DNA from: Gracilibacillus orientalis | Lineage (GTDB): Bacteria > Bacillota > Bacilli > Bacillales > Amphibacillaceae | DNA length: 64,000 nucleotides | Assembly: GCF_900114645.1 (NCBI RefSeq) | Contig: NZ_FOTR01000001.1 | Location: forward strand, 310,001-374,000 | Reading direction: 5' to 3' | Shown here: positions 1-64,000 of the stretch, piece by piece | Numbering within the stretch: position 1 is the first letter of the stretch | Layout: each line of letters starts with the position of its first letter | Notes under the pieces: model-generated | The model's database searches: none | What the model saw: only the letters and a program-made list of their open reading frames with translations | What the model was told of the DNA's origin: nothing | Made by a program: the position numbers and the translations under genes

Positions 1-67
1 GCACAACGCAAAATAAAAACAGTCACAAATGACCTGTTCGTAAAATAGATAATTTAAAGGTTTATTT

Positions 68-96
68 TTTACAAATTATTACACATGCATTACAAT
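68..96 (+). promoter_or_regulatory. Sigma-A type promoter for the 145-276 small gene
   Basis: A -35 box TTTACA (68-73) and a -10 box TACAAT (91-96) are separated by exactly 17 bases, each one mismatch from consensus. They lie about 50 bases upstream of a plus-strand small reading frame with a good ribosome binding site. This is one of few plus-strand promoters in the late end of the prophage, so it may be active in the lysogen. Confidence 0.6.
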
Positions 97-144
97 TATA
101 TAGATACTATAAGAATATCCCAGATTAAAAAGGAGTAATTTGAT

Positions 145-276
145 TTGAAAACTACTAAATCTGACACTTACCTGAATTTAAAAAAACATTTTGAAACTTC
201 TTTAAATCGAAAGCTGAGTACCAAAGAAAAAGATTTTCTTAGATGGCTTGCTTCTAAGGTACAAGGTTCAGATTAA
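145..276 (+). CDS. Small phage protein (43 aa), TTG start
   Basis: The frame starts with TTG at 145, nine bases after AGGAG (131-135), and ends with TAA at 276. The 43 residues are charged and probably helical; the C-terminal half (KLSTKEKDFLRWLASKVQ) resembles short proteins often seen in Firmicute prophages, but I cannot name a family. It has its own promoter (68-96) and runs against the leftward late genes. Its last 23 bases overlap the 3' end of the Sda-like gene on the other strand, so the two transcripts are antisense at their ends. Function unknown; possibly expressed from the lysogen. Confidence 0.6.
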   Translation: MKTTKSDTYLNLKKHFETSLNRKLSTKEKDFLRWLASKVQGSD

Positions 277-409
277 TTCTCGATTCTATCCCTCTACTCC
301 TGATCTCATCCAATAGTAATCCAATGAAATCACTTTCTAAATCCATTTTTACTGCTTGAAAATAAGAATCAATCAATAAATCATTACTTAAATGTTTTAA
401 TCCACTCAT
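254..409 (-). CDS. sda: Sda-like sporulation inhibitor, phage-encoded (51 aa)
   Basis: The frame ATG at 409 to TAG at 254 encodes 51 residues. The core (LSNDLLIDSYFQAVKMDL, then DFIGLL and DEIRSR) follows Bacillus subtilis Sda closely: the LS-x2-LLI-x-SYF-x-A-x2-M-x-L-x2-DFI-x-L pattern is all present. Sda is a two-helix hairpin that binds the dimerisation/phosphotransfer domain of KinA and KinB and blocks the sporulation phosphorelay when replication is disturbed. A ribosome binding site (AAAGGGATG) precedes the start. The gene lies downstream of the tail genes in the same direction, at the prophage end where cargo genes are common. Inference: it keeps the host from sporulating during lysogeny or induction. 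Homology call is strong; activity is untested. Confidence 0.85.
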   Translation of the reverse strand: MSGLKHLSNDLLIDSYFQAVKMDLESDFIGLLLDEIRSRGIESRINLNLVP

Positions 410-468
410 TTTTTTCTACATCCCTTTGCTTTAATAAATCACACAATTATACAATCTACTATAAAAAT

Positions 469-488
469 AGGGATAAAGCAAGGGATAA
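469..488 (-). promoter_or_regulatory. Tandem 8-bp direct repeat upstream of the Sda-like gene
   Basis: On the minus strand TTATCCCT occurs twice with a 4-base spacer (481-488 and 469-476), about 60 bases before the Sda-like start. A TATAAT-like box follows downstream (around 446-452) without a good -35. A repeat at this spacing could be a regulator site replacing a -35. It resembles only the first six bases of a DnaA box. Confidence 0.3.
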
Positions 489-496
489 CATACGCC

Positions 497-709
497 CTAA
501 TCGGCGTTAATCTCATCCAATAAATGTTGTTGTGCTTTTGTTTCCAGTGCACCAATAGAACTGTTATCGTTGTATTCTGCCGCAGTCAATTCAAACACTC
601 CGCTTACATTCACGCTTCTTGTCTCGTTTTTAGCTGAATAGGATATTTTCACGCCTGTAACCTCGCCATTATCGTACTTAGTGTTTACTGCTCTGATTTC
701 AAAGTTCAT
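497..709 (-). CDS. Phage protein of unknown function (70 aa), tail region
   Basis: This 70-residue frame starts with ATG at 709 only four bases after the stop of the gene at 713-1090, so the two are cotranscribed. The sequence is rich in beta-type stretches (TGVKISYSAKNETRSVNVSG) and an acidic helical end. There is no signal peptide or membrane segment. Its place, second after the tail-fibre gene, is where small tail-associated or fibre-assembly proteins are found in siphoviruses. A 5-bp hairpin (ACGCC/GGCGT) overlaps the stop region. I do not recognise a family. Confidence 0.6.
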   Translation of the reverse strand: MNFEIRAVNTKYDNGEVTGVKISYSAKNETRSVNVSGVFELTAAEYNDNSSIGALETKAQQHLLDEINAD

Positions 710-712
710 TAT

Positions 713-1090
713 TTATTCTCCTCCTTCGTTTGATTCTATTAAAATAGTATGGATTAACCCTAACGTTTTAGGGGTTGCTTGGATGCTGCCTAGCTCGCTA
801 ATTTCGATCTTTTCTACGTTAATTTTCACTTCTTGCCCTAGGAGCTCTTCTAGTTCTCTATTAAAATCCTCTAGCTCGTCTTCTTTCAGTTGAACTCTAC
901 CGTTATCCAGGTCTTTCTCCTTGTATTTAGTAACCAGTTTTGAACGCATGTTTTGAGCTGTCTTATATTCTTCATTCACAACTCTTGTAATTCTTTGCAA
1001 TTTAAAAGCCACCCCAACGGGTAGCTCTTTGTTAACGATATGATTAAGGCCTTCATTCAAATTAAACACTTCTTTTACTGTTACTTGCAT
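713..1090 (-). CDS. Phage tail-region protein, possibly DUF1617-like (125 aa)
   Basis: A 125-residue protein that begins one base beyond the stop of the large tail-fibre gene, so the two are translationally linked. It is helical and strongly charged (EDELEDFNRELEELL) with a beta-rich C-terminus, and has no membrane segment. Size, composition and position directly after the fibre gene resemble DUF1617 proteins of lactobacillal and bacillal phages, whose role is unknown. The assignment is by general pattern only; it could equally be an unrelated fibre-assembly chaperone. Confidence 0.55.
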   Translation of the reverse strand: MQVTVKEVFNLNEGLNHIVNKELPVGVAFKLQRITRVVNEEYKTAQNMRSKLVTKYKEKDLDNGRVQLKEDELEDFNRELEELLGQEVKINVEKIEISELGSIQATPKTLGLIHTILIESNEGGE

Positions 1091-1091
1091 C

Positions 1092-4000
1092 TTAAACTGC
1101 CTCCTCTAATTTAGACAATCTGCTAATCAGCTGACTGTTTTCTTCTGTTAAATGAAAAACTTCCATTTCTAGCATGTCGATCCGTCGTTCATGTTCGTTT
1201 CGGTAAACCTCTAGCACTCCCCACCGTGGAATGAGACTCTGTACACCCGATAAGGCTACAACGCCCACACGGTCATAAGAAACACTTGCCGGGTTTCCTT
1301 CTGTGTCTCTTTCTGCGAGTAAGGGAATGTCGGAAGCCGCCACATCTTCCGCAACTAAACCGACATAATACCTTGCTTGAGCGCTCCCTTCCTCCTCGTA
1401 TTCTGCTTTATCTTGGAAGGTTACAGGCTGTAGTGATTGAATCTGATCAAGTGTGAACTCTACGTCCTGGATATCCTCTTTTATAGCTCGTCTTGAGCTT
1501 GATATCGCTATCCTTGAATATCCGCCGTTATCGCTTGTAAATATACGCATATTAGCCGATCCGGAAGTGGTGGTAAGATTGTCTCTGTCGACTCTCCAAG
1601 TTCCGTTTTCTCGCCACTGCATGGGGTAGCGGGTTCCCGTTGATCCGGCTACTTGTCTGATTTGAACGCCGCCCGATCCCACACCGTCACCAGGGTAGGA
1701 GTAAAACGTAAGCCTGTTGTTGTACGTTGAGATATAGTTACCGTTACCGTTATCTAAGTCGATTCTAGGTGACTTACCGGAGGCGTTAATCACTATGCTG
1801 CCGTTAGGCACTGTTAAATTTCCGTTTATTTCTTGATCCCCGTCAACTTGAACATTGCCCCAAAAATTAACATCGTTCATGAAAGTCGATCCGCTCGGAG
1901 CATCCACAACCATTTGATCGACGTAATAGTTAAGCGTGCCACTGTGTGCAATTCCGGACATCCCAAAGCCGGCAGCATCGGTATCGTCTGCAAATGCCAC
2001 ACCGTCATGATATATCCTGGCTAAATTATCCACCTGGGACAGATCGACATTTTCGGTATTAGGGTTGGATATGCCGGACTTGAATCTTACAAATCGGAAT
2101 TCCTCCCCGTTGAATCGAGAGTTGTAAACTTGATTGTCGATGGTGCTCGTTGATTCTATGAACCCATTGAAAGTAGCGTCTCCACCAAATATATGGCCTG
2201 TGAAATTAATTTGACTTGCATCAAAGGTAAACGAGTCAGCTTCTTGCGTGAATATGGATCTCACGTCGTTTTCTTCTACTTTTGATTGGATCTGATTACT
2301 CTGTTGCGTGATGGTCGACTCCGCCGTGTCAACTCTGTCCTCAAGCGTGTTGTATACAGACTGTTCAACTTTACTCGTGATTTGACCTTCTAAAGCGTCG
2401 ATACTTTGCTCTGCGGAGGACGTTCTTGTCTCAATGTCTGTTACGACTGATGCCTCTGCTTTTGAGTCGATTCTTCCTGCTAGTTGTGTTACTTGCGATT
2501 CAGCATATTCGTAAACAGAATCGATCTCGCTTTGTACGTCTTCCGGCGCCGGCGTCCATCCGGTAGCTATGTTACCTTTCTCAAATTTTAGCTCCTTCAA
2601 TTCAAACGAATACCTTAAATCAGATCCCGATTCTTCGTTTCCTATTGTCAGCCTCACTTCATTGTATCCGCTCGGAACAACCCATTTGACACTGGAATAC
2701 CCCGCTCCTGTGTCGGCAGTTATTTTCGGCCCCGATTTCGAAGTATAATCGTTGTTCTCGTCGTAAAAATCTATTCTTGCATTCCCGCCGTATCCGTTCA
2801 GGGGGTTTAAATACACTCGATATACTACCTCGTCACCTGCATTTAATCCGAGGACGTCTAAATCTTCCCGAAAAGTGGTTATTCTCCAGGTGTTATTCAT
2901 CTCACGTGTTTGGTACACGTCCGAGGTCCCTCTCGCGAGATTCCTTCCGCTGACCTCGATATCAGCAATAGCGCCGGTAACATACGTTTCATCTACTTTT
3001 GATTGGATCTGCCCGGCTTGAATACCTAGCTCCGTGTTTATGCTGCCGATCTCTGATATGTTGTCATCTGTCTTTGATTCAACCCTAGAGACCTCTGCCG
3101 TTATTTCGTCATAAGCCACCGACAGATTGCCGACTTCGTTGCTTATGGTAGTTACATCACTTGAGAGGTTTTCAACGACTGAACGTTCTGCTTTGGCTTC
3201 TATGTTGCCTTCCATAATTTCGAGGCTTGTGTTTATCTCTATGATCTTTACGCCTACAGCAGATATATCGGCGTCAATGTCTTCCGGTGCAAGTTTCCAT
3301 TCAGTCGCTTTGTTGCCTCTTTCCACTTTTGGGTACGAGTTAACAGGGTATGACACCTGGATGAAGTGCGCTCCGTCCGGCACCGTCCAATGGAATGTAT
3401 GTGCGTTTGCGGGCCTTCTATCCATATACTCCTCATTTTCATCTAGCCATTTCCAACGCCAATAATTATCGCCGTCGTCTCTTTTCGTGAATGTTAGTAC
3501 CTCTCCTGGTGTGACTTTTATATAGTCTCTCATAACGCTGTTTCCTGCGTTTCCTGTTATTTCTCCATCCTGGTTTATGTGACTGCCCTCTATTTCGTTC
3601 GTTCTTATGACAAGATTTCGGTTTTCATAGCTTAGGTTGTCAAACTCGTCTTGCAACCCTTCGACGACAACCGAATCAGCTTTAAAACTTATAGCCTCCG
3701 AATTGGCGCTTATTTGCGTGCCTTGTGTGCTTACTGCATTGTCTAAGGTGCCTATGTCCTGGATGGCTATATCAAGCTGACCTGCCACCTCATCAAACTC
3801 ATTTCGAACGGTTGTAATTCTCCCGCCCTGGGCTTCTAATTCTTCCGCATTGTTAGCGACATCTACAAGTAAGCTGTTCGTGCTGTCCTGTAACCCGGAC
3901 ACCGTGTCGTTTAGCTCGTTTACTACCTCTGCATCGGCTTTGTATTGCAGTTGTCCGTCCACGTATTCTAGATCGGCTTTATCAAGCAGCTCATTATCAA

Positions 4001-5300
4001 CCTCTATCTTGATTTGATCCGTGTACCAATTCGCATCGTCTTCTGCCTGGTCAGCTTTATCTTGCGCGCCCTGTTCCGACTCAATTACTTCTGTCCAGCC
4101 TACATCTGTTTCGATTTTGTCTGCTGCATCATTACCAGGTTTGTCTTTCTCGTCTATTTCCGGTTTAGTATAAGTAGCTTCCGTCAATTCCGACATGCTA
4201 ATTTTTTGTTGGATTTGTGCTTGCAATGACTTCCATATTGCGTTGACTTCTTCTTCGGTGTATTCTGTGAAATCGCCTAATCGCACTTGCTTTTCCGCTT
4301 GATCTTTAATATCTCGATCTTGGAAAAAGATACGTGCGTCTAAATAAAGAGCCGGTTCATAACTGGTATCTCTTATTTGAATGGTATCACCAAAGCGAAA
4401 TTTTTTGTGCTCTAATCCTGGTACCTTTTCCAAATCGGCAATAGTCCCCTCATATGAAACAATAGCGTTCACACGCTTAGCCAACTCCGCTTCACCAAGT
4501 TCGATTAGCCTTTCTTCGGTTGCATTCTCTTCCATTTCAAATTGAGGTTCATAATCTTTAATAATATGGTTGCCGTTACGTGACCACCGTTGGAAAGCTT
4601 CTTCATCTTCGACAACCACTTCCAAACGATCACCGTTTTCGTCAGCTGGACCAATGACGTTTAGCGCAGTTACAATTTCTTCTGTATTTTCTACACGTCG
4701 TAAACCTAATAAGTCTTTACCAAACTCTACACGTCTACCACGCCATTCACCAACACGCTCTAATAAGTCAACATATCTTCCAGTTCTTTTTCCGTTGTGA
4801 TGTTCAATTCGGAAATGTAGCTCTAAATTAAAGACAGATGCGAGTCGTTTTAAATATCCATAAGGGTGTGTACGGCTTTCAAATTGGATAGTCCGTACTG
4901 CATCACTTTCAATGACTCCTACTCTCCATTCAGTACTATCTAATGCAATTCCTGCATGTTGTCCAACTGTTAATGATGAAGTGGTATGTTCAGGTATGAC
5001 TTTTGCTGTTCTTAGTTCCGCATAACTAGCATAGCTATATACTTCCAATTCTCTTTCAATACGATCTTCCTGTACTTCATAAATAATAAATTCTAAAAAA
5101 TCACCATCCTCTCCAGGAATGATGATCCGGTTATTTCCTCCAATAAATGATGAATAGGGTTTATCAGCATGTGTAGTAAAATCAAACGTCTCACTACCAT
5201 CTTCAAGCGATTTCTTATGGCTATTGGAGATGACGTTTCGATACCTTATATGTGATAATGCTTCATAATTATTACCATCTGCTACAAATACTTGTGACAT
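1092..5300 (-). CDS. Tail-tip endopeptidase-type baseplate protein fused to fibre with S74 chaperone domain
   Basis: This 1402-residue protein is the host-recognition fibre. Residues 1 to about 370 match the siphovirus tail-associated (prophage endopeptidase/Tal) domain that follows Dit. A long central part has coiled-coil repeats (paired SKVE/ITTIS-type heptads) broken by two jelly-roll modules that each end in a WxxAPED-type motif (WKLAPED near residue 670, WTPAPED near 910). The C-terminus is an intramolecular chaperone of the peptidase S74 type: SSSRRAIKEDI with the Ser and Lys of self-cleavage, then a terminal coiled coil that trimerises the fibre and is cut off. RBS GAGGTG precedes ATG 5300. 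The part below about 4200 looks richer in G+C than the N-terminal part, suggesting module exchange. Confidence 0.9.
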   Translation of the reverse strand: MSQVFVADGNNYEALSHIRYRNVISNSHKKSLEDGSETFDFTTHADKPYSSFIGGNNRIIIPGEDGDFLEFIIYEVQEDRIERELEVYSYASYAELRTAKVIPEHTTSSLTVGQHAGIALDSTEWRVGVIESDAVRTIQFESRTHPYGYLKRLASVFNLELHFRIEHHNGKRTGRYVDLLERVGEWRGRRVEFGKDLLGLRRVENTEEIVTALNVIGPADENGDRLEVVVEDEEAFQRWSRNGNHIIKDYEPQFEMEENATEERLIELGEAELAKRVNAIVSYEGTIADLEKVPGLEHKKFRFGDTIQIRDTSYEPALYLDARIFFQDRDIKDQAEKQVRLGDFTEYTEEEVNAIWKSLQAQIQQKISMSELTEATYTKPEIDEKDKPGNDAADKIETDVGWTEVIESEQGAQDKADQAEDDANWYTDQIKIEVDNELLDKADLEYVDGQLQYKADAEVVNELNDTVSGLQDSTNSLLVDVANNAEELEAQGGRITTVRNEFDEVAGQLDIAIQDIGTLDNAVSTQGTQISANSEAISFKADSVVVEGLQDEFDNLSYENRNLVIRTNEIEGSHINQDGEITGNAGNSVMRDYIKVTPGEVLTFTKRDDGDNYWRWKWLDENEEYMDRRPANAHTFHWTVPDGAHFIQVSYPVNSYPKVERGNKATEWKLAPEDIDADISAVGVKIIEINTSLEIMEGNIEAKAERSVVENLSSDVTTISNEVGNLSVAYDEITAEVSRVESKTDDNISEIGSINTELGIQAGQIQSKVDETYVTGAIADIEVSGRNLARGTSDVYQTREMNNTWRITTFREDLDVLGLNAGDEVVYRVYLNPLNGYGGNARIDFYDENNDYTSKSGPKITADTGAGYSSVKWVVPSGYNEVRLTIGNEESGSDLRYSFELKELKFEKGNIATGWTPAPEDVQSEIDSVYEYAESQVTQLAGRIDSKAEASVVTDIETRTSSAEQSIDALEGQITSKVEQSVYNTLEDRVDTAESTITQQSNQIQSKVEENDVRSIFTQEADSFTFDASQINFTGHIFGGDATFNGFIESTSTIDNQVYNSRFNGEEFRFVRFKSGISNPNTENVDLSQVDNLARIYHDGVAFADDTDAAGFGMSGIAHSGTLNYYVDQMVVDAPSGSTFMNDVNFWGNVQVDGDQEINGNLTVPNGSIVINASGKSPRIDLDNGNGNYISTYNNRLTFYSYPGDGVGSGGVQIRQVAGSTGTRYPMQWRENGTWRVDRDNLTTTSGSANMRIFTSDNGGYSRIAISSSRRAIKEDIQDVEFTLDQIQSLQPVTFQDKAEYEEEGSAQARYYVGLVAEDVAASDIPLLAERDTEGNPASVSYDRVGVVALSGVQSLIPRWGVLEVYRNEHERRIDMLEMEVFHLTEENSQLISRLSKLEEAV

Positions 5301-5333
5301 TTTTTCACCTCAATTCTGAGTTGTGACATCCTT

Positions 5334-6791
5334 TTATGAGTACCTCCTTCGATATCTGCCGCTAATATTAAAGCTATCGCTTGGTAATGCTGCAATTTCA
5401 TTATCTCCCTTTTTCAAGGTGAAATAATCCACCCCTAGCATGTTTTCCTCATACACTTCTCCATTGATGTATACTTGGCCGTTATTGGTATGATTAAACG
5501 TGATAATATCGCCTGGATAAGCAATGTATGGCGTTTGATCTTCCGTAACTTGAAGTAATTTCTCTACTTTTAATTGATTGACTCGTGCTATATTTGGGTT
5601 CGTCCGACCTCTGTATGTTCGGATGTACGCTTGAATATACTTTAATCTTCCTAGCCATTGACCAGATCTATCTTTGAAACGTCTTCGAGTCCAATTTCTT
5701 AATTCCCCGTTTACAATCCGGTAAATATTAAATTCAAAGTTAATTCCTTCACGTTTCCATTTGATGAAAAACGTCAATGCAGGACCACTATTTCGGAACT
5801 GAAAATTACCGGAGTGTATAAAATAGCGTGTGGTGCTATCAACATACTCACCAACCCTAGCTAATCCGTTACGTTCATGGAAGTTTCGATTCCCGTCATG
5901 TATCCCAATTTTACCTAACATGTTCATTCCTTCGTCAAACGCATAAAGCTCGACTCGGAAATTTTGATTTAAATCATTTGTTCGAGTGTCGATGATGGTT
6001 GATATTTCAAAATCCTCAATAGCTTCTGGAAGTTCTTTAATGATCGCAGGACCATATCCGTCATTACCACTAACAGGACTACCGTAGTCATCTGCTATAA
6101 TACCTGTTCCATCATGTGTCATGGTTCCGTTGCTGATAGCTCCGCTGATCGGATCGATTTCAGTTCCGTTTGTCATCCAGCCGTCCATGTTCCCATCTTC
6201 TGAAAAAATAAGTTCTCGGCTATCTACTACTTGCACATCATCGTCAGCCGGTTCACCTATCATCATATACTCATTTAGTTGATTTTGAATCATCAAAAAG
6301 GTAACAGGAGCAGTTACTTCAAATTCAAATATTGGTTCTGCTTCCGCAGTTCCTGTGTTGGTAATACTGAAATAACCGGATGATGCAATGAATTCTAGTT
6401 CCGGACCGTAGCTGTAAGGATCAGGACATAAAAAAGTCAGCGTGCCTCTACGCTGATCTACAAACTTTTGATAATCTTCTATTGTTCCTTCTAACTTAGC
6501 AAAATATGTTCGCCCTGGTTCATCGTCTAATTTCAACTCTACTGTTTTACCAGTTAGCAGCCATTCCGCTAATTCATCTTTTTTAGTCAAAGCATCTGCA
6601 TCATCTTCCACAACAAAGCCAACTGGTTGTGTAATGTAAAGAACATCTATCGTTTCATTTTTTAAATAAGCACCAGGCATACCTGGAACTCTTAACAAGT
6701 TATTATTTCTCGGAGCAAAGGGGGCTTTTTGTCTGCCTTCCAATAGATAAATCCACGGTTTTCTTTCGCCGTTGAATGTTAGTGATTTCAT
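5334..6791 (-). CDS. Distal tail protein (Dit / siphovirus tail family)
   Basis: Dit forms the hexameric hub joining the tail tube to the receptor-binding baseplate. The N-terminal 130 residues (MKSLTFNGERKPWIYLLEG, then the RGTLTFLCPDPYSYG segment) are typical of the Sipho_tail domain. The remaining 350 residues are extended beta-rich material, longer than a minimal Dit and probably carrying carbohydrate-binding insertions. I place the start at ATG 6791, six bases after AGGGGGTG; an in-frame GTG at 6800 lies inside that ribosome site. The stop codon of the tape measure gene is part of the same ribosome site, so the two genes are coupled. Confidence 0.85.
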   Translation of the reverse strand: MKSLTFNGERKPWIYLLEGRQKAPFAPRNNNLLRVPGMPGAYLKNETIDVLYITQPVGFVVEDDADALTKKDELAEWLLTGKTVELKLDDEPGRTYFAKLEGTIEDYQKFVDQRRGTLTFLCPDPYSYGPELEFIASSGYFSITNTGTAEAEPIFEFEVTAPVTFLMIQNQLNEYMMIGEPADDDVQVVDSRELIFSEDGNMDGWMTNGTEIDPISGAISNGTMTHDGTGIIADDYGSPVSGNDGYGPAIIKELPEAIEDFEISTIIDTRTNDLNQNFRVELYAFDEGMNMLGKIGIHDGNRNFHERNGLARVGEYVDSTTRYFIHSGNFQFRNSGPALTFFIKWKREGINFEFNIYRIVNGELRNWTRRRFKDRSGQWLGRLKYIQAYIRTYRGRTNPNIARVNQLKVEKLLQVTEDQTPYIAYPGDIITFNHTNNGQVYINGEVYEENMLGVDYFTLKKGDNEIAALPSDSFNISGRYRRRYS

Positions 6792-6796
6792 ATTAT

Positions 6797-9700
6797 TCAC
6801 CCCCTGAACTTTTCTTTTACTTTTTTATCGCGTTCTTGGAATTCTGTCACACTTTTATAAGTGTACCTTCCAATTTCTCTACCATCCATTTGATTAATCA
6901 CAGTGGTGTAGATTACTGCTTCACCTTGTGATTGTTGTGGTTGGTTTAATCTATTAGCAATCCGATCAGCTTCACCCGTTGGACTTACGCCCGTAGCATA
7001 GCCAGGTATATTATTTAATGAGCTTAGTATTTTCTTTGATTCATCATGCGTGAATATTTGTGTACCTTGAGGTAGATTTGCTAAGCCAAAATCAAACATC
7101 CCCCATTGATCTCCGTGTCTCGCTAATTCAAATCCTTTTTCGCCTATCCAGGTTAAACCACCTTCAAAAGAATCATTACCATCATAGTTAAATCTATTAG
7201 TTGGCATAGTTTTGTGTTGTAAGGACGGAGTCCGTGCAGTCGGAGCTGACATAGATATTTTCTGAGTAAAAATATCTCTTACATTTTTCCACGCAGCCCT
7301 TGCTGAATTAAATAATGAGCTAGTTGACCCTAAGTTTGGGGAAGGCATTGTAATGGCCTGTTTGAAAACATCTTTAATATCACCGTAAATACCTTTGCCT
7401 TTTGAATAGATTTTAGCAAACTCTATCGCAGAATTAGCGCCTAGCTTTTCCCATTTACTTAAGATCTCACCTGTCGTAAGATTAACTTGTTCAATTAATT
7501 TAGGATTTTGTTCTTTCGCTTCATCAATTACACCTTGATGCCTATTTTCGGCTTCTTTGACCGTTTCATTTTTGCGACGTTCAGCATCTTTTATCAATTG
7601 ATCTGTCAAACCTTCTTCAATTCCTTCTAACTCATCTCGCATGTTTTCATAGGTCGTTTTTTGTAAATAATACTGATTCTCTGCTTCAGCAATGACCCCT
7701 TCTTTTGTTTCAATTGAATTCTTGATCGTATCAGCCATCTGTCTTTTTCCTATATCTTCTGCTTGATCTTTCATTCTTTCCAAAATAACCTGTTGTTCTT
7801 GCTCGTTTTCAGATAGTACTTCAATTGCATTATTTTTCATTTCTTCTTGGATTCGGTTAACTTCTTGTTTCTCTTCTGTAGTGGTTTTTCGATTTTCTTC
7901 TGCTGCAGTTTTATATATTTCATCAATTCTTGCTGTCGCTTCTTCAGTTGCTTTAATTCGCTCTTCGAAACTTTCGGTTGCACTATTTAATATTTCAGTT
8001 TGTTCCTCATCACTAATATCTTTAGCGCCATCAAACATTTCTTGGATAGCAGATAGACTTTCATCTTTTCTTTGCTCTAAACCATCTACAATTTGTTGGC
8101 CCATCTGATCAAAGGTGCCGGTTAATGATTCTGCCATTTCTTCAGATACTTCTTTACCACTCCACGCCAATTCATTCAATTGCACAGTAGCTTCATCATT
8201 TAATTCCATAAAACCGCCAACAGCTTTTTCTGTCGAATCAGAAACGGAATCACCAAACAAATCTATTTCCGGTATAACGTCTTTTTTCATGTGACTATGG
8301 AGAGCAATACCTCCTGCAGTTAAACCAGCTATGGCTAATGTAGCTAATGCAACAGGTCCACCACCTGCGCCAAGTAATCCTAAGCCGCCAGCAAGTGTTG
8401 CTTTTCCTGCCGCACCGCCGCCTTTTCCAGACCTACCGATGACACCTGCTAATTTTCCCAGTGTGGTAAACGTTCCTCCAGCAGTCTTAGTAATACCACC
8501 TAACATTAAAGATGCTGGTCCGATAGCAGCTGCAAATGCACCCATTTTAATAATGTTATCCTGAGTTGATTTATCGAGGCTACCAAACCAATCTACCAGG
8601 TCTGTTAAACCTTCCACACCTCTCGTAAATGCAGGTAACATGTGTTCTGTAAATTGGATTGATAATTCTTCGAAAGAAGATTTTAAACGATTAATATTTC
8701 CTTGAGCGTTATCTTGCATTGTTTTTGCCATGTTATCTAAAGCGCCATCTGCTTCTGACACGCTTCCTTTTAAATCACCGTATTCATCATCGATTCCTGC
8801 AAGTAGACCTTGGAATGATTTAAGATGCTCTTTACCAGCTATCATAGAAATGTAATTTGCTTTTTGTTCATCTGTCATATCCTTGGTACGATCTTTTACA
8901 AGTCGCAACGTTTCTTCCATTCCGATAAACTGGCCATCTGCATCAAAAGCGCTTATTTCTAATTCTTCCAATGCCGTTCCTGCTCGACCAGCTCCGCTTG
9001 TAAGGTTAACCATGATAGCATTAAGCGATCGACCAGCTTCACTACCTTTTAAACCTCTATTTGCTAATAAACCAAGCATAGCAGTGGATTCTTCGAGTGG
9101 TACGTTAAACTGCGCTAAATTACCGCCTGCTGTAACATAAGCTTGCATCAGTTGATCGATACTCGTATTAGAGCTTCTTGACGCTTCGGCTACGTTATCT
9201 AAGTATTTTGGCAAGTCCTGTACCCCGATTTGCAAAGCAGACATGGAGTCTGTGGCTAAATCAGATGCACGCGCTAGATCAATATTACCAGCTTCAGATA
9301 AACGAAGAACAGGTTCCAAGCCATCCATCATCTGAGTGGTATCCCAACCAGCGAGTGCCATATAACCTAGCGCATCTGCTGCTTCACTTGCACTCTTGGA
9401 AGTCGTGGCGCCAAGTTCACGTGCGCTACCTTCTAATTTTTCAAGGTCTGATCCAGTAGCACCACTAACTGCCTGTACATTGGACATTGACGATTCAAAT
9501 TCAATACCTGTTTTCAACATAGCTCCACCTAAACCGACAATAGGAGCAGTTACTTTCATACTCATATTTCTGCCGAAAGTGGTCATTTTATCACCGGCAG
9601 CCGTTAATTTTTCTCCAGTATTGGTAAGGTTTTTCTCCAGGTTTAGCCATGGGTTGCTTTGACGTTTTATTTCTTCCGTTACGCCTTTAAGAGCATTTTC

Positions 9701-10027
9701 TGTTTTGTTCATTTCCGCTTGTGCTTTTTGATAAGCAGTCATGGCTTTTTGTGTTTCTTTTGAGTTTTCTCCGGTTGCTTTTTTGCTTTCTTCGTACCGT
9801 TTTCTAAGTTCTCTAACTTTCTTCTGTTGCAGTTCAAAAGTTCTGCCTAGCACATCCGATTTCTTTCTTAATTCATCTACTCCACGAGCGAAGCCAGTTC
9901 CAGTTGAGGTGACCGCTTTTTGCTCTTGCTGCAGACTTTTCAATTGTCTGTTAACACCTGACATAGATTGGTTAAATTGTGCTGAGTCTAAACTTATGGT
10001 GGTTCTTAATGATCCTACGTTTGCCAA
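6797..10027 (-). CDS. Tail tape measure protein
   Basis: The tape measure sets tail length and passes through the cell envelope during DNA injection. The 1076 residues show the usual plan: an N-terminal coiled coil (about 10-150), the conserved TIGR01760-type core around residues 165-480 (GLGGAMLKTGIEFESSMSNV, then LMQAYVTAGGNLAQFNVPLE), a Gly/Ala-rich hydrophobic stretch (about 520-580) and a long helical tail. The start is probably TTG 10027 (MANVGSLRTTISLD), eight bases after AGGAGG; GTG 10036 overlaps that site. It is the longest reading frame after the fibre, and by the length rule would predict a tail of roughly 160 nm. Confidence 0.93.
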   Translation of the reverse strand: MANVGSLRTTISLDSAQFNQSMSGVNRQLKSLQQEQKAVTSTGTGFARGVDELRKKSDVLGRTFELQQKKVRELRKRYEESKKATGENSKETQKAMTAYQKAQAEMNKTENALKGVTEEIKRQSNPWLNLEKNLTNTGEKLTAAGDKMTTFGRNMSMKVTAPIVGLGGAMLKTGIEFESSMSNVQAVSGATGSDLEKLEGSARELGATTSKSASEAADALGYMALAGWDTTQMMDGLEPVLRLSEAGNIDLARASDLATDSMSALQIGVQDLPKYLDNVAEASRSSNTSIDQLMQAYVTAGGNLAQFNVPLEESTAMLGLLANRGLKGSEAGRSLNAIMVNLTSGAGRAGTALEELEISAFDADGQFIGMEETLRLVKDRTKDMTDEQKANYISMIAGKEHLKSFQGLLAGIDDEYGDLKGSVSEADGALDNMAKTMQDNAQGNINRLKSSFEELSIQFTEHMLPAFTRGVEGLTDLVDWFGSLDKSTQDNIIKMGAFAAAIGPASLMLGGITKTAGGTFTTLGKLAGVIGRSGKGGGAAGKATLAGGLGLLGAGGGPVALATLAIAGLTAGGIALHSHMKKDVIPEIDLFGDSVSDSTEKAVGGFMELNDEATVQLNELAWSGKEVSEEMAESLTGTFDQMGQQIVDGLEQRKDESLSAIQEMFDGAKDISDEEQTEILNSATESFEERIKATEEATARIDEIYKTAAEENRKTTTEEKQEVNRIQEEMKNNAIEVLSENEQEQQVILERMKDQAEDIGKRQMADTIKNSIETKEGVIAEAENQYYLQKTTYENMRDELEGIEEGLTDQLIKDAERRKNETVKEAENRHQGVIDEAKEQNPKLIEQVNLTTGEILSKWEKLGANSAIEFAKIYSKGKGIYGDIKDVFKQAITMPSPNLGSTSSLFNSARAAWKNVRDIFTQKISMSAPTARTPSLQHKTMPTNRFNYDGNDSFEGGLTWIGEKGFELARHGDQWGMFDFGLANLPQGTQIFTHDESKKILSSLNNIPGYATGVSPTGEADRIANRLNQPQQSQGEAVIYTTVINQMDGREIGRYTYKSVTEFQERDKKVKEKFRG

Positions 10028-10039
10028 TGCGATCACCTC

Positions 10040-10234
10040 CTAGAACAATTTAAGTTGATCAATGTATGTTTTTTCCGGTTGATGCAATTCCAAATAAAAA
10101 TGGATGTCCATCTCGTCAATTTGACCGAGCGTCCACCCATTCTTTAATAATTGTTTATATAAAGGTTTAATAACCTTCTCTTTTGTTTCTTTCGCTTTTC
10201 TAACAAGGGAAGCTTTCACCTCTTCAGGCGTCAT
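10040..10234 (-). CDS. Tail assembly chaperone, T-part of gpG-T frameshift product
   Basis: A 64-residue frame in the -1 frame relative to the gene before it. It can be read from its own ATG (10234, ATGA overlap), but a canonical slippery heptamer at 10249-10255 lies just upstream, so it is most likely made as the C-terminal extension of the first chaperone (gpGT). In lambda-like tails gpG and gpGT coat the tape measure protein and recruit tail tube subunits; the T part is cleaved from nothing but released on assembly. Short, helical and charged as expected (KPLYKQLLKNGWTLGQIDEM). Directly precedes the tape measure gene. Confidence 0.8.
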   Translation of the reverse strand: MTPEEVKASLVRKAKETKEKVIKPLYKQLLKNGWTLGQIDEMDIHFYLELHQPEKTYIDQLKLF

Positions 10235-10575
10235 TGCTTCCCCGTTTCGTTTCCCTCTTCAGCTTCCTGTTTTTCTTTATCTAATTCTTTTGGTGTTTTA
10301 CCGGTACGAACATAGACAAATACGTCTGTAATACTTGAGATAACTTCATGTGATGGGATGCCGTCATAAAATTGATTGGTGTCAAATTGGTTATCGAATA
10401 CATCGCATACAAATCCTACTAGCGTATCCATCTGTTCCACATCGATATCTGAGTAATCAATTGTTTCATCAAATTCATTCACTTTACGGAAATAAAAGCC
10501 GCTTACATGTCCTGTTGTATATATCTTCTCTTGTCTTTCGCCGTCCTGATTCTTTTCCTTTAAAATGATCTGCAT
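10231..10575 (-). CDS. Tail assembly chaperone gpG-like
   Basis: This 114-residue acidic protein lies between the major tail protein and the tape measure gene, the invariant place of tail assembly chaperones. It has an N-terminal beta-rich part (GHVSGFYFRKVNEF), a central helical part (DTLVGFVCDVFDNQF) and an acidic hydrophilic end in which the slippery site lies. It would bind the tape measure protein during tail formation and is not part of the virion. RBS AGGAGG precedes ATG 10575 by nine bases. The family identification rests on size, position and the frameshift signal. Confidence 0.8.
   Translation of the reverse strand: MQIILKEKNQDGERQEKIYTTGHVSGFYFRKVNEFDETIDYSDIDVEQMDTLVGFVCDVFDNQFDTNQFYDGIPSHEVISSITDVFVYVRTGKTPKELDKEKQEAEEGNETGKQ
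10249..10255 (-). promoter_or_regulatory. Programmed -1 ribosomal frameshift site (GGGAAAC)
   Basis: Read on the minus strand in the gpG frame the heptamer is G GGA AAC, fitting X-XXY-YYZ and nearly identical to the lambda G-T site (GGGAAAG). After a -1 slip the new frame reads without stop through R-N-G-E-A into the start of the 10040-10234 frame. The zero-frame stop follows 16 bases later. Conserved position in tail chaperone genes of many siphoviruses. Confidence 0.8.
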
Positions 10576-10587
10576 GTGTAATTCCTC

Positions 10588-11157
10588 CTACAATTCTGGT
10601 GTTTCTTCATATACATCAGAAAACCAATTATCAATAATGGACTGTTCCATGCCTTCGTCGTCCTCATCAACCTGTGCCCCGTGCATATTATCAGAATGAC
10701 GTCTGATAAAACGGCCATTAATTGTTGGTGTCTGAAATGCTGGTGTCTCCTGTTTTGTTTCGTAATTGGATTCTGGTGGAGTGAATTTACCTTTATACAG
10801 CACGACATAACGATATTTACCATTCGCTTTTTCTGAGCGAAAAGCAAGCGCTCCGTATGGCGGTCTATCATCTTCACTATCCATGAGTACGCCATCGCTG
10901 TTAATTTTTTTATCTAGTATTTTTGATTGTGCCTGCTTGGTAATATCTTCTGTCTGGACTGTTACGGTAGTTGCTCCTCGTGCTTCTGCGGTTTCTGCAA
11001 CACCATCCTCTGCTCTTAAATCAGCAGAGTTAAATTGAGGCTGGACATTAGCTGTCATAGCTAATCCAATACGTACCGGTTCTTCATACGTTGTTCCCTC
11101 TTCATCATCTTTAGTAATGGGGAAAAAGTGTAAATCTCTTAAACCTACTGTTGCCAT
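10588..11157 (-). CDS. Major tail tube protein (phi13-type)
   Basis: This 189-residue protein forms the stacked rings of the tail tube. It starts MATVGLRDLHFFPITKDD, typical of the phi13-type major tail protein family, and has the GKYRYVVLYKGKFTPP and TPTINGRFIRR beta segments expected of the tube fold. It lies between the tail-completion gene (overlap by one base at 11157) and the chaperone pair. RBS AGGAGGAATAC precedes ATG 11157. No Ig-like decoration domain is added at the C-terminus, so it is a short version. Confidence 0.88.
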   Translation of the reverse strand: MATVGLRDLHFFPITKDDEEGTTYEEPVRIGLAMTANVQPQFNSADLRAEDGVAETAEARGATTVTVQTEDITKQAQSKILDKKINSDGVLMDSEDDRPPYGALAFRSEKANGKYRYVVLYKGKFTPPESNYETKQETPAFQTPTINGRFIRRHSDNMHGAQVDEDDEGMEQSIIDNWFSDVYEETPEL

Positions 11158-11480
11158 TAGTATTCCTCCTCTATTGTGTAAAACCGTAAAACATAATGAA
11201 AAAGCTTCGTATCTTCTTCATACGTTTCATGTTCAAAGTTCTTTTTGAATCCTACTTCTTTCAGCAATTGTTTTACTTGTTTCGCATAATTCTTTGGATT
11301 ACCAGGAGTAAATATATCAACTTGGATATAGACCGTTTCATATGTTTCGTCGTCATCCGCTTGGAAATCTACTTGCGGCAAATAAAAAAAGCGAATGTAC
11401 TCAGATTCGCTTCCTCTGTATTTCTCGTATGCAACTGGTATTCCTGTTGATTCTAATGTATCGATTATTAATTTGTTCAT
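11157..11480 (-). CDS. Tail completion/terminator protein (DUF3168/gp17-type)
   Basis: A 107-residue protein in the head-tail joining cluster, directly before the major tail protein. Its place and its alternating beta/helix pattern (MNKLIIDTLESTGIPVAYEK, then VYIQVDIFTPGNP) fit the tail-terminator family that caps the tail tube and docks it to the head connector. The start ATG 11480 overlaps the end of the preceding gene by four bases and the stop overlaps the next start by one, so translation is coupled. Family call is from position and length rather than a diagnostic motif. Confidence 0.7.
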   Translation of the reverse strand: MNKLIIDTLESTGIPVAYEKYRGSESEYIRFFYLPQVDFQADDDETYETVYIQVDIFTPGNPKNYAKQVKQLLKEVGFKKNFEHETYEEDTKLFHYVLRFYTIEEEY

Positions 11481-11845
11481 AATGATGACCCCAAACTCTG
11501 ACGTAAGCTATTAGCCATTGCTTGTTCTATTAATAATTTTTTTTGCATAAAAGCAGGACCCATGAAAGGTTGTGCTGGCATTCTGGAAGTTCCTATTTCT
11601 AACATGTATCCGTAGTAAGCTATCCCTTGATTATCCACATACACTTCTATCTCACCGTTTTCGATTTCCGATATCTCAATATGCTCTTTTAAATTTCCTG
11701 TTTTCACTTTAACTAATGACTGTGCACCTTTTTGCATCACTTTAGCACCAGCCGTCAATGCTTTTCCTTTGTCTTTTTCTACGTTTCGCTCCATTTGTTG
11801 CATCTGTCTGTTTAACTCTTGAAGTCCTTCTAATTGCATTTCCAT
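11477..11845 (-). CDS. HK97 gp10-family neck protein
   Basis: This 122-residue protein matches the HK97 gp10/SPP1 gp16.1 neck family: an N-terminal helix (LEGLQELNRQMQQMERNVEK), the ALTAGAKVMQKGAQSLVKVKTGNLKEHI core and the YGYMLEIGTSRMPAQPFMGPAF signature near residues 80-100. In the virion it sits between the head-tail connector and the tail terminator. It starts one base before the stop of the adaptor gene at 11846 and overlaps the next gene by four bases, as in other phages with this order. Confidence 0.88.
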   Translation of the reverse strand: MEMQLEGLQELNRQMQQMERNVEKDKGKALTAGAKVMQKGAQSLVKVKTGNLKEHIEISEIENGEIEVYVDNQGIAYYGYMLEIGTSRMPAQPFMGPAFMQKKLLIEQAMANSLRQSLGSSL

Positions 11846-12181
11846 TTACGTCACTGCCTTTAAGATCACAAGCATTTCAATTTTTAAACCGTCTTCGTCT
11901 TCTATAGATTCTATTTCGTGTTCTTTTTTTCTCCATAAGACAATCAAGCCTTTAGGTCTCTCAGTCTCTAGCAATTTTTTCTGATAGCGAATAGTAAACT
12001 CTCGGTTATGCTCCATTTGTGATTGAGCTGCTATAAATTTAGTGTTACCTTTTAACGTTTTTAAACTCCCCCATGCTTTCGCATAGACTAATCCACCAGG
12101 TATTGGATATCCATCATCATCTACTGCATTGTTCTGTTTGAATATTAATCGCTGTTTTAAATCTCCTGGATTAATACTCAT
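11846..12181 (-). CDS. Head-tail adaptor (SPP1 gp16-type head closure)
   Basis: A 111-residue protein of the Phage_H_T_join family. It opens MSINPGDLKQRLIFKQ and has the VDDDGYPIPGGLVYAKAWGS segment and an IRYQKKLLETERPKGLIVLW beta core characteristic of these head-closure proteins, which act as the stopper that keeps DNA in the head. Its start overlaps the end of the upstream connector gene by four bases (12178-12181), indicating a coupled operon. Confidence 0.88.
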   Translation of the reverse strand: MSINPGDLKQRLIFKQNNAVDDDGYPIPGGLVYAKAWGSLKTLKGNTKFIAAQSQMEHNREFTIRYQKKLLETERPKGLIVLWRKKEHEIESIEDEDGLKIEMLVILKAVT

Positions 12182-12495
12182 ACCTCTCCCTCCTCTACCG
12201 GAGGATAGCAGTAGCGTAGTTCTCTCAATATACTATCCAACGAATGAGGAATTTCATAAGAGTTATTGCCAATCCGAAAAGCTTCACGGTTATCATTCCA
12301 GTGTTGGACCAATAAAGCTAGAGCTTGATCATATTGTTCCTGGGCATATTCTGAAGATAAGTTTATTTGACCTATTTTGCTTCTAATACCAGCCTTTGCC
12401 TGACGGTAAAATGTCTCTAGTAGATCGTCTTCTTCATCTTCATCAATTCGTAGATACTTTTTCAATCTAGCTAGTTCGTCTACGGTAAGAACCAT
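12178..12495 (-). CDS. Head-tail connector (gp6/gp15-type)
   Basis: This 105-residue protein belongs to the phage gp6-like head-tail connector family: it starts MVLTVDELARLKKYLRID and continues with the acidic EDEEDDLLETFYRQAK segment followed by helical DQALALLVQHWNDNRE. It would form the ring that extends the portal. It overlaps the adaptor gene by four bases and follows the 12531-12866 gene after a 35-base gap. Confidence 0.88.
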   Translation of the reverse strand: MVLTVDELARLKKYLRIDEDEEDDLLETFYRQAKAGIRSKIGQINLSSEYAQEQYDQALALLVQHWNDNREAFRIGNNSYEIPHSLDSILRELRYCYPPVEEGEV

Positions 12496-12530
12496 CTAAT
12501 CACCTTCTTCCTAAAGAAAAGAGAGCGATA

Positions 12531-12866
12531 TTATTCGCCCTCTTCTGGTGGTTTTCCTTCAGCTGCTTCAATTAAAGATTCAAAATGGTTAACGACTCCA
12601 CTTCGATTTTTATCAGATTTTTCAGCTTCTAATAATTCTTTCGCTTCTTTTACTGTTAGACCGTCTGCATTCTTTTTAACTTCTTCTACGTTACCATCAA
12701 GAATAGATGAATGGTCGTCGTGGACTTCAATTTCCACATATCCTTTCGACGCAATCTCCTTTACTCTTTCCTCGGATCCTTCATAAACAGAATTAGTTTT
12801 ACCTTTCGGGGCATAAACCTGCTTTGTCTCTTTATCTCTAAAACGCTTAAGAACTTTAGCTTTCAT
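12531..12866 (-). CDS. Head-region protein of unknown function (111 aa)
   Basis: A 111-residue, very charged protein between the capsid and connector genes. The N-terminal 50 residues (MKAKVLKRFRDKETKQVYAP) form a small beta domain frequent at this position in Firmicute siphoviruses; the C-terminal part has a SAP/Rho-N-like helical motif (DGLTVKEAKELLEAEKSDK). It may be a head decoration or completion protein, but no function is known to me. RBS AGGAGG precedes ATG 12866. Confidence 0.7.
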   Translation of the reverse strand: MKAKVLKRFRDKETKQVYAPKGKTNSVYEGSEERVKEIASKGYVEIEVHDDHSSILDGNVEEVKKNADGLTVKEAKELLEAEKSDKNRSGVVNHFESLIEAAEGKPPEEGE

Positions 12867-12897
12867 AATTAACTACCTCCTAAATATTATTTTTAAA

Positions 12898-14193
12898 TTA
12901 AACTTCTGGTGTTGGTTCAGTTTCCGGTACTACTGTGATATCAATTTGGCCAAATATAACTGCTTCCTCATCCCACTTCGTAACGTCTTCACGCTCAATT
13001 ACGCGGAATTCAGTAGTGTTACTTCTCCAAGCATTCCCGCCTTCTTTAGTCATATCTAAAAGCATTTGTTGACGATCCCAGTACACGATCGCTTCTTTCA
13101 AATCCCCAATAATAAACGGCGCCATACCTGCTTGGGTGGCAATTGTTTTATTAGATAACTTAACAATCGGATGCGTTCCGAAGAGCAATTTACGTGTTGC
13201 TTGAGTTGGGTCTGGTTGTAACAATGGACGGCCATTTTTATCTTCTAATTGATCTAGATAGTTAAACCCATCTTGGTTCGTGAAAACTAATGCGCCTTCT
13301 GCAAATGCAGGATCTAATGTAACGTTGAGGGTAGTTTTAATCCCTTTGTAATCATCCAAATTTGTTTTATCCAAAGTGTTTAATTGTTGCAAAATAAGAT
13401 GGTTACTTGTTGCTCGTGATTTTTTAGCAATCCAATTCACTAGATAAGCCCGTAAAGCTTGATCTGTATCAGCTAAAACAGTATTGGCAACAGGCAAGAA
13501 ACCTGCATAATCTTCGATGCTATAAGATAAACGATCAAACTTAGGCGAATTTACCTCTTCCATAGCGTTCGGATCTCCGTATTCGGACAATGGTGATAAA
13601 GGAGTATGATCGGCACGTCTTTCAAGTGTACGGGATCCTTTGTTTGTAGTAACAGGCTCCACCGTTACGTATTGACGTAAATCATCTGTTGTTTGCGCCA
13701 ACTCATTAATTTGAGTAGAAATATCCTCGGGAATAATATACCCGCCGTCTTCACCATTTTCCGCAGTAAGACGAGCATAGAATTTCTCCATAACCTCCGT
13801 TTCGTCATCTGATAATTTATGACCTCGTAAGGCTTTAAAAAATAGTGCACGGTATTCTTTGTCTTTATTTTGTTTCGGATCACCGGGCAACTGGCCACCT
13901 CGTGCTTGTGGTTCCGGAACGGCTAATCCTTGGAAATCTTGTTGTAGTGCCAAGAAATTATCAAGATCATTTTTAGCTGCCTTTGCTTTTTCTAATTTTG
14001 CTTTTGCTTCTTCATACTTCCCATCATCCTGAAGCGCTTGTGCTTCGTCTTTAAGATCCGCTACACTTTGACGTAACTCTTGCTCGCGCTTGGTCATACC
14101 AATGGCGCCATCCATTTTCACCGAAAGAACATTTTTATTTGTTGATAAGCTAAACATTGCACTGGTTAGTGCATTAGTAATTAGTGTTTTCAA
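12898..14193 (-). CDS. Major capsid protein, HK97 fold
   Basis: The 431-residue precursor builds the icosahedral shell. Residues about 30-100 form the coiled-coil delta scaffold (TKREQELRQSVADLKDEAQAL) that the adjacent ClpP-like protease removes; the mature HK97-fold part starts near residue 110 and includes the GGYIIPEDISTQINELAQ, LPVANTVLADTDQALRAYL and IVYWDRQQMLLDM segments typical of the family. I use TTG at 14193 as start because AAAGGAGG lies eight bases upstream; a later ATG (MTKREQ) is possible but has no such site. It ends close to the 12531-12866 gene. Confidence 0.92.
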   Translation of the reverse strand: MKTLITNALTSAMFSLSTNKNVLSVKMDGAIGMTKREQELRQSVADLKDEAQALQDDGKYEEAKAKLEKAKAAKNDLDNFLALQQDFQGLAVPEPQARGGQLPGDPKQNKDKEYRALFFKALRGHKLSDDETEVMEKFYARLTAENGEDGGYIIPEDISTQINELAQTTDDLRQYVTVEPVTTNKGSRTLERRADHTPLSPLSEYGDPNAMEEVNSPKFDRLSYSIEDYAGFLPVANTVLADTDQALRAYLVNWIAKKSRATSNHLILQQLNTLDKTNLDDYKGIKTTLNVTLDPAFAEGALVFTNQDGFNYLDQLEDKNGRPLLQPDPTQATRKLLFGTHPIVKLSNKTIATQAGMAPFIIGDLKEAIVYWDRQQMLLDMTKEGGNAWRSNTTEFRVIEREDVTKWDEEAVIFGQIDITVVPETEPTPEV

Positions 14194-14229
14194 TTCCTTT
14201 TCCTCCTTTTGAGCATAAAAAATAGACCT

Positions 14230-15000
14230 CTATATACTTAGTAGGTCCAGCTCATTTTGTAATTTGATTTTTTCTACTTCTTCATTTTCTTGGGTAACGG
14301 TTGGTGGTTCATTATTTTGTTTATCTGCTAGTAACTTCTGTGGTGTCTTATCGTATCTGTTTAAGACATCACTAGCACATGCAGCGTAATTTTTCGCATC
14401 TGCCACTTCAACATTAAAATACTTGGCAGCCTCCTCACCATTTAACCAGGTTTCGTTGTCCAACAATTCTTGTATCGTTTCTTCCGTGATGCCTTCTTTT
14501 AAATTTCCCTTGTAGACATTCAATGCTCCGCTTGAAATCGTATCTAAATCATCCGCTAGTTTTCGAAAATCATTGGCATTTCCAACAGCAATCGTCCAAG
14601 GATTGTGGATCATAAGAAAAGCATTTGCCGGAATATGAATGGTATCACCGACCATTGCAATAACTGAAGCCATCGATGCAGCTACGCCATCTACATGAAC
14701 TGTCTTTTTCGCTTTATTGCGACTCAGCATATTGTAAATGGCTAACCCCGCAAAAACGGACCCGCCCGGACTATTAATAAATATGTTTAAATTATCTAGT
14801 CCATCTACCTGTTTCAATGCATTTAATACATCCTCTGGCATCACATCTGCTTCATCCCACTTAAAATCGGTGTTATCGATGATCTCACCATAGATATAAA
14901 GGTCTGCAGATGTTTCGGTGAGGTTCTTAACCGTCATTAATTGATTTGTGCTTTGAGTACCTGCACTCATGAAAATAGGATAATGTCTAGTCTTCTTCAT
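14230..15000 (-). CDS. ClpP-like prohead maturation protease
   Basis: A 257-residue S14/ClpP-type serine protease that cleaves the capsid scaffold. The ClpP fold is seen from FINSPGGSVFAGLAIYNML, with the catalytic Ser in VAASMASVIAMVGD and the His in FLMIHNPW; an acidic residue of the triad follows about 50 residues later. The C-terminal part is charged and may act as scaffold. I place the start at ATG 15000 after AAAGGGGGTGAGG; an in-frame GTG at 15009 lies inside this ribosome site. It overlaps the portal gene by 14 bases, the usual portal-protease-capsid order. Confidence 0.9.
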   Translation of the reverse strand: MKKTRHYPIFMSAGTQSTNQLMTVKNLTETSADLYIYGEIIDNTDFKWDEADVMPEDVLNALKQVDGLDNLNIFINSPGGSVFAGLAIYNMLSRNKAKKTVHVDGVAASMASVIAMVGDTIHIPANAFLMIHNPWTIAVGNANDFRKLADDLDTISSGALNVYKGNLKEGITEETIQELLDNETWLNGEEAAKYFNVEVADAKNYAACASDVLNRYDKTPQKLLADKQNNEPPTVTQENEEVEKIKLQNELDLLSI

Positions 15001-16237
15001 TTCCCTCACCCCCTTTCAAGCCTGCTTTTCCTAATTGATAATCATCTGCAATATCAAGTGATACATGATTAAGATCTACCCTGTGTTTATCTCCGCCTTC
15101 TATTGCATTCTTATCCTCCAGTTCACGTACTTCGTTGATGTTGTATACACCTTTATCAAGCATTATTTGATAATACTCCGCTTGCGTTTTCTTATCTGCT
15201 CTTAATAAGCTTTCAAGGTTGAATTTCAAATAATACCTTTTTTGTTCACGTTCAGAAAAACAAACATACGAAAACTCTTCTTCATATTGTTTTAGGTTTG
15301 GACTCAACGTAAACATGATTAGAGATAAATTCTCATGCTCAATGTTCGAGTGGGTTGCTCGATCCAATTCGTTAACCATGTGAAGTGGAATATCAAACAT
15401 AGTAGCAATTTCACTTTTGTCAAACTTCATGCTTTCTACAAATTGAGCATCTTTTAACGGCATCGATATACTTTGGAATTCCAATCCAGCATCTAAAATA
15501 GCAATACGTTGAGCATTGTTTAATCCAGTGTTTGCTTTTTCCCACTCACTGCGAACTACATCTTTAGCTTCTGGATTTAACATGCCAGGCACTTTCAACA
15601 CGCCACTATTAGATGCACCGTGTCTATAAAATTTACCCTTAAATTTCTGAGCCGCTTGACTACTCCCTATTGACTCTCTAGCAACTTGAATAGGCGGCTT
15701 ACCTTTCAAACCGTCAGTAGATAAAGTAGTGAGATGAATAATATCTCCATGGCCAATCCTTACATATTCACCGTTTGGTAAAGTGGTGTAGTACCATAAT
15801 TCATTTGTTTTCACATCTACAACCGGATCGGTATTTGCTGGGTTTAATAGCCATAACTCTTTCGGTCTGCCGTCCGCTCCCCAGTTAATATTGATGTACG
15901 CATTACCCCAGGTATTACGATGCGTTTCGGTTAAATGCTTGAATTTAAAAGGACTTTGATAAGGGTTCGGTCTATTCTCCAATAACTTCGATACAATATG
16001 ATTTTTTTCACGTTCCCTACCTTTGCTTGTCCGCTTATACATCTGAAAAGGCAACATCGCAATCGCATTTGATTTGATGTTCACGCATCGATAAACGGTA
16101 GGAATTGCTAAAGCTGAATTCACGGTTACTTTTTCACCGCTTGCTGACTCATGACCAAACATCTTCATAAACCATGGAGCTGGATTTTTTAAGTCTGTAG
16201 TTTCCCCTTTTGGGGACAGGGCTTGTTTAAATATCAA
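14987..16237 (-). CDS. Portal protein (HK97-type)
   Basis: The 416-residue portal forms the dodecameric DNA gate of the head. Family segments are present: VNSALAIPTVYRCVNIKSNA near residue 40, HGDIIHLTTLSTDGLKGKPP near 165, and DIPLHMVNELDRATHSNIE near 290, followed by the helical wing. It starts with TTG at 16237, nine bases after an AAGGAGGTG site that is formed by the end of the small membrane-protein gene before it. The stop lies inside the protease gene. Confidence 0.92.
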   Translation of the reverse strand: MIFKQALSPKGETTDLKNPAPWFMKMFGHESASGEKVTVNSALAIPTVYRCVNIKSNAIAMLPFQMYKRTSKGREREKNHIVSKLLENRPNPYQSPFKFKHLTETHRNTWGNAYININWGADGRPKELWLLNPANTDPVVDVKTNELWYYTTLPNGEYVRIGHGDIIHLTTLSTDGLKGKPPIQVARESIGSSQAAQKFKGKFYRHGASNSGVLKVPGMLNPEAKDVVRSEWEKANTGLNNAQRIAILDAGLEFQSISMPLKDAQFVESMKFDKSEIATMFDIPLHMVNELDRATHSNIEHENLSLIMFTLSPNLKQYEEEFSYVCFSEREQKRYYLKFNLESLLRADKKTQAEYYQIMLDKGVYNINEVRELEDKNAIEGGDKHRVDLNHVSLDIADDYQLGKAGLKGGEGNEED

Positions 16238-16252
16238 TGTCTATCACCTCCT

Positions 16253-16459
16253 TCACCTCCTTGCAATGATTATGCCAATTAAGATAAGTACAGCTGCAAG
16301 TACATAGTTACCAGCTAAAATGTTAGTGTCGATAACAGAAATTAAGTACGTGTTAATCACTGCAAGAGCGACTCCTGTTAAAATTAAAAAATCCTCCAAC
16401 CATTTGGCGAAGAACACTGTAAGAAAACTTGTTATGAAATTAGCAATTGTTTTTGCGAT
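16253..16459 (-). CDS. Small two-helix membrane protein between TerL and portal (DUF1056-like), non-ATG start
   Basis: An open frame of 68 codons runs from 16459 to TGA at 16253 between the terminase and portal genes. It encodes two hydrophobic segments (ANFITSFLTVFFAKWLEDFL to ALAVINTYLISVI, and AGNYVLAAVLILIGIIIA) and ends in Arg-Arg, the pattern of the DUF1056 proteins found at exactly this place in many Firmicute phages. A perfect AGGAGG (16468-16473) precedes it, but the only codons at proper distance are ATC (16459, spacing 8; or 16462). No ATG, GTG or TTG is available, so initiation at ATC or ATA is implied. The stop codon lies next to the portal ribosome site. Confidence 0.6.
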   Translation of the reverse strand: MAKTIANFITSFLTVFFAKWLEDFLILTGVALAVINTYLISVIDTNILAGNYVLAAVLILIGIIIARR

Positions 16460-16471
16460 GATTATTACCTC

Positions 16472-18178
16472 CTACATGGTCCAGTTATTTAAGAAATGGT
16501 TACTGATATCATTTGATTCGTTACTCATAGATCGTGAAAATGCATTTATAACAGCTGCAATTGGGTCAATTCGCTCTCTTGATTTTGACTTATCCAGCAT
16601 AATATTTTCTTGAGCATCCTGCTTTTGGATGGCGTTACTTACTGCCCAAGATAGCAACGGGTCATTGAAATGGATTATGTTATTACTATAAACAAATTTA
16701 CGAAAATCTTTTGTTGGACCTGATAAATGTCTTAGCATTTGTGGAATCTCCACCATCTCAAAACCTTGCATTTCCATCATTTGAGCAAAATGAGTTGCGT
16801 TCCATTTATCGTAATTGATTTCTTGGATATCATAGCCTTCATCACGTAAATTTAATATATACTGTTCGATATAACTATAATCAACTACACTGCCTGGTGT
16901 AGTAGTTAAAAATTCTTGTTTTTCCCATAAGTCAAAAGGAACTCGATCGCTATTAATTCGCTCCTGTAATTTATCCTCTGGCATAAAAGAATGTTGCCTT
17001 ACCGCAAATTTGTTATCTGGTAATCGGAACACTAAACCAACACTTGATAAGTCTGTTGTAGTAGATAAATCAATACCAACCCAAACTGGATATTGCTTTA
17101 AATCAATTTCTTCAGACTCGCATTTTTTCCATTTAGACATTTCCATATATCCATCTTCTTTTGCATCAACCCAGATATTCATGTTTTTCGTTAAAAAGTT
17201 TTTCATTTTTTCTGGGACATCCAACGCTACTTTTAATTGCTTACGTATATATTCAATGCCATTTTCATAAGAACATAAAATAGGATTGGCTTTTGGCCAG
17301 TTTTCTTCATTTTTTATGTCATCATCTTTATCCAATTCATTAATCATCACAAAGTAGTTATCATTTTCAATCGGATCGTTGGGATCTAATATTCTTGAAA
17401 CATATTGATACTCGACACGATAACAAGGTTTATTTAAGTCGAACCCTGCAGTAGTAATAATCATGAGTAACGGTTGTAGCCTTGCACCCATACCGGAATC
17501 ACCTATATCGTATATCTCCATTGTTTCATGCGCATGGTATTCATCGATAAAGAATGCGCTTGGGTTTGTACCGTCACCGGTTTTTCTATCCTCTTTACTT
17601 AATGGCTTTATGATGGATCCGCTTTTCAAATGTGTAATAGTGCCATAAGCAACTTTAAAACGTTCACGCAAGTCTGGATTGCCCATGATCATAGCTTCTA
17701 TTTCTTCCCAAACAATTTTAGACTGGTCTTTTTTAGTTGCAGCACAATAGACTTCTGCAGAAGGCTCACCAAATGCTGATGCTTCATAGCTACCAGAAGC
17801 ACCTAATGATTGTGATTTAGCATTCTTTCTACCTACTTGCCAGTACCCTTTATTGAATCGTCTTAACTCAGTATCTTCATGAACCCATCCATAAATATTG
17901 CCGAAGTTAAATTCTTGTATGATGTGAGGTTCAATGTACTGACCCGCTAAAACGCCTTTCCGATGTTTGAATAATCTCATCCAATCAAGAAATAATTCAC
18001 CGCGATCTTCTTCAAAAATATAAGGGAAGTCTTCAGTTCCTTCTCTTTCGATGTCATATAAAAAACGCTGACATGCCCACCTGTGTTTTTCACAAGCAAT
18101 CACTTCACCGCTTAATACCTCTTCGCTATATTTTATTAGTCGTACTCTAAGTCCAGGTTCTGCAGCAACGTTATGCAT
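16472..18178 (-). CDS. Terminase large subunit
   Basis: The 568-residue motor-nuclease packages the genome. The ATPase domain has a Walker A-like loop QVGRKNAKSQSLGAS near residue 120 and Walker B FFIDEYHAHE near 220; the RNase H-like nuclease domain has the first Asp in VWVGIDLSTTTDLSSVG near 375 and a late acidic site in RIDPIAAVINAFSRS near 545. It belongs to the Terminase_1 family. It starts one base after the TerS stop (TAAATG), without a strong ribosome site, which suggests translational coupling. Confidence 0.95.
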   Translation of the reverse strand: MHNVAAEPGLRVRLIKYSEEVLSGEVIACEKHRWACQRFLYDIEREGTEDFPYIFEEDRGELFLDWMRLFKHRKGVLAGQYIEPHIIQEFNFGNIYGWVHEDTELRRFNKGYWQVGRKNAKSQSLGASGSYEASAFGEPSAEVYCAATKKDQSKIVWEEIEAMIMGNPDLRERFKVAYGTITHLKSGSIIKPLSKEDRKTGDGTNPSAFFIDEYHAHETMEIYDIGDSGMGARLQPLLMIITTAGFDLNKPCYRVEYQYVSRILDPNDPIENDNYFVMINELDKDDDIKNEENWPKANPILCSYENGIEYIRKQLKVALDVPEKMKNFLTKNMNIWVDAKEDGYMEMSKWKKCESEEIDLKQYPVWVGIDLSTTTDLSSVGLVFRLPDNKFAVRQHSFMPEDKLQERINSDRVPFDLWEKQEFLTTTPGSVVDYSYIEQYILNLRDEGYDIQEINYDKWNATHFAQMMEMQGFEMVEIPQMLRHLSGPTKDFRKFVYSNNIIHFNDPLLSWAVSNAIQKQDAQENIMLDKSKSRERIDPIAAVINAFSRSMSNESNDISNHFLNNWTM

Positions 18179-18691
18179 TTATACATCACCGAACTTCTTT
18201 TCAAACTCTGATTCAGTCTTTTTATTTTCCGTTTTTGGAATAACCAATTTTAAGCGAGATGTAATTGTCAGACCAAGATCACTGGCGGCAGCACGACATT
18301 CGTTGAAGAGCGTATTTTTTACTCGCATTAACTTTGGATAATCCTCATTAGCAAAAGCCTTCTTCTTGCCGTTCATCTCGACGATTTCAGTTGGTTTTAT
18401 TTTCTTTATGTGCCTGATCAAGTCAAGGTATTGGGTTTTCGAGTCGATGTACCTGGCTAAACTATCGACATCTAAATTTGAAAAAATATCGAGTCGCAAA
18501 AGTTCGTAGGCGATACGATCAAATTCCTCTCGTTGCTTTTTGGTTAGGTACCTCGGAGCTTCAATATTATCGGTGTAGCCCTTCACCTGATTTTCCTGCT
18601 CTTGCCGCTTCTTAATTTCGTCTTTTGTTAAGTGATTTGATTTTCCTTTGCCCTGGATTACGGATAATGGTTGTTTATTTCTTCCAGCCAT
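18179..18691 (-). CDS. Terminase small subunit (P27 family)
   Basis: A 170-residue DNA-recognition subunit of the P27 family. The N-terminus is basic (GRNKQPLSVIQGKGKSNHLT), followed by the RYLTKKQREEFDRIAYELL helix pair, the LARYIDSKTQYLDLIRHIKK coiled region and the LTITSRLKLVIPK motif close to the end that is typical of this family. Start ATG 18691 follows AGGAGG by eight bases (TTG 18694 is directly adjacent). It binds the cos region, which probably lies just upstream (18695-18800), between it and the HNH gene. Confidence 0.9.
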   Translation of the reverse strand: MAGRNKQPLSVIQGKGKSNHLTKDEIKKRQEQENQVKGYTDNIEAPRYLTKKQREEFDRIAYELLRLDIFSNLDVDSLARYIDSKTQYLDLIRHIKKIKPTEIVEMNGKKKAFANEDYPKLMRVKNTLFNECRAAASDLGLTITSRLKLVIPKTENKKTESEFEKKFGDV

Positions 18692-18694
18692 CAA

Positions 18695-18800
18695 TTACAC
18701 CTCCTTCAAAAAATATTCAAAAACGGATTTTTGTGAGCGTTTGAGGGCGAGTCGCTCTAGAAAAACCGATTCATAAAAAATTAACCCCGGGGGCCTGTCT
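18695..18800. other. Candidate cos / terminase recognition region
   Basis: Between TerS and HNH are 86 untranslated bases holding two near-copies, AAAAACGGAT (18719-18728) and AAAAACCGAT (18761-18770), around a GAGCG/CGCTC inverted repeat (18735-18739, 18753-18757). Directly beside it, inside the last codons of the HNH gene, is the unusually GC-rich CCCCGGGGGCC (18785-18795), a plausible cohesive-end sequence in an AT-rich genome. In HNH-TerS-TerL phages the cos site is normally here. No direct proof. Confidence 0.45.
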
Positions 18801-19149
18801 TATGTTCGCGGTTGTGACAAGCGTGACAAACTGACTCCAAGTTACCGAGATCGAAACGTCTTGACCAATCAACAAGTACTTCAACGATGTGATGGACCAC
18901 GTCAGCACGCTTCAATGTACCTCGCTTTAAGCATCGTTGACATAGCCCTTTGTCTCTTTCATATGCTACAGCCCTTAGTCTCTGCCATTGATACGATTTA
19001 TAGAATCCATCAATATTTTTGTCTCTAGATTTTCTATAAATTTTCTGTGATATTTCCTGTGCGCTTTTCTTATGGATTTCACAGTACGTTTCCCTGGTCA
19101 GTATTCCACAGCTGATTTCTCCACAAGGTTTCAGTGGTTTGTTAACCAT
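18781..19149 (-). CDS. HNH endonuclease adjacent to terminase
   Basis: A 122-residue HNH nuclease. The metal-finger core is present: CQRCLKRG, the catalytic ADVVHHIVEV and CHACHNREH, with a GFYKSYQWQRLRAVAYERD segment before it. HNH proteins of this kind, encoded next to TerS, are needed with the terminase for specific cos cleavage in HK97-like and Firmicute phages. Start is at ATG 19149 (MVNKPLKPCGEI) after GGAGA; longer versions have no ribosome site. It overlaps the preceding gene by eight bases. Confidence 0.9.
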   Translation of the reverse strand: MVNKPLKPCGEISCGILTRETYCEIHKKSAQEISQKIYRKSRDKNIDGFYKSYQWQRLRAVAYERDKGLCQRCLKRGTLKRADVVHHIVEVLVDWSRRFDLGNLESVCHACHNREHKTGPRG

Positions 19150-19438
19150 GTTTCTCCACATCAGCTTTCAATGTCTGAGACATAAACCGCACCTTGGTTC
19201 TTAATTTATCTAGCCTGTTTTTCTGCTTGATTTTTAAGGGTGCCTTTTTCTGCAGAGTGCTAATTTCTGCCGTGATATTTTTTATGGCATCATTTTCATA
19301 ATGCGTTGTATATTTATGTTGGCAGTTTGGACATGCAATATAATGCCTTTCGATGTCATCCTTTATCTTATCTTGCTTGATGTCTTTGATCTGATCTACA
19401 TTAAAAGTATTATTGCAGTTGTCACAGCTTAGTTTCAT
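19142..19438 (-). CDS. Phage zinc-ribbon protein (98 aa)
   Basis: A 98-residue protein with an N-terminal zinc ribbon: CDNC at residues 5-8 and CPNC at 36-39, followed by a basic helical tail (LKIKQKNRLDKLRTKVRFM). The stop overlaps the HNH gene start, and the start overlaps the upstream gene by four bases, so it belongs to the same packaging operon. Binding of nucleic acid is likely from the zinc site and basic end, but the role is unknown. Confidence 0.75.
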   Translation of the reverse strand: MKLSCDNCNNTFNVDQIKDIKQDKIKDDIERHYIACPNCQHKYTTHYENDAIKNITAEISTLQKKAPLKIKQKNRLDKLRTKVRFMSQTLKADVEKHG

Positions 19439-19905
19439 GATTGATCACCACCACAATCTTTATTGATCACAACTTTCATATCGCTCTTTCTTATTTCGTC
19501 TTCAGGGATATTATGAAGATCGGATAAGGTTTTAATTATCACGTCGGTGTTATGTTTCTTCTGTTGTTCTTCCAACTCTTTCAACACTGCAGTAGTTTTC
19601 TTAGCTTCACGTTGGACTGCTTTTAATCCTTTGAGTGCATCCTCGCAATCGACTCTAATGTTAATTGCTGTATGATCTTTACCAGATGCCCAGTCGACAC
19701 CTTGATAGTCTTTCACTTTCTTCATTCTCCTGTTTCTAACAGTTTCACCTGACTTAGTTATCGAAGGACTAACTGGTCCGTTGCACAGATAACATGAAAG
19801 ACCATCTGTAAAATTAAACTGTCGTTCGGTGAATACTTCTCTAAAACCGCAAGAAAAGCACTCTAATGTAGTTAATTTACCTTCGCACGACTTATTGTCT
19901 GCCAT
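19435..19905 (-). CDS. Phage zinc-finger protein with helical C-terminus (156 aa)
   Basis: The N-terminal third has four cysteines in two pairs (CFSCGF near residue 16 and CYLCNG near 38), a probable zinc ribbon. The C-terminal part, DHTAINIRVDCEDALKGLKA followed by a QREAKKTTAVLKELEEQQKK coiled coil, resembles separate small phage proteins and may be a fused module. RBS GGAGAG precedes ATG 19905. It is the first gene of the packaging run after the terminator that closes the lipoprotein gene. Function unknown. Confidence 0.7.
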   Translation of the reverse strand: MADNKSCEGKLTTLECFSCGFREVFTERQFNFTDGLSCYLCNGPVSPSITKSGETVRNRRMKKVKDYQGVDWASGKDHTAINIRVDCEDALKGLKAVQREAKKTTAVLKELEEQQKKHNTDVIIKTLSDLHNIPEDEIRKSDMKVVINKDCGGDQS

Positions 19906-19930
19906 GATCTACACTCTCCTTTTTATATAA

Positions 19931-19960
19931 TAAAAAAGACACCTCGTGTTGAGATGTCTT
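19931..19960 (-). terminator. Terminator after the lipoprotein gene
   Basis: An inverted repeat AAGACACCTC / GAGATGTCTT (one mismatch) is followed on the minus strand by TTTTTT. It overlaps the stop of the lipoprotein gene and separates it from the packaging operon; complementary T and A runs make it potentially two-way. Confidence 0.75.
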
Positions 19961-20534
19961 AATTGTTTTTATTAAAATTTATTATGTAGTAACCAAGTGA
20001 TGTGGCATATACTAAAGATACTTCATATTCATTTTCTGTATATTTATCAGAATATACTTCTTCATCTGTCTCAAACGTCTCACTTATTCGTTCTGTTAAA
20101 TTAAACATATCAAGGTCTAGCGCTTTAGGGATCAGAGAAGCGTAAACAACACTGTCTTCTGAATCATTATGGAACGCTATTTCATATCCAATTAACTCTC
20201 CGTTTTCATTATACTTAACGTTTATCTCTTCCTCTTCGTCATGGATTAGTTGCTTATAGCTATCTTCCTCATTGCGAATTTCTTGTATATCACTATGAGA
20301 TATCTCAGGCACCCCAAACTCTGTGCTATCTGCATAATCATTAAAAGCTGCAATAAACTCATCTCGTTCTCGGATTGCTTCTTCAGTAATGTCAAAGCCT
20401 TCTAATGGTTCACCTTCGACTTCTTCTGTTTTACTCTCTATTTCCTCTGTTCCTTCTTCTTCATTTTCCTCAACCTCAAAACCACAAGCAGTTAAAAATA
20501 AAACACTTATTAAAACAAATAATAACTTTTTCAA
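19959..20534 (-). CDS. Prophage-encoded lipoprotein (moron candidate)
   Basis: A 191-residue lipoprotein with a clear type II signal: MKKLLFVLISVLFLTACG, the lipobox LTAC placing the lipidated Cys at residue 17. The mature part is strongly acidic (VEENEEEGTEEIESKTEEVE) and then a folded domain of unknown family. I use TTG 20534 as start, since AGGAG lies at proper distance. Terminators on both sides make it an independent unit between the late and early operons, the usual arrangement of lysogenic-conversion genes. It might alter the cell surface or block superinfection; there is no direct evidence for either. Confidence 0.8.
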   Translation of the reverse strand: MKKLLFVLISVLFLTACGFEVEENEEEGTEEIESKTEEVEGEPLEGFDITEEAIRERDEFIAAFNDYADSTEFGVPEISHSDIQEIRNEEDSYKQLIHDEEEEINVKYNENGELIGYEIAFHNDSEDSVVYASLIPKALDLDMFNLTERISETFETDEEVYSDKYTENEYEVSLVYATSLGYYIINFNKNN

Positions 20535-20598
20535 ACCCACCACTCCTAAGTATGTACTACCTAGGATTTTATCACTAGTTGGTTTGTTTTTCCATAAT

Positions 20599-20635
20599 AA
20601 AAAGGCACCGACCGAATAAGCAGTGAATGCCTTTT
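20599..20635 (-). terminator. Intrinsic terminator upstream of the lipoprotein gene
   Basis: On the minus strand AAAAGGCA and TGCCTTTTT pair around a 20-base loop and run into T residues (AAAAAGGCAC on the plus strand at 20599). It is the second of two terminators after the membrane-protein gene at 20673. Confidence 0.7.
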
Positions 20636-20647
20636 CGCACTAAAAAT

Positions 20648-20670
20648 AGACACCTTGTTATGAGATGTCT
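20648..20670 (-). terminator. Terminator after the 20673-21305 gene
   Basis: Inverted repeat AGACACC / (G)ATGTCT with an eight-base loop, flanked by A-rich and T-rich runs on both sides, three bases beyond the stop of the membrane-protein gene. Sequence is very similar to the terminator at 19931-19960, so one may be a duplicate of the other. Confidence 0.6.
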
Positions 20671-20672
20671 TT

Positions 20673-21305
20673 TTATTTCTTTATAAATTTTTGATCTATA
20701 TTTTCTATTACAATACCATTATTTGATATACGATCAACGTAAGTGTTTTTTTGCTTTTTAGTTTTCTTAATTTGTCTCTTAACTATTCTGTATTTTAAAC
20801 TTAACTTAGAAATACGATTGATTGGTATTACGAAATCCTGTAGATGTATTTCATTTTTAGTAAATGTTATTGGTGACCAATATAGATTATTAAAAAAGTC
20901 TTGCGATATCACAAATGCACCAACATATTTTTTGGGACTTTCCATTGAAGTGATCATTTCATTACTAATCTGTTCTCTAGTTAATTCAATCTCTGTTTCC
21001 CTAATCATTTTACTTTCTAGACCTGAAATTGGTTTTGATAAAAAGTAATGTTTTCGTTTTTGTTTATCAACAACTATTAATAATAAAAACGTCTTTATAG
21101 CCACTCCATTACCAAAATTTTTCACACTTACTCCTACCTTAAAAAAATTTTCATCCTTATGAGAATAAGTTTCTTTATAATTGGTAATTATGACTCTGGG
21201 TGAGTCTGTAGCTATTACATTTTTTTTAGCGTATATAACAGTTCCTAGGGTTATTAGTACCAATATGATATTTATACTCATATTTAAATAATCTGAAGTT
21301 TCCAC
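20673..21305 (-). CDS. Single-pass membrane protein of unknown function (moron candidate)
   Basis: A 210-residue protein with one N-terminal membrane segment (SINIILVLITLGTVIYAKK) followed by an extracellular or cytosolic beta-rich domain (VIITNYKETYSHKDENFFKV, GVSVKNFGNGVAIKTFLLLI) and a very basic C-terminus (RIVKRQIKKTKKQKNTY). Start GTG 21305 follows AAAGGGTGTG; upstream in-frame codons have no ribosome site. It reads away from the plus-strand gene at 21422, with a 62-bp dyad-containing region between, and ends at a double terminator. Low G+C and isolation suggest cargo rather than virion function. No family recognised. Confidence 0.7.
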   Translation of the reverse strand: METSDYLNMSINIILVLITLGTVIYAKKNVIATDSPRVIITNYKETYSHKDENFFKVGVSVKNFGNGVAIKTFLLLIVVDKQKRKHYFLSKPISGLESKMIRETEIELTREQISNEMITSMESPKKYVGAFVISQDFFNNLYWSPITFTKNEIHLQDFVIPINRISKLSLKYRIVKRQIKKTKKQKNTYVDRISNNGIVIENIDQKFIKK

Positions 21306-21335
21306 AATAACACACCCTTTCTTTCTATGAACTTT

Positions 21336-21398
21336 ATTCGACACAAAAGGTAATTATTCCTGCTTATTTTGCAGGGATTTATAATTAATATGTCGAAT
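21336..21398. promoter_or_regulatory. Dyad in the divergent promoter region
   Basis: ATTCGACA (21336-21343) and TGTCGAAT (21391-21398) are perfect 8-bp inverted copies. Between them lie a CCTGC/GCAGG hairpin (near 21359-21375) and TATAAT (21380-21385), a likely -10 for the plus-strand gene at 21422, though its -35 is poor. The arrangement looks like an operator or looping site. Confidence 0.45.
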
Positions 21399-21421
21399 GT
21401 ACTAGTAAAGGAGGTGAGAGT

Positions 21422-21610
21422 GTGAAAAAATATATTATTAATCATGGTTCAGGTAAAGAAATTCATCGTCGTGATTACCGCACAGCTAATTGTCAACTTG
21501 ATGAAATAATCAACAAAGAAGGAACAGATGATTATAACTATGTTTATAGACTTTTACAAAAAAGTTATAACGGTTGCTATTGGTGTTATCGTAGTCAACA
21601 CACTGGATAA
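21422..21610 (+). CDS. Small plus-strand phage protein (62 aa)
   Basis: Starts with GTG at 21422 after a perfect AAAGGAGGTG and ends at 21610, with its own terminator. It is the only plus-strand gene within the early/late part of the prophage. The protein is tyrosine-rich with three cysteines (CQLDEI, then NGCYWCYRSQ near the end), so a CxxC-like metal or disulfide site is possible. The own promoter, dyad and terminator mean it is transcribed independently and against the lytic direction, as expected for a lysogen-expressed gene. Family unknown. Confidence 0.7.
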   Translation: MKKYIINHGSGKEIHRRDYRTANCQLDEIINKEGTDDYNYVYRLLQKSYNGCYWCYRSQHTG

Positions 21611-21621
21611 TTAGAAAAAAG

Positions 21622-21652
21622 GAAGAGGAGGTCCAATACCTCTTCTTTTTTT
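21622..21652 (+). terminator. Terminator between convergent genes 21422 and 21651
   Basis: GAAGAGG / CCTCTTC with a 10-base loop followed by TTTTTTT on the plus strand and preceded by AAAAAA, so it can also serve the minus-strand gene that ends at 21651. Confidence 0.8.
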
Positions 21653-22043
21653 AGTTATCTATTTCATTTAATCGATGCCACTCTTCACATTCTTGAAATG
21701 TAACACACCCTGTTTTAAGTTGCATCTGCCATACTCCGTTTTGTTTACCATCAACGTAATGATAAGGGTAAGGTTTGTATCCCGCCTTTTTTGATTTTTC
21801 CACACTTTCTTCCTTTATTAGAGTTATAGGTGGGGAATGATAGGTTTTCCAATTACCAAATGCATTTTTGTATTCAACAATTTGACCAGCTTTCCCATGG
21901 CCACAACAACAACCTAAAGTTATAATTCTGTTCTTATTCAACAATTGGATCTCATCAGCAATACATGCATCTACTGCCACGACATTTTCACTTTGATCTG
22001 GATTTATGACTTTTACTTTTTTGTAAGTACCATGCCAGCACAT
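21651..22043 (-). CDS. Cys-rich phage protein of unknown function (130 aa)
   Basis: The protein opens MCWHGTYKKVKVINPDQSEN and carries the striking TLGCCCGHGKAGQIV motif near residue 43, a Cys/His cluster that suggests metal binding. Homologues with the same CCCGHG signature occur in Staphylococcus and Bacillus prophages, always of unknown role. RBS GAGGTGATAC precedes ATG 22043. It is a single gene bounded by terminators at 21622 and 22095. Confidence 0.75.
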   Translation of the reverse strand: MCWHGTYKKVKVINPDQSENVVAVDACIADEIQLLNKNRIITLGCCCGHGKAGQIVEYKNAFGNWKTYHSPPITLIKEESVEKSKKAGYKPYPYHYVDGKQNGVWQMQLKTGCVTFQECEEWHRLNEIDN

Positions 22044-22094
22044 TGTATCACCTCATAAATAGTATCTACATAATTATTATGTTTATAAACATAA

Positions 22095-22132
22095 AAAAGA
22101 CACCCACAATCAATCTGTAGCGAGTGTCTTTT
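22095..22132 (-). terminator. Terminator after the late activator gene
   Basis: AAAAGACAC / GTGTCTTTT pair around a 20-base loop, with T-rich sequence following in the minus direction. It closes the early operon after the RinA/ArpU-like gene and separates it from the gene at 21651. Confidence 0.75.
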
Positions 22133-22197
22133 ACTATTTCCCTATACTAGCACAATACACAGATTTACCCCTATAAAACGGACATTATTCGGACAAT

Positions 22198-22635
22198 CTA
22201 TCTCCATCCTAAAATCTCTATAGTAGCTTGTACAATTTCATTCCTCCATCTTCTTGCTTGTCGTTCGCTAATATTCAGTTGAAAAGCTATTCCGATCCAT
22301 GTTAACTTATTATTTCTTTTCCAGTATCTTAACCGGATTAAATCTTTATAATTATCTGGAGATTCATTATAAACAGTTTCAATCGCACTAGTAACCTCTC
22401 GAAGGTAACTCAATTGCTTATGTGTTGTTAATCTCGTAGCGGTTCTTTCTGTAGGATTACCAGGCATTCTTACAGAGTTAGTACCTTTGACAATAGTCGG
22501 GTCATCTGGGTCCTCTTCAAATGGATGTAGAATGGAATCTTCTAATAATTTAATTTCTTTCAATGTCTTATGATAATTAAACCATTCTGCTTCAACTTTT
22601 TTAAATGTGGATTTTGTAATTTGTAGTTCTTGCAA
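22198..22635 (-). CDS. Late-gene transcriptional activator (RinA/ArpU-type)
   Basis: A 145-residue sigma-like regulator. The C-terminal domain has the pattern of region 4-like helix-turn-helix activators: DLIRLRYWKRNNKLTWIGIA then QLNISERQARRWRNEIVQ, typical of the RinA/ArpU phage families that switch on packaging and structural genes. The N-terminal half is a helical domain. It starts with TTG 22635 after GAGGG. It is the last gene of the early operon, right before a terminator, the standard position for a late activator; its targets would be promoters upstream of the packaging genes. Confidence 0.85.
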   Translation of the reverse strand: MQELQITKSTFKKVEAEWFNYHKTLKEIKLLEDSILHPFEEDPDDPTIVKGTNSVRMPGNPTERTATRLTTHKQLSYLREVTSAIETVYNESPDNYKDLIRLRYWKRNNKLTWIGIAFQLNISERQARRWRNEIVQATIEILGWR

Positions 22636-22651
22636 TTTAATCCCTCACAAT

Positions 22652-23056
22652 CTAGTAATTCGTATAGTTGCTACCATCCGCTTCGTTGATCTTAAATTTA
22701 TACTTAAGCGCATTTATTTCTTCTCTTGTAGTGATAAATGCTGTATTCCATTTTCTTGCGTTACCGTATGCTTCCGCTTCTTCATGTCTTATTTGAATAA
22801 CTGCTTTTTCAGCCATAGCATTCTTGTGTTTTTTAGCTGCTAAATATGCTTCCGTATGTACTTGTTTGCGATAAGCATATAATTGTTTGTTTAGTTCGGA
22901 GAAGATACTTGCCAAGCGACCGATAAAAACCAGTTGCTCAGCAAGTACATTTATTCTAGTGACAATATCATCATCCGCTATTTGTCTTAACTTTACCTGG
23001 TACCGTTTGAATTCACGTAAATTTTCATCGATCTTCTCATCAATTGTCCTTCCCAT
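22652..23056 (-). CDS. Phage coiled-coil protein of unknown function (134 aa)
   Basis: A mostly helical 134-residue protein (TIDEKIDENLREFKRYQVKL, ELNKQLYAYRKQVHTEAYLA) without membrane segments or metal sites. It lies between the BH0509-like small gene, with which it overlaps by 17 bases, and the late activator. Similar helical proteins are found at this place in other Bacillus-group prophages. No function can be given; recombination or replication accessory roles are possible. Confidence 0.7.
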   Translation of the reverse strand: MGRTIDEKIDENLREFKRYQVKLRQIADDDIVTRINVLAEQLVFIGRLASIFSELNKQLYAYRKQVHTEAYLAAKKHKNAMAEKAVIQIRHEEAEAYGNARKWNTAFITTREEINALKYKFKINEADGSNYTNY

Positions 23057-23174
23057 GATAGCGCTCCATTTCTTTCCGTAAATGACGATCGGTTAATTTA
23101 CGAAAGTACTGTTCACTATATCCGCTAACTAAAGATAATTGTTGAATTATGGACTCTCGTTTACTTTCAGTCAT
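23040..23174 (-). CDS. Small BH0509-like protein (44 aa)
   Basis: ATG 23174 to TGA 23040 encodes 44 residues starting MTESKRESIIQQLSLVSGYS and ending in the EQYFRKLTDRHLRKEMERY motif. Short proteins of the BH0509 type in Bacillaceae and their phages share this shape: a hydrophobic helix, a Y-S-x2-Y/F-x3-L-T-D turn, and a basic/acidic helix. The start is one base from the methyltransferase stop with AGGAG upstream; the end overlaps the next gene. Role unknown. Confidence 0.6.
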   Translation of the reverse strand: MTESKRESIIQQLSLVSGYSEQYFRKLTDRHLRKEMERYHGKDN

Positions 23175-23175
23175 C

Positions 23176-23952
23176 CTAACAACTCCTAATTCCCTGTAAT
23201 TCTTTCATTCTAAGAACTTCCCTATTTTTATTGATTCGCTCTATGCCATATTCACAGTATTCATTTTCAAGCTCAAATCCAATCCAATTTCGTTGTGTAT
23301 TATCACATGCAACAGCGGTTGTAAAACTTCCCATGCAATTATCCAAAACTACATCACCTTTGTTTGTATATGTCTTTATAAGATACTCAAATAATGTGAA
23401 AGGCTTCTGGGTTGGATGAAAAGTTTTACTGTCTCTTGCAAAATCTAAAATTGATTTAGGGTAATTTGTATGTGTGGTCGTATATTCTTTCATGAGACTT
23501 GTATCATCTTCTTTAAAAATACCACCTACACGTTTCCTTCTACTTTTTCTCACTTTAAGAAGTGGAACAATACCTTGCGGATGATAAGTTGGTAGCTTTT
23601 TATAAAATACACAGATGTTTTCATGATTTTTTAAAGGCATCTTTTTAGCATTCTGAAAACCGGTTGTATGTTTCCCCTTTTTCCATATCCATTCATACCT
23701 GAACCAACTCATATTACTTGCAATTAACTTAGAAGTGAATGGCTGACTTGCGGTTAGTACAATTGCTCCGTGATCTTTAATAATCCGCTTATACTGTTCC
23801 CATAGTACATCAAAAGGAATAATTTCATCCCACCGACAATTAGTAGTACCGTATGGTAAATCACATAGAATCATATCTATTGATTTATCCGGAATACACT
23901 TCATTCCTTGAATGCATTCCATGTTATAAATAGTGTTTTTCTCAATATTCAT
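23176..23952 (-). CDS. DNA (N4/N6) methyltransferase
   Basis: A 258-residue beta-class DNA methyltransferase. The catalytic motif is ILCDLPYGTT near residue 29 (D-x-P-Y type) and the AdoMet-binding motif lies near the C-terminus (GDVVLDNCMGSFTTAVA, a variant of F-x-G-x-G with Met-Gly-Ser), followed by GFELENEYCEYG. There is no companion restriction gene, so it is an orphan phage methylase that may protect phage DNA or mark replication. It is separate from the Dam-type enzyme at 26248. RBS AAAGGGGAAAAG precedes ATG 23952. Confidence 0.9.
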   Translation of the reverse strand: MNIEKNTIYNMECIQGMKCIPDKSIDMILCDLPYGTTNCRWDEIIPFDVLWEQYKRIIKDHGAIVLTASQPFTSKLIASNMSWFRYEWIWKKGKHTTGFQNAKKMPLKNHENICVFYKKLPTYHPQGIVPLLKVRKSRRKRVGGIFKEDDTSLMKEYTTTHTNYPKSILDFARDSKTFHPTQKPFTLFEYLIKTYTNKGDVVLDNCMGSFTTAVACDNTQRNWIGFELENEYCEYGIERINKNREVLRMKELQGIRSC

Positions 23953-23993
23953 TTCTTTTCCCCTTTCAAGATGCTATAATGAATCTCGAAGAG

Positions 23994-24005
23994 GAACATT
24001 TGTTC
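23994..24005. promoter_or_regulatory. LexA/DinR-like palindrome
   Basis: GAACATTTGTTC lies 42 bases upstream of the methyltransferase start. It has the GAAC-N4-GTTC arms of the Bacillus LexA box and differs from the usual core at one of the central positions. A site here could place this operon segment under SOS control, but a single imperfect match is weak evidence. Confidence 0.3.
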
Positions 24006-24015
24006 TTTGTTGGTT

Positions 24016-24069
24016 CTATCCTGTCTCAACGAATTTATAATACTAGTTTCTTGGTTAGAGACAGGGTAG
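24016..24069. repeat. 12-bp inverted repeat with 30-base loop
   Basis: CTATCCTGTCTC (24016-24027) pairs with GAGACAGGGTAG (24058-24069), 11 of 12 pairs plus a G-T wobble. It lies between the small gene ending at 24073 and the methyltransferase. No T run follows in the minus direction, so it is more likely an RNA processing or attenuation hairpin than a terminator. Confidence 0.55.
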
Positions 24070-24072
24070 TAA

Positions 24073-24216
24073 CTATTTATTCATTTTCCTTTCAAGTTCC
24101 GTTACTCTTGTAATTAAGTTGGCCATATGATGTGTTACTGCATCTTTAGCTATTACTTTACTGTTTGATTTCTTTATATCTAAGTAAAATTGTTTTGTTT
24201 TTTCATACTTCGTCAA
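24073..24216 (-). CDS. Small phage protein (47 aa), TTG start
   Basis: TTG 24216 to TAG 24073 encodes 47 residues (MTKYEKTKQFYLDIKKSNSK, then a helix ending ITRVTELERKMNK). GGGAG lies ten bases upstream. It is basic and helical with a short coiled-coil end, without membrane or metal motifs. It belongs to the early operon and is followed by the large hairpin at 24016-24069. Family unknown. Confidence 0.55.
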   Translation of the reverse strand: MTKYEKTKQFYLDIKKSNSKVIAKDAVTHHMANLITRVTELERKMNK

Positions 24217-24258
24217 TTTTGAAACGCTCCCTATCTCCCTTTATAAACGAACTACATA

Positions 24259-24654
24259 TTAATTTTCTAAGTAACCTAGATCCTTAGCGACATAAATAAT
24301 TGCTTGCATATCCTCTTCTGGATATCCCCAATGAGGACAGTACAGACCGCCGTACCCATTGTTGTGATTTGTATATTCACCCTTAACTATAAACTCTCTA
24401 AAATCATTGACTAATCCCCACATAGTTCCACCATGCGAAAAACCTCTATGTTCGTTTTGCACAGTGTTGTAAGCATAAACACGTTCACCTGTGTAATCAT
24501 CAATAAAATAAACTTTACTCTTTTCGATAACCATTTCAGCGTATCTATTTTTGTCTTCATTGTAGAAAAATTTACGTCCTCTCGAAGCAATTTCACGAAT
24601 TATTTTATTTATTACTTGAAGTCTTTCTTCTTTAGTTTTAGGTATCAATTTCAT
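24259..24654 (-). CDS. Phage protein of unknown function (131 aa)
   Basis: A 131-residue soluble protein: a helical N-terminus (TKEERLQVINKIIREIASRG), a beta-rich centre (SKVYFIDDYTGERVYAYNT) and a Gly/Trp-rich part (GFSHGGTMWGLVNDFREFI, GLYCPHWGYPEEDM). Similar proteins of the same length are frequent in early operons of Firmicute phages and are all uncharacterised. RBS AGGAAGGGG directly precedes ATG 24654. The single CPHWG segment is not a full metal site. Confidence 0.7.
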   Translation of the reverse strand: MKLIPKTKEERLQVINKIIREIASRGRKFFYNEDKNRYAEMVIEKSKVYFIDDYTGERVYAYNTVQNEHRGFSHGGTMWGLVNDFREFIVKGEYTNHNNGYGGLYCPHWGYPEEDMQAIIYVAKDLGYLEN

Positions 24655-24690
24655 TCCCCTTCCTACTTCGTTTTTTTCGTCAAATTCATA

Positions 24691-24792
24691 TTACTTCACA
24701 AAAATAATGTAGCTAAACTTACGCGGTTTACTATCAAATGTATTTATTATCTTTAATTCTTCACCGTCACTGTTTTTCTCTTCTCTCTCCAC
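24691..24792 (-). CDS. Possible small protein (33 aa) after ssb
   Basis: GTG 24792 to TAA 24691 gives 33 residues (MEREEKNSDGEELKIINTFD, then a PRKFSYIIFVK end) with coding-like composition. It fills most of the otherwise empty 163 bases after ssb. The nearest ribosome site (AGGTGAT) is 16 bases away, too far for a good start, so translation is doubtful. Confidence 0.35.
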   Translation of the reverse strand: MEREEKNSDGEELKIINTFDSKPRKFSYIIFVK

Positions 24793-24817
24793 TACATATA
24801 ATCATAAGATCACCTGG

Positions 24818-25303
24818 TCAAAAGGGCAAATCATCATCAGAAATATCCATTGGTTCTCCGCTGTCTTGGAATGTGTTGTTATCACTGGTATTTCCTTGAT
24901 TGCTCTGATTTGTATTTTGATTCGGTTGATTTTGATTATTTTCTTGAGTTGAATTGCTGTTTCCTTGACCGTTATTAGATCCGCTCTTTGTTTCTAAAAA
25001 CTGAATTGAATCTGCTACTACTTCTGTCATGAATATTCGCTGACCATCTTGGTTATCAAAGTTACGCGTTTGAATACGACCATCTAAACCAATTAAACTT
25101 CCTTTACTCATATAGTTTGCTAGATTCTCAGCTTGCTTTCTCCAGGTTACACAATTAATGAAGTCTGCTTCTCGTTGTCCTTGCTGATTGGAGAATGGTC
25201 TATTACAAGCTACGGTGAATTTAGCAACCGCTATTCCATTTGGTGTATATCTTAAGTCTGGATCTTTGGTTAATCTTCCTACTAGTACTACTCTGTTTAG
25301 CAT
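24818..25303 (-). CDS. ssb: Single-stranded DNA-binding protein
   Basis: A 161-residue OB-fold SSB. It starts [20 protein letters not shown], has the FTVACNRPF and [20 protein letters not shown] core motifs, a Gln/Asn-rich flexible linker (residues about 112-145) and the acidic tip SDDDLPF that recruits host repair and replication proteins. It coats single-stranded phage DNA during replication. RBS AGAGGTAGG precedes ATG 25303. It is a normal full-length phage SSB. Confidence 0.97.
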
Positions 25304-25342
25304 CAGTTTGCCTACCTCTCTTATTTGTTTTTTAATACGAAA

Positions 25343-25507
25343 TTACGCTTCCTTTTCGAGAATGTACTCCGTTCCTTCTTGTCCGTTCCCGCAATTAAAT
25401 GGATTTGACGTCACGACTACCCATCCATCATTCAAAGCTTTATTTAATGCCATTGTTGGATTTATAAAATTCTTCGGATATGTCCTTACTACTTTTTGTT
25501 TTTTCAA
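25343..25507 (-). CDS. Small phage protein (54 aa), TTG start
   Basis: The real start appears to be TTG 25507, five bases after GAGGTGA; this gives 54 residues (MKKQKVVRTYPKNFINPTMA, then ALNDGWVVVTSNPFNC). A longer frame exists upstream but overlaps the preceding gene. The ALNxGW-xVV-xxNP pattern resembles short phage proteins of the DUF4177-like shape (a compact alpha/beta unit), not certain. It lies between ssb and the 25521-25913 gene in the early operon. Confidence 0.6.
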   Translation of the reverse strand: MKKQKVVRTYPKNFINPTMALNKALNDGWVVVTSNPFNCGNGQEGTEYILEKEA

Positions 25508-25520
25508 GTTATTCACCTCA

Positions 25521-25913
25521 CTATTTGTTTTGTAATGCATTATTAGCAGCTGTAACGGCAACTTCGATTCCAGAAACATATCCACCGTCTGGTTGTTCAA
25601 TTTTAGATATATATTCTAGCCACTCTTCATACCGTTTGTTTTGTTGTTCTAATTCTTTAACGAGATCAATAATAATATTTACAACACTTTCACCCAACCT
25701 GTTAGTCCTGCCATTAAGAAAATAATGTAACTGTGCATAATCTTTAGCGTCATGTTTTCTTAGCATTTCTAACTCTTGCTTTTCTCCCATTTTCACAAGG
25801 AACCATTCATATTGTGTTGGGGTTAATTCATAACTTCTTATTTCTTCAGTAATACCGTCAACATTTATTTCTACTTCTTCCATGATTTTGTCCAACCGTT
25901 CTTGATCGTTCAT
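25521..25913 (-). CDS. Phage protein of unknown function (130 aa)
   Basis: An acidic helical protein (MNDQERLDKIMEEVEINVDG, then VVNIIIDLVKELEQQNKRYE) of 130 residues in the early operon. It starts at ATG 25913 four bases before the stop of the next-upstream small gene, so it is coupled to it, and stops 14 bases before the 25507 start. No catalytic or binding motif stands out. The long amphipathic helices suggest a protein-protein interaction or oligomeric role. Confidence 0.65.
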   Translation of the reverse strand: MNDQERLDKIMEEVEINVDGITEEIRSYELTPTQYEWFLVKMGEKQELEMLRKHDAKDYAQLHYFLNGRTNRLGESVVNIIIDLVKELEQQNKRYEEWLEYISKIEQPDGGYVSGIEVAVTAANNALQNK

Positions 25914-25917
25914 TTGA

Positions 25918-26070
25918 TCACTCCTGTTCTTCCATCATTTCAATTTCATGTAATAAACCTTCTAAAGCTTCAATAGCACCTTTACCGTAATCGTCTTGCA
26001 TAATCCTGTGCATTGATTTAAAGTTTTCGATTTTATCTTTGATATGCTCTTTAACTTCTTCTATGTTCAT
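25918..26070 (-). CDS. Small helical phage protein (50 aa)
   Basis: From ATG 26070 (MNIEEVKEHIKDKIENFKSM), preceded by GAGGAGTGATCAC, to 25918. The product is a single acidic/basic helical hairpin with a Met-rich end (LLHEIEMMEEQE). An earlier in-frame start lies inside the preceding gene and has no ribosome site. No function can be assigned; it is part of the early operon cluster of small genes. Confidence 0.6.
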   Translation of the reverse strand: MNIEEVKEHIKDKIENFKSMHRIMQDDYGKGAIEALEGLLHEIEMMEEQE

Positions 26071-26074
26071 GTGA

Positions 26075-26236
26075 TCACTCCTCTTTATACCTAGGCTTTC
26101 TGCTACCAGGTGGAAGTTTAGCAGCATCTTCCACTTTCCATCCTCGATATTTCACTCTTGAATAAAATTCACTTGTTGGTATTCCTCTTTGCTTGGCCCA
26201 ACTCAAGTACATGTAATAGGTTTTTCCTAATTTCAT
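26075..26236 (-). CDS. Small HTH-like phage protein (53 aa)
   Basis: ATG 26236 to TGA 26075 encodes 53 residues: MKLGKTYYMYLSWAKQRGIP, then FYSRVKYRGWKVEDAAKLPP. The W/A-K-x2-G-I-P-x3-F-x2-R-V-x3-GW-x2-E-x-AA-x2-P pattern is the short helix-turn-helix unit seen in small phage proteins and at the ends of homing endonucleases (NUMOD-like). RBS GAGGTGATCTC precedes the start. A longer protein with the same unit is encoded at 27072. It probably binds DNA. Confidence 0.6.
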   Translation of the reverse strand: MKLGKTYYMYLSWAKQRGIPTSEFYSRVKYRGWKVEDAAKLPPGSRKPRYKEE

Positions 26237-26247
26237 ATGAGATCACC

Positions 26248-27060
26248 TCATATGTTATTATCTAACTCAAACAAATTAAACTGTCTCATTTGCTCTGCAG
26301 CAATAGGGTTCATCCAAAGTATTTCTGACTTTTTCGCTCCAGCTTCCGCTAAAACTTGTTTTTCTTCAATATGCCAATCTTTTAAGAAATCTTGATATAA
26401 TTCATTTTTATAACCTGAAAGAAGTACTGGTCCCTCATGATCTGTTAATACCTCGAGTAGATCTACATGGTCCTGATCTTTCATTTCGTGCGCATAATGC
26501 CTATTAGATCTTGTTGAAATGATATAAGGTGGATCGGCATAGACTAATACGTTTTGCCTGTTATATCTTTGGATAAGTTGTAAAGCTCCCTGATTTTCGA
26601 TTTGAGCATTTTTTAACCTGGTAGCAACTTCGGTAATTACGGTAGGTATCGCGTCCCATTGTTTTGCGTTCTTGGGACTGTTAACTGATATGGAAGAACG
26701 CCAACCGGTTATGTCTGATGTTTTGGCTCCTATTGCTTGCCAACATCTTATTAAGAATCGTCTAGCATCTTCGAGCGGATCCGGATGCACCAAATAGCTT
26801 TCTTTATATTCTTGTCTTGATAGCGGAGTAAAGGCTATTAACCTAGCAAGCTCTTCAGGATAGTCACGTATTACTCTGAATAGATTCACCACACGGCCAT
26901 CTATGTCATTTATTGTTTCAATCTTCACTGATGCTTTATTAAAAAATACTGCTCCGCTCCCGAAGAATGGTTCCAGGTATACTTCATGTTTTGGCATATG
27001 ATCAATAATCCACCGAGCCATACCCCATTTACTGCCTGGATAGTTCAATATTCTTTTCAA
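26248..27060 (-). CDS. Dam-type DNA adenine methyltransferase
   Basis: A 270-residue D12-class adenine methylase. The AdoMet-binding region is NYPGSKWGMARWI at the start and LEPFFGSGAVFFNK near residue 32; the catalytic motif is VYADPPYI near residue 175. There is no nuclease partner. Together with the enzyme at 23176 the prophage carries two orphan methylases of different classes. It could methylate a GATC-like site to avoid host restriction or influence phage gene expression; the target cannot be read from sequence. Confidence 0.92.
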   Translation of the reverse strand: MKRILNYPGSKWGMARWIIDHMPKHEVYLEPFFGSGAVFFNKASVKIETINDIDGRVVNLFRVIRDYPEELARLIAFTPLSRQEYKESYLVHPDPLEDARRFLIRCWQAIGAKTSDITGWRSSISVNSPKNAKQWDAIPTVITEVATRLKNAQIENQGALQLIQRYNRQNVLVYADPPYIISTRSNRHYAHEMKDQDHVDLLEVLTDHEGPVLLSGYKNELYQDFLKDWHIEEKQVLAEAGAKKSEILWMNPIAAEQMRQFNLFELDNNI

Positions 27061-27071
27061 CGTCTCACCAC

Positions 27072-27389
27072 CTAATTTTCTAAATAAATACCGTACATTC
27101 TTGAACTTTTTTCCGCTATTTCACGGATAGATGGAGTACATAATTGCGTTATCTCTTGAGTGCTTTTTCCAAGGTATTTCGCAACAAATGATTTACTACC
27201 AAAGACAATAAAAGTGTCTCCTTTGTATATAGCAACATCACGCTCGATTTTATTTTGACATTTTCTCACGTTTTGAGTTGCTGCCTTTTTGTAACTCCAT
27301 CCTTGCTCTTTTACTCTTCGCCAATATAGATTGGAATGTATTCCGTTGTCTTTCGCAATTTGCAACCACTTATAATATTCTTTATTCAT
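27072..27389 (-). CDS. Phage HTH-like protein (105 aa)
   Basis: Starting at ATG 27389 after AGGTGATC, the protein opens MNKEYYKWLQIAKDNGIHSN and continues YWRRVKEQGWSYKKAATQ, the same helix-turn-helix unit as in the 53-residue protein at 26075. The C-terminal half repeats a second similar unit (FVAKYLGKSTQEITQLCT). It probably binds DNA. It stands between the HNH gene and the Dam-type methylase, and may be the specificity part of a former mobile nuclease. Confidence 0.65.
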   Translation of the reverse strand: MNKEYYKWLQIAKDNGIHSNLYWRRVKEQGWSYKKAATQNVRKCQNKIERDVAIYKGDTFIVFGSKSFVAKYLGKSTQEITQLCTPSIREIAEKSSRMYGIYLEN

Positions 27390-27398
27390 TACGATCAC

Positions 27399-27722
27399 CT
27401 ACAATAAATCACCGTTGTGATCTAAGTATTTATCTCTCCATTTTTCAAACCATCTTCGAATTTCATCTTTTCTATGAGCTAATCGATGACAACTTATACA
27501 AACAGATGCACCATTTCTTTTCTCACCAGTTCCACCGTCCGATTTATAGATAATGTGATGCGGTACTCTTTCCAAGTAATAAGATCCACATCTAACACAA
27601 CGCCATTGATCACGCTCGAATATTTGTTTTTTTACTTTTGGACTGAAGTCTTTGCTTTTTTTGATTTTTTTGCCTAGTTGCTGCTCTTTTGAATATGGTG
27701 AAATTTCTCCCAGTTTCATCAT
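27399..27722 (-). CDS. HNH endonuclease
   Basis: A 107-residue HNH nuclease from ATG 27722 (AAGGTGATTGTA upstream). The core is CVRCGSYYLE, RVPHHIIYKSDGG and CISCHRLAHRKDE, the two CxxC pairs and the catalytic His pair of the HNH fold; a basic stretch (KKIKKSKDFSPKVKKQIFER) precedes it. Its first 113 bases are overlapped in another frame by the zinc-ribbon gene at 27610-27819. It is the second HNH gene of the prophage and, being in the replication region, may be a homing-type element. Confidence 0.85.
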   Translation of the reverse strand: MMKLGEISPYSKEQQLGKKIKKSKDFSPKVKKQIFERDQWRCVRCGSYYLERVPHHIIYKSDGGTGEKRNGASVCISCHRLAHRKDEIRRWFEKWRDKYLDHNGDLL

Positions 27723-27819
27723 TACAATCACCTTGCTTGTACAATTTTTCGTAACAGTTCCAGCACAGTTTATCTCCCCAAAATATCGCCTGTTTTTCTT
27801 TGCATTCCACACATTTCAA
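27610..27819 (-). CDS. Small zinc-ribbon protein overlapping the HNH gene
   Basis: From TTG 27819 (AAGGATGTG upstream) the frame encodes MKCVECKEKQAIFWGDKLCW followed by NCYEKLYKQGDC, a CxxC plus CxxC zinc ribbon, then a basic tail (KNQKKQRLQSKSKKTNIRA). The zinc-ribbon half is convincing. The basic half lies wholly inside the HNH gene in a different frame. Either this is a true 113-base overlap, or the ribbon was once joined to the HNH protein and a frameshift split them. Confidence 0.55.
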   Translation of the reverse strand: MKCVECKEKQAIFWGDKLCWNCYEKLYKQGDCNDETGRNFTIFKRAATRQKNQKKQRLQSKSKKTNIRA

Positions 27820-27832
27820 CTGCAGCACATCC

Positions 27833-28219
27833 TTAGAATTTATTTTGTAAATCCTCTAGTACTCTGCAACGATATGTTCTGTTTTTCTGATTCTTTTTAA
27901 CTTGATGAATATCTTGAATCACATCATCTAGTTCGCCTAAGTAATTTCTAGTCTTCTTACAGAATGAGAGAAGCGGTTCAATTTGTTCATTTTCATTCTT
28001 GAGCGTTCTTCTCTTTGTTCTAGCCTTTTTTAATTGTTTTGATAATTTCCAACCTTCATGTGCATTGAAGCTAGAAAACTCAATCACATGAAGCAAGTCC
28101 TGTATTTCATTTTCTAATTGACTGACTTCATTTTTATTTTTGTTAAATGTATCTGGCAGATCTCGAATTGCGTTATTTATAATACTTGCTGTTTGTTCAA
28201 CATCCGCTAAATTTCCCAA
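27833..28219 (-). CDS. Phage coiled-coil protein of unknown function (128 aa)
   Basis: Starts with TTG 28219 after GAGAGGTGATC, just behind the replisome organizer gene. The 128 residues are almost entirely helical and charged (SQLENEIQDLLHVIEFSSFN, KLSKQLKKARTKRRTLKNEN, LDDVIQDIHQVKKNQKNRTY). In many related phages a DnaC-type helicase loader occupies this position; this protein has no Walker motif and is not one. Similar proteins occur in other Bacillaceae prophages without known role. Confidence 0.7.
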   Translation of the reverse strand: MGNLADVEQTASIINNAIRDLPDTFNKNKNEVSQLENEIQDLLHVIEFSSFNAHEGWKLSKQLKKARTKRRTLKNENEQIEPLLSFCKKTRNYLGELDDVIQDIHQVKKNQKNRTYRCRVLEDLQNKF

Positions 28220-28243
28220 TTGATCACCTCTCCAGTTAAAGCG

Positions 28244-29242
28244 CTAGTTTGTTTTTGCTAAATAATCTTCTAGGAGTTGATCCGCTTCTGCAGCATTTCT
28301 TTGTTTTTCTTCGTCTGTGATCTGAGATTGCTTTCCTTGTGATCGTTCCTGTTTTTGTTTTTCATACCAATCTGGAACAATATCTTTTTGCGGTTTGTTG
28401 TTATAGGAACCAGATCTCTGTTTAAGTTGATTTTGAAACCTTCGTGCATCATCAAGATTTTTGACACCGTACTCTTTCCAGTTCTTTAAAACAGCTTCTA
28501 CAAAAGCGGTTCCTTTCGCTTCTTTTTGAGCGGATAGTTTCAAGGCAGCTAAGAGTAGTTCTTTTCCCCATTCATCAAAAAACTGAGTAATCAATTCGAT
28601 ATTGAAAGTTGTTTCCGTTATCCCTTTTTGCAAATTATCTCGATAGAAAAGAATAACTTCCTCAAAATCAGAATCACGACCACCACCACTAAGATCTTCT
28701 TGTTGTTGTTGTTCTTCTTTTTCTTGTTGTTCTTCTTTTTCTTCTTCTTTTTCTTGTCCACCTGTCGCTGACGAGTCGTTAGTCGATTCGTTTGACGAGT
28801 CGTCTTGCGTGTCGTTCCCCGATTCGTCACAAGGTATGAAGAGTATTTTTATTTCTTTTTTATCAATGCGTTCCCCAACAAATCGTATTAGATCTGTATC
28901 TTTCACTTCATTTAATTCAGACTTCACACAGTCGATAACAGGTTTTCCTCCACGATTAAGGTTATATTTGCCCCAGTTTTTAATTGCAACTTCTCTTGTT
29001 TCAACATTATATTTAATTAATTGATGATGATTAATAAATCGATCCATTATGGCATTTATACTCTCGAAGGAATAACCAGTATCAAATGCTATTTGCTTTT
29101 TAGTAATTTGATATATACCAATTTGTGTTGTTTTGGAGTTTGTTAGTAAATATAAATAGAAAAATTTATCTTCGGGAGAAAATTCTTCAACTACTTTTGG
29201 ATCGTTCCAGAATTCAGTGTGTACCATTCTAAATTTAGCCAT
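28244..29242 (-). CDS. Phage replisome organizer with DnaD domain
   Basis: A 332-residue initiator. Residues 1-115 are the phage replisome-organizer winged-helix domain (MAKFRMVHTEFWNDPKVVEE, FYLYLLTNSKTTQIGIYQIT). A low-complexity acidic linker of Glu, Gln, Ser and Asp fills about 140-190. Residues 195-265 form the DnaD domain (FYRDNLQKGITETTFNIELI, AVLKNWKEYGVKNLDDARRF). It should bind the phage origin, probably within or near this gene, and bring in the host helicase. No phage helicase or loader follows, so it must use host DnaB/DnaC machinery. Confidence 0.92.
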   Translation of the reverse strand: MAKFRMVHTEFWNDPKVVEEFSPEDKFFYLYLLTNSKTTQIGIYQITKKQIAFDTGYSFESINAIMDRFINHHQLIKYNVETREVAIKNWGKYNLNRGGKPVIDCVKSELNEVKDTDLIRFVGERIDKKEIKILFIPCDESGNDTQDDSSNESTNDSSATGGQEKEEEKEEQQEKEEQQQQEDLSGGGRDSDFEEVILFYRDNLQKGITETTFNIELITQFFDEWGKELLLAALKLSAQKEAKGTAFVEAVLKNWKEYGVKNLDDARRFQNQLKQRSGSYNNKPQKDIVPDWYEKQKQERSQGKQSQITDEEKQRNAAEADQLLEDYLAKTN

Positions 29243-29309
29243 TTTTATCCCTCTCTTGTTCGTTTTGAGATCTTTAGTGTATAATCAATGAGTAGGGGAT
29301 GCTGTAACA

Positions 29310-30068
29310 TCACCCTACATGATTCATTTGATTTCTTTCTAAAAGAGGATAAATCCCTCTCTTTTTAAGAATCTCATGAATGAATAAACGTCCTTTTTGG
29401 GTCCACCTGGTATGCAATTTGGTACCGGTGGATCCATCGTGCTTTTTGTATTCCGTTGTTTTTGATTTGGTATAACCTTCTTGTTGATGTTTGCCATATA
29501 GCAACCATTGACCATTCATTTTGTACTGGACCTTATCCTCATGTAGTATCTGATTCAGCTTCTGACCACTAAGACCATAATCTTTCGCTATTTGCGTAAT
29601 ATTGACTGAATCCTTAGATTCTAAGATCTTATCTACATAACTGACTTTTGGTTCGTATTCTTTCACACGTTGCTCCAACATCAACTTTTCTTTCTGTTCC
29701 TCAATCCAACGTTCAGCTCTCTTAATTGGATCTTCTATAGTGTAAGAAGCATTTCCCATTTCATATTTACCTGTTTGTCGAATTGATGGTATTACATCGT
29801 GAGTTACCCATCGTTTGAATCTTTTGGCTTCTGCTTTCCGACTACCTAGTACGAGATTGTAAAGTCCGAATTCATTTACAACGTTGACGTTTCCTTGACG
29901 ACCTATATTGAACATAGACCGTTCATCATCATCTAATCTTTGTAATGCTTGAGTAGGATTTTTTATTTCTAAAATTTCACAAGCATCTTTAGCAACAAAC
30001 CAAGTTTCGTTATTTTGATCGATAATTCTTAGTTGTTGACCTTCAAATATTTTAGTTAATTCATTCAT
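29310..30068 (-). CDS. Phage antirepressor (BRO-N plus KilAC-type)
   Basis: A 252-residue antirepressor. The N-terminal BRO domain is clear (FEGQQLRIIDQNNETWFVAK DAC region, then NVVNEFGLYNLVLGSRKAEA and RWVTHDVIPSIRQTGKY). The C-terminal half (SKDSVNITQIAKDYGLSGQK, KLHTRWTQKGRLFIHEIL) is the KilAC DNA-binding domain. Such proteins inactivate the CI-type repressor or act as early regulators. The stop lies in a GTAGGG-GATG hairpin (about 29291-29318) that separates it from the replisome organizer gene. Confidence 0.92.
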   Translation of the reverse strand: MNELTKIFEGQQLRIIDQNNETWFVAKDACEILEIKNPTQALQRLDDDERSMFNIGRQGNVNVVNEFGLYNLVLGSRKAEAKRFKRWVTHDVIPSIRQTGKYEMGNASYTIEDPIKRAERWIEEQKEKLMLEQRVKEYEPKVSYVDKILESKDSVNITQIAKDYGLSGQKLNQILHEDKVQYKMNGQWLLYGKHQQEGYTKSKTTEYKKHDGSTGTKLHTRWTQKGRLFIHEILKKRGIYPLLERNQMNHVG

Positions 30069-30116
30069 TGACCAATCACCCTCCTCAGAGAGGATAACGG
30101 TACAACCGCTATCCCA

Positions 30117-30827
30117 TTATGATAAAATGTGTATGTTCCCTGATTCGATTTCTTCTGCTAGATTTTCAGTTAAATAGTCTCTTATATTATCCATAGCTTC
30201 ATTTCTCCATGCGCCGCCATCCGCTTCGAATAATCCGCAAGCAGGACCACCTGACTGCATACGGAAAACAAAACTACTCTCCGGTTGTTCGACATCAACA
30301 AATGTTCTATATGGTGCTAATAGGGCAGGATTAGGAACCGCTACTTCCGCTATATTTGCTACACCTGCTCTTGCTGTAACAGTCTGTGAAATACCGTCAT
30401 CTCCAACATTGTTAACAGCTTCCTCTTTGATGTTTCCGACCACTTTTAAAAGAATGTCTTTATCCTCATTTTTCACAAAACATGATTGCAATAAGATGTT
30501 AAATCTTTCAACATCATAGAAACTACCGTAACTAATTTTAGGTAATAGGGCATTTGCTTCTACCCAAACCGATCTTTCTGCATCTAGATTTAGTGATGAC
30601 ATTAAGCGGACCTTAGCCGGACTCACAACATGAATTAAAAAATTTTCTTCTCCGTCAAATTGTGATTTCGCATAATGCACAAGTGCAGATAAAGTACTTA
30701 CTTCAATTTCTGCTGGTAGCGGTTCTTTTAACAAGCGGACATCTCCAGTTACATAAGTTTGTCCATTTTCACTAAATGTTTCTCTGTTTCCTAGTCCGAC
30801 AATATATTCAATTGCTTCTCTAATCAT
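30117..30827 (-). CDS. Phage early protein of unknown function (236 aa)
   Basis: A 236-residue soluble protein common in early operons of Firmicute phages. Recognisable segments are VSTLSALVHYAKSQFDGEEN, DDGISQTVTARAGVANIAEV, LLAPYRTFVDVEQPESSFVF and LFEADGGAWRNEAMDNIRDY. The general form resembles the uncharacterised DUF2303 group, but I am not certain. It overlaps the end of the 30824 gene by four bases (ATGA), so the two are translated together and probably act in the same process, likely replication or recombination. Confidence 0.7.
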   Translation of the reverse strand: MIREAIEYIVGLGNRETFSENGQTYVTGDVRLLKEPLPAEIEVSTLSALVHYAKSQFDGEENFLIHVVSPAKVRLMSSLNLDAERSVWVEANALLPKISYGSFYDVERFNILLQSCFVKNEDKDILLKVVGNIKEEAVNNVGDDGISQTVTARAGVANIAEVAVPNPALLAPYRTFVDVEQPESSFVFRMQSGGPACGLFEADGGAWRNEAMDNIRDYLTENLAEEIESGNIHILS

Positions 30828-31225
30828 TTATTGTTTCCTCCCTCTTTTTGAGCGCGATAATCAATCACATTTCCGGTATCTTCTCTTAGTTCTGTATCAT
30901 CAGTATCAAAGTATGTTTGACCTTTAATACCTGATTTCAATTCAGCACCTACTGTTTTGCCTTTTTCATCTCGATCAATGATAATAACTGACCCCACATT
31001 TTTACGTGGAGCGGGTGTTGATTTAACCTGGATTGTACAATTTGCTAATTCTCTTTCCTCATTTGTTTCTAGAGTTAGGTTCATTTGTAACTTCCGCTTC
31101 ACTTTATGATCAGTGTTAGGATCCGCTATGTTCTCCAGTAGCTTTTGAAGTTCATAATTGAAATGTTCAGCAACCGCTCCATTAGCAAGATCATTAAGAT
31201 CAACAATTAAATCTTTTTGAGCCAT
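30824..31225 (-). CDS. Phage early protein, 'replication terminator protein' family
   Basis: This 133-residue protein (MAQKDLIVDLNDLANGAVAE, FNYELQKLLENIADPNTDHK, then RKLQMNLTLETNEERELANC) belongs to a phage family often labelled replication terminator protein in genome records; I know of no firm experimental support for that label. The C-terminal part, TYFDTDDTELREDTGNVIDY, is a low-complexity acidic end. RBS GAGGTGAAATCAA precedes ATG 31225, and it overlaps the next gene by four bases. Confidence 0.7.
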   Translation of the reverse strand: MAQKDLIVDLNDLANGAVAEHFNYELQKLLENIADPNTDHKVKRKLQMNLTLETNEERELANCTIQVKSTPAPRKNVGSVIIIDRDEKGKTVGAELKSGIKGQTYFDTDDTELREDTGNVIDYRAQKEGGNNK

Positions 31226-31273
31226 TTGATTTCACCTCGATTCATTATGTATTTGTATTTGATGCTAGTCGCA

Positions 31274-31371
31274 TCTTGATGACCACAAACAGAGAATAAG
31301 GGTTAAATGAAGAGGCTAATCTGTGTGTGCTGTTTATGGCCATCAAGACAGGACTACCATATAGAGCCTGT
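31274..31371. repeat. Structured non-coding segment with two hairpins
   Basis: Between the genes at 30824 and 31386 are 160 bases without a convincing gene. A 19-bp inverted repeat, 31274-31292 against 31330-31348 (TCTTGATGACCACAAACAG pairing 17 of 19), encloses 37 bases. Touching it is a second hairpin, GACAGG...CCTGTC (31346-31371) with inner CTA/TAG pairs. No T run follows, so this is not a simple terminator; a small RNA, an attenuator or an origin element are possible. Confidence 0.5.
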
Positions 31372-31385
31372 CCATGCCATTTCTT

Positions 31386-31652
31386 TCAAAACCAATTTCG
31401 TCTGGCGTTTAACTCTCTATCTGACAATTGGCGATATAATCCGTCTTGTGCTGCATCAACTGCCATTTTGTCTCTATGCATTCTTATCAGTTCTCTTCTG
31501 AGTGACTGTAAATGATTAAAATGCATTTCTGATTTAGTGAATTCACCTTTATCTAAGCACTCCATCGATAACTTAAAGTACTTGTCCATTTCCGCTCGAT
31601 AAAGTAATGATAAGGCTCTATCCTTTTTTAGAAATTGATCAGTGAATGGCAT
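31386..31652 (-). CDS. Phage protein of unknown function (88 aa)
   Basis: The likely start is ATG 31652 (MPFTDQFLKKDRALSLLYRA), ten bases after GGAG at the end of the YopX-like gene; an ATG at 31661 is too near. The product is helical and basic (HFNHLQSLRRELIRMHRDKM, then an Arg-rich C-terminus). It overlaps the previous gene's stop. No domain is recognised. After it comes the structured 31274-31371 segment. Confidence 0.6.
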   Translation of the reverse strand: MPFTDQFLKKDRALSLLYRAEMDKYFKLSMECLDKGEFTKSEMHFNHLQSLRRELIRMHRDKMAVDAAQDGLYRQLSDRELNARRNWF

Positions 31653-31653
31653 G

Positions 31654-32037
31654 TTACTCATACTCCAATAACTTGGGATTTTCGTATATGTTCCTCTGAA
31701 CCTCCGAAAATGAATGGATCGCTCCAAGAACATCATCATCAACCATAAAGCATCCTTGGTGATATCTGACTACATCCCCCCAAGTATTATCTACGATGAC
31801 GAAATCCCCTTCATAAATCTCTTTTCCGTTCTTGTCGGTTAATCCTGTATATTGACCGATTGATTCGCCATGAACTTCCATCCAACCGGAATCCATAAAT
31901 ATGAAATACTCATGTTTCTTTCCAGCTAACTTTGCAAATTCATCAGTGAATGTCCTCACGAAAATTCCTGTACCATACATCCACTGACTTCCGATCATTT
32001 CTTCAATTGCATATCCGCGAACCTTAATCTCTCTCAT
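31654..32037 (-). CDS. YopX family protein
   Basis: A 127-residue YopX-type protein: REIKVRGYAIEEMIGSQWMY at the start, the signature SIGQYTGLTDKNGKEIYEGD near residue 75, then FVIVDNTWGDVVRYHQGCF. YopX proteins are widespread in Firmicute phages (first seen in SP-beta) and have no established function. It begins ATGA-overlapped with the small membrane protein at 32034. Confidence 0.9.
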   Translation of the reverse strand: MREIKVRGYAIEEMIGSQWMYGTGIFVRTFTDEFAKLAGKKHEYFIFMDSGWMEVHGESIGQYTGLTDKNGKEIYEGDFVIVDNTWGDVVRYHQGCFMVDDDVLGAIHSFSEVQRNIYENPKLLEYE

Positions 32038-32147
32038 TCCTTATCCTCCGATCTCTCAGCGATTTCAGACTGCAATTTTCCAATCGCAAGGTTATATAAT
32101 CCAACTAGTAAAGCCAAAACTATGAAACTAATAAGTAACCATTGCAT
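32034..32147 (-). CDS. Small single-pass membrane protein (37 aa)
   Basis: ATG 32147 to TGA 32034 encodes 37 residues: an N-terminal membrane helix (MQWLLISFIVLALLVGLYNL) followed by a charged tail (AIGKLQSEIAERSEDKE). RBS GGGAGGTAACAGCAG precedes it at good distance; the end overlaps the YopX start (ATGA) and the beginning overlaps the 32128 gene by 20 bases. Tiny membrane proteins like this are common in early phage operons; role unknown. Confidence 0.65.
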   Translation of the reverse strand: MQWLLISFIVLALLVGLYNLAIGKLQSEIAERSEDKE

Positions 32148-32376
32148 CTGCTGTTACCTCCCTTTGGTCTTTGACCTCCATATAGAAGTTAAATAAGAAC
32201 TCATTATTCTTTTTAAACTCCCGCATTGCGTAAGAGTCATCAGTCGGTATTTCGAATGCCTCTTCCATGTCAGAAATTAATCTATTTAATGAATCGATCT
32301 TTTCTAACTGATTGACGCTACTGCGTTTGATGCTGTTGAAACGATGAATGAGATCGATCATGTATCCAATCCGCAT
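32128..32376 (-). CDS. Phage protein of unknown function (82 aa)
   Basis: Likely starts at ATG 32376 (MRIGYMIDLIHRFNSIKRSS), five bases after GGGGTGA; the earlier GTG 32385 is inside that site. It is an 82-residue helical protein (LEKIDSLNRLISDMEEAFEI, EFLFNFYMEVKDQREVTADA). It overlaps its neighbours on both sides, consistent with a tight early operon. No domain is recognised. Confidence 0.6.
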   Translation of the reverse strand: MRIGYMIDLIHRFNSIKRSSVNQLEKIDSLNRLISDMEEAFEIPTDDSYAMREFKKNNEFLFNFYMEVKDQREVTADAMVTY

Positions 32377-32381
32377 TTGCT

Positions 32382-32603
32382 TCACCCCAAAGTTCCATTT
32401 GTGTAATATTTAAACCATTCTCCGTTTTTGAAATAAACCTCGAAACATCGTTCTGGGATATTTCGTTTTACTTTTGTGATGTTGCGTATGGCGTATTGGT
32501 CACACTCTTCAGTTCCTATTGCGCTCATGTGTTGCTTGTATGTGTTCATAAACATCTTCAGTTCACTTTCAGTTAGATGTAATGCAGTTGGTATTCCTGT
32601 CAT
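32382..32603 (-). CDS. Phage protein of unknown function (73 aa)
   Basis: A 73-residue protein in the early operon, second after the DUF739-like gene cluster. An N-terminal helical part (LHLTESELKMFMNTYKQHMS) is followed by a small beta part (RCFEVYFKNGEWFKYYTNGT). It stops inside the next gene's ribosome site. No motif points to a function; it may be an accessory regulator given its place near the switch. Confidence 0.6.
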   Translation of the reverse strand: MTGIPTALHLTESELKMFMNTYKQHMSAIGTEECDQYAIRNITKVKRNIPERCFEVYFKNGEWFKYYTNGTLG

Positions 32604-32619
32604 TTAATTCACGCTCCTT

Positions 32620-32805
32620 TTAGTTAAATAATTCATCCAACGTGCAGCCGTAATAAATCGCTAGCTTCTTGGCTTCAGTAATCGTAAATTCACTCTTACC
32701 ATTTTCTTTCAAGTAGTAAGTTTGCTTATCGATGTGCAATATTTTAGCTACATCACATTGTTTAAGTTTGTTTTCCTTTCGTTTAATTAAGACTTGAGGA
32801 ATCAT
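32620..32805 (-). CDS. XRE-family DNA-binding protein (61 aa)
   Basis: A minimal Cro/CI-type helix-turn-helix protein of 61 residues. The HTH is LKQCDVAKILHIDKQTYYLK, followed by the ENGKSEFTITEAKKLAIYYG and CTLDELF segments standard for phage and plasmid XRE repressors. It is the second gene of the rightmost early operon; an operator-like GTTCAA palindrome (32850-32866) lies just before it. It may act together with, or instead of, the DUF739-like protein as Cro. Confidence 0.88.
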   Translation of the reverse strand: MIPQVLIKRKENKLKQCDVAKILHIDKQTYYLKENGKSEFTITEAKKLAIYYGCTLDELFN

Positions 32806-32849
32806 GCTAATTCGCCTCTTTTAGCTTTCATACTTTCACTCCTTTATTT

Positions 32850-32866
32850 GTTCAATTTTTTTGAAC
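32850..32866. promoter_or_regulatory. Switch operator 4 (inside the end of the DUF739-like gene)
   Basis: GTTCAA-TTTTT-TTGAAC, perfect 6-bp arms with a 5-base centre, matching the operators at 33091-33197. It overlaps the stop codon region of the DUF739-like gene and precedes the XRE gene at 32805, so repressor bound here could block transcription that passes or starts between the two. Confidence 0.6.
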
Positions 32867-33076
32867 TTTAAGATTAAAAAAATAACGAGGAATATCCGTC
32901 GAATCTATCGATAGTATTTCCACCGCTTTTGCAATTTCAACTTGTTTCCAACCTACTTTGCCATTGAGTTTTAAGGATACGGAACGCTCCGAAAGCCCCA
33001 TTTCCTTTGCGAAATTGTACTGGCTACCGAACCTTTCGATGATCCGCCCGTTCAAACTAGAGTAGTCAAAAGTCAT
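32852..33076 (-). CDS. DUF739 family Cro-like regulator (74 aa)
   Basis: The first gene of the leftward lytic operon. The 74 residues MTFDYSSLNGRIIERFGSQY, NFAKEMGLSERSVSLKLNGK and VGWKQVEIAKAVEIL fit the DUF739 family, small HTH proteins that occupy the cro position in Firmicute phages. It faces the CI-like gene across a 180-bp region holding three operators. RBS AGGAGGTGATCAC precedes ATG 33076. It would repress the maintenance promoter and drive the lytic decision. Confidence 0.9.
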   Translation of the reverse strand: MTFDYSSLNGRIIERFGSQYNFAKEMGLSERSVSLKLNGKVGWKQVEIAKAVEILSIDSTDIPRYFFNLKVQKN

Positions 33077-33090
33077 GTGATCACCTCCTG

Positions 33091-33117
33091 TTTAAGTTCA
33101 ATTAATTTGAACTTAAA
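33091..33117. promoter_or_regulatory. Switch operator 1
   Basis: TTTAAGTTCAA and TTGAACTTAAA are perfect 11-bp inverted arms around TTAAT. The site lies just downstream of the leftward promoter (-10 at 33121-33126) and upstream of the DUF739-like start, the place where a repressor would block lytic transcription. Confidence 0.8.
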
Positions 33118-33120
33118 TAC

Positions 33121-33149
33121 ATCTTAACATCATAATATTTAAACGTCAA
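33121..33149 (-). promoter_or_regulatory. Leftward lytic promoter
   Basis: On the minus strand -35 TTGACG (33144-33149) and -10 TAAGAT (33121-33126) are 17 bases apart. It reads into the DUF739-like gene and the whole early operon, and lies between operators 1 and 2. Confidence 0.7.
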
Positions 33150-33156
33150 CACAAAA

Positions 33157-33173
33157 GTTCAATAAAATTGAAT
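33157..33173. promoter_or_regulatory. Switch operator 2
   Basis: GTTCAAT-AAA-ATTGAAT, 6 of 7 paired arms with a 3-base centre, about eight bases upstream of the leftward -35 box. It shares the GTTCAA/TTGAA half-sites with operators 1, 3 and 4 but has a shorter centre and may be a weaker site. Confidence 0.6.
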
Positions 33174-33179
33174 AAAAGT

Positions 33180-33197
33180 ATTGAACAAAAGTTCAAT
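33180..33197. promoter_or_regulatory. Switch operator 3
   Basis: ATTGAAC-AAAA-GTTCAAT, perfect 7-bp arms. It covers the -35 box of the repressor promoter, so it should mediate autoregulation of the CI-like gene or Cro-type repression of it. Confidence 0.8.
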
Positions 33198-33209
33198 CTA
33201 CTATATAAT
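33181..33209 (+). promoter_or_regulatory. Repressor maintenance promoter
   Basis: TTGAAC (33181-33186) and TATAAT (33204-33209) with a 17-base spacer, upstream of the CI-like gene at 33257. The -35 box is part of operator 3. A further TTGAAC half-site follows the -10. Confidence 0.8.
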
Positions 33210-33256
33210 TGAACTATGCTATTGAGAATGTAATTATTTGGCAGGAGGTAACTATA

Positions 33257-33646
33257 ATGAAAGAAACAACCGGACAACGGTTAAAGCAATTAATGAGAGA
33301 AAGGAATATAAAGCAAGTAGATATCCTTAATCTTGCTCAAAAATATTCAAAAGATGGTGTGAAAATATCTAAAACTGATCTAAGTCAGTATGTGAACGGT
33401 AAAACAGAACCAAGACAAGATAAACTGTATATCTTAGCTGAAGCTTTAAATGTTAGTGAAGCGTGGCTAATGGGATACGACATCAGCAGAGAACGTATCT
33501 CGGATGAACAACGACAAAATCAAATAGACGAGAATGATGATGAGGATACAATAGCCGCGCATCATGATGGAGGCGACTGGACCCAGGAAGAGTTAGAGGA
33601 GATAGAGCGTTTTAAAGAGTTTCTAAAAAACAAAAGACAAAAATAG
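33257..33646 (+). CDS. CI-like XRE repressor, short form (129 aa)
   Basis: From ATG 33257, eight bases after AGGAGG, the protein has an N-terminal HTH (TTGQRLKQLMRERNIKQVDI, then ISKTDLSQYVNGKTEPRQDK) and the AEALNVSEAWLMGYD ending typical of XRE repressors. The C-terminal 50 residues are acidic and end in a helix (WTQEELEEIERFKEFL); there is no LexA-type self-cleaving S24 domain. With an ImmA-like gene directly behind it, inactivation by an external protease, as in ICEBs1 and phi105-like systems, is the likely induction route. It should bind the GTTCAA operators. Confidence 0.92.
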   Translation: MKETTGQRLKQLMRERNIKQVDILNLAQKYSKDGVKISKTDLSQYVNGKTEPRQDKLYILAEALNVSEAWLMGYDISRERISDEQRQNQIDENDDEDTIAAHHDGGDWTQEELEEIERFKEFLKNKRQK

Positions 33647-33657
33647 GGGCGTTGCGC

Positions 33658-34128
33658 ATGAAATACGAATCTTTACTAAAAGAAGCTACATATTCAGGGA
33701 TAGACGTCTATGAAGAGCCCTTAAAAGGTAAAATTCAAGGTCTATACGGCAATAATGTTATATGGATTAATAAATTTCTTCCCACCTACACTGATAAGTA
33801 TTGCATTCTAGCAGAAGAACTCGGTCACTACCATAAAACAGTAGGTAATATACAAGACCAAACCAAACTAACCAATAGAAAACAAGAACAAGTAGCACGT
33901 TCTTGGGCGTATGAACGTACAATACCATTACATAAATTTGTACAAGCCCACCGAGAAAACATAAAAAACAGATTTGAATTATCTGAGTTTTTAGGAGTTA
34001 CTGAAAATTTTTTAGAAGAAGCACTTACCAGGTATAAAGAGAGATATGGTGTAGCAGTTGATTTAGATGAGCATACAATTTACTTTGAACCTCTAGGCGT
34101 TATTAAATGGTTCCAAAAAAATTTTTAA
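33658..34128 (+). CDS. ImmA/IrrE-type phage protein with altered HEXXH motif
   Basis: A 156-residue ImmA/IrrE-family protein twelve bases behind the repressor. The position of the metal motif reads LAEELGHYHKT: Glu replaces the first His of HExxH, while the second His is kept; NRKQEQVARSWAYERTIPL follows as in ImmA. This EELGH variant is frequent in phage members, so either zinc is bound differently or the protein acts without proteolysis. Start at ATG 33658 after AGGGGCG. In ICEBs1 ImmA cleaves ImmR on DNA damage; a similar antirepressor role is inferred. Confidence 0.85.
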   Translation: MKYESLLKEATYSGIDVYEEPLKGKIQGLYGNNVIWINKFLPTYTDKYCILAEELGHYHKTVGNIQDQTKLTNRKQEQVARSWAYERTIPLHKFVQAHRENIKNRFELSEFLGVTENFLEEALTRYKERYGVAVDLDEHTIYFEPLGVIKWFQKNF

Positions 34129-34168
34129 GCCTAAAACAGAACGTATATTCTATTAAGGAGGGATAACA

Positions 34169-35254
34169 GTGGCTATTTACAAAGATAAAAAACGAGGAAC
34201 GTATTATGTAAGTACCTATGTTGATTTAAAAAACGGAGATCGTAAACGTGTATTAAAACGAGGATTTAAAACGAAGAAAGAAGCAAAAAAAGCAGAGTCT
34301 GAAATTGTGTTTAATGCTGCCATCGATAACCCTGATAATCCATTTTTTACTGATGTGGTAGATGAATACATCTCTTGGTACGAAAAAAGAAGAAAAGAGT
34401 CATCATTGCATCGTTTGAAAAAAGAATGTCGTCTTTACATCAATCCTTTTTTCGGCAGAAAACACATCCAAGATATTAAAAAACGCGACATTATGAAATT
34501 TCATGATTTTTTGTTGGATAGATTGTCAATCACGACATCAAAAAACGTACACGGGTATTTATCTGCTATATTTAATTATTCTATAAAAATGGAATACGTT
34601 AATTTGAATATAGCTAGGGAAGTAGGCAATATACAAGCAAGCAATAATAAGAAAATGGAATACTGGACACTTGAGGAATTTAAAGAATTTTTAAAAGTGG
34701 TAGATGATTTCAGAGATAAAACTTTATATATGTTTCTTTTTTATAGCGGGGCGAGGATTGGAGAATTAACTGCGCTGACCTGGAAAGATATTGATTTTGA
34801 CAGCAATACGATCGATATCAATAAAACATTTTACAAAGATGACATAGTGACAACTCCGAAAACAAAGTCGTCCATCAGAAAAATAAAAATGCCTACCCAC
34901 ACGATGAACATGTTAAAACAACTAAAATTACAGCAGGCTCCTAAAAATGACTATTATGCATTCGGTAAATTTTACAGTCCTTACCCTTTCGCCACTATCA
35001 AAGGACGTTTTTTAAATTATAAAAATAGTACAAATTTGAAACCGATCAGATTACACGATTTTAGACACTCACACGCATCATATTTGATTAATAATGGTTA
35101 TGACATACAAATCGTTTCCAAGCGTCTAGGGCATGCTAAAATATCCACGACTTACGATAAATATGCCCATTTATATCCTAATAAAGAAGAAGAAGCAATC
35201 GACCATATGAACAATGATTTTAAGCCCGCAGATGCTATAAAATTGATAAAATAG
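34169..35254 (+). CDS. int: Tyrosine integrase
   Basis: A 361-residue phage integrase. An N-terminal arm-binding AP2-like domain (KDKKRGTYYVSTYVDLKNGD) is followed by the SAM-like core-binding domain (about 60-160) and the catalytic domain with Arg in YSGARIGELTALTW, the HxxR box in LHDFRHSHASYLI, His/Gly in LGHAKISTTYDKY and the nucleophile Tyr in the same segment. GTG 34169 follows AAGGAGG. It is the last phage gene before the comK junction, the usual place beside the att site. Confidence 0.96.
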   Translation: MAIYKDKKRGTYYVSTYVDLKNGDRKRVLKRGFKTKKEAKKAESEIVFNAAIDNPDNPFFTDVVDEYISWYEKRRKESSLHRLKKECRLYINPFFGRKHIQDIKKRDIMKFHDFLLDRLSITTSKNVHGYLSAIFNYSIKMEYVNLNIAREVGNIQASNNKKMEYWTLEEFKEFLKVVDDFRDKTLYMFLFYSGARIGELTALTWKDIDFDSNTIDINKTFYKDDIVTTPKTKSSIRKIKMPTHTMNMLKQLKLQQAPKNDYYAFGKFYSPYPFATIKGRFLNYKNSTNLKPIRLHDFRHSHASYLINNGYDIQIVSKRLGHAKISTTYDKYAHLYPNKEEEAIDHMNNDFKPADAIKLIK

Positions 35255-35310
35255 TATCATATACAGTATCACACTTATTTAAAACGTTTATATAGCAGGC
35301 TTCAAACCTT
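35255..35310. other. Prophage/host junction (attR) in comK
   Basis: The integrase stops at 35254 and a truncated comK frame ends at 35288. Homology to ComK is kept up to the MYFF codons (about 35310) and is lost in the next ten codons (SKKGLKPAI), so the crossover lies near 35290-35330. The exact core cannot be fixed without the left junction, which is outside the window. Confidence 0.65.
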
Positions 35311-35593
35311 TTTTGGACAGAAAAAAGTACATTCCGCTTATCCTATCAACTGCAATTGGTGGTTTGTGCGTGATTCCACTTAACATTCTCGCCCCTTCAA
35401 TTAACCCTTTTAAGCTAATACCAAACGCTTTACACGTCATACCCATAACTTGTTGCGTACTAAAGGTTGTTTCATAATCATCTGCTTCTTCATACTCAAT
35501 CACTCGTGTTAAAAACCCCTCCTCCGCTTCATAACCGACAATTGCCAATGTGGTCGGACTGATTTCTTTAATCTTTTCCATCAAAATTTCCAT
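35288..35593 (-). pseudogene. comK: comK, N-terminal part, interrupted by the prophage
   Basis: The 101-codon frame matches the first half of ComK, the competence transcription factor: ISPTTLAIVGYEAEEGFLTR, MTCKAFGISLKGLIEGARML and the hallmark GITHKPPIAVDRISGMYFF (B. subtilis has ISHKPPIMVD then FLFP). A full ComK is about 190 residues; this one ends after nine unrelated residues at the prophage border. The C-terminal half should lie left of the window, beyond the other prophage end. As it stands the protein lacks the C-terminal half and cannot be a normal activator. RBS AAGGAGGAATAAG precedes ATG 35593. The same gene is used by A118-type phages in Listeria, where excision restores it. Confidence 0.85.
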
Positions 35594-35786
35594 TTCTTAT
35601 TCCTCCTTCAAAGTATTCCACTATAATGTAGCAATTTTTGATAAAAATGGATATAAAACAACAGAAATTAGCCCGAATTTGCTAGTTGGACTATCAATTC
35701 AGGAGAAATTTGCTATAATTTTCTTAGAAGAAGCAACTGAGTGGCCTTTTTTTATAAAATTTTCGAAAAAAATTGAGGTGATATAA

Positions 35787-36239
35787 TTGTGGTTTAAAAA
35801 AAAGAAAAAAGAAGCCGAAAAATTCCCAACAAAGGACATATCATTAGAAGAAGTACGTTCCGCTATTCATGAATACAGCAAAGATTTACCACCAAATATT
35901 CCACTAAAAATATTGATCAAAGACGATTTATCGTTAGACTATACATTACTTGCTCCTATTTTAAAGGCGATTCCAGCAAAAAAATATTATATGTCAAAAG
36001 AGACCTATGACTTATTCGAGGATAAAGATAAACATATTGCCCAAGCATTGGATCAAGTACAGCGGGCAGTTGATCAATATATCGCACAAAAGAAGGAATT
36101 ACCGATAATTGATTATGATCCTTATCGTAAAGTAAGTTTTTTCAAATTAGAACAGCTTAACTTAATCAAAGAACGACTGGAAATGGATTTTTATATCACA
36201 GATCAGGAACAATTAGTCACGACGATAAAACCGAAATAA
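35787..36239 (+). CDS. DUF3939-like conserved Bacillaceae protein
   Basis: A 150-residue cytosolic protein with a basic N-terminus (MWFKKKKKEAEKFPTKDISL), the conserved LAPILKAIPAKKYYMSKETY segment, a charged helix (HIAQALDQVQRAVDQYIAQK) and a final PYRKVSFFKLEQLNLIKERL unit. It fits the uncharacterised DUF3939 family of Bacillus relatives. It starts with TTG or GTG near 35787 after GAGGTGAT and stands alone after comK. Function unknown. Confidence 0.7.
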   Translation: MWFKKKKKEAEKFPTKDISLEEVRSAIHEYSKDLPPNIPLKILIKDDLSLDYTLLAPILKAIPAKKYYMSKETYDLFEDKDKHIAQALDQVQRAVDQYIAQKKELPIIDYDPYRKVSFFKLEQLNLIKERLEMDFYITDQEQLVTTIKPK

Positions 36240-36252
36240 AGGGTGAATGTCC

Positions 36253-37062
36253 ATGACAAAAGCAAATAGTAAAGCAAAGCAACGAGCAACATTAAATAAC
36301 TCATCAGTAATTGATGCTCGCAGTTTGTCACAATCTCATAAAAGATTAGCTGAACTATTAGAACCTGGAATGACAGTCCTAGATGTTGGTTGTGGTACAG
36401 GAGCGATTACATCTGGTATTGCCGAAGCCGTTGGTGCAAACGGAAAGGTAGTAGGTATAGATAACAACCCAACATTGCTTGACACAGCTCGTAAACGTTA
36501 TCCCAATATTATTTTTGAGATTGCGGATATTTACAACCTTCCGTTCGAAAATCAATTCGATATCGTCACTACTTCCCTTGTGTTACAGTGGCTGGATCAA
36601 CCTCAACAAGCATTAAATAATCTTGTGAAATCAGTAAAACCAGGCGGAAAAGTAGTAGTGCTTGATTACAATCACGAAAAATTAAAATGGTATCCAGAAG
36701 TTCCAGAATCGATGAAATATTTCTATGATGCTTTTTTGAGATGGCGGAGAGATGCGGATATGGACAATGCAATAGCTGATCATTTAAGGGAAATGTTTGA
36801 GAAAAGTAGATTAAATCAGATACAGGTAACATCACAGCATGAGGAAGTAAACCATGGACAGGAAAGCTTTGAGACTGCAGTTTCAATCTGGGCAGATGTC
36901 GCTGAAACCAAGGGAGAACAAATGCTTCAAGATAAACTGATAGAGAAAGATATGCTTAAAAAAGCCATTAAGGACTATAAGGAATGGATCAGAAAAGATG
37001 CACAATCACAAGGCTGTAGAAGGAACAAAAAAGTAGATGGTACACTATATGACGAAGATTGA
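36253..37062 (+). CDS. Class I SAM-dependent methyltransferase
   Basis: A 269-residue methyltransferase with motif I MTVLDVGCGTGAITSGIAEA near residue 40, motif II KVVGIDNNPTLLDTAR, motif III EIADIYNLPFENQFDIVTTS and PGGKVVVLDYNHEK. This is the methyltransf_11/25 type seen in ubiquinone-like or small-molecule methylases; the substrate is not predictable. Start ATG 36253 follows AAAGGGTGA; it lies only a few bases behind the DUF3939 gene, so the two may be cotranscribed. Confidence 0.85.
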   Translation: MTKANSKAKQRATLNNSSVIDARSLSQSHKRLAELLEPGMTVLDVGCGTGAITSGIAEAVGANGKVVGIDNNPTLLDTARKRYPNIIFEIADIYNLPFENQFDIVTTSLVLQWLDQPQQALNNLVKSVKPGGKVVVLDYNHEKLKWYPEVPESMKYFYDAFLRWRRDADMDNAIADHLREMFEKSRLNQIQVTSQHEEVNHGQESFETAVSIWADVAETKGEQMLQDKLIEKDMLKKAIKDYKEWIRKDAQSQGCRRNKKVDGTLYDED

Positions 37063-37079
37063 TTGTATCTTAAGGAGGA

Positions 37080-37352
37080 ATTGAGATCCATACTATTCCA
37101 CTGATCATTTTCATATTCCCTATCATATCCATTTTACTTGGTATAATTGGTTACATCACATTTTTAAAAATCTATCTTCCTGCTTTTCTAGTAGCAATTG
37201 TTGGAATCATAGCTGCTTTTGTAACCAAAGTTATTACCATTATAGACTATACTAATAAGAGGATATATGAGCATATATCCTCTTTCTTATATATTACTCA
37301 ACTTTCGCACCTAGAAAAACGTAATCTAGTAAAGTTAAAATATCGTCATTGA
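37080..37352 (+). pseudogene. Degenerate DUF2651-like membrane protein
   Basis: After AAGGAGG (37073-37079) an open frame without ATG, GTG or TTG in frame encodes two membrane segments, IHTIPLIIFIFPIISILLGI and LPAFLVAIVGIIAAFVTKVI, similar to the small DUF2651 (YbeF-like) membrane proteins. A strong terminator hairpin lies inside the frame at 37257-37284, so the original gene probably ended at about 37256 in another frame. The missing start and the read-through of the terminator suggest a decayed gene; an ATT start (37080) is the alternative. Confidence 0.4.
37257..37284 (+). terminator. Intrinsic terminator after the methyltransferase region
   Basis: AAGAGGATATAT and ATATATCCTCTT are perfect 12-bp arms around GAGC, followed by a T-rich stretch (TCTTATATATT). 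Best reading is the terminator of the 35787-37062 unit together with the DUF2651-like remnant. Confidence 0.75.
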
Positions 37353-37514
37353 CAAGTGCATAGACATGAAAAACATCCTAACGTTTGATATAGTTGATTT
37401 GCTGAGAATCACATATCATACAGAAGAAGTGTCTTCTACATGATAACGAATATAGACTAAAAGATTCATCAAAAGTTGCTAACTTATTATTGACTCCCGA
37501 AAGAAGGTATAGAA

Positions 37515-38150
37515 ATGAAAATTGATGCACCTAAAATAGCTAAAAATTTAACGGCAAGGAATTTTACGGACATTTATTATGAAGAAGATCCAGAATTTGA
37601 GATGAGTATCATTACAGACTCTGAGTTTGTCAATGAAGTCCTTGATCGAGTACGTCTATACAATACTGTAATTAAAAATTGTAAATTCATAAATACCGAT
37701 TTCAGTAAAATTGATATTACCGATGTGCGCTTTGAGAATTGTGATCTATCCAATACTAATTTACGCAATGCTTCCATGAATCGAGTCGTATTCTATAACT
37801 GTAAACTTCTCGGGAGCGACCTAACCGAATCGTATATTGGCAATGTTAAGTTTGAGAAATCGATTTTAAACATGGCGATGTTTGGGAATTCAAAGTTAGA
37901 GAAAGTGACATTCGAAGATATTTCATTAGAAAGTGCCGACTTTTATGATTGTAAATTCAAAAAAGTTGAATTCCTTTATTGCAATATTAATGGAGTAAGT
38001 TTTGAAGAAACATCATTAAAGGGAATAGATATAAGTTCATCAAACTTTGAATCTTTAATTGTTTCAATTGATAATTTGAAAGGTTGTAAGGTATCGACCA
38101 TTCAAGCAATCCAATTTGCATCCTTAATGGGATTAAAAATTAAAGATTGA
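37515..38150 (+). CDS. Pentapeptide repeat protein
   Basis: A 211-residue protein built of pentapeptide repeats: from about residue 30 to 190 nearly every fifth residue is Leu or Phe in A(D/N)LxX-type units (TDFSKIDITDVRFENCDLSN, TNLRNASMNRVVFYNC, ADFYDCKFKKVEFLYC). Such proteins fold into a right-handed quadrilateral beta-helix, and Qnr/MfpA members mimic DNA and protect gyrase. The size (211 against 214-218 for Qnr) is compatible, but the target here is unknown. RBS GAAAGAAGG precedes ATG 37515, and it is a single gene with its own terminator. Confidence 0.85.
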   Translation: MKIDAPKIAKNLTARNFTDIYYEEDPEFEMSIITDSEFVNEVLDRVRLYNTVIKNCKFINTDFSKIDITDVRFENCDLSNTNLRNASMNRVVFYNCKLLGSDLTESYIGNVKFEKSILNMAMFGNSKLEKVTFEDISLESADFYDCKFKKVEFLYCNINGVSFEETSLKGIDISSSNFESLIVSIDNLKGCKVSTIQAIQFASLMGLKIKD

Positions 38151-38195
38151 CTTTTGAAGTTCGGTTTTTCAAACTATCGCAGTAGTTGAACTAAG

Positions 38196-38230
38196 AAAGG
38201 ACATTATATATTAGTCATATAATGTCCTTT
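38196..38230 (+). terminator. Terminator of the pentapeptide gene
   Basis: AAAGGACATTATA and TATAATGTCCTTT, perfect 13-bp arms with a 9-base loop, followed by AATTTAG. About 45 bases after the stop codon. Confidence 0.75.
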
Positions 38231-38371
38231 AATTTAGGTCTTAATAAACTAACATATAAAGTGAGACTTCACTCACGGACAGTTTTGCTATTTCTCAATA
38301 AGACAATCCAATTTTGATGGTTAGTACCAATTAATTCAGCATCAATTTCTAAATAATGGAATATGGTTTAG

Positions 38372-38400
38372 TTGACATTTTGTATACGAATGTATACAAT
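38372..38400 (+). promoter_or_regulatory. Promoter with overlapping 20-bp palindromic operator
   Basis: TTGACA (38372-38377) and TACAAT (38395-38400) are spaced by 17 bases, a near-consensus sigma-A promoter. Between and over the -10 lies TTGTATAC-GAAT-GTATACAA (38380-38399), perfect 8-bp arms, a TetR/GntR-type operator. It controls the 38426 and 38703 genes. No matching regulator gene is adjacent. Confidence 0.75.
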
Positions 38401-38425
38401 GAACGAAAAGAATAGGAGATGACAA

Positions 38426-38716
38426 ATGAACAGTGACAAACGGGATGGGACTCAACACCATGTCCATCATAAAAAACGGGGTGCCAAGACATTTCGTCGT
38501 GGGAAGGCTCTCGCTTTCTTAGAACGCTTGAAGCTAAAGCGCTCAACTATTCAACAACAATTAGATCAACCAGAATTTCAATCAATCCAACAAATATTGA
38601 TTGGTGAACTAAAAGCAATTGATATGATGATGGAGGAATTTAAACAACTGTTTGAATTACAAGAAACGGATACCAACAACCAAAAGGGATGTGAAGAACA
38701 GAATGAAGAAAATTAA
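38426..38716 (+). CDS. Conserved small His-rich protein (96 aa)
   Basis: A 96-residue cytosolic protein: a His/Lys-rich start (GTQHHVHHKKRGAKTFRRGK) that could bind metal or nucleic acid, then a helical pair (ALAFLERLKLKRSTIQQQLD, IGELKAIDMMMEEFKQLFEL) and an acidic end. Relatives of this shape occur in Bacillaceae, usually in short regulated operons, with no known role. RBS AGGAGATGAC precedes ATG 38426. It overlaps the O-methyltransferase gene by 14 bases, so both are under the palindromic promoter at 38372. Confidence 0.7.
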   Translation: MNSDKRDGTQHHVHHKKRGAKTFRRGKALAFLERLKLKRSTIQQQLDQPEFQSIQQILIGELKAIDMMMEEFKQLFELQETDTNNQKGCEEQNEEN

Positions 38717-39338
38717 TCAATACGTGGATTCTGTATTTGACCCGCAAGATAGTTTACTGGAAGAAGTAATTACTTCCATCAAGGAAAATGGGATGCCTAA
38801 CATCTCCGTATCACCTTCATCCGGAAAATTTTTAACTATGTTAGTCTCCATTTCAGGCGCCAAAAACGCGTTGGAAATCGGTGCCCTTGGCGGTTATAGC
38901 GGCATTTGTATTGCAAGAGGTTTTGGACAGAACGGCTCGCTTACCTCTTTGGAATTAGAAGAAAAATATGCAAAACTTGCAGAAAATAATCTTACTAAAG
39001 CCGGTTTCAAAGACCAGATAACATACTTAACTGGTCCTGCTTTAGAAAGTCTTCAAAAACTGGAAGCAGAAAATAAACGGTTTGATTTTTTCTTTATTGA
39101 TGCCGATAAAGGAAACTATTCGAATTATCTAGAGCAATGCATCAAACTGGCAGAACCTAATGCCGTGATTGCTATCGATAATGTGTTGGCAAGAGGCAGT
39201 GTCGCTGATGATGAGGTAGAACCTAAAGGTTATACAACACTAATGAAAGAATTTAATCAATCGGTAGCAAACCATCCGCAATTAGAATCAATACTAGTCC
39301 CAATTGGTGATGGTATTACCATTGCCCAGGTGAAATAA
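38703..39338 (+). CDS. O-methyltransferase (class I, family 3 type)
   Basis: A 211-residue O-methyltransferase of the catechol/caffeoyl-CoA type. It starts at ATG 38703 (MKKINQYVDSVFDPQDSLLE); motif I is ALEIGALGGYSGICIARGF, then LTSLELEEKYAKLAENNL, the metal-binding FDFFFIDADKGNYSNYL and AVIAIDNVLARGSVAD follow, the acidic residues that hold the divalent ion being present. The substrate may be a catechol or hydroxyamino compound. Weak ribosome site and overlap suggest coupling to the 38426 gene. The operator suggests induction by a small molecule. Confidence 0.88.
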   Translation: MKKINQYVDSVFDPQDSLLEEVITSIKENGMPNISVSPSSGKFLTMLVSISGAKNALEIGALGGYSGICIARGFGQNGSLTSLELEEKYAKLAENNLTKAGFKDQITYLTGPALESLQKLEAENKRFDFFFIDADKGNYSNYLEQCIKLAEPNAVIAIDNVLARGSVADDEVEPKGYTTLMKEFNQSVANHPQLESILVPIGDGITIAQVK

Positions 39339-39345
39339 GGGTAAA

Positions 39346-39590
39346 GACAAAAATGATAGAATTTCCTGAATTTTGTCCTTTATTAGCATGATGACGGACA
39401 AAAATAATAGGGTTTCTTAAATTCTGTCCTTCATTAGCGTGATGACGGACAAAAATAATAGAATTTCCTGAATTTTGTCCTTCATTAGCGTGATGATGGA
39501 CAAAAATAATAGGAGTCCTTAAATTCTGTCCTTCATTAGCGTGATGATGGACAAAAATGATGAAATGCCCTCTATTCTGTCCTTCATAGC
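39346..39590. repeat. 51-bp tandem repeat, five copies
   Basis: GACAAAAAT recurs at 39346, 39397, 39448, 39499 and 39550, exactly 51 bases apart. Each unit holds a hairpin, GGACAAAA ... TTTTGTCC or TTCTGTCC, and the common spacer TTCATTAGCGTGATGA. Units 1 and 3 are nearly alike, and 2 resembles 4, pointing to a 102-bp duplication. Because 51 is divisible by three, a long minus-strand frame stays open through it (39316-39624), which I regard as not coding. It lies between the convergent O-methyltransferase and AraC-type genes. Confidence 0.85.
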
Positions 39591-39594
39591 TAAG

Positions 39595-39628
39595 AAAAAT
39601 GCCCAGAGAAAAAACTCTGAGCATTTTT
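39595..39628. terminator. Bidirectional terminator
   Basis: AAAAATGCCCAGAG and CTCTGAGCATTTTT pair with one mismatch around six A residues. A and T runs on both sides serve the O-methyltransferase unit and the AraC-type gene, which converge here. Confidence 0.8.
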
Positions 39629-39656
39629 ACTTTTAAGAGCCTTTTAGAATAACCCT

Positions 39657-40529
39657 TTATTTTTTCTCAACCGGTATCCAAATTTCGCTTTTGAAAGTTG
39701 CCGAATCAAAATCACTATTTTCATTCCAAAGAATTTCTGGACCTCTTATTTGTTGATAATTAGACGACGGAAACCATTCGGAGTAGATTGTTCCCCATGT
39801 GGTCTGCAGATGTTCTGGGAATGAACCGATTGATTCAAATACTGCCCATGTGAAAGCAGGAACCTCTAATTCAGTCCATTGTTCCGGACATTCTTTCGTA
39901 GTCGCAACCCCAATATAATGATCGAGTCCTCCTTTTTCCTCCATACGCTCTTCTGAAAAATTAGTCGATGCTTGAATTAATCCATAAGGTTCTGTGTTAG
40001 AGAGTTCTTTCAAATGCTCTATTTTCTCCTTGTTTAATGATTTCCACATTGCTGTGATCTCTGGATTCGCTCCTTCAAAAATAATGGGCACGCGTTTTTG
40101 AATCCCAACAATTCGGAAGGGTTCCTTTTCTTCGATACGATAGTTCATTTCATTTCCTCCTTCAATCGATAATTGGAAGGTCATTTTCGGAAAAGCTTTC
40201 AGCGACGAACCTTGTTGTTTCGCTTCTGATGGAGTAATACCATGCATGCCTTGAAAAGCCCTCGTAAAGGAATCAGGAGATTGATAACCATATTTAATTG
40301 CGATATCAATTACTCTATCATTGCTATTTTGCAGTTCGAATGCTGCGACAGTTAAACGTCTGCGGCGAATATATTCCGATAATGTAATACCTGCTAGAAA
40401 AGAAAACATTCGCTTGAAATGATATTCGGAACAATAAGCAATGCACGCTAGTTTTGGGTAATCAATCCCATGGGCTAAATTCTCCTCTATATATTCCAAA
40501 GCCTTGTTCATTTCTCTTAATCCATTCAT
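39657..40529 (-). CDS. AraC-family regulator with GyrI-like effector domain
   Basis: A 290-residue regulator. The N-terminal AraC DNA-binding domain has two HTH units ([20 protein letters not shown] and [20 protein letters not shown], then GITPSEAKQ). From about residue 128 it is a GyrI-like (SOUL/BmrR-type) small-molecule binding domain ([20 protein letters not shown], ending [13 protein letters not shown]). Proteins of this design (Rob/SoxS-like with GyrI) sense hydrophobic drugs and control exporters. ATG 40529 follows GGGAGGTC. It is a single gene; targets are not visible nearby. Confidence 0.9.
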
Positions 40530-40704
40530 CAAAATGACCTCCCTTGATTAAAGAATAGCAGGAAAAGGAGAAGCACTTCCGACTTTCCGTGCACATAAGT
40601 GTCGGATTCCTATTATGAACCTAATAATCTCAAAAACTTATTTTTTAGTTTGTGGGATAAATCACCTTGAAAACCCCAGTAAGTTAATTCTATGATCAAT
40701 TGTA

Positions 40705-40733
40705 CAAAAACCCTCGATATAGAAATCGAGGGG
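40705..40733 (-). terminator. Terminator of the 40739-41686 gene
   Basis: CCCTCGAT and ATCGAGGG, perfect 8-bp arms with a six-base loop. In the minus direction it runs into TTTTTG. Confidence 0.8.
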
Positions 40734-40738
40734 TCTCT

Positions 40739-41686
40739 TTAAGATGCATGATATATAATTTGTTCCCATGTATGGTTTGCCTGATCAATGGTGCTATTAA
40801 CATCCTGGTTGAGACGCTTTAATTGTGAAATCGTCTCCTCTACTTTCTCGTACATCTCACTTACTTGTTGTTCTGATTGGTTAATTTTATCTTGTACAAA
40901 CCAGTCCATAATCAGACCGTCGAAAAAGTAGTCGGCAAAGGTTAAACCACCAGAAATCTCGATATTTGCCTGAAATGATTTGCCAATATCATTTAATTCA
41001 TGTGAAAACTTACGTAATAATCGCTGAGCATCATGAGTTGCCTGTTTGGCATCATCAATATGACTATGTTTTAAGGAAGTGGAAATTAAGCCACCGCCAA
41101 ACATATCGGCCGTTCCCCAATTCTTTGCACTATCTAATGACGAACGAGCCGATGACAGAGCTCTTTTTACTTTTTCTCCTGCATCAATCGCTTCGGCAAT
41201 TTCAGATTTCTCATCTTGCATGTTTCCCAATTCTTCTAATACTTCAAGTGCTTGTTGTCCACTCTCATGATTGGTATCCAACAAGTGATGATATTTCTCT
41301 TCTAATAAATTCTGATAACGGACATCTGGCTCTCCCAATTCGCGAATTTGCTGATCTAATGCTGCGATATCCTCTTGCAAATCCATAACAGACGCTTTTG
41401 CTTCCTGGTAGCGTAATTGTGCTCTTGCGACTTCCTGTTTCTCTTCATCCAGTTTTTCTAACTTTTGTCCGGTAATCGAATAAAAAAGGTTAGCAACACT
41501 GAAGGATTCCAGTTTTTCGACATCTACTTTTTCATCTTGTAGTTGTTGATAGGATTGCTGTTTTTGTTTCTCCAGCTTTTCTAATTCAACTGCTAATTCT
41601 TTTCGCTCGTGTTTTAATCGGTATAATTTACGCTTATTTTCTTGAGCTTTTACAATTTTTTGATAATAAGTATCCAATTCAACCAC
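40739..41686 (-). CDS. Large coiled-coil protein of unknown function (315 aa)
   Basis: The protein is nearly all coiled coil: residues 1-75 (LKHERKELAVELEKLEKQKQ), 75-170, and 225-310, with a short non-helical insertion near 190-205 (TADMFGGGLISTSLKHSHID). No signal peptide or membrane segment is seen. It is 23 bases behind an M48 protease gene, and both are read leftward with the terminator after this gene, so they may form an operon. The central GGGxxST segment is conserved in similar Bacillaceae proteins as far as I recall, but no function is known. Confidence 0.7.
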   Translation of the reverse strand: MVELDTYYQKIVKAQENKRKLYRLKHERKELAVELEKLEKQKQQSYQQLQDEKVDVEKLESFSVANLFYSITGQKLEKLDEEKQEVARAQLRYQEAKASVMDLQEDIAALDQQIRELGEPDVRYQNLLEEKYHHLLDTNHESGQQALEVLEELGNMQDEKSEIAEAIDAGEKVKRALSSARSSLDSAKNWGTADMFGGGLISTSLKHSHIDDAKQATHDAQRLLRKFSHELNDIGKSFQANIEISGGLTFADYFFDGLIMDWFVQDKINQSEQQVSEMYEKVEETISQLKRLNQDVNSTIDQANHTWEQIIYHAS

Positions 41687-41709
41687 CTCTAGTCTATATA
41701 CGAATCAAG

Positions 41710-42867
41710 TTATGGGTTCGTTTCACGATTTTGTATTTCCTCCTCGATTCGCTCGATACGATCCGCTATCGATGGGTGACTGGAGCGGAACCAACCGATC
41801 CATGGAGCCGGTGAAATATCAGCTTTCGATTGTTCAGCTAATAACTGGTAGCTTGTCAGTGCTGGATGTAGGTCTTCCGTTTGGTTAATTGCATATTGGT
41901 CTGCCTGTCTTTCCATCTGTCTTGAAACCCAAAGTGACAGGGGCTGCATAAGTATGAGTATTGCTACTGTCGTCAATAATAATTTTGTTAAAGACGGAAA
42001 CGAATGGATATTTTTCCATGCACGGGTCCATCTTTGTAACACCAGCAATACAAGAAGTGTTAAGAAGAGATATAAACCAATTCCCCAGTAGACATGATGA
42101 AAAATGTAATGAGCGATTTCATGTGCCATAATAAATAAAATTTCACTTTGCTCCATTCCAGCAATCGTTGTATCCCATAATACAATACGGGCATGATCAA
42201 ATATACCTGTCACATAGGCGTTATAGGTAGACACCTTTTCACTTTTGTTCACCACAAGCAGGGTGGCATCACTAATTCCAGCACCTGCAGTTAAGGTTTC
42301 GATTTCTTTTCGCAACTCTCCCTCTTCCAGTAGGGAAAAATCATCAAAAAGTGGATCAATCCAAATTGGCTGCACAAATACGACAAACAGGACCACTGGA
42401 ATCGCAAGGAACCAGAGAATCACTCCCCATATTTTTGGCCATTTTTTCATAACTGCTCGTGTTATAAGGATGATTAAAAAAAGGGATAGCCAAAACATTC
42501 CTTTACTTAGCAAATGCTCAGCAAACCATGAAAGAAATCCTTGTGTCCTCACTCCCTCTTCTACCGTTATCCTATACCAGACGAAACGAAAGGGAAAATG
42601 GATCAGATAATCTAAAATCGTCAGCAAGGTGACATATAACAGCACTTTTTTAATTTCTGATCGAATTTGTTCCAGTTGTTCCATAATATTTGTTTTCTTT
42701 ATCAGGAGGTATAACATCAATAGCTGCAATGGCCACATCGCGAAGAAAAAGGCATGAGCCAATGCCCCATAACGGGTGTCACTGAATGATGTGAGCGGAT
42801 AAAGAAAATAGAAGTATAAAAATAGGCTCAGTATATAAATGATGTATCCTATCATGATTTTTTTCAT
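41710..42867 (-). CDS. M48-family membrane metalloprotease
   Basis: A 385-residue integral membrane protease of the HtpX/Ste24 type. Four or five membrane segments fill the first 180 residues ([57 protein letters not shown]). The zinc motif is [17 protein letters not shown] near residue 245, with a second segment around 310 ([13 protein letters not shown]) supplying the third ligand Glu. It probably degrades damaged membrane proteins. Start ATG 42867 ([13 protein letters not shown]) follows GGGAG by eight bases; earlier in-frame starts lack a site. Confidence 0.88.
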
Positions 42868-42973
42868 AACGTCGGCTCCCATTGTTAGCAAGGTTATTAC
42901 CATTATATACTAAAACCAGTTAATTCTAATCAATTTTCATCGTTTTTTATAATCGACAGTCTGCAATAAGCTT

Positions 42974-43004
42974 AACCCCGTTTCAGTTGGCATGAAACGG
43001 GGTT
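42974..43004 (-). terminator. Terminator-like hairpin after lplJ
   Basis: AACCCCGTTTC and GAAACGGGGTT are perfect 11-bp arms with a 9-base loop, 35 bases beyond the lplJ stop. The stem is strong, but the T run after it is poor in both directions. Confidence 0.65.
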
Positions 43005-43038
43005 ACATGTTTATATTTGATTAGCTTATTTCAATTAC

Positions 43039-44034
43039 TTAATAGATTAATCCTATGAAGTCTTCTTTTGTAATTTTACCTAAATAATGGGATACATCTA
43101 AATCACTTAGAGCTTCATCAATTGCCTGACGTTCATAGCGAACACCATTTAACTTATCTTCTAATTCTTTGACATCACCGACACCGAAGAAATCGCCAAA
43201 AATGGTGCATTGCTCAATACTGCCTTTATGAACATCGAGACGAACATCAACAAGACCCCCATCAAATTTATGCGAGTGCTGAATATTAAATTTCGGTGAT
43301 TTACCATAATTCCATTCCCATTGTTGATAACGTTCTTTTGATAATTGATGGATGTTATCCCAATCTTCGGCTGTTAACACGTATTGTGGAACATCATTCA
43401 CTTTCTCTACGTCAAAAACGTGTGTAAGGATATGTGCTTTCAAATCTTCCATGGATAATTTCTCATCCATAAATTCAGAGATGTTGGCAACACGGCTTCG
43501 GATTGATTTAATACCTTTTGATTTTATTTTTTCTGTTTTCACATTAAGCGCACGCACAACATTTTCAATTTCTGAATCATACATTAATGTCCCATGACTG
43601 AACATACGTCCCTTTGTCGTAAATTGTGCATTACCCGAAATTTTACGTCCTTCTGCAACTAGATCGTTTCGGCCTTTTAGTTCTGCCGGGACACCTATTT
43701 TTTTCAAAGCTTCCACGACTGGTTCTGTGAATTTGGCGAAATTGTGGAAACTGTCACCATCATCTTTTGTGATAAAACTGAAGTTCAAGTTACCTTCATC
43801 ATGATATACGGCTCCACCACCAGATAAGCGGCGAACAACTTTGATGCCATTTTCGTCGACATAATCCGTATTGATTTCTTCGATTGTGTTCTGGTTTTTT
43901 CCGATAATGATCGATGGTCCATTTATGTAAAATAATATGTATGTATCTTCTTCACCAAAGTTTTTAAGTATATACTCTTCAATGGCTAAATTAATATATG
44001 GATCAGTAATTCCTTTATTATCTATAAATTTCAT
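43039..44034 (-). CDS. lplJ: Lipoate-protein ligase
   Basis: The 331-residue enzyme activates lipoate with ATP and attaches it to lysines of GcvH and the E2 subunits of 2-oxoacid dehydrogenases. Signature segments are present: VVRRLSGGGAVYHDEGNLNF near residue 70, RNDLVAEGRKISGNAQFTTK with the catalytic lysine near 140, and GTLMYDSEIENVVRALN. The C-terminal accessory domain (about 245-331) is present, so the length is normal for LplJ of Bacillus. Adjacent to yhfH in divergent orientation, as in B. subtilis. Regulation not visible. Confidence 0.95.
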   Translation of the reverse strand: MKFIDNKGITDPYINLAIEEYILKNFGEEDTYILFYINGPSIIIGKNQNTIEEINTDYVDENGIKVVRRLSGGGAVYHDEGNLNFSFITKDDGDSFHNFAKFTEPVVEALKKIGVPAELKGRNDLVAEGRKISGNAQFTTKGRMFSHGTLMYDSEIENVVRALNVKTEKIKSKGIKSIRSRVANISEFMDEKLSMEDLKAHILTHVFDVEKVNDVPQYVLTAEDWDNIHQLSKERYQQWEWNYGKSPKFNIQHSHKFDGGLVDVRLDVHKGSIEQCTIFGDFFGVGDVKELEDKLNGVRYERQAIDEALSDLDVSHYLGKITKEDFIGLIY

Positions 44035-44191
44035 GTTTTATGGCACTCCTTTAGTTACTGTTTGTCACTACTAGTATAAAAGAAGTACATGGAGAAAACA
44101 ATTTTTTCGAAATTGTACTAATACAAATGGTTGATTTTTTGTTTTTGTTATAATACAATAATAACACGACACGCTTTTGGGAGGGTACGTT

Positions 44192-44320
44192 ATGAAGAGC
44201 ATCGTTGAATTCTTTCGCAACATTCCCAGAAAAAAGTGTAGTAAGTGCGGAAATGATATTGTAGAACAAGCAGATTGTTATCATAACATCTGTGACAACT
44301 GCAGTCATCCCGCCATCTAA
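44192..44320 (+). CDS. yhfH: YhfH family zinc-ribbon mini-protein (42 aa)
   Basis: ATG 44192 to TAA 44320 encodes MKSIVEFFRNIPRKKCSKCG followed by NDIVEQADCYHNICDNCSH. The four cysteines in CxxC and CxxxxCDxC spacing form a probable zinc ribbon. It matches B. subtilis YhfH in size and start, and the place next to lplJ (yhfJ) is the same as in B. subtilis. RBS GGGAGG precedes it. Function unknown. It was easy to miss because of its size. Confidence 0.85.
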   Translation: MKSIVEFFRNIPRKKCSKCGNDIVEQADCYHNICDNCSHPAI

Positions 44321-44328
44321 CCTGTTAC

Positions 44329-44431
44329 GTCTTTTACACCCATATCTTTCGTTTCTTTCATCCTTCTTATCCTGCTGAACGAGGATGATGAACATTCCCA
44401 TCCAATTAATCAAGATATATGTAAAAGACAA
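44329..44431. repeat. 10-bp inverted repeat after yhfH
   Basis: GTCTTTTACA (44329-44338) and TGTAAAAGAC (44422-44431) are perfect inverted copies enclosing 83 bases that include a CATCCT/AGGATG hairpin. The 120 bases from yhfH stop to the terminator at 44440 carry no gene. It may be the remnant of a small repeat element. Confidence 0.4.
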
Positions 44432-44439
44432 ACACCTGC

Positions 44440-44466
44440 AGCTATTAAATTAGCTGCTTTTTTTAT
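44440..44466 (+). terminator. Terminator after yhfH
   Basis: GCAGCT and AGCTGC around an eight-base loop followed by TTTTTTT on the plus strand. Confidence 0.8.
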
Positions 44467-44489
44467 GCTTGCAATGACACAGTAGATAC

Positions 44490-44956
44490 AAACTGCGCAC
44501 TAGTGAAAATTTTCTTTGGTAAGCTCCTTTCTTTCGGAAATGGAGTGCTAGACATCGCTGCGGAAAAATACTCCCTTTCCGTGGGCACGGCTTCAGCTTC
44601 CTCGCTCACATACGTTCGCTGCGGGATCTTCAGCTCGCGCTGTTCCCACAGGAGTGTCGCATTTTTCCGCAGCTTAGTGTGTAATTTCTTATCATGCAAG
44701 AAGAAATCCATAGAATATCATTCCATAAGTTCTCTTCTTTCGATAATCAGAACACTACACAAAAGCGGAGGCAAGATACGTAGACTCCTACGGGAACAGC
44801 GCGAGCCGAAGACCCCGCAAGAAAACGTTCTTTGTTTTCTGAGGAGGCTAAGGCCGTGCCCGTGGAAAGCGAAGTATCTTGCCGTAGCGTATTGCAGCAA
44901 TCATCAAAATGCAGAATGGAAGGAAGTAAGTTCTTTATAGAGTTACTGCGCAGTTT
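44490..44956. repeat. Composite inverted pair of GC-rich intergenic repeats
   Basis: Two copies of the same element face each other: copy 1 at 44558-44672 (minus) and copy 2 at 44770-44883 (plus). Both contain GGGAACAGCGCGAGC, CGAAGA-CCCGCA or TGAAGATCCCGCA, and GCCGTGCCC-GTGGAAAG. Copy 1 ends in CTGCGGAAAAAT/ATTTTTCCGCAG, copy 2 in GGCAAGATAC/GTATCTTGCC: different sequences, each self-complementary. The whole is bounded by AAACTGCGCA (44490) and TGCGCAGTTT (44947). Elements with this core are frequent in halophilic Bacillaceae. Open frames across this region are not coding. Confidence 0.85.
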
Positions 44957-44995
44957 ATGTGTAAAGCGTATTAAAAAGCAGAGTACTTGTTAAAG

Positions 44996-46393
44996 TTACT
45001 CTGCTAAATAATCTATTATTTTTTCGACGGCTGCTTCTCCTTGATCGATACAGTCAGGGATTCCGATGCCTCGGTATGGGCTGCCGGCAATGAATACGCC
45101 GGGAAGCTCGGAAGCGAGACCACTTTCCAATTTCTCGACTAATTGCTTATGACCAATGCTATATTGCGGCATCGCATCTTTCCAACGAGATACAACCGAG
45201 AATAATGGTTCACCTTCTATTTTCATAATTTTATTCAAATCATGTAAAACAATTTCTTCTAATGTTTCATCTGATAGCTCAACGACTTCTTCATCACCCG
45301 GGCGCCCAACATAGCAGCGAAGTAGTGCTTTTCCTTCTGGTGCTGCGGTATCTGGCCATTTTTTATGTGTCCATGTACAAGCAGTAATACGATAATTACT
45401 GTTACGTGATACCACAAATCCAGTACCATCAATATCTTCCTTAATGGCAGATTGATCAAACGCTAAAGCAACATTGGCAACAGAAGTAGCTTTCATATTA
45501 TCCAGATCTGCGACAACATCATAAGGTTTGAGCATCTGTTTCATAACAGGATAAGGTGTAGCGATTAAAATGACATCCGATGTAATCTTTGATCCACCTT
45601 TTAGCTCTAATTGATAACCGTTTTCTGATGTAGTGATCTTGTTAACCGCTTTTCCTTTTTGAACAATGCCTTCTGATAATGATGATTCGATAGCTTCCAC
45701 TAGTGTTTCCAATCCACCTTCAACACTGTAAAACATACTTTTTTTCTTACCGGTTGGTTGGTTTGGTGCCTGCTTTGTCTTATGCAAACCGCGAATGATA
45801 CTGCCATATTGTTGTTCCAATTGGTAAAAGTTCGGAAAGGTCGCCATCAGACTTAAATCATCCAAATCACCAGCATAAATTCCTGATAATAATGGTTCAA
45901 TTACATTCTCAACGACTTCATCACCTAAGCGATGCCTGAAAAACTTTCCGAGTGACTGATCGTCTCGAGCTTCACCCTTAGGCAACACAAAATCCATACC
46001 AGCTCGTAATTTACCTGTCACACTAAATAAACTCGATGCTAAGAATGGACGGATTTGTGTCGGAATTCCCATAAAAGAGCCTTGGGGCATGCTATGCAGT
46101 TGATCGCCAACTAAAATATATGATTTCCCTGTTCCATTCTTGACTAACTTATCACCAATACCAACGTTGCGCGCAAGGCGTTCTGCAGATTGTTTACGAA
46201 TTAAAAAGGAATCTGGTCCTCGTTCAATCGTGTAACCGTCACGTCTTTCTGTATTGATTTTGCCGCCTAAACGGTTGCTTGCTTCTAAAAGTTGTACCTT
46301 ATAGTCTAAGTTCTGATCTTTAATCTTCTGGTCTAAATAATAAGCGGCAGTAAGCCCCGCTATACCGCCGCCTATCACCGTTATCTTCTTCAT
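44996..46393 (-). CDS. hemY: Coproporphyrinogen III oxidase, CgoX/HemY type
   Basis: A 465-residue FAD enzyme that oxidises coproporphyrinogen III to coproporphyrin III in the Gram-positive heme pathway. The N-terminal FAD motif is [39 protein letters not shown] and the [17 protein letters not shown] segment follow, and the C-terminal [20 protein letters not shown] closes the FAD site. The start overlaps the hemH stop (ATGA), and it is the last gene of hemE-hemH-hemY. It is a normal length for the family and is followed by the intergenic repeat pair. Confidence 0.96.
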
Positions 46394-47325
46394 GACTCGC
46401 CATCACTCTGGAATTTATCTACTACAATTCCTGCTAGTGTATCGATAAACGCTGGATTTACGTTTGGCATTGGTGGACGATAATAAGCTGTGCCAATTTC
46501 ATCACAAACCACTTTACATTCATAATCATTGTCATACAATACCTCTAGATGATCAGCAACAAAACCAACCGGAGCATAGATAAAGGATTCGTACCCTTTA
46601 TGTTCAAACAAATCACGCGTTAAATCTTGTACATCTGGTCCTAACCAAGGGTCTGGCGTGTTACCTTCGCTTTGCCAGCCTATTTCAACATTTGGAATAC
46701 CCGTTTTTTCTTGAATTAATTCTGCTGTACGTTCTAACTGTTGTGGGTACGGATCACCATTTTGTAAAATTTTCTCTGGTAAACTATGTGCAGAAACAAC
46801 TAGTACTGCTTTATCTTTGTTTTCGATTTTTTGATATTCTTTTGTAATTGCATCTGCCCAGTAGTTAATAAACCCTTCTGCATCATACCAGCTTTCTACT
46901 GATTTAATGGTAATTCCATGTTTGTCTGCTTCTTCTTGGGCTCTGCCATTGTATGCTTTGACACTAAATGTAGAATAATGTGGCGCAAGTACAAGCGAGA
47001 TTGTTTCTTTAATACCGTCTTCTGCCATTTGTTGTACTGCATCTTCAATAAAAGGTTCGATATGTTTTAACCCTAAATAGTAAACAAATTCAACATCGTC
47101 CTGGATTTCGTTTGCACGTGTTTGTAAGTTTTGAGCTTGTTCTGTTGTAATGCGTGCAAGCGGCGAAATACCACCTATTGCCTGATAACGCTCCGTTAAA
47201 TCATCTAGCATTTCCTGGGTTGGTTTTCGTCCGTGGCGAATGTCTGTGTAATAACGTTCAATATCTGCTTCTTTATATGGCGTACCATATGCCATTACAA
47301 GTAATCCTACCTTTTTCTTTGCCAT
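46390..47325 (-). CDS. hemH: Ferrochelatase (CpfC)
   Basis: A 311-residue soluble ferrochelatase that inserts Fe(II) into coproporphyrin III. It starts at ATG 47325 ([20 protein letters not shown]) seven bases after AAAGGATG; an upstream frame adds twelve residues without a site. The catalytic His is in [17 protein letters not shown] near residue 180, the second motif [20 protein letters not shown] follows, and [18 protein letters not shown] is the conserved C-terminal site. It lies 16 bases after hemE and overlaps hemY. Confidence 0.96.
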
Positions 47326-47341
47326 GATGAGACATCCTTTC

Positions 47342-48373
47342 TTATCTTCTCGAGTATTCATGTATGAATGTAGTTAATTTTTTTAATCGATCTGGACTAA
47401 TTTCAGGAGTGACACCATGTCCTAAATTAAAAATATGACTTGGGTGTGCTTTTCCTTCATCGATAATTTGTTTTGCTTTTTCTTCCACTACTTCCCAATC
47501 CGCTAACATAAAGGCTGGATCAAGGTTTCCCTGCAATGCTTTTGTTACGTCTAAATCGCGTGCTTCTTTGATCGACATCCGCCAATCGAGACCAATTACA
47601 TCAACAGGCAAGTCATTCCATTCCGTTATTAAATGGCTTGCACCTACACCAAAAATAATCAGTGGTACATTGGTTTCACGTAATTCACTAAAAATGCGAT
47701 TCATCACCGGTTTAATATAAGTGCGATAATCTGTTACATTTAATGCACCAACCCATGAATCAAATATTTGAATCGCTTGTGCACCAGCATTGACTTGCGC
47801 CTTGGCGTAGGTAATGGTCATGTCTGCTAACTTATCCATTAATGCAAACCATGCCTTCCTATCACTGTACATTAGTGCTTTTGTTTTATGATAATTTTTG
47901 GATGGACCGCCTTCAATCATATAACTTGCTATAGTAAAAGGTGCACCACTGAAGCCAATCAATGGAACATTTAACTGCTCTTTGGTTAATAAACGAATCG
48001 TATCTAATACATAAGGAACATCACTCTCTGGATCGATCGTTCCTAGTTTTTCAATATCACGTAATGATACAATCGGATTATCAATAACAGGACCTATGCC
48101 TGATTTAATATCCACATCTACACCAATTGCAGGTAAAGGCGACATGATATCTTTATATAATACCGCTGCATCGACATTATACATTTCTACCGGTAACCTT
48201 GTCACGTAGGCACAAAGTTCTGGTTGATGAGTAATTTCAAATAAAGAATATTTCTTTTTTAATTCACGGTATTCTTTTTGTGATCTGCCCGCTTGCCTCA
48301 TGTACCAGACAGGCGTGTAATCTGTTTCTTCTCCTCTAAACGCTTTTAATATTGTATCGTTAAATTTCGTCAT
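47342..48373 (-). CDS. hemE: Uroporphyrinogen decarboxylase
   Basis: A 343-residue TIM-barrel enzyme making coproporphyrinogen III. It has the family signature [20 protein letters not shown] near residue 20 with the substrate-binding Arg pair, the central [17 protein letters not shown] loop, and [16 protein letters not shown] near the C-terminus. First gene of hemEHY. ATG 48373 follows AAAGGGTGAAATAG. A PerR/Fur-like box lies 85 bases upstream (48458-48472), so peroxide or iron control of this branch of heme synthesis is suggested. Confidence 0.96.
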
Positions 48374-48457
48374 CTATTTCACCCTTTTTTCCCATTCTAT
48401 TCTACTATAGAAGGTTTGATCGATCCTGTATAGTATTTTCAAGAAACGTTCACTAAA

Positions 48458-48472
48458 TTGTAATTATTATAA
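48458..48472 (-). promoter_or_regulatory. PerR/Fur-family box upstream of hemE
   Basis: On the minus strand TTATAATAATTACAA matches the per box TTATAATnATTATAA in all but one position. It lies between pbpF and hemE. In B. subtilis PerR controls hemAXCDBL; control of hemEHY would be a variation. An AT-rich chance match cannot be excluded. Confidence 0.5.
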
Positions 48473-48500
48473 CTAAAAAGTAATTGTAATTAGTTTGAGT

Positions 48501-50684
48501 TTAAAAGTCAAACTCTAAAGATGTTAGATTGGATGGCTCGCCTGTTTGTTCTGTTAACGGGTTATATGGTACAACGTAATATTCACCCGTACGGAACACA
48601 TTGATCCGGTCAATGGTGTAATGACCTTGACCTTCCACTTCGTCAATTAAGTGGTCCTCATCTTCACCACGTTCATAGATGCGATAGACAATACGCTTAT
48701 CTTCTGCCGGTGACCAATCTAATTCACCCTGTAGTAATGTAAAACCACCAAATTGAATCGATGATGTCAGATCGTTTATCTCTGGTAATTGTATCGGTTC
48801 TGGTAAATCTTCTACATCATCTGGCTGTTCAAAGTTTTCCGTTAACGACACCCTTTTATCAAGTTCGGTTAAAATTGCTTTCGTTAATCTTGTTGCTGCT
48901 TCGGAACCTGTTGTTAAATAATTTTCTGCTGTTGCATTTTCATATCCGATCCATGCTGATGTCACATATTCAGGAGTAATCCCCGTAAACCATGCATCCT
49001 TAACCGCTCCAGCTCTTTCTGGATGTTGGGTTGATCCCGTTTTACCTGCCAATGCTTTGGCGTATTCACCAGCTGTACCGGTCCCTTCCTTTGTTACTGC
49101 TTCTAACATACGCAGCATATTCCAAGCAGTTTGTGAGTTGAACACATTTTCCTTTTCCTGTTCTTCAGTTTGTAATTGCTCTTGGTCTTTGTTATAAACA
49201 GCTCGAACACTTCTTGCTTCCAGCCATTCTCCTCCACTCATGAAGGTGCGGTAACCCTCTGCTGTCTGAACCGGTGTAATCCCTGTTTCTAAACCGCCTA
49301 GAGCAATAGCCAATCCTTGGTCATTAATAGTGATGTTCATTTTTTTCAATATTGATTTACTATAACTGATGCCAATTTGATCGAGTAACCAAACAGCAGG
49401 AGCATTCTTTGATTCGACTACTGCTTGAAACATGCTTACTTCTCCATCAAATTGTCCATCCACATTTTGAACACGATATCCATCATAATCGATATCCATG
49501 TCTGGAATCATATCGTATGGTTGGTAATTGCCTAATTGCATCGCTGGCCCATAAACTGCCAGTGGCTTCATCACAGAACCTGGTTGTTTTTTCGTTAAAA
49601 GATGATTGGTATCATTTAATTGAAAGTCCCGTCCTGCAATTAATGCTTTTAATTGACCCGTTTCTTGTTCCATTAATACAAAACTACCATCTACTGCATC
49701 ATTTGATCCGTGATAAAAATCACTATCTTGCATTTGATCATAGGCGATTTTTTGTATGTCAGGATCCATATGTACTTCCACAGTGTAACCACCGCGCTTT
49801 AAGGCATCACGGCTTAAACCATATGTAGCTTCCACTTCTTCTAACACATAAGCAAAATAATCATCGAGCCATGGGTCTCTTTCCTCTTCCTGACTGTTCA
49901 TTTTAATTTCTGTGGCTTGTAGTTTCAGCATTTGTTCAGTTGAAATATTTCCTTCGTTCGCCATTTGCTGTAACACTAGATCTCTTCGCTGTTTCGCCGC
50001 TTCTATATCATTGTGAGGGGAATAAGCATTTGGCGCTTTGACCATTGCTGCAAATACAGCTCCTTCTTCAATGGATAAATCCTCTATATCTTTTCCAAAA
50101 AAGTAATCAGCAGCTGTACCAACTCCGTGTAAGCCATGTGCCATATATATTTGATTTAGATAAAGCTCCAAAATTTGAGATTTGGTATAATTTCGTTCCA
50201 GATAAACTGATGCCATGACTTCCTTTGTTTTTCTCATCCAGGTTTTATCATTGACTAAAAATAGGTTTTTAGCCAATTGCTGTGTGATCGTACTACCACC
50301 TTCCACCTTGCTCATCGCTAATATATCACGGTAAATGGCACGTGTAACAGCAGGTAAAGAGATACCAGCATGTTCATAAAAACGCTGATCTTCCATCGCG
50401 ATAAATGCTTCCTCTACATGGTCCGGAATTTGGTCTAATGTGACAAAATCTCTATTTTCGCTGTATAATTTCCCTAATACCGTACCATCTTCAGCAACCA
50501 CTTTCGAAGCAGTCGGCAAAATAACTGCTCTCTCGTCAAAAACAAATCGTCCACCAAATATAATAAAAAGATAACCTAATACAGATAATAAAAACATGGA
50601 CGCAACAATAATAGAGAGCCATTTATATCGTTTGATCCAAGACCAGATCGATTGTAACTGCTGTTTTATTTTCTCCTTATCCAA
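48501..50684 (-). CDS. pbpF: Class A penicillin-binding protein (PbpF/PBP1-type)
   Basis: A 727-residue bifunctional cell-wall synthase. A membrane anchor (LSIIVASMFLLSVLGYLFII) is followed by the glycosyltransferase 51 domain (EAFIAMEDQRFYEHAGISLP, GGSTITQQLAKNLFL, KTKEVMASVYLERNYTKSQI) and the transpeptidase domain with the SxxK motif in KKQPGSVMKPLAVYGP, SKN in VVESKNAPAVWLL and KTG in LAGKTGSTQHPERAG. A beta-rich C-terminal domain (about 640-727) ends it. The pbpF-hemE-hemH-hemY order is the same as in B. subtilis, where PbpF acts in spore germ-cell wall formation. Confidence 0.94.
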   Translation of the reverse strand: MDKEKIKQQLQSIWSWIKRYKWLSIIVASMFLLSVLGYLFIIFGGRFVFDERAVILPTASKVVAEDGTVLGKLYSENRDFVTLDQIPDHVEEAFIAMEDQRFYEHAGISLPAVTRAIYRDILAMSKVEGGSTITQQLAKNLFLVNDKTWMRKTKEVMASVYLERNYTKSQILELYLNQIYMAHGLHGVGTAADYFFGKDIEDLSIEEGAVFAAMVKAPNAYSPHNDIEAAKQRRDLVLQQMANEGNISTEQMLKLQATEIKMNSQEEERDPWLDDYFAYVLEEVEATYGLSRDALKRGGYTVEVHMDPDIQKIAYDQMQDSDFYHGSNDAVDGSFVLMEQETGQLKALIAGRDFQLNDTNHLLTKKQPGSVMKPLAVYGPAMQLGNYQPYDMIPDMDIDYDGYRVQNVDGQFDGEVSMFQAVVESKNAPAVWLLDQIGISYSKSILKKMNITINDQGLAIALGGLETGITPVQTAEGYRTFMSGGEWLEARSVRAVYNKDQEQLQTEEQEKENVFNSQTAWNMLRMLEAVTKEGTGTAGEYAKALAGKTGSTQHPERAGAVKDAWFTGITPEYVTSAWIGYENATAENYLTTGSEAATRLTKAILTELDKRVSLTENFEQPDDVEDLPEPIQLPEINDLTSSIQFGGFTLLQGELDWSPAEDKRIVYRIYERGEDEDHLIDEVEGQGHYTIDRINVFRTGEYYVVPYNPLTEQTGEPSNLTSLEFDF

Positions 50685-50788
50685 ACTGTTACACCACCTT
50701 TCTCTTAAATTTCGACAATAGTTTTATTTTATCACAAAATATGTGCATGCGACGAATGTTATAATAGAAAAAAGAGGAGGCAATAAAA

Positions 50789-51262
50789 ATGAATGGTTAT
50801 ATGACAAATGGTACCTATCAATATTTGGAGAAACTGAAAAATAAGCATACTATCTCTCCATTTATTCTTATGCACAACGAAGTAAAAGCTGTTGCCTATT
50901 ATGAGGATACCAATTCATCTATTTTTGAAACTGGTAGAGATTATCGTGTATTGGAACAAGTTGGTAAACTAGCAGAGATCGGATTTATCAGTCTGTCACA
51001 CCTTCCTGTTACCGAAGAAGGGCGTCCGATATTCGAAATGGATTATAAGCAGAAAGTGAATGATATAAATGGAGCGACTGCTGCCAGGTTATTACGCTCT
51101 CTACATGGCAACTCTTATATTTTACTTATGGAATGGAATGATCCGAAAGACTATCAAGCATGGAAACAATCAAATCCTCTGCCCAATAAAAAAGAAAATT
51201 CCTATATAAGCGGATCTGTTTATACAGAAACCTTCCAAGTTGGAGCAGAAGAAGATGAATAA
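50789..51262 (+). CDS. hmoB: Heme-degrading monooxygenase HmoB-like
   Basis: A 157-residue protein like B. subtilis HmoB (YhgC). The C-terminal half is an ABM ferredoxin-like domain (TAARLLRSLHGNSYILLMEW, DPKDYQAWKQSNPL) of IsdG-type heme oxygenases; the N-terminal half is the extra domain specific to HmoB. It releases iron from heme. Location beside pbpF-hemEHY, divergently read, is conserved and joins heme breakdown with synthesis. ATG 50789 follows GAGGAGG; TATAAT lies at about 50761. Confidence 0.88.
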   Translation: MNGYMTNGTYQYLEKLKNKHTISPFILMHNEVKAVAYYEDTNSSIFETGRDYRVLEQVGKLAEIGFISLSHLPVTEEGRPIFEMDYKQKVNDINGATAARLLRSLHGNSYILLMEWNDPKDYQAWKQSNPLPNKKENSYISGSVYTETFQVGAEEDE

Positions 51263-51328
51263 AAGTTTATTCGGTGGATTTTGTATGTGTGATAAGTAAC
51301 ATATATCTCGTTTACAGAACAATCAAGC

Positions 51329-51365
51329 AAAAAGGCTGATCACTTTTAATAGTAATCAGCCTTTT
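51329..51365. terminator. Bidirectional terminator between hmoB and the thioredoxin gene
   Basis: AAAAGGCTGAT and ATCAGCCTTTT, strong 11-bp arms with A and T runs on both sides, located between the convergent genes ending at 51262 and 51368. Confidence 0.85.
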
Positions 51366-51367
51366 GG

Positions 51368-51850
51368 TTATTCTCCAGCTAGTACTTCTTGCTCGAAGAA
51401 GTTTTCAAAATTGGTTTGTGGTTGTTCACCAACTATTCTTGCAGTTTCTTCTCCGCCTTCATAATGTACCATCGTAGGTGTGCTTTCAATATTAAATTCT
51501 GCCCACGCATTTTCAAACTCTAACAAATTCAATTTCACTAAATCCACACCATATTCTTCTGCGATTGGTACTAATTCAGGTGTAGTTCTTTGACAATGGA
51601 TACAAGTTGGACTGTAAAAGTAGACCGTCACATCTTCACCACTGTCTAATTTGCTAGCTAACTCATCAGGTAGTATTTGATTTTGATACATTGGATCATC
51701 CAATTGATCCATTGTTGCCTGATTTAGATCTGTTTTATTATAAGGATTGTCTGCACCATCAAGCTGTTTTGAATTTTGATATTGTACGACAAAGATTAAT
51801 GCTCCAAAAATTACCACGAGCAATAATACAAATATGACCATTTTCTTCAC
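51368..51850 (-). CDS. Membrane-anchored thioredoxin-fold protein (BdbC partner)
   Basis: A 160-residue extracytoplasmic thiol protein. From GTG 51850 it has an uncleaved or signal anchor (KKMVIFVLLLVVIFGALIFV) and then a thioredoxin fold with the active site YFYSPTCIHCQRTTPELV, CIHC, and the cis-Pro in NIESTPTMVHYEGG. CIHC is more like an oxidant/isomerase site than a reducing CGPC. It overlaps the BdbC gene by a few bases, so it is very likely the substrate oxidant paired with that quinone reductase, in the place of BdbD. Confidence 0.85.
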   Translation of the reverse strand: MKKMVIFVLLLVVIFGALIFVVQYQNSKQLDGADNPYNKTDLNQATMDQLDDPMYQNQILPDELASKLDSGEDVTVYFYSPTCIHCQRTTPELVPIAEEYGVDLVKLNLLEFENAWAEFNIESTPTMVHYEGGEETARIVGEQPQTNFENFFEQEVLAGE

Positions 51851-51851
51851 T

Positions 51852-52283
51852 TTATACTCTCCTTTGTTGAACAATTAAAGAAATGTGAATAACAAAGATA
51901 ACAAGAAAGGCGATCAATGCTTGGAAAGGAATCGATGCAAAACCTAAATAATTCACATTAGTCGTCGTACATGGAATTATCCCACATCCATCACCAGACT
52001 CTTGCAAGGCAGGAACTTTTTGAATCAGATAATGATAGCTAGAAACAAATATTCCTATTCCACTTAAAATAAGCCCTGGAAAAGCGAATCGGATATCTTT
52101 TTTGTAGACGGCATATCCATAAATGACAACGAGTGGATACATTAAAATCCGTTGATACCAGCACAATTCACAAGGTATGAATTTCATAATTTCGGAATAA
52201 AACAAACTTCCCAGTGTTGCGATAAGGCTCCCGGCCCAAACAATAAATAACAATGTTTCTTTCTTCTTGTCCATTTCGTCCAC
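51852..52283 (-). CDS. bdbC: Thiol-disulfide oxidoreductase BdbC (DsbB family)
   Basis: A 143-residue four-helix membrane protein. The first redox pair is CELCWYQRILMYPLV near residue 38 and the second is GCGIIPCTTTNVNYLG near residue 98; four membrane segments surround them, the standard DsbB/BdbC topology. It moves electrons from extracellular thiols to quinone, reoxidising the partner encoded next to it. Several starts (GTG 52283, ATG 52274) are possible around AGGAG. Synteny places it between the heme cluster and the thiamine operon. Confidence 0.92.
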   Translation of the reverse strand: MDEMDKKKETLLFIVWAGSLIATLGSLFYSEIMKFIPCELCWYQRILMYPLVVIYGYAVYKKDIRFAFPGLILSGIGIFVSSYHYLIQKVPALQESGDGCGIIPCTTTNVNYLGFASIPFQALIAFLVIFVIHISLIVQQRRV

Positions 52284-52342
52284 ATTCTCCTCTCACATTA
52301 ATTATACATACAAGCATCTGAAAAACAAATGAATGATTTGTG

Positions 52343-52374
52343 AAAAAAGAAGCAACTCCGAAAAAAGTTGCTTC
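52343..52374 (-). terminator. Terminator of the thiamine operon
   Basis: GAAGCAACT and AGTTGCTTC pair across an eight-base loop and run into TTTTTTC in the minus direction, directly at the thiF stop. Confidence 0.85.
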
Positions 52375-53395
52375 AACCTACATATTGATAATATACTTTT
52401 TTTGCTTCTTGCACATTTTTCGTTCCATGTATAAGCGTTCGCCCATCCCGAAATACGACAACTCGATATTTGTCTACCTCAAACGATAACAAATAAGGAT
52501 TGGTAAATAATTTGATCTGTTTATTACGTTCCAAGTGTTGTTTCATCTCATCAAAGTGAATGATTTTTTCTGCACTTGTTCTTATTTGAACCGTATTTCT
52601 GCCACATAATACCGCAGTTTTCAGTTGAGATTGATAAGTTAAATGTGGATATTGTTTTTTTACACATGATGGACACTTGTCATCTTTTAAACTCGCTACT
52701 TTCAATTCCATTTGTTGATTTTTCCATATATCAAAAGCGATTAATTTACCAGAAAGTGTATCAAGATTCCCAGTTATTATTTTCAGCACCTCTGTAACTT
52801 GATGGGATACAACCATTTGTACCGCTGGACTAATGATCCCTACTGTATCACACGTTGCCCCATCACTTGGTATATGATCCATCAAACATTGCAAACATGG
52901 TGTTTCCTCTGGTAAAACCGTGAATGTCACACCGTAACTGGCGACACAAGCCCCATAAATCCATGGTTTCTGATGTTTTTGACAAATATCGTTAATAATT
53001 AATCGTGTATCAAAATTGTCAGTGGCATCGATCACCACATCCGCTTTCGGCACAATTAATTCTAGTTCATCCACCCCAGCATCAATCACTTCAGCATGGA
53101 TGGTGGTAAAGTGATTAATTACTTCCAACCGTTTTTTAGCGGCAATCACTTTAGGTGTTTGCCTGCGAACATCTTCTTCTGAAAAAAGCTGTTGTCGTTG
53201 CAAATTGGTTTCTTCCACATAATCACGGTCAATTAAGGTTAACGTTCCAACTCCTGCTCTTGCCAGCATTTCTGCACTGCTTGAACCAAGTGCACCTACA
53301 CCAACAATCACCACATGACTTTCCTGTAATCTTTTTTGCCCTGTTTCTCCAATTGGTTCGAAGAGCATTTGCCGATGATAACGATTATTTACCAA
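52373..53395 (-). CDS. thiF: ThiF family adenylyltransferase
   Basis: A 340-residue E1-like enzyme that adenylates the C-terminal Gly of ThiS. The nucleotide site is [20 protein letters not shown] near residue 28, with [20 protein letters not shown]; zinc cysteines are in [11 protein letters not shown] and [11 protein letters not shown]. The last 80 residues form the extra C-terminal domain found in Bacillus ThiF/MoeB-like proteins. The start overlaps thiG by 11 bases. It is the last gene of tenI-thiO-thiS-thiG-thiF; the thiD gene that ends the B. subtilis operon is missing here. Confidence 0.93.
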
Positions 53396-54155
53396 GACTT
53401 ATCCCTTCCTTAGGACTACTTGCCACCGCATATTCTTTCTTCGCTATCCGCCCTGCTTCAAATCCTAATTGGCCCGCTTCCACTGCCAACTTCATCGCAT
53501 GCGCCATCTTGACAGGATCATGTGCACCGGAAACAGCCGTATTAAGAAGAACACCATCTGCACCTAATTCCATTGCATAAGCAGCATCTTTAGGCGAACC
53601 AATTCCGGCATCTACAATCACAGGAACATTAGCTTGATCCATAATAAATTGCAAGTTTAATGGATTAATAATGCCTTGCCCAGAACCAATTGGTGAAGCT
53701 CCCGGCATAATGGCATGCGCACCTAATTCTTCTAGTTTTCTAGCAAGTACAACATCGTCAGACGTGTATGGCAATACGGTGAACCCTTCCGCAAGTAATG
53801 TCTCTGTCGCTTTTAACGTTTCTACAGGATCTGGAAGTAATGTTTTATCACAACCGATCACTTCTACTTTTACCATGTCACAAAGTCCTGATGCATCCGC
53901 TAATTTAGCGATTCTTACTGCTTCTTCTGCATTTTTGGCACCAGCTGTATTTGGTAGAAAACGATACTTCTCCAAATCTATTTTTTCCAAAAAATTCGGT
54001 TGATCCGCATCAAAAATATTCATCCGGCGTACCGAAAAAGTCAGGACTTCTGTTTCTGATACATCTACCGCTTGTTTTTGCATATCATAGTTTGGATATT
54101 TCCCTGTTCCTAAAAATAATCTTGAATTAAATGTATAATTACCTACTTTAAGCAT
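53385..54155 (-). CDS. thiG: Thiazole synthase
   Basis: A 256-residue TIM-barrel enzyme that forms the thiazole phosphate from DXP, dehydroglycine and ThiS thiocarboxylate. It begins [20 protein letters not shown]; the Schiff-base lysine lies in [19 protein letters not shown] near residue 100, and [20 protein letters not shown] and [20 protein letters not shown] form the phosphate site. Normal length, six bases after thiS. Confidence 0.96.
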
Positions 54156-54161
54156 TGTCGA

Positions 54162-54371
54162 TCATCCTCCTCCTACAAAATGGACAATTTCCAATTTGTC
54201 ACCTTCTGAAATTGCCGTTTCTTTATGTTTGTCTTTTTTTAAAATGGTTTGGTTATGCTCAACAATTAGTGATTTCTTCTCCAGATGCAATTCCTGAACT
54301 AATTCTTCAATATTTGTGATATCTTCCTTTACTGTTAACACGTCGCCATTTACGGTAATCTCCAAGATCAA
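54162..54371 (-). CDS. thiS: Sulfur carrier protein ThiS
   Basis: A 69-residue ubiquitin-like carrier that ends in HFVGGG; the C-terminal Gly-Gly is converted to a thiocarboxylate by ThiF and delivers sulfur to ThiG. It starts MILEITVNGDVLTVKEDITN and has the EGDKLEIVHFVGGG tail. Eight bases after thiO, inside the operon. Confidence 0.95.
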   Translation of the reverse strand: MILEITVNGDVLTVKEDITNIEELVQELHLEKKSLIVEHNQTILKKDKHKETAISEGDKLEIVHFVGGG

Positions 54372-54379
54372 CCCTCCTT

Positions 54380-55492
54380 TTAAACAGAAATGAGACTTTC
54401 TCTTTTTAACGAAAACGCATCCAAGTAAGTTTGATTAACTTGTTTTCCTTCGACAATATCTGCCAAAAATGTTGAGGTTCTCGGTGCCAGTAATATGCCA
54501 TTGCGATAATGTCCTGTTGCTACATATAATCCTGAGACATCTGGTACTTCTCCTAAATAGGGCAGACCATCTTTTGTTAGTGGACGTACACCTGCCCAAG
54601 TCTTTTCAATGGTTGCCTGGTTTAATGCCGGTAGTATCTGTTTGGCTCGCGATAACAAATGCAACACACTAGCTACCTTCACATCTTTATTCGTTTGATT
54701 TGGCATTGATGTTGCTCCAATAATGATTCGATTACCTCCTTTAGGGACGAGGTAGCAACCCTCTGTAAAGATGGTCGATTGAATCAGTGGCTTTTCCGTC
54801 ACAACGGAAAGACATTCCCCTTTCACAGGTGTAAGTTGTTTAACGTATCGGGAAAAATGAGAGCTCTTAAACCCACATGTCATGATGACACGATCAGCGC
54901 TATACGTTTTCCCATCGGTTTTCACGCCTGTCACTTTTCCTTTTTCGATGATGATATCTTGTACCCTTGTCTGTTCCATGATCACAGCACCATGATGTTC
55001 TGCAGCTTTTGCGAATGCCTTCGTTAGATGTGGTGCTGATACTTGACCTTCTGTCGGACAATAAAGGGCAGCATGAAAATCAGTAGCCAGTTCTTTTTCC
55101 ACTATAGTTACTGGAGATATCACTTTTGCCTCTGCTCCTTGTTGGGTCTGGAAGGTTGCGATTCTTTTTAGAGCATCGATATCATCTTGGTGATAAACAA
55201 GTTTCAATGCTCCTTTCTCGATTAACTGTATGTCAATTCCGCTATCCTGAAGTAGTTCTTTAGCTAATTTAGGAAATAATTCTCTGCTTTCTTTGGCAAA
55301 TTGAAATAATGATGAGTCTTGTTCGAACTCCATTTGCACACCTAACATACCAGCAGCTGCACTAGATGCCTCAGCTGCAATTGTATTCTCTTCTAACAGT
55401 AGAACCTGGTTGCCCCTTTTACTTAATTCATAGGCAGTTGATGCTCCCATGACTCCACCGCCAACAATGATTTGATCAAAATGGTTAGTCAA
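54380..55492 (-). CDS. thiO: Glycine oxidase
   Basis: A 370-residue FAD flavoenzyme that oxidises glycine to iminoglycine for thiazole formation. The FAD motif is IIVGGGVMGASTAYELSKRG at the start; AEASSAAAGMLGVQMEFEQD follows, and GATSMPNQTNKDVKVAS and VRPLTKDGLPYLGEVPDV with ATGHYRNGILLAP complete the DAO-type fold. Overlaps tenI by eight bases. The enzyme replaces the ThiH route used by E. coli. Confidence 0.95.
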   Translation of the reverse strand: MTNHFDQIIVGGGVMGASTAYELSKRGNQVLLLEENTIAAEASSAAAGMLGVQMEFEQDSSLFQFAKESRELFPKLAKELLQDSGIDIQLIEKGALKLVYHQDDIDALKRIATFQTQQGAEAKVISPVTIVEKELATDFHAALYCPTEGQVSAPHLTKAFAKAAEHHGAVIMEQTRVQDIIIEKGKVTGVKTDGKTYSADRVIMTCGFKSSHFSRYVKQLTPVKGECLSVVTEKPLIQSTIFTEGCYLVPKGGNRIIIGATSMPNQTNKDVKVASVLHLLSRAKQILPALNQATIEKTWAGVRPLTKDGLPYLGEVPDVSGLYVATGHYRNGILLAPRTSTFLADIVEGKQVNQTYLDAFSLKRESLISV

Positions 55493-56102
55493 GATGTTCC
55501 TCCTTCCTCTTGTCGAACACTTTACGGTAGCGCTTTAATGCTACGGTTGGATCTTCGGCATCCCATACTCCTGACATAATTGCTACACCACTTGCCCCAG
55601 CGCCAATTACTTCGCTACTATTTTGTTCGGTAATCCCGCCAATGGCGATGACAGGAAGTGAAACATTTTCGGTGACATTCTTTAACGCAGGTATACCTCT
55701 TGGTGTGACACCTAGTTTAGAGTTACTTGAAAAAATATGACCATATAATAGAAAGTCTGCACCATTTTGTTCTGCAGCAATTGCTTCATCCATGGAATGT
55801 ACTGACTTCCCGATACTGATCTTTGGGAAGGAGTGTTTCACATCTGCAACCGGGATACTATGAAATGCAAGCTGTACTCCCCTGCATTTTTTCACCCATG
55901 CAACATCTGCACGGTCATTGATGATAATCCGATCAGCTGGTACACCTGTATCCAACAAAAAATCAATCATTTGTAGTATTTCTTTCGCTGTTTTGGTCTT
56001 TTCTCGAAGATGAATAAAATCAATGTGTTCGATAATCTCTGGAACTAGCTGCAAATCTTGCTCTGTCAATCTGCCATTTGAAATAAGGTGAATGCCCCGC
56101 AT
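55485..56102 (-). CDS. tenI: Thiazole tautomerase TenI
   Basis: A 205-residue TIM-barrel protein of the ThiE/TenI family. It has the IIINDRADVAWVKKCRGVQL strand with the phosphate site and the VSLPVIAIGGITEQNSSEVI and GASGVAIMSGVWDAEDP ends. The start MRGIHLISNGRLTEQ and the lack of some ThiE residues, together with its place in front of thiO, make it TenI, which aromatises the thiazole tautomer. First gene of the operon after the TPP riboswitch; tenA is absent. Confidence 0.9.
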   Translation of the reverse strand: MRGIHLISNGRLTEQDLQLVPEIIEHIDFIHLREKTKTAKEILQMIDFLLDTGVPADRIIINDRADVAWVKKCRGVQLAFHSIPVADVKHSFPKISIGKSVHSMDEAIAAEQNGADFLLYGHIFSSNSKLGVTPRGIPALKNVTENVSLPVIAIGGITEQNSSEVIGAGASGVAIMSGVWDAEDPTVALKRYRKVFDKRKEEHLD

Positions 56103-56137
56103 TGGTCCTACTCCTTTACTCTAGAGGGAATTAAGAA

Positions 56138-56276
56138 AAGCGCAAAGCGCCCGCTTAAAAACGTAGCGACTGGACCGAAGCAACTGAGATAAAGGAATCA
56201 CGGTGAGCATGCGAACCGATGATGACTTATCGTAGGGCGCTTTCGGGAAGTCGCCTAGTTTTTGGCGCATGGAACT
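56138..56276. repeat. Intergenic repeat in the thiamine operon leader
   Basis: About 140 bases with nested inverted repeats: AAAGCGCCC (56144-56152) with GGGCGCTTT (56235-56243), and TAGCGACT with AGTCGCCTA further out. The interior contains ACTGAGATAAAGGAATCACGG and GATGATGACTTATCGTAGG, known to me as a recurrent intergenic element in Bacillaceae. It sits between the riboswitch terminator and tenI, so it is transcribed as part of the leader. Confidence 0.7.
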
Positions 56277-56309
56277 AGACATCTCCGTTTATGCTTTCTT
56301 CCTTGGATT

Positions 56310-56347
56310 AAAAAAACCACCCATCCAGCGTGGACGAGTGGTTTTTA
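56310..56347 (-). terminator. Riboswitch expression-platform terminator
   Basis: In the minus direction AAACCAC and GTGGTTT arms (with an inner GTCC/GGAT-type stem) end in TTTTTTT. It follows the TPP aptamer by about 25 bases and should form when thiamine pyrophosphate is bound. Confidence 0.85.
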
Positions 56348-56373
56348 TCGAAAGTTTGATTATAATCGATTTT

Positions 56374-56458
56374 CCTACCACTTCCCTCCGCTGGTGTTAA
56401 CCAGTTCAGGTTCAAAGGGTCCGAAGATTCGTCTCAGCCAATTGGCTCCCCTAGTGTT
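56374..56458 (-). promoter_or_regulatory. TPP riboswitch (THI element)
   Basis: On the minus strand the hallmark segments of the TPP aptamer occur in order: TAGGGGAGCC, TTGGCTGAGAC, GGACCCTTTGAACCTGAACT, GGTTAACACCAGCG and GAGGGAAGTGG. These are the conserved thi-box bases that bind pyrimidine and pyrophosphate. It controls tenI-thiO-thiS-thiG-thiF by transcription termination through the hairpin at 56310-56347. Confidence 0.97.
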
Positions 56459-56470
56459 CTAACGTATTTT

Positions 56471-56499
56471 TTTATAGTTCGTGTTCAAAAAGGTGCCAA
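56471..56499 (-). promoter_or_regulatory. Promoter of the thiamine operon, -35 inside a repeat TIR
   Basis: On the minus strand TTGGCA (56494-56499) and TATAAA (56471-56476) are exactly 17 bases apart, about 15 bases upstream of the aptamer. The -35 box lies inside the terminal inverted repeat of the element at 56483-56686. No other promoter with good spacing is seen before the aptamer. Confidence 0.6.
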
Positions 56500-56686
56500 A
56501 TTAGAAGCAAGAAGATCGAGGCGGCGAAGTTTTGAGTAGCGGAACGTATGCTTTTAGATACGTGAGCACAAAGGAAAGCTCCATAGAATCTACATCGCAC
56601 GCAGGAAAAGTGCTTTTCTTTTCCAAGGAACGGAAAAACAAGTCAACAAAGAGATTCGCCGCTTATCATTTGGTGCCTTTTTGAAC
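56483..56686. repeat. 204-bp MITE-like element with 19-bp terminal inverted repeats
   Basis: GTTCAAAAAGGTGCCAAAT at 56483-56501 and ATTTGGTGCCTTTTTGAAC at 56668-56686 are inverted copies (17 of 19). Inside, GCGGCGAA and TTCGCCGC, and ACGTATGC/GATACGT type stems, pair further. No open frame of note is contained. The form is that of a non-autonomous transposable element or a mobile structured RNA; it lies upstream of the thiamine riboswitch. Confidence 0.75.
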
Positions 56687-56821
56687 ATCCTCTTATAGGA
56701 AAAGGATAACATAGGATTAAATATTCGCCAACACAAAAATTTATTGATTTATATGTTTAATAAATTCTCGATAAGGGTAGATATATAGTAGAGATAATAA
56801 AATGAAAGGATGTTGAAGTAA

Positions 56822-57265
56822 ATGGCCAAAGATCAAGAAAAATTACAAACTTTAATTAATGGATTAAATGAGGATTTAGCAAATGAATATGCAGCAACGA
56901 TCATGTATACGTACCATGCATCCGTTGTTTCTGGATTATATCGTTCCTTCTTGAAACCATTTTTCGAAGATGAAATAAATGATGAAATCGGTCACGCTTT
57001 ATACTTGTCCGATAAAATCAAAACACTAGGTGGTACACCTACTACAACACCAGCGAAAGTCGAACAGCTAACAGATGTCAAAGATTTGTTAGAAGCTACG
57101 TATCAAGCTGAAAAAGACACCATTGAACGCTATGAAACAAGAAAACAACAAGCAAGTGAGCTTGGCTTAACAGAACTTGTTGTTAAATTAGAAGATATTA
57201 TTTCAGATGAAACAAGTCACAAGGAAGAAACAGAACGACTTTTGTCAGACAAGAGCTTTCAATAA
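56822..57265 (+). CDS. Ferritin-like (bacterioferritin/DPS-type) protein
   Basis: A 147-residue four-helix bundle protein. The di-iron ligands of the ferritin-like superfamily can be read as NEDLANEYAATIMYTYHA (helix A), FEDEINDEIGHALYLSDK (helix B, ExxH), DTIERYETRKQQA (helix C) and DIISDETSHKEETERLL (helix D, ExxH). It may store iron or detoxify peroxide. RBS AAAGGATG precedes ATG 56822. It is monocistronic, with a terminator at 57296. No clear Fur or PerR box is found in front. Confidence 0.85.
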   Translation: MAKDQEKLQTLINGLNEDLANEYAATIMYTYHASVVSGLYRSFLKPFFEDEINDEIGHALYLSDKIKTLGGTPTTTPAKVEQLTDVKDLLEATYQAEKDTIERYETRKQQASELGLTELVVKLEDIISDETSHKEETERLLSDKSFQ

Positions 57266-57295
57266 CTCGTTAACCCCCCCTTTTTAATATAGAAG

Positions 57296-57330
57296 AAAAC
57301 AACTTCCATTGACTTGGAGGTTGTTTTTTA
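57296..57330 (+). terminator. Terminator of the ferritin-like gene
   Basis: AAAACAACTTCC and GGAGGTTGTTTT arms with an eight-base loop, followed by TTTA. About 30 bases beyond the stop. Confidence 0.8.
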
Positions 57331-57409
57331 TTAGTTTTATCTTATAATACATTCCGCGTTCTCACAAAAAGGAAAGTCTAGAAATCTATGATATAATAAA
57401 GTAAGACTT

Positions 57410-57536
57410 CCATCAGTGGGGGTTTTTGACTCCCACTGATGGTTAGCGAAACTTATCAGGTGTTAGCGTCCGTTATGCTTCTTTGATTAACTCGAACCTT
57501 AAGTAGGGATTTACGGACGATTAGCATCGTGATAAA
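57410..57536 (+). other. Structured leader or repeat upstream of the M20 gene
   Basis: CCATCAGTGGG (57410-57420) and CCCACTGATGG (57432-57442) make a perfect 11-bp hairpin. Ten bases on, TTATCA (57453) pairs with TGATAA (57530) and GTCCGT (57468) with ACGGAC (57513) to form a long second hairpin. TATAAT lies at 57392-57397, so a transcript would start directly before the first hairpin. No T run follows. A repeat element or a regulatory leader are both possible. Confidence 0.5.
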
Positions 57537-57562
57537 AAGAAAATCTTCGGTGGGGTGAGAAC

Positions 57563-58729
57563 ATGAAGGATACTTTATTTGCGGAAATAGATGCTTTATA
57601 TGATGAAATGGTGGAAATGCGCAGGTTTTTACACCAATATCCGGAGCTTTCCTTTCAGGAATATAAAACAGCAGCATTCATTCAAGAACAATATAAATTA
57701 CTAGATATTCCGTATCAAGCAAATGTTGGAGGAAACGGTATTGTAGCCACTTTAACAGGGGCTAAGCCTGGTAAAACCGTAGCATTACGTGCTGACTTTG
57801 ATGCACTACCAATTCAAGATGAAAAAGACCTGCCCTATAAATCAAAAAATGATGGAGTTATGCATGCTTGTGGGCACGATGGGCATACAACAACATTACT
57901 TGCCGTTGCCAAAGTCTTGAAAAAACATCAGGAAGATCTAGCCGGTACAGTTGTTTTTATCCATCAGCACGCAGAAGAGCTAGCCCCAGGTGGTGCCAAG
58001 CCAATGATTGAAGCGGGCGTATTAGAAAATGTCGATGTGATCTATGGAACACACCTATGGACCAGTACACCATACGGACTGGTTCAAACGTCAAAAGGTA
58101 ATTTCATGGCAGCAGCGGACCGTTTCACAGTTCATATAAAAGGAAAAGGTGGTCACGGTGCAATCCCGCATCAGACAAAAGATCCAATTGTGGTTGGTTC
58201 ACAATTAGTAACGAACCTGCAGCAAATCGTCAGCAGACGTATCGATCCTTTGGAAACCGCCGTCTTGTCAATCGGACAATTCCATGCAGGTAATGCGTAC
58301 AATGTTATTCCCGATATAGCGACAATTGATGGTACGGTACGCACGTTTAATCCGGAAGTTCAACATTTTATTGAAGAGGAAATCGAAAAAGTGATCAAAG
58401 GCACATGCATTGGGTATGACGTATCATATGATTTTAATTTTTCCTACGGATACCGACCAGTAGTCAATCATGCCGAGCATGCTGAAAAGGTATTAACTGC
58501 TGCCAAACAGGTGAAAGAAGTAGAGAAGGCTGAAATGATTGCACCGAGTATGACAGGCGAAGATTTTGCATACTATTTGGAAGAAAAACCTGGTGCCTAT
58601 TTCTTTACGGGTGCTCAAATTGAAAATGGCTTCGTGCCACACCATCACCCGATGTTTGATTTCGATGAACGTGCCATGAAAATAGCAGCTAAAACATTAA
58701 TAGCCGCTACGTTAAATGTAAATGGATAG
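57563..58729 (+). CDS. yhaA: M20-family amidohydrolase (YhaA-like)
   Basis: A 388-residue zinc-dependent M20/HipO-type enzyme. The metal motifs are PGKTVALRADFDALPIQD, MHACGHDGHTTTLLAVAKVL and FIHQHAEELAPGGAKPMIE, with Glu-Glu before the third ligand, and the last His is in VPHHHPMFDFDERAM. Relatives hydrolyse N-acyl or N-acetyl amino acids, including diaminopimelate forms. In B. subtilis yhaA is also next to the ecs genes. RBS GGTGGGGTGAG precedes ATG 57563. Terminator at 58783. Confidence 0.88.
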   Translation: MKDTLFAEIDALYDEMVEMRRFLHQYPELSFQEYKTAAFIQEQYKLLDIPYQANVGGNGIVATLTGAKPGKTVALRADFDALPIQDEKDLPYKSKNDGVMHACGHDGHTTTLLAVAKVLKKHQEDLAGTVVFIHQHAEELAPGGAKPMIEAGVLENVDVIYGTHLWTSTPYGLVQTSKGNFMAAADRFTVHIKGKGGHGAIPHQTKDPIVVGSQLVTNLQQIVSRRIDPLETAVLSIGQFHAGNAYNVIPDIATIDGTVRTFNPEVQHFIEEEIEKVIKGTCIGYDVSYDFNFSYGYRPVVNHAEHAEKVLTAAKQVKEVEKAEMIAPSMTGEDFAYYLEEKPGAYFFTGAQIENGFVPHHHPMFDFDERAMKIAAKTLIAATLNVNG

Positions 58730-58782
58730 ATTGTATAATAGGCTTTAGCAGTGGGGTGTTTTACGGAGATTACCACCGTGAT

Positions 58783-58814
58783 AAAGGCTAGCAGTGAAAT
58801 AATGCTAGCCTTTT
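58783..58814 (+). terminator. Terminator of the M20 gene
   Basis: AAAGGCTAGCA and TGCTAGCCTTTT, perfect arms with a nine-base loop. On the other strand it also serves the lipoprotein gene that ends at 58828. Just before it is CACCGTGATAAA (58774-58785), repeated at 62427-62438. Confidence 0.85.
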
Positions 58815-58827
58815 AACACGTGTTTCC

Positions 58828-60054
58828 TTAGTGAATACGCTCTGCTTGATATCCTTCTTCTTCAAGAATGGATCGAATATGAGGATCTTCCAACAAATGT
58901 AGACTACCTACCATAACAAAGTAAGTATCTGCTTCATCCTCTTCTAAAAAGCGGATAATTTGGTCAGCCATATTATGATTCCTGTCACCATTTATTGCTT
59001 GTAAAAAAGCTTCGTTTTCTTCCTTCTTTTCCGATGAACCAATTTCTTCTTCTGACAGCACTTCAAGCAATTTATCTTCATCACCTTGCTCATAAGTTTC
59101 AAACAATTCCTGCATTTGCTGCTCAAATGCCAGCACATTCATTAAGGAAGATTCTAACATGGACTCTTGATATTCCTCTGAAGTATCGGCAAAGATTTCT
59201 AGTTGCTCTTCTGCGGTTTCCAAATCAATAACTTCTTTGCCATCCTCCGATGCTTTATTAAGAAAATATTGATCTACCCCTGAAGTGTACCCTAACTGTT
59301 GTGTCATTAACTGTTGAACAGTATTTGCCAATAACCATGGTTTGTACATTTCGACCGCTTCTAGTGGAATGCCAAATTGACTAAGTGTATCTTCAAGTTC
59401 TGAAAAGACATCTTCCGAAATATGATCTTTTACCGTTGAACCATCTTGATAAGTGCCTAACTCCATATTTATTTGTTGCATTTCCGATTGATCAACATTC
59501 GTAATATCCACCTCAGGAACGACCACATCTGCTTTTAAATAGGCCTTTTCTATCTCTTCATGCAACGGATAAAAATCTTCCACCCCTGCATGTATCGTTC
59601 CTTGTAAATAAACTTCCGTATTTTCATCTTCTACTTTCCACAAAAATCCGCCTGGCCCATCTGATCTGCCCACAGATTGAATAACGTTAATCCCTTTTTC
59701 CGAGAGTTGATCCAATTGTTCCTGACTTTCCTCCAAAGGATTACCAACCACATTCACTGATTCTAACTGTTCCAATTCTTGCAATTCCGAAAAATCTTTC
59801 ACCTGATTATCTTGCAATGACACAGTTTCTAACGAAGAAAAATGTTGCAATCCTTCTAAATCAGAAATATTGTCATCAGCCAAATTCAATGCCGTAATTT
59901 CTTCTACTTCCTCTTCTGTGAAGGACTCGCCTAACTCTGATTCAATCGCAGCTTCCAAGTTGGCGTCTTCAAAGTTAATCGTTTCTTCTTGACTACAACT
60001 GATAAGCAACAGCGTAAAACTTAGTAAAGATGCTACCTTTATCATGTATTGCAA
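58828..60054 (-). CDS. LRR-TraB/GumN fusion lipoprotein
   Basis: A 408-residue lipoprotein. The signal SLLSFTLLLISCSQE has the lipobox Cys near residue 21. Residues about 45-115 are leucine-rich repeats of internalin type (ITALNLADDNISDLEGLQHF, LETVSLQDNQVKDFSELQEL). From 135 it is a TraB/GumN domain: FLWKVEDENTEVYLQGTIHA, then DTYFVMVGSLHLLEDP near the end, the GTIH and GSLH motifs that are thought to be catalytic. TTG 60054 follows AAAGGTGA. It lies where ecsC stands in B. subtilis. It may act at the cell surface as a protease-like factor. Confidence 0.85.
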   Translation of the reverse strand: MQYMIKVASLLSFTLLLISCSQEETINFEDANLEAAIESELGESFTEEEVEEITALNLADDNISDLEGLQHFSSLETVSLQDNQVKDFSELQELEQLESVNVVGNPLEESQEQLDQLSEKGINVIQSVGRSDGPGGFLWKVEDENTEVYLQGTIHAGVEDFYPLHEEIEKAYLKADVVVPEVDITNVDQSEMQQINMELGTYQDGSTVKDHISEDVFSELEDTLSQFGIPLEAVEMYKPWLLANTVQQLMTQQLGYTSGVDQYFLNKASEDGKEVIDLETAEEQLEIFADTSEEYQESMLESSLMNVLAFEQQMQELFETYEQGDEDKLLEVLSEEEIGSSEKKEENEAFLQAINGDRNHNMADQIIRFLEEDEADTYFVMVGSLHLLEDPHIRSILEEEGYQAERIH

Positions 60055-60232
60055 ATGAAATCTCACCTTTCTCTTCTACAATATTGGAGTATGTATGCAA
60101 AACATAACAAATCTTGTTCACTACATACACCTGGATAGTCTTATTTTAATACACGTAGTATAAATGACATTACATTAATTTTCTACTAATAAATGGGTAT
60201 TGTTTATTTTTTGGAGCTATTTCAAAAAATGA

Positions 60233-60263
60233 GAGCATCAAGTTGTAATTTGATGCTCTTTTT
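60233..60263 (-). terminator. Terminator after ecsB
   Basis: GAGCATCAA and TTGATGCTC, perfect 9-bp arms with T-rich sequence on both sides (TTTTT plus strand, TTTTTTG minus strand). Confidence 0.8.
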
Positions 60264-60309
60264 CTATAACTATATTCCATTCATGTATTCAAACATGTAA
60301 AAAGATATT

Positions 60310-61521
60310 TCACTGGTATATCTTTTTATTTAAATAGTTCGGAATCACTATAACAATAAATAATAAAGCAGCGATTGCCATTATAAGCCCCATTAACCAT
60401 TCCCCTATCACAAAAAGGAATAGCACAAGTAATACACCTACGAACATAATTAACTGCTGCATCCATTTAATAAAAGCCTGCTCTCGTACTTGATTTGCAA
60501 TCGGATAAAGGTCTAACCATACTAAGGTTGCATGGTGTTTCCATAACGGAATCACTTGCAAAAAGATCATATACATAAATAACAGGGCAAAAATAAGCTT
60601 TAGCCATGGATTGGGAACGAAATAAATCAATAACCCACCAATGATAAGCAACCTGACATATATACCTAAATATTCTCCGCTTCTAACTGTTGTTAAACGA
60701 TACATATAAGGATAGGTCTGCTTCTGTTGAAAAGGGATTGATCCAGTTAACAAGCGTGCCAGCCAGTGACGCTTTTTTATCTGTGTTTCCATATGTGGTA
60801 CATCTGTGAACATATTGGCTAAACGGTAAAAGGATCGCATTCGCAAATAATCACTTTCAATTAACAAATCCCAATTTAACGCCTTATGTTTTCTTGCTGT
60901 CTGATAATTAGTGGCAAAAAGAACAATGAGTAAAACAGTAATCACCGCTAAAAAGATCAGCTCCTGAACAAGAAAAAAATAAACCAATGTCACAATTAAG
61001 GAAAAACGGACCATTTTATCCATTACTCTGATATTTTTATCCCTAACACGTAACATCCACCAATTCGCAACTAAACTCCATCCTTTAATAATGAACAATA
61101 CGACAAATAATAAGCCATAAGTTGAATTCCCAGGAAAAACGGCCATATACAACGGTGCAACGGCAGCCATTGCTAATACAAATAAGTAAAGTTGGGTTAC
61201 AAAACTGTAGAATAAAGCTCGAACAAAATATCCGGAAAGTTGAGGCTCAGCCGGAATCAGAAATACAATATCCGCCCTCTTTAACAAAGTTTGAATCGGG
61301 CTGTGTGCGGTTACCACACCTAATACGATCGCGATCACCCAGGCTGACGGAAAATAGTCAGGAATATCCTCTAAAAACTGCTGATAATAAACAGACATTG
61401 CTGAGACAATAAACATCATAGCAATCACGATATGCCCTGTTATAATATAGCGTAAATAACGACTTAGTTCTTTCATATGTGCAGCTAAACGTTCAACAAA
61501 CAAGCGATGCGCATTAAGCAT
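60310..61521 (-). CDS. ecsB: ABC transporter permease EcsB
   Basis: A 403-residue polytopic membrane protein. About ten membrane segments in pairs are seen (YIITGHIVIAMMFIVSAM, YLFVLAMAAVAPLYMAVF, LIVTLVYFFLVQELIFLAVI, LKLIFALLFMYMIFL, FVGVLLVLFLFVIGEWLM). EcsB is the permease paired with EcsA; loss in B. subtilis affects protein secretion, competence and sporulation through intramembrane protease RasP, and in Staphylococcus the system exports linear peptides. The start overlaps ecsA by eight bases. ecsC is absent. Confidence 0.92.
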   Translation of the reverse strand: MLNAHRLFVERLAAHMKELSRYLRYIITGHIVIAMMFIVSAMSVYYQQFLEDIPDYFPSAWVIAIVLGVVTAHSPIQTLLKRADIVFLIPAEPQLSGYFVRALFYSFVTQLYLFVLAMAAVAPLYMAVFPGNSTYGLLFVVLFIIKGWSLVANWWMLRVRDKNIRVMDKMVRFSLIVTLVYFFLVQELIFLAVITVLLIVLFATNYQTARKHKALNWDLLIESDYLRMRSFYRLANMFTDVPHMETQIKKRHWLARLLTGSIPFQQKQTYPYMYRLTTVRSGEYLGIYVRLLIIGGLLIYFVPNPWLKLIFALLFMYMIFLQVIPLWKHHATLVWLDLYPIANQVREQAFIKWMQQLIMFVGVLLVLFLFVIGEWLMGLIMAIAALLFIVIVIPNYLNKKIYQ

Positions 61522-62263
61522 ATTGATCGGCTTCTTTCGTTAATTGGATATAAAGATCATCTAATGTTGCTTGTGGCCGGTCAAAAGCTGCTCTTAATTC
61601 TTCCAATGAACCTTTTGCACGAATTAAGCCATCATGCAGAATAACAAAGCGATCACAATAACGCTCTGCCGTTGCTAAAATATGTGTCGACATTAATACA
61701 CCCGCACCTTGGTCTTTCATTTGATTCATCCATTGCAGATAAGATTGAATACCAAGTGGATCTAATCCGACAAAAGGCTCGTCCACAATATATAAATCAG
61801 GCTCCACCAGAAACGAACACATGATCATCACCTTTTGTCTCATCCCTTTGGAAAAATGGATTGGAAACCATTTTAATTTCTTGTCCAATCGAAATTCTTT
61901 TAACAAAGGGGTAACACGTGCCTGATACACTTCTTCCGGTAATTCGTAAGCCATAGCGGTTAACCGTAAATGCTCTTCTAATGTTAATTCATCATATAAA
62001 ACAGGCATTTCCGGAATATAAGAAAAATGTTGCCTGTAACTTTCAGGTGCTTCCTGGAACGTCTTCCCTTTGATTGAGACAGTTCCTTTTTTGGCTTGCA
62101 TTAATCCGATCACGTGTTTAATCGTCGTACTTTTTCCCGCACCGTTTAAACCGATTAATCCCACTATTTCATTCGGCTTCACATCAAATGAAATACCATG
62201 CAGTACATTTTTATGTGTATAACCACCTTCGAGATCTTTAATATGTAATAAAGGTTCCATCAT
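61514..62263 (-). CDS. ecsA: ABC transporter ATP-binding protein EcsA
   Basis: A 249-residue ABC ATPase: Walker A GLIGLNGAGKSTTIKHVIGL, signature HFSKGMRQKVMIMCSFLVE, Walker B LYIVDEPFVGLDPLGIQSYL and the switch His in GAGVLMSTHILATAERYC. It partners EcsB. ATG start at about 62263; the divergent hit gene starts at 62700, with a 436-base region between that holds a structured RNA-like segment. Confidence 0.95.
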   Translation of the reverse strand: MMEPLLHIKDLEGGYTHKNVLHGISFDVKPNEIVGLIGLNGAGKSTTIKHVIGLMQAKKGTVSIKGKTFQEAPESYRQHFSYIPEMPVLYDELTLEEHLRLTAMAYELPEEVYQARVTPLLKEFRLDKKLKWFPIHFSKGMRQKVMIMCSFLVEPDLYIVDEPFVGLDPLGIQSYLQWMNQMKDQGAGVLMSTHILATAERYCDRFVILHDGLIRAKGSLEELRAAFDRPQATLDDLYIQLTKEADQYA

Positions 62264-62367
62264 TTACCACCCCTTCTATTTATCATTTCATTATACGTAT
62301 TACCATGTCCTATTCATTATACCAAATTTTATTTGCATAAAGAAAAAATTATGGCGCAAACTATTTG

Positions 62368-62580
62368 ATGAAGGGGTAAAGTAAAGTGTTATATCGATCC
62401 TTTCATCTAGTGATAAAGCAATGAGGCACCGTGATAAATATTGCTTTCTAACTTGAAATCACTTTCTTTATCCAATATAATCTTCCCCGGTTTGAGGATA
62501 AAGTAAAAATCTTCTCCCCTTCATGCAGGATGTGTTACGAAACGCGATATATCGTTTTGTAGCACTCCTGCTATTTTTTT
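62368..62580 (+). ncRNA. Candidate multibranched structured RNA ending in a terminator
   Basis: On the plus strand four helices nest without conflict: P1 ATGAAGGGG 62368-62376 with CCCCTTCAT 62516-62524; P2 AAAGTG 62383 with CACTTT 62460; P3 AAAGCAAT 62415 with ATTGCTTT 62440; P4 CTTTATCC 62466 with GGATAAAG 62496. P2 and P4 are adjacent, and P1 is directly followed by a long hairpin, GCAGGA...TCCTGC (62525-62571), and TTTTTTT. It could be a small RNA, a leader of hit or a repeat element. The 436 bases between ecsA and hit contain no gene. Confidence 0.5.
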
Positions 62581-62592
62581 ACCTCTTAGCGT

Positions 62593-62621
62593 TTTAAAGA
62601 AGAATAAAAATAATGTATAAT
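62593..62621 (+). promoter_or_regulatory. Possible promoter of hit
   Basis: TATAAT (62616-62621) with TTTAAA (62593-62598) at 17 bases, about 80 bases before hit and downstream of the 62525-62580 terminator. The -35 is weak. Confidence 0.4.
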
Positions 62622-62699
62622 AGAAGAAATGGAAAATAGCATACCTCATGACCTGAAATTATTGCATAATAAGACTTTTAAATAGAAGGAGCGAACGAT

Positions 62700-63119
62700 A
62701 TGGAAACACATGAAGATTGTATTTTTTGCAAAATTGTAGCAGGTGACATCCCGTCTGCAAAGGTTTATGAAGACGAAGATGTTTACGCATTTCTTGACAT
62801 TAGTCAAGTGACAAAGGGTCATACCTTAGTCATACCTAAAAATCATACCAAAAACATATATGAAACTGATGATGCACTTGCTGCCAAACTGTTTGCACGT
62901 GTACCGAAAATTGCAAATGCGCTAAAAGAATCATTTCAACCAACTGGAATCAATATACTTAATAATAACGAGGAAGCTGCCGGGCAATCTGTATTCCATT
63001 TACATATTCATCTAATCCCTCGTTATGATGAAACAGACGGTTTCAAGCCTAATTGGATCACACATGAAGATAAATATGATTTAGCTGATATGTCCTCTAC
63101 AATATCAACAAACCTTTAA
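62700..63119 (+). CDS. hit: HIT family protein Hit
   Basis: A 139-residue histidine-triad nucleotide-binding protein. It starts with the zinc-type CIFCKIVAGDIPSAKVYEDE and has the triad SVFHLHIHLIPRY near residue 98 (H-x-H-x-H), plus the DISQVTKGHTLVIPKNH segment. It hydrolyses AMP conjugates. The position next to ecsA in divergent direction and in front of yhaH is the same as in B. subtilis. RBS AGAAGGAGCG precedes ATG 62700. Confidence 0.95.
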   Translation: METHEDCIFCKIVAGDIPSAKVYEDEDVYAFLDISQVTKGHTLVIPKNHTKNIYETDDALAAKLFARVPKIANALKESFQPTGINILNNNEEAAGQSVFHLHIHLIPRYDETDGFKPNWITHEDKYDLADMSSTISTNL

Positions 63120-63189
63120 CTTTTTTAAAAATTATGGTTTGATTATCATTGAAAAAGAGAATGTTATAAATATGAAAGGAGTGTTCGGA

Positions 63190-63558
63190 ATGATTAACAG
63201 CAAGTCATTATTAATCGGCTTTTTAGCTGGAGGATTAGTAAGTGCTGCTGCTACACTTTTAAGTACACCTAAAGCAGGAAAAGAATTACGAACTGATGTT
63301 AAAGGAAAGAGCGATGAAGCTATTCGCTATATTAACCATTTAAGAACTGAAGGTGTCGACCTAAAAGAACAAATTACGAAAACATCAAAAGAAGGTGCAG
63401 CTTTAGTTAAGGACCTTTCCGAAGATGTGAAAGAATCCATTGAATCTTGGAAGAAAACGGTCGAACCGCATCAAAAAAATATTCAAAAATATTTAACTCA
63501 AATTGAAGAAAGTTTAAAAGAACTGGAAGACAAAACAAACACCCAGTCAGGAAACTAA
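63190..63558 (+). CDS. yhaH: YtxH-domain protein YhaH
   Basis: A 122-residue protein beginning MINSKSLLIGFLAGGLVSAA with a membrane-associated Gly-rich helix and the TPKAGKELRTDVKGKSDEAI motif of the YtxH family, followed by long amphipathic helices (LVKDLSEDVKESIESWKKTV). ATG 63190 lies seven bases after AAAGGAG; longer starts have no site. It corresponds to YhaH, which follows hit in B. subtilis; the family is often stress-induced. Terminator at 63564. Confidence 0.88.
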   Translation: MINSKSLLIGFLAGGLVSAAATLLSTPKAGKELRTDVKGKSDEAIRYINHLRTEGVDLKEQITKTSKEGAALVKDLSEDVKESIESWKKTVEPHQKNIQKYLTQIEESLKELEDKTNTQSGN

Positions 63559-63563
63559 CAAGG

Positions 63564-63592
63564 AAGAGTTGGCTCAGTGCCAACTCTTTTTT
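63564..63592 (+). terminator. Terminator after yhaH
   Basis: AAGAGTTGGC and GCCAACTCTT, perfect 10-bp arms with a five-base loop and TTTTTT. Confidence 0.9.
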
Positions 63593-63644
63593 ACGTCCAT
63601 ACCATAATATATAAGCGGCCGTCAAAAAAATTACATAAAACCTA

Positions 63645-63673
63645 TTGATTTTTCATACGAAACATACTATAGT
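63645..63673 (+). promoter_or_regulatory. Promoter of the DUF3267 gene
   Basis: TTGATT (63645-63650) and TATAGT (63668-63673) are 17 bases apart, about 50 bases before the GTG start. An ATACTA...TAGTAT inverted repeat overlaps the -10 box and may be an operator. Confidence 0.5.
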
Positions 63674-63722
63674 CATGTAGTATTAATTAAACAAATCGAC
63701 TATAGAAAAAGAGGTGATCCTA

Positions 63723-64000
63723 GTGAATTGTTGGGATTCCATCAATGTAACAAAGCAACTCGGATTTTATCGAAGCCTGATTTTATCTTCATTATTTGGA
63801 CTATTATCATTTATCTTTTTGTATTTACCATTTACATTGATTCATAAAGATATCATAGTAAAGGACCATGGGCTAATCCCTGTGATACTAGGAGTAGCAA
63901 TATTACCATTGTTGCACAAGGCATTACGAATTTTGCCTTTAAAAGTCACCAATAAACACTTACGAATAAAATGGACTTTAGAGAAGAAATTCATCCCTAA
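63723..64000 (+). CDS. DUF3267-family membrane protein (partial, continues right)
   Basis: From GTG 63723, after AAAGAGGTGATCCTA, an open frame runs to the window end. It begins MNCWDSINVTKQLGFYRSLI and has membrane segments SSLFGLLSFIFLYLPFTLI and LIPVILGVAILPLLHKALRI; the PLLHKALRILPLK segment corresponds to the His-containing helix of DUF3267 (zinc-protease-like) proteins. A similar gene is found near yhaH in Bacillus relatives. 92 codons are visible; the C-terminal half lies outside. Confidence 0.75.
   Translation, partial: MNCWDSINVTKQLGFYRSLILSSLFGLLSFIFLYLPFTLIHKDIIVKDHGLIPVILGVAILPLLHKALRILPLKVTNKHLRIKWTLEKKFIP

Follow-up and report, generated by a model that had tools for sequence, protein, structure and literature searches.

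Sda is a small protein that stops spore formation, and its native gene is governed by a DnaA checkpoint. The Sda proteins of B. subtilis and Geobacillus (PF08970; 1PV0, 3FYR, 3D36) are like the protein analysed here in family match, length and Leu/Phe contact positions, whereas the present copy is phage-borne, has no DnaA box found upstream and forms a pair with a small gene convergent to it. Bacillaceae chromosomes as well as Priestia and Sporosarcina plasmids carry accessory Sda copies of the same family; some of these have this partner too, likewise convergent, but no phage structural genes were recognised around the copies examined. DevI of ICEBs1 is also a small protein of a mobile element and holds back host development, probably by way of Spo0A; it differs in its 86 aa, its conjugative element and its lack of informative motif matches, and it is not called Sda in the portion of that paper available (PMC8032392). 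Phage and plasmid Rap-Phr, Spo0E-like and AbrB-like genes are also carried by mobile elements that touch the path to Spo0A; in the accessible part of the source (PMC10075063) Rap acts on Spo0F-P, whereas an Sda would act on the kinases atop the pathway. Phage sigma factors (PMC9429907) are phage genes too and lower the spore yield when expressed in B. subtilis, but they act on transcription and not on the initiation kinases. Among the matches listed in a search of the open-access literature no paper announced a phage-borne Sda or its partner as its subject, and the word 'sda' was absent from the main text of the phage sigma-factor paper and of a survey of sporulation genes in gut phages (PMC10294663).

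The window analysed was the whole stretch of 64,000 nucleotides (C14:310001-374000) from a genome in 29 contigs. The original prediction had placed in it a 51-codon gene with a ribosome site. The open reading frame, with an ATG start, was found at that place on the minus strand, the prediction having given no strand, and AAAGGGA upstream resembles a ribosome site. The predicted match to Sda was borne out: the proposed alignment with Pfam PF08970 gave a match of residues 5-46 far above the cut-off (E 3.9e-13, 49.3 bits against 22.6), and this match was recovered in the whole-genome profile search too. A phmmer search against PDB sequences (E up to 1) gave three matches, all of them Sda (3d36_C, E 1.2e-7; 3fyr_A, 3.1e-7; 1pv0_A, 5.6e-7), and the protein could be aligned over 41-45 residues with the solved chains. 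No match was obtained in NCBIfam or PHROGs. Aligned with B. subtilis Sda, for which a sequence identical to a RefSeq protein was used, the phage protein was 41% identical, and its L24 and F28 corresponded to L21 and F25. These two residues are reported as part of the surface contacting the DHp domain of KinA in the available text of PMC7430163. Both reported contact residues (Leu, Phe) are thus kept in the aligned phage sequence.

The gene lies in a prophage of about 37 kb which looks complete, between the tail genes and the holin and endolysin genes. The main features are given in Table 1.

Table 1 Features of the prophage and of the sda cassette, with positions in the window
Feature	Position	Strand	Basis
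Weak bulged hairpin followed by T-rich tract	17..39	minus	not significant against shuffles
Promoter-like site TTTACA-17-TACAAT before partner gene	68..96	plus	3 sites found, 4.4 expected from shuffles
Partner gene, 43 aa, TTG start	145..276	plus	copy in second prophage; family alignments A5, A7
Phage sda	254..409	minus	PF08970; PDB Sda matches; near-identical copy in second prophage
70-aa phage ORF upstream of sda	497..709	minus	phrog_30730, E 9.7e-5
125-aa phage ORF	713..1090	minus	phrog_1401, E 1.1e-10
Phage tail/minor structural protein, 1402 aa	1092..5300	minus	
Distal tail protein Dit	5334..6800	minus	
Tape measure protein	6797..10036	minus	
Major tail protein	10588..11157	minus	
Major head protein	12898..14193	minus	
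Portal protein	14987..16237	minus	
Large terminase	16472..18178	minus	
HTH_3 (Cro/CI-type) protein, probable phage repressor	33209..33646	plus	
Phage integrase, right end of prophage	34169..35254	plus	

The original prediction had located sda at the tail-side end of the prophage. This location had to be corrected, as the phage genes go on beyond sda: past the left edge of the window the contig has a 130-aa ORF (phrog_37894) and the genes for a holin (PF05105) and an amidase endolysin. With phage genes on both sides, sda belongs to the interior of the late region, where tail genes give way to lysis genes, and not to a junction with the host. The flanking phage genes and a native sda elsewhere rule out a native host gene at the prophage edge; the region 1-480, for which the prediction had considered host chromosome with the sole sda of the genome, is internal to the prophage. 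The ends of the prophage are approximate, since the search for att repeats gave only two 11-bp repeats between window positions -2999 to -1800 and 35001-36800, and no tRNA was found in the window or in loci L004-L006. Just beyond the integrase end lies a gene for a pentapeptide-repeat protein (37515-38150).

Promoter and terminator signals around the cassette were not above those of shuffles. The promoter scan found no promoter of its own for phage sda. The hairpin with its T-rich tract is possibly the end of the sda transcript; the terminator scan found no terminator.

The host genome has three PF08970 matches, namely the native gene (C27), the phage copy and a third copy (C22). The native gene, whose presence on the host chromosome had been suggested as a check, adjoins yqeG, yqeH and aroE, names which we take from the B. 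subtilis gene order and which also stand as annotation in locus L175. It is preceded by four exact TTATNCACA boxes, at 94-167 bp from the ORF start used. The 560 bp upstream of phage sda were free of DnaA boxes, even when one mismatch was allowed; the nearest such box lies 563 bp upstream of the start, or 256 bp past the end. When up to one mismatch was allowed, the number of boxes was at chance at both loci (24 with 23.6 expected; 14 with 18.1 expected), so it is the cluster of four exact boxes that sets the native gene apart from the phage gene. No yqeG match was obtained at the phage locus either. With neither a yqeG match nor such a box within 560 bp upstream, both of which the C27 copy has, the phage copy is a paralogue and not the native gene. 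The third copy (L006:7727-7870) has Val in place of the contact Leu and adjoins a gene named by eye as a solute-binding protein; copies like it occur in two sister species (L029, L031).

Components of the pathway on which an Sda would act are encoded by the host. Spo0A is present, and 16 HisKA matches were found, of which 15 are over the cut-off. The best PDB match of one kinase (L102) is 3d36_A, the KinB crystallised with Sda (E 8.7e-42), with another sensor kinase, 3a0r_A, near-equal (1.1e-41). For a second kinase (L103) KinB ranked third among the PDB matches.

A second species of the genus (G012) has a largely divergent prophage with the same 265-bp cassette of sda and its convergent partner. 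The cassette DNA of the two prophages is identical at 256 of 265 positions (96.6%). The sda genes differ at five bases, four of them silent and one changing an amino acid, while the partner genes differ at four bases with two amino-acid changes. At the protein level the identity is 95% for the partner, 98% for Sda, and 85% and 88% for the two ORFs that follow (178/213 and 330/378 at the DNA level). The matched ORFs within 1092-18178 are 28-65% identical, the integrase is 24% identical, and the lysis genes gave no match between the two prophages. At the DNA level, conservation is higher in the cassette than in its flanks. The cassette is not the sole stretch common to both phages, as other shared ORFs match at 45-93%, the highest being early ORFs at 23040-23952 with 91-93% protein identity.

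A search for the flanking 125-aa gene in 156 genomes of the family gave matches in five, among them G012 and the host genome itself. In the 12-16 kb examined in the prophages of the other three (G044, G156, G074), tail-end genes followed by lysis genes were recognised by eye, and no Sda or partner match was found. The cassette is present in two of five prophages having this tail-end gene and absent from the same slot in three relatives, and is thus moron-like.

The phage Sda was rarely encountered in the databases. Three Sda queries gave no credible match in the 50,697 phage records of INPHARED (best E 0.8). In IMG/VR a provirus of 37,983 bp with a 100% identical Sda was the only one found among 2.9 million viral contigs by a pattern search of limited reach. 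An Sda relative as close was found in one of 84,980 species genomes; the closest in that scan, from Aquibacillus saliphilus (74%), contains an in-frame TAA. For the cassette DNA in 397 sampled genomes of the order, the matches listed outside the own genome came from at least 11 genomes and were at most 67 bp long, G012 being absent among them.

Taken together, the Sda paralogue is probably a moron of a temperate phage that would inhibit the sporulation kinases of the host, with the convergent partner as the second part of the cassette. Its most likely effect would be to block these kinases, so that an infected or induced cell stays vegetative; such a hold on sporulation would fit the findings. 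In the proposed course Sda would be made from the phage genome, probably upon late-gene transcription, and would bind the DHp domain of the kinases. Spo0A would then stay unphosphorylated and the cell would remain vegetative and able to make phage. The position on the late-gene strand favours expression of sda after induction. Against this reading, expression from a late operon would be strangely timed for a block of sporulation, and the cassette is known in two phages only. The other stretches shared by both phages, the chance-level promoter and terminator signals, the chance-level counts of DnaA boxes with up to one mismatch, the spread of the partner family beyond Sda and a close Paenibacillus Sda without partner count against it too. 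If the protein is a kinase inhibitor, the top of the pathway would be under phage control, freed from the DnaA checkpoint of the native gene.

Beyond the original prediction, the analysis brought out the convergent partner gene, the second phage and the occurrence of the pair on plasmids and chromosomes. The partner ORF has a AAAAGGAG ribosome site, and its end overlaps the end of sda by 23 bp. Read-through past the end of either gene would be antisense to the other, so that the partner, if expressed in the lysogen, and sda, if expressed late, would tend to be mutually exclusive. The least certain step is a possible action of the partner protein on Sda itself or elsewhere in its pathway. An antagonist, a second effector and an antisense regulator may all fit the layout, and the layout by itself would be suggestive of a toxin-antitoxin pair.

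The partner gave no match to Pfam, NCBIfam or PHROGs, and none of its relatives reached a cut-off in Pfam (n=9) or NCBIfam (n=8). Eighteen members share the pattern 'Y..L..eFE..LNRkLT.kEKeFL.WLA.K', with R22, L24, E28 and W34 invariant. Partner and Sda are similar in size, and a profile comparison that treated the partner as a divergent Sda gave E 0.098 over 11 columns, without support. Kinship with DnaD/DnaB was not supported either: one member reached E 0.0072 against DnaB_2, under the family cut-off, and alignment A7 had a best E of 0.34 against PDB sequences.

At the level of the order the partner family has matches in 130 of 397 genomes. Thirty such loci, the window itself being one, showed an Sda within about 3 kb in five and none in 25. 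A weaker family member (33-42 bits) lies far from Sda in 13 of 14 multi-copy genomes. In loci L165-L174 a weaker member occurs without Sda, nine of the ten loci being near ywdK/gerQ/cwlJ-like genes; this member is possibly a core gene of the family.

The linkage of Sda and partner was analysed over 106 Sda matches, 83 from 14 genomes outside the genus having at least four matches and 23 from the genus (16 of 17 genomes). This choice of multi-copy genomes enriches for accessory copies. The native genes beside yqeG account for 30 of the 106, and none of their 3-kb loci has a partner. For the 76 accessory copies a partner was found within 500 bp in 15 and none nearby in 61. The linked pairs are convergent (tail-to-tail) in eight cases, tandem in six and divergent in one. 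In three of the tandem cases the partner is interrupted or incomplete (G042:434382 and G042:2925674 contain TGA; G045:C30 is partial). The ends of convergent genes overlap at six loci, by 23 bp in both phages and by 4, 11, 11 and 4 bp in the others; the two further pairs are 15 and 154 bp apart.

Counted from the partner side in 31 genomes, 19 of 34 partner rows lie more than 500 bp from any Sda match. Among the best 13 rows (at least 44 bits), seven of which are rows of the query alignment A5 itself, 11 lie within 500 bp of Sda and one lies 4.6 kb off. In the remaining one (L060:5969-7807) Sda and partner are separated by 1.56 kb with transposase genes, presumably of IS3 type. The three top non-phage matches of the phage Sda by score, in a comparison of 108 Sda segments with the plasmid records outside the set, are all partner-linked (L050, 56%; L140, 51%; L052, 50%).

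The accessory copies were also considered as prophage genes. No phage structural gene was recognised by eye around them, the ORFs being viewed over about 8.5 kb in 20 stretches (more in L063) and mostly over 3 kb in 44 loci, and this candidate was rejected. Downstream of Sda in L059 are recombination-type genes, and the region beyond looks chromosomal.

Sda-like stretches were found by tblastn in 15 plasmid records, of which 11 were examined in detail. Four Priestia plasmids (L177, L182, L184, L185) have the partner convergent with Sda at 3-7 bp, while five records (L178-L181, L183) have Sda and no partner; among the latter is a 63% identical Paenibacillus Sda on a 2.7-Mb replicon (L183), with flanks free of the partner. 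Two linear records filed as plasmids (L175, NZ_CP035192.1; L176, NZ_CP021671.1) have the native chromosomal sda-yqeH-aroE locus and are probably misfiled chromosome pieces. On the Priestia aryabhattai K13 plasmid (L182:2507-4891) Sda and its convergent partner share one stretch with a gene of the Spo0E family and a convergent pair of SinI-family genes, so that regulators of sporulation and of biofilm formation are clustered there. On the mobilizable Sporosarcina plasmid pSporoP37 (L181:2501-2617) Sda lies between TraD-type and MobA-type transfer genes.

The similar pairs on chromosomes and plasmids of related bacteria indicate that mobile DNA may influence the timing of spore formation. The recurring partner defines a concrete small-protein family, and it may bear on the 4-10 Sda matches found in each of several genomes of the host's family. 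It is tentatively proposed, as something possible and short of probable, that Sda and the 'FExxLNRxLTxxEKxFLxWLAxK' protein make up a two-gene module that would move between the phages, plasmids and chromosomes of spore-forming Bacillales. In such a module the tail-to-tail genes with their overlapping ends and an antagonism of the proteins would act as a switch setting entry into sporulation for the benefit of the element.

For the phage cassette itself, a somewhat unlikely explanation is an antagonistic pair in which the partner would bind or counter Sda and the cassette would be a regulated switch. In the quiescent lysogen the partner would be on, the host would sporulate and the prophage would be carried in spores, while after induction Sda would be on and sporulation blocked. 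The repeated adjacency, often tail-to-tail, on phages, chromosomes and plasmids and the similar size of the two proteins speak for this explanation, but partner-family members lie far from any Sda, 61 of 76 accessory copies are without a partner, and the profile comparison of Sda and partner finds nothing.

A benefit to the lysogen was judged unlikely, though a fair competitor of the main reading. Here constitutive Sda would delay sporulation and matrix production and lysogens would outgrow their neighbours, by analogy with DevI of ICEBs1, a precedent taken from the available part of PMC8032392. The Sda genes on Priestia and Sporosarcina plasmids, which lack a lytic phase, point in the same direction, whereas the phage gene lies on the late-gene strand and the promoter scan found none of its own. 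That the gene is a neutral passenger, or an Sda turned to another histidine kinase, is improbable: the 41% identity to B. subtilis Sda and the few close relatives (one in the species genomes, short matches only in the 397 sampled genomes) would agree with it, but the cassette has diverged less at the DNA level than the flanks have, four of five base differences in sda are silent and the KinA-contact residues are kept.

Further arrangements of accessory sda genes were observed. Response-regulator-like genes, named by eye, stand beside accessory sda in L053, L066, L122, L134, L141, L155 and L156. Convergent Sda-Sda pairs, 99-146 bp apart, occur in L051, L054, L136, L138, L142 and L144, and such pairs occur also in L152 and L154. 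These pairs adjoin a conserved XRE-type regulator gene and mostly also a gene for a protein with 'NFGKGP', and the locus recurs in several genera.
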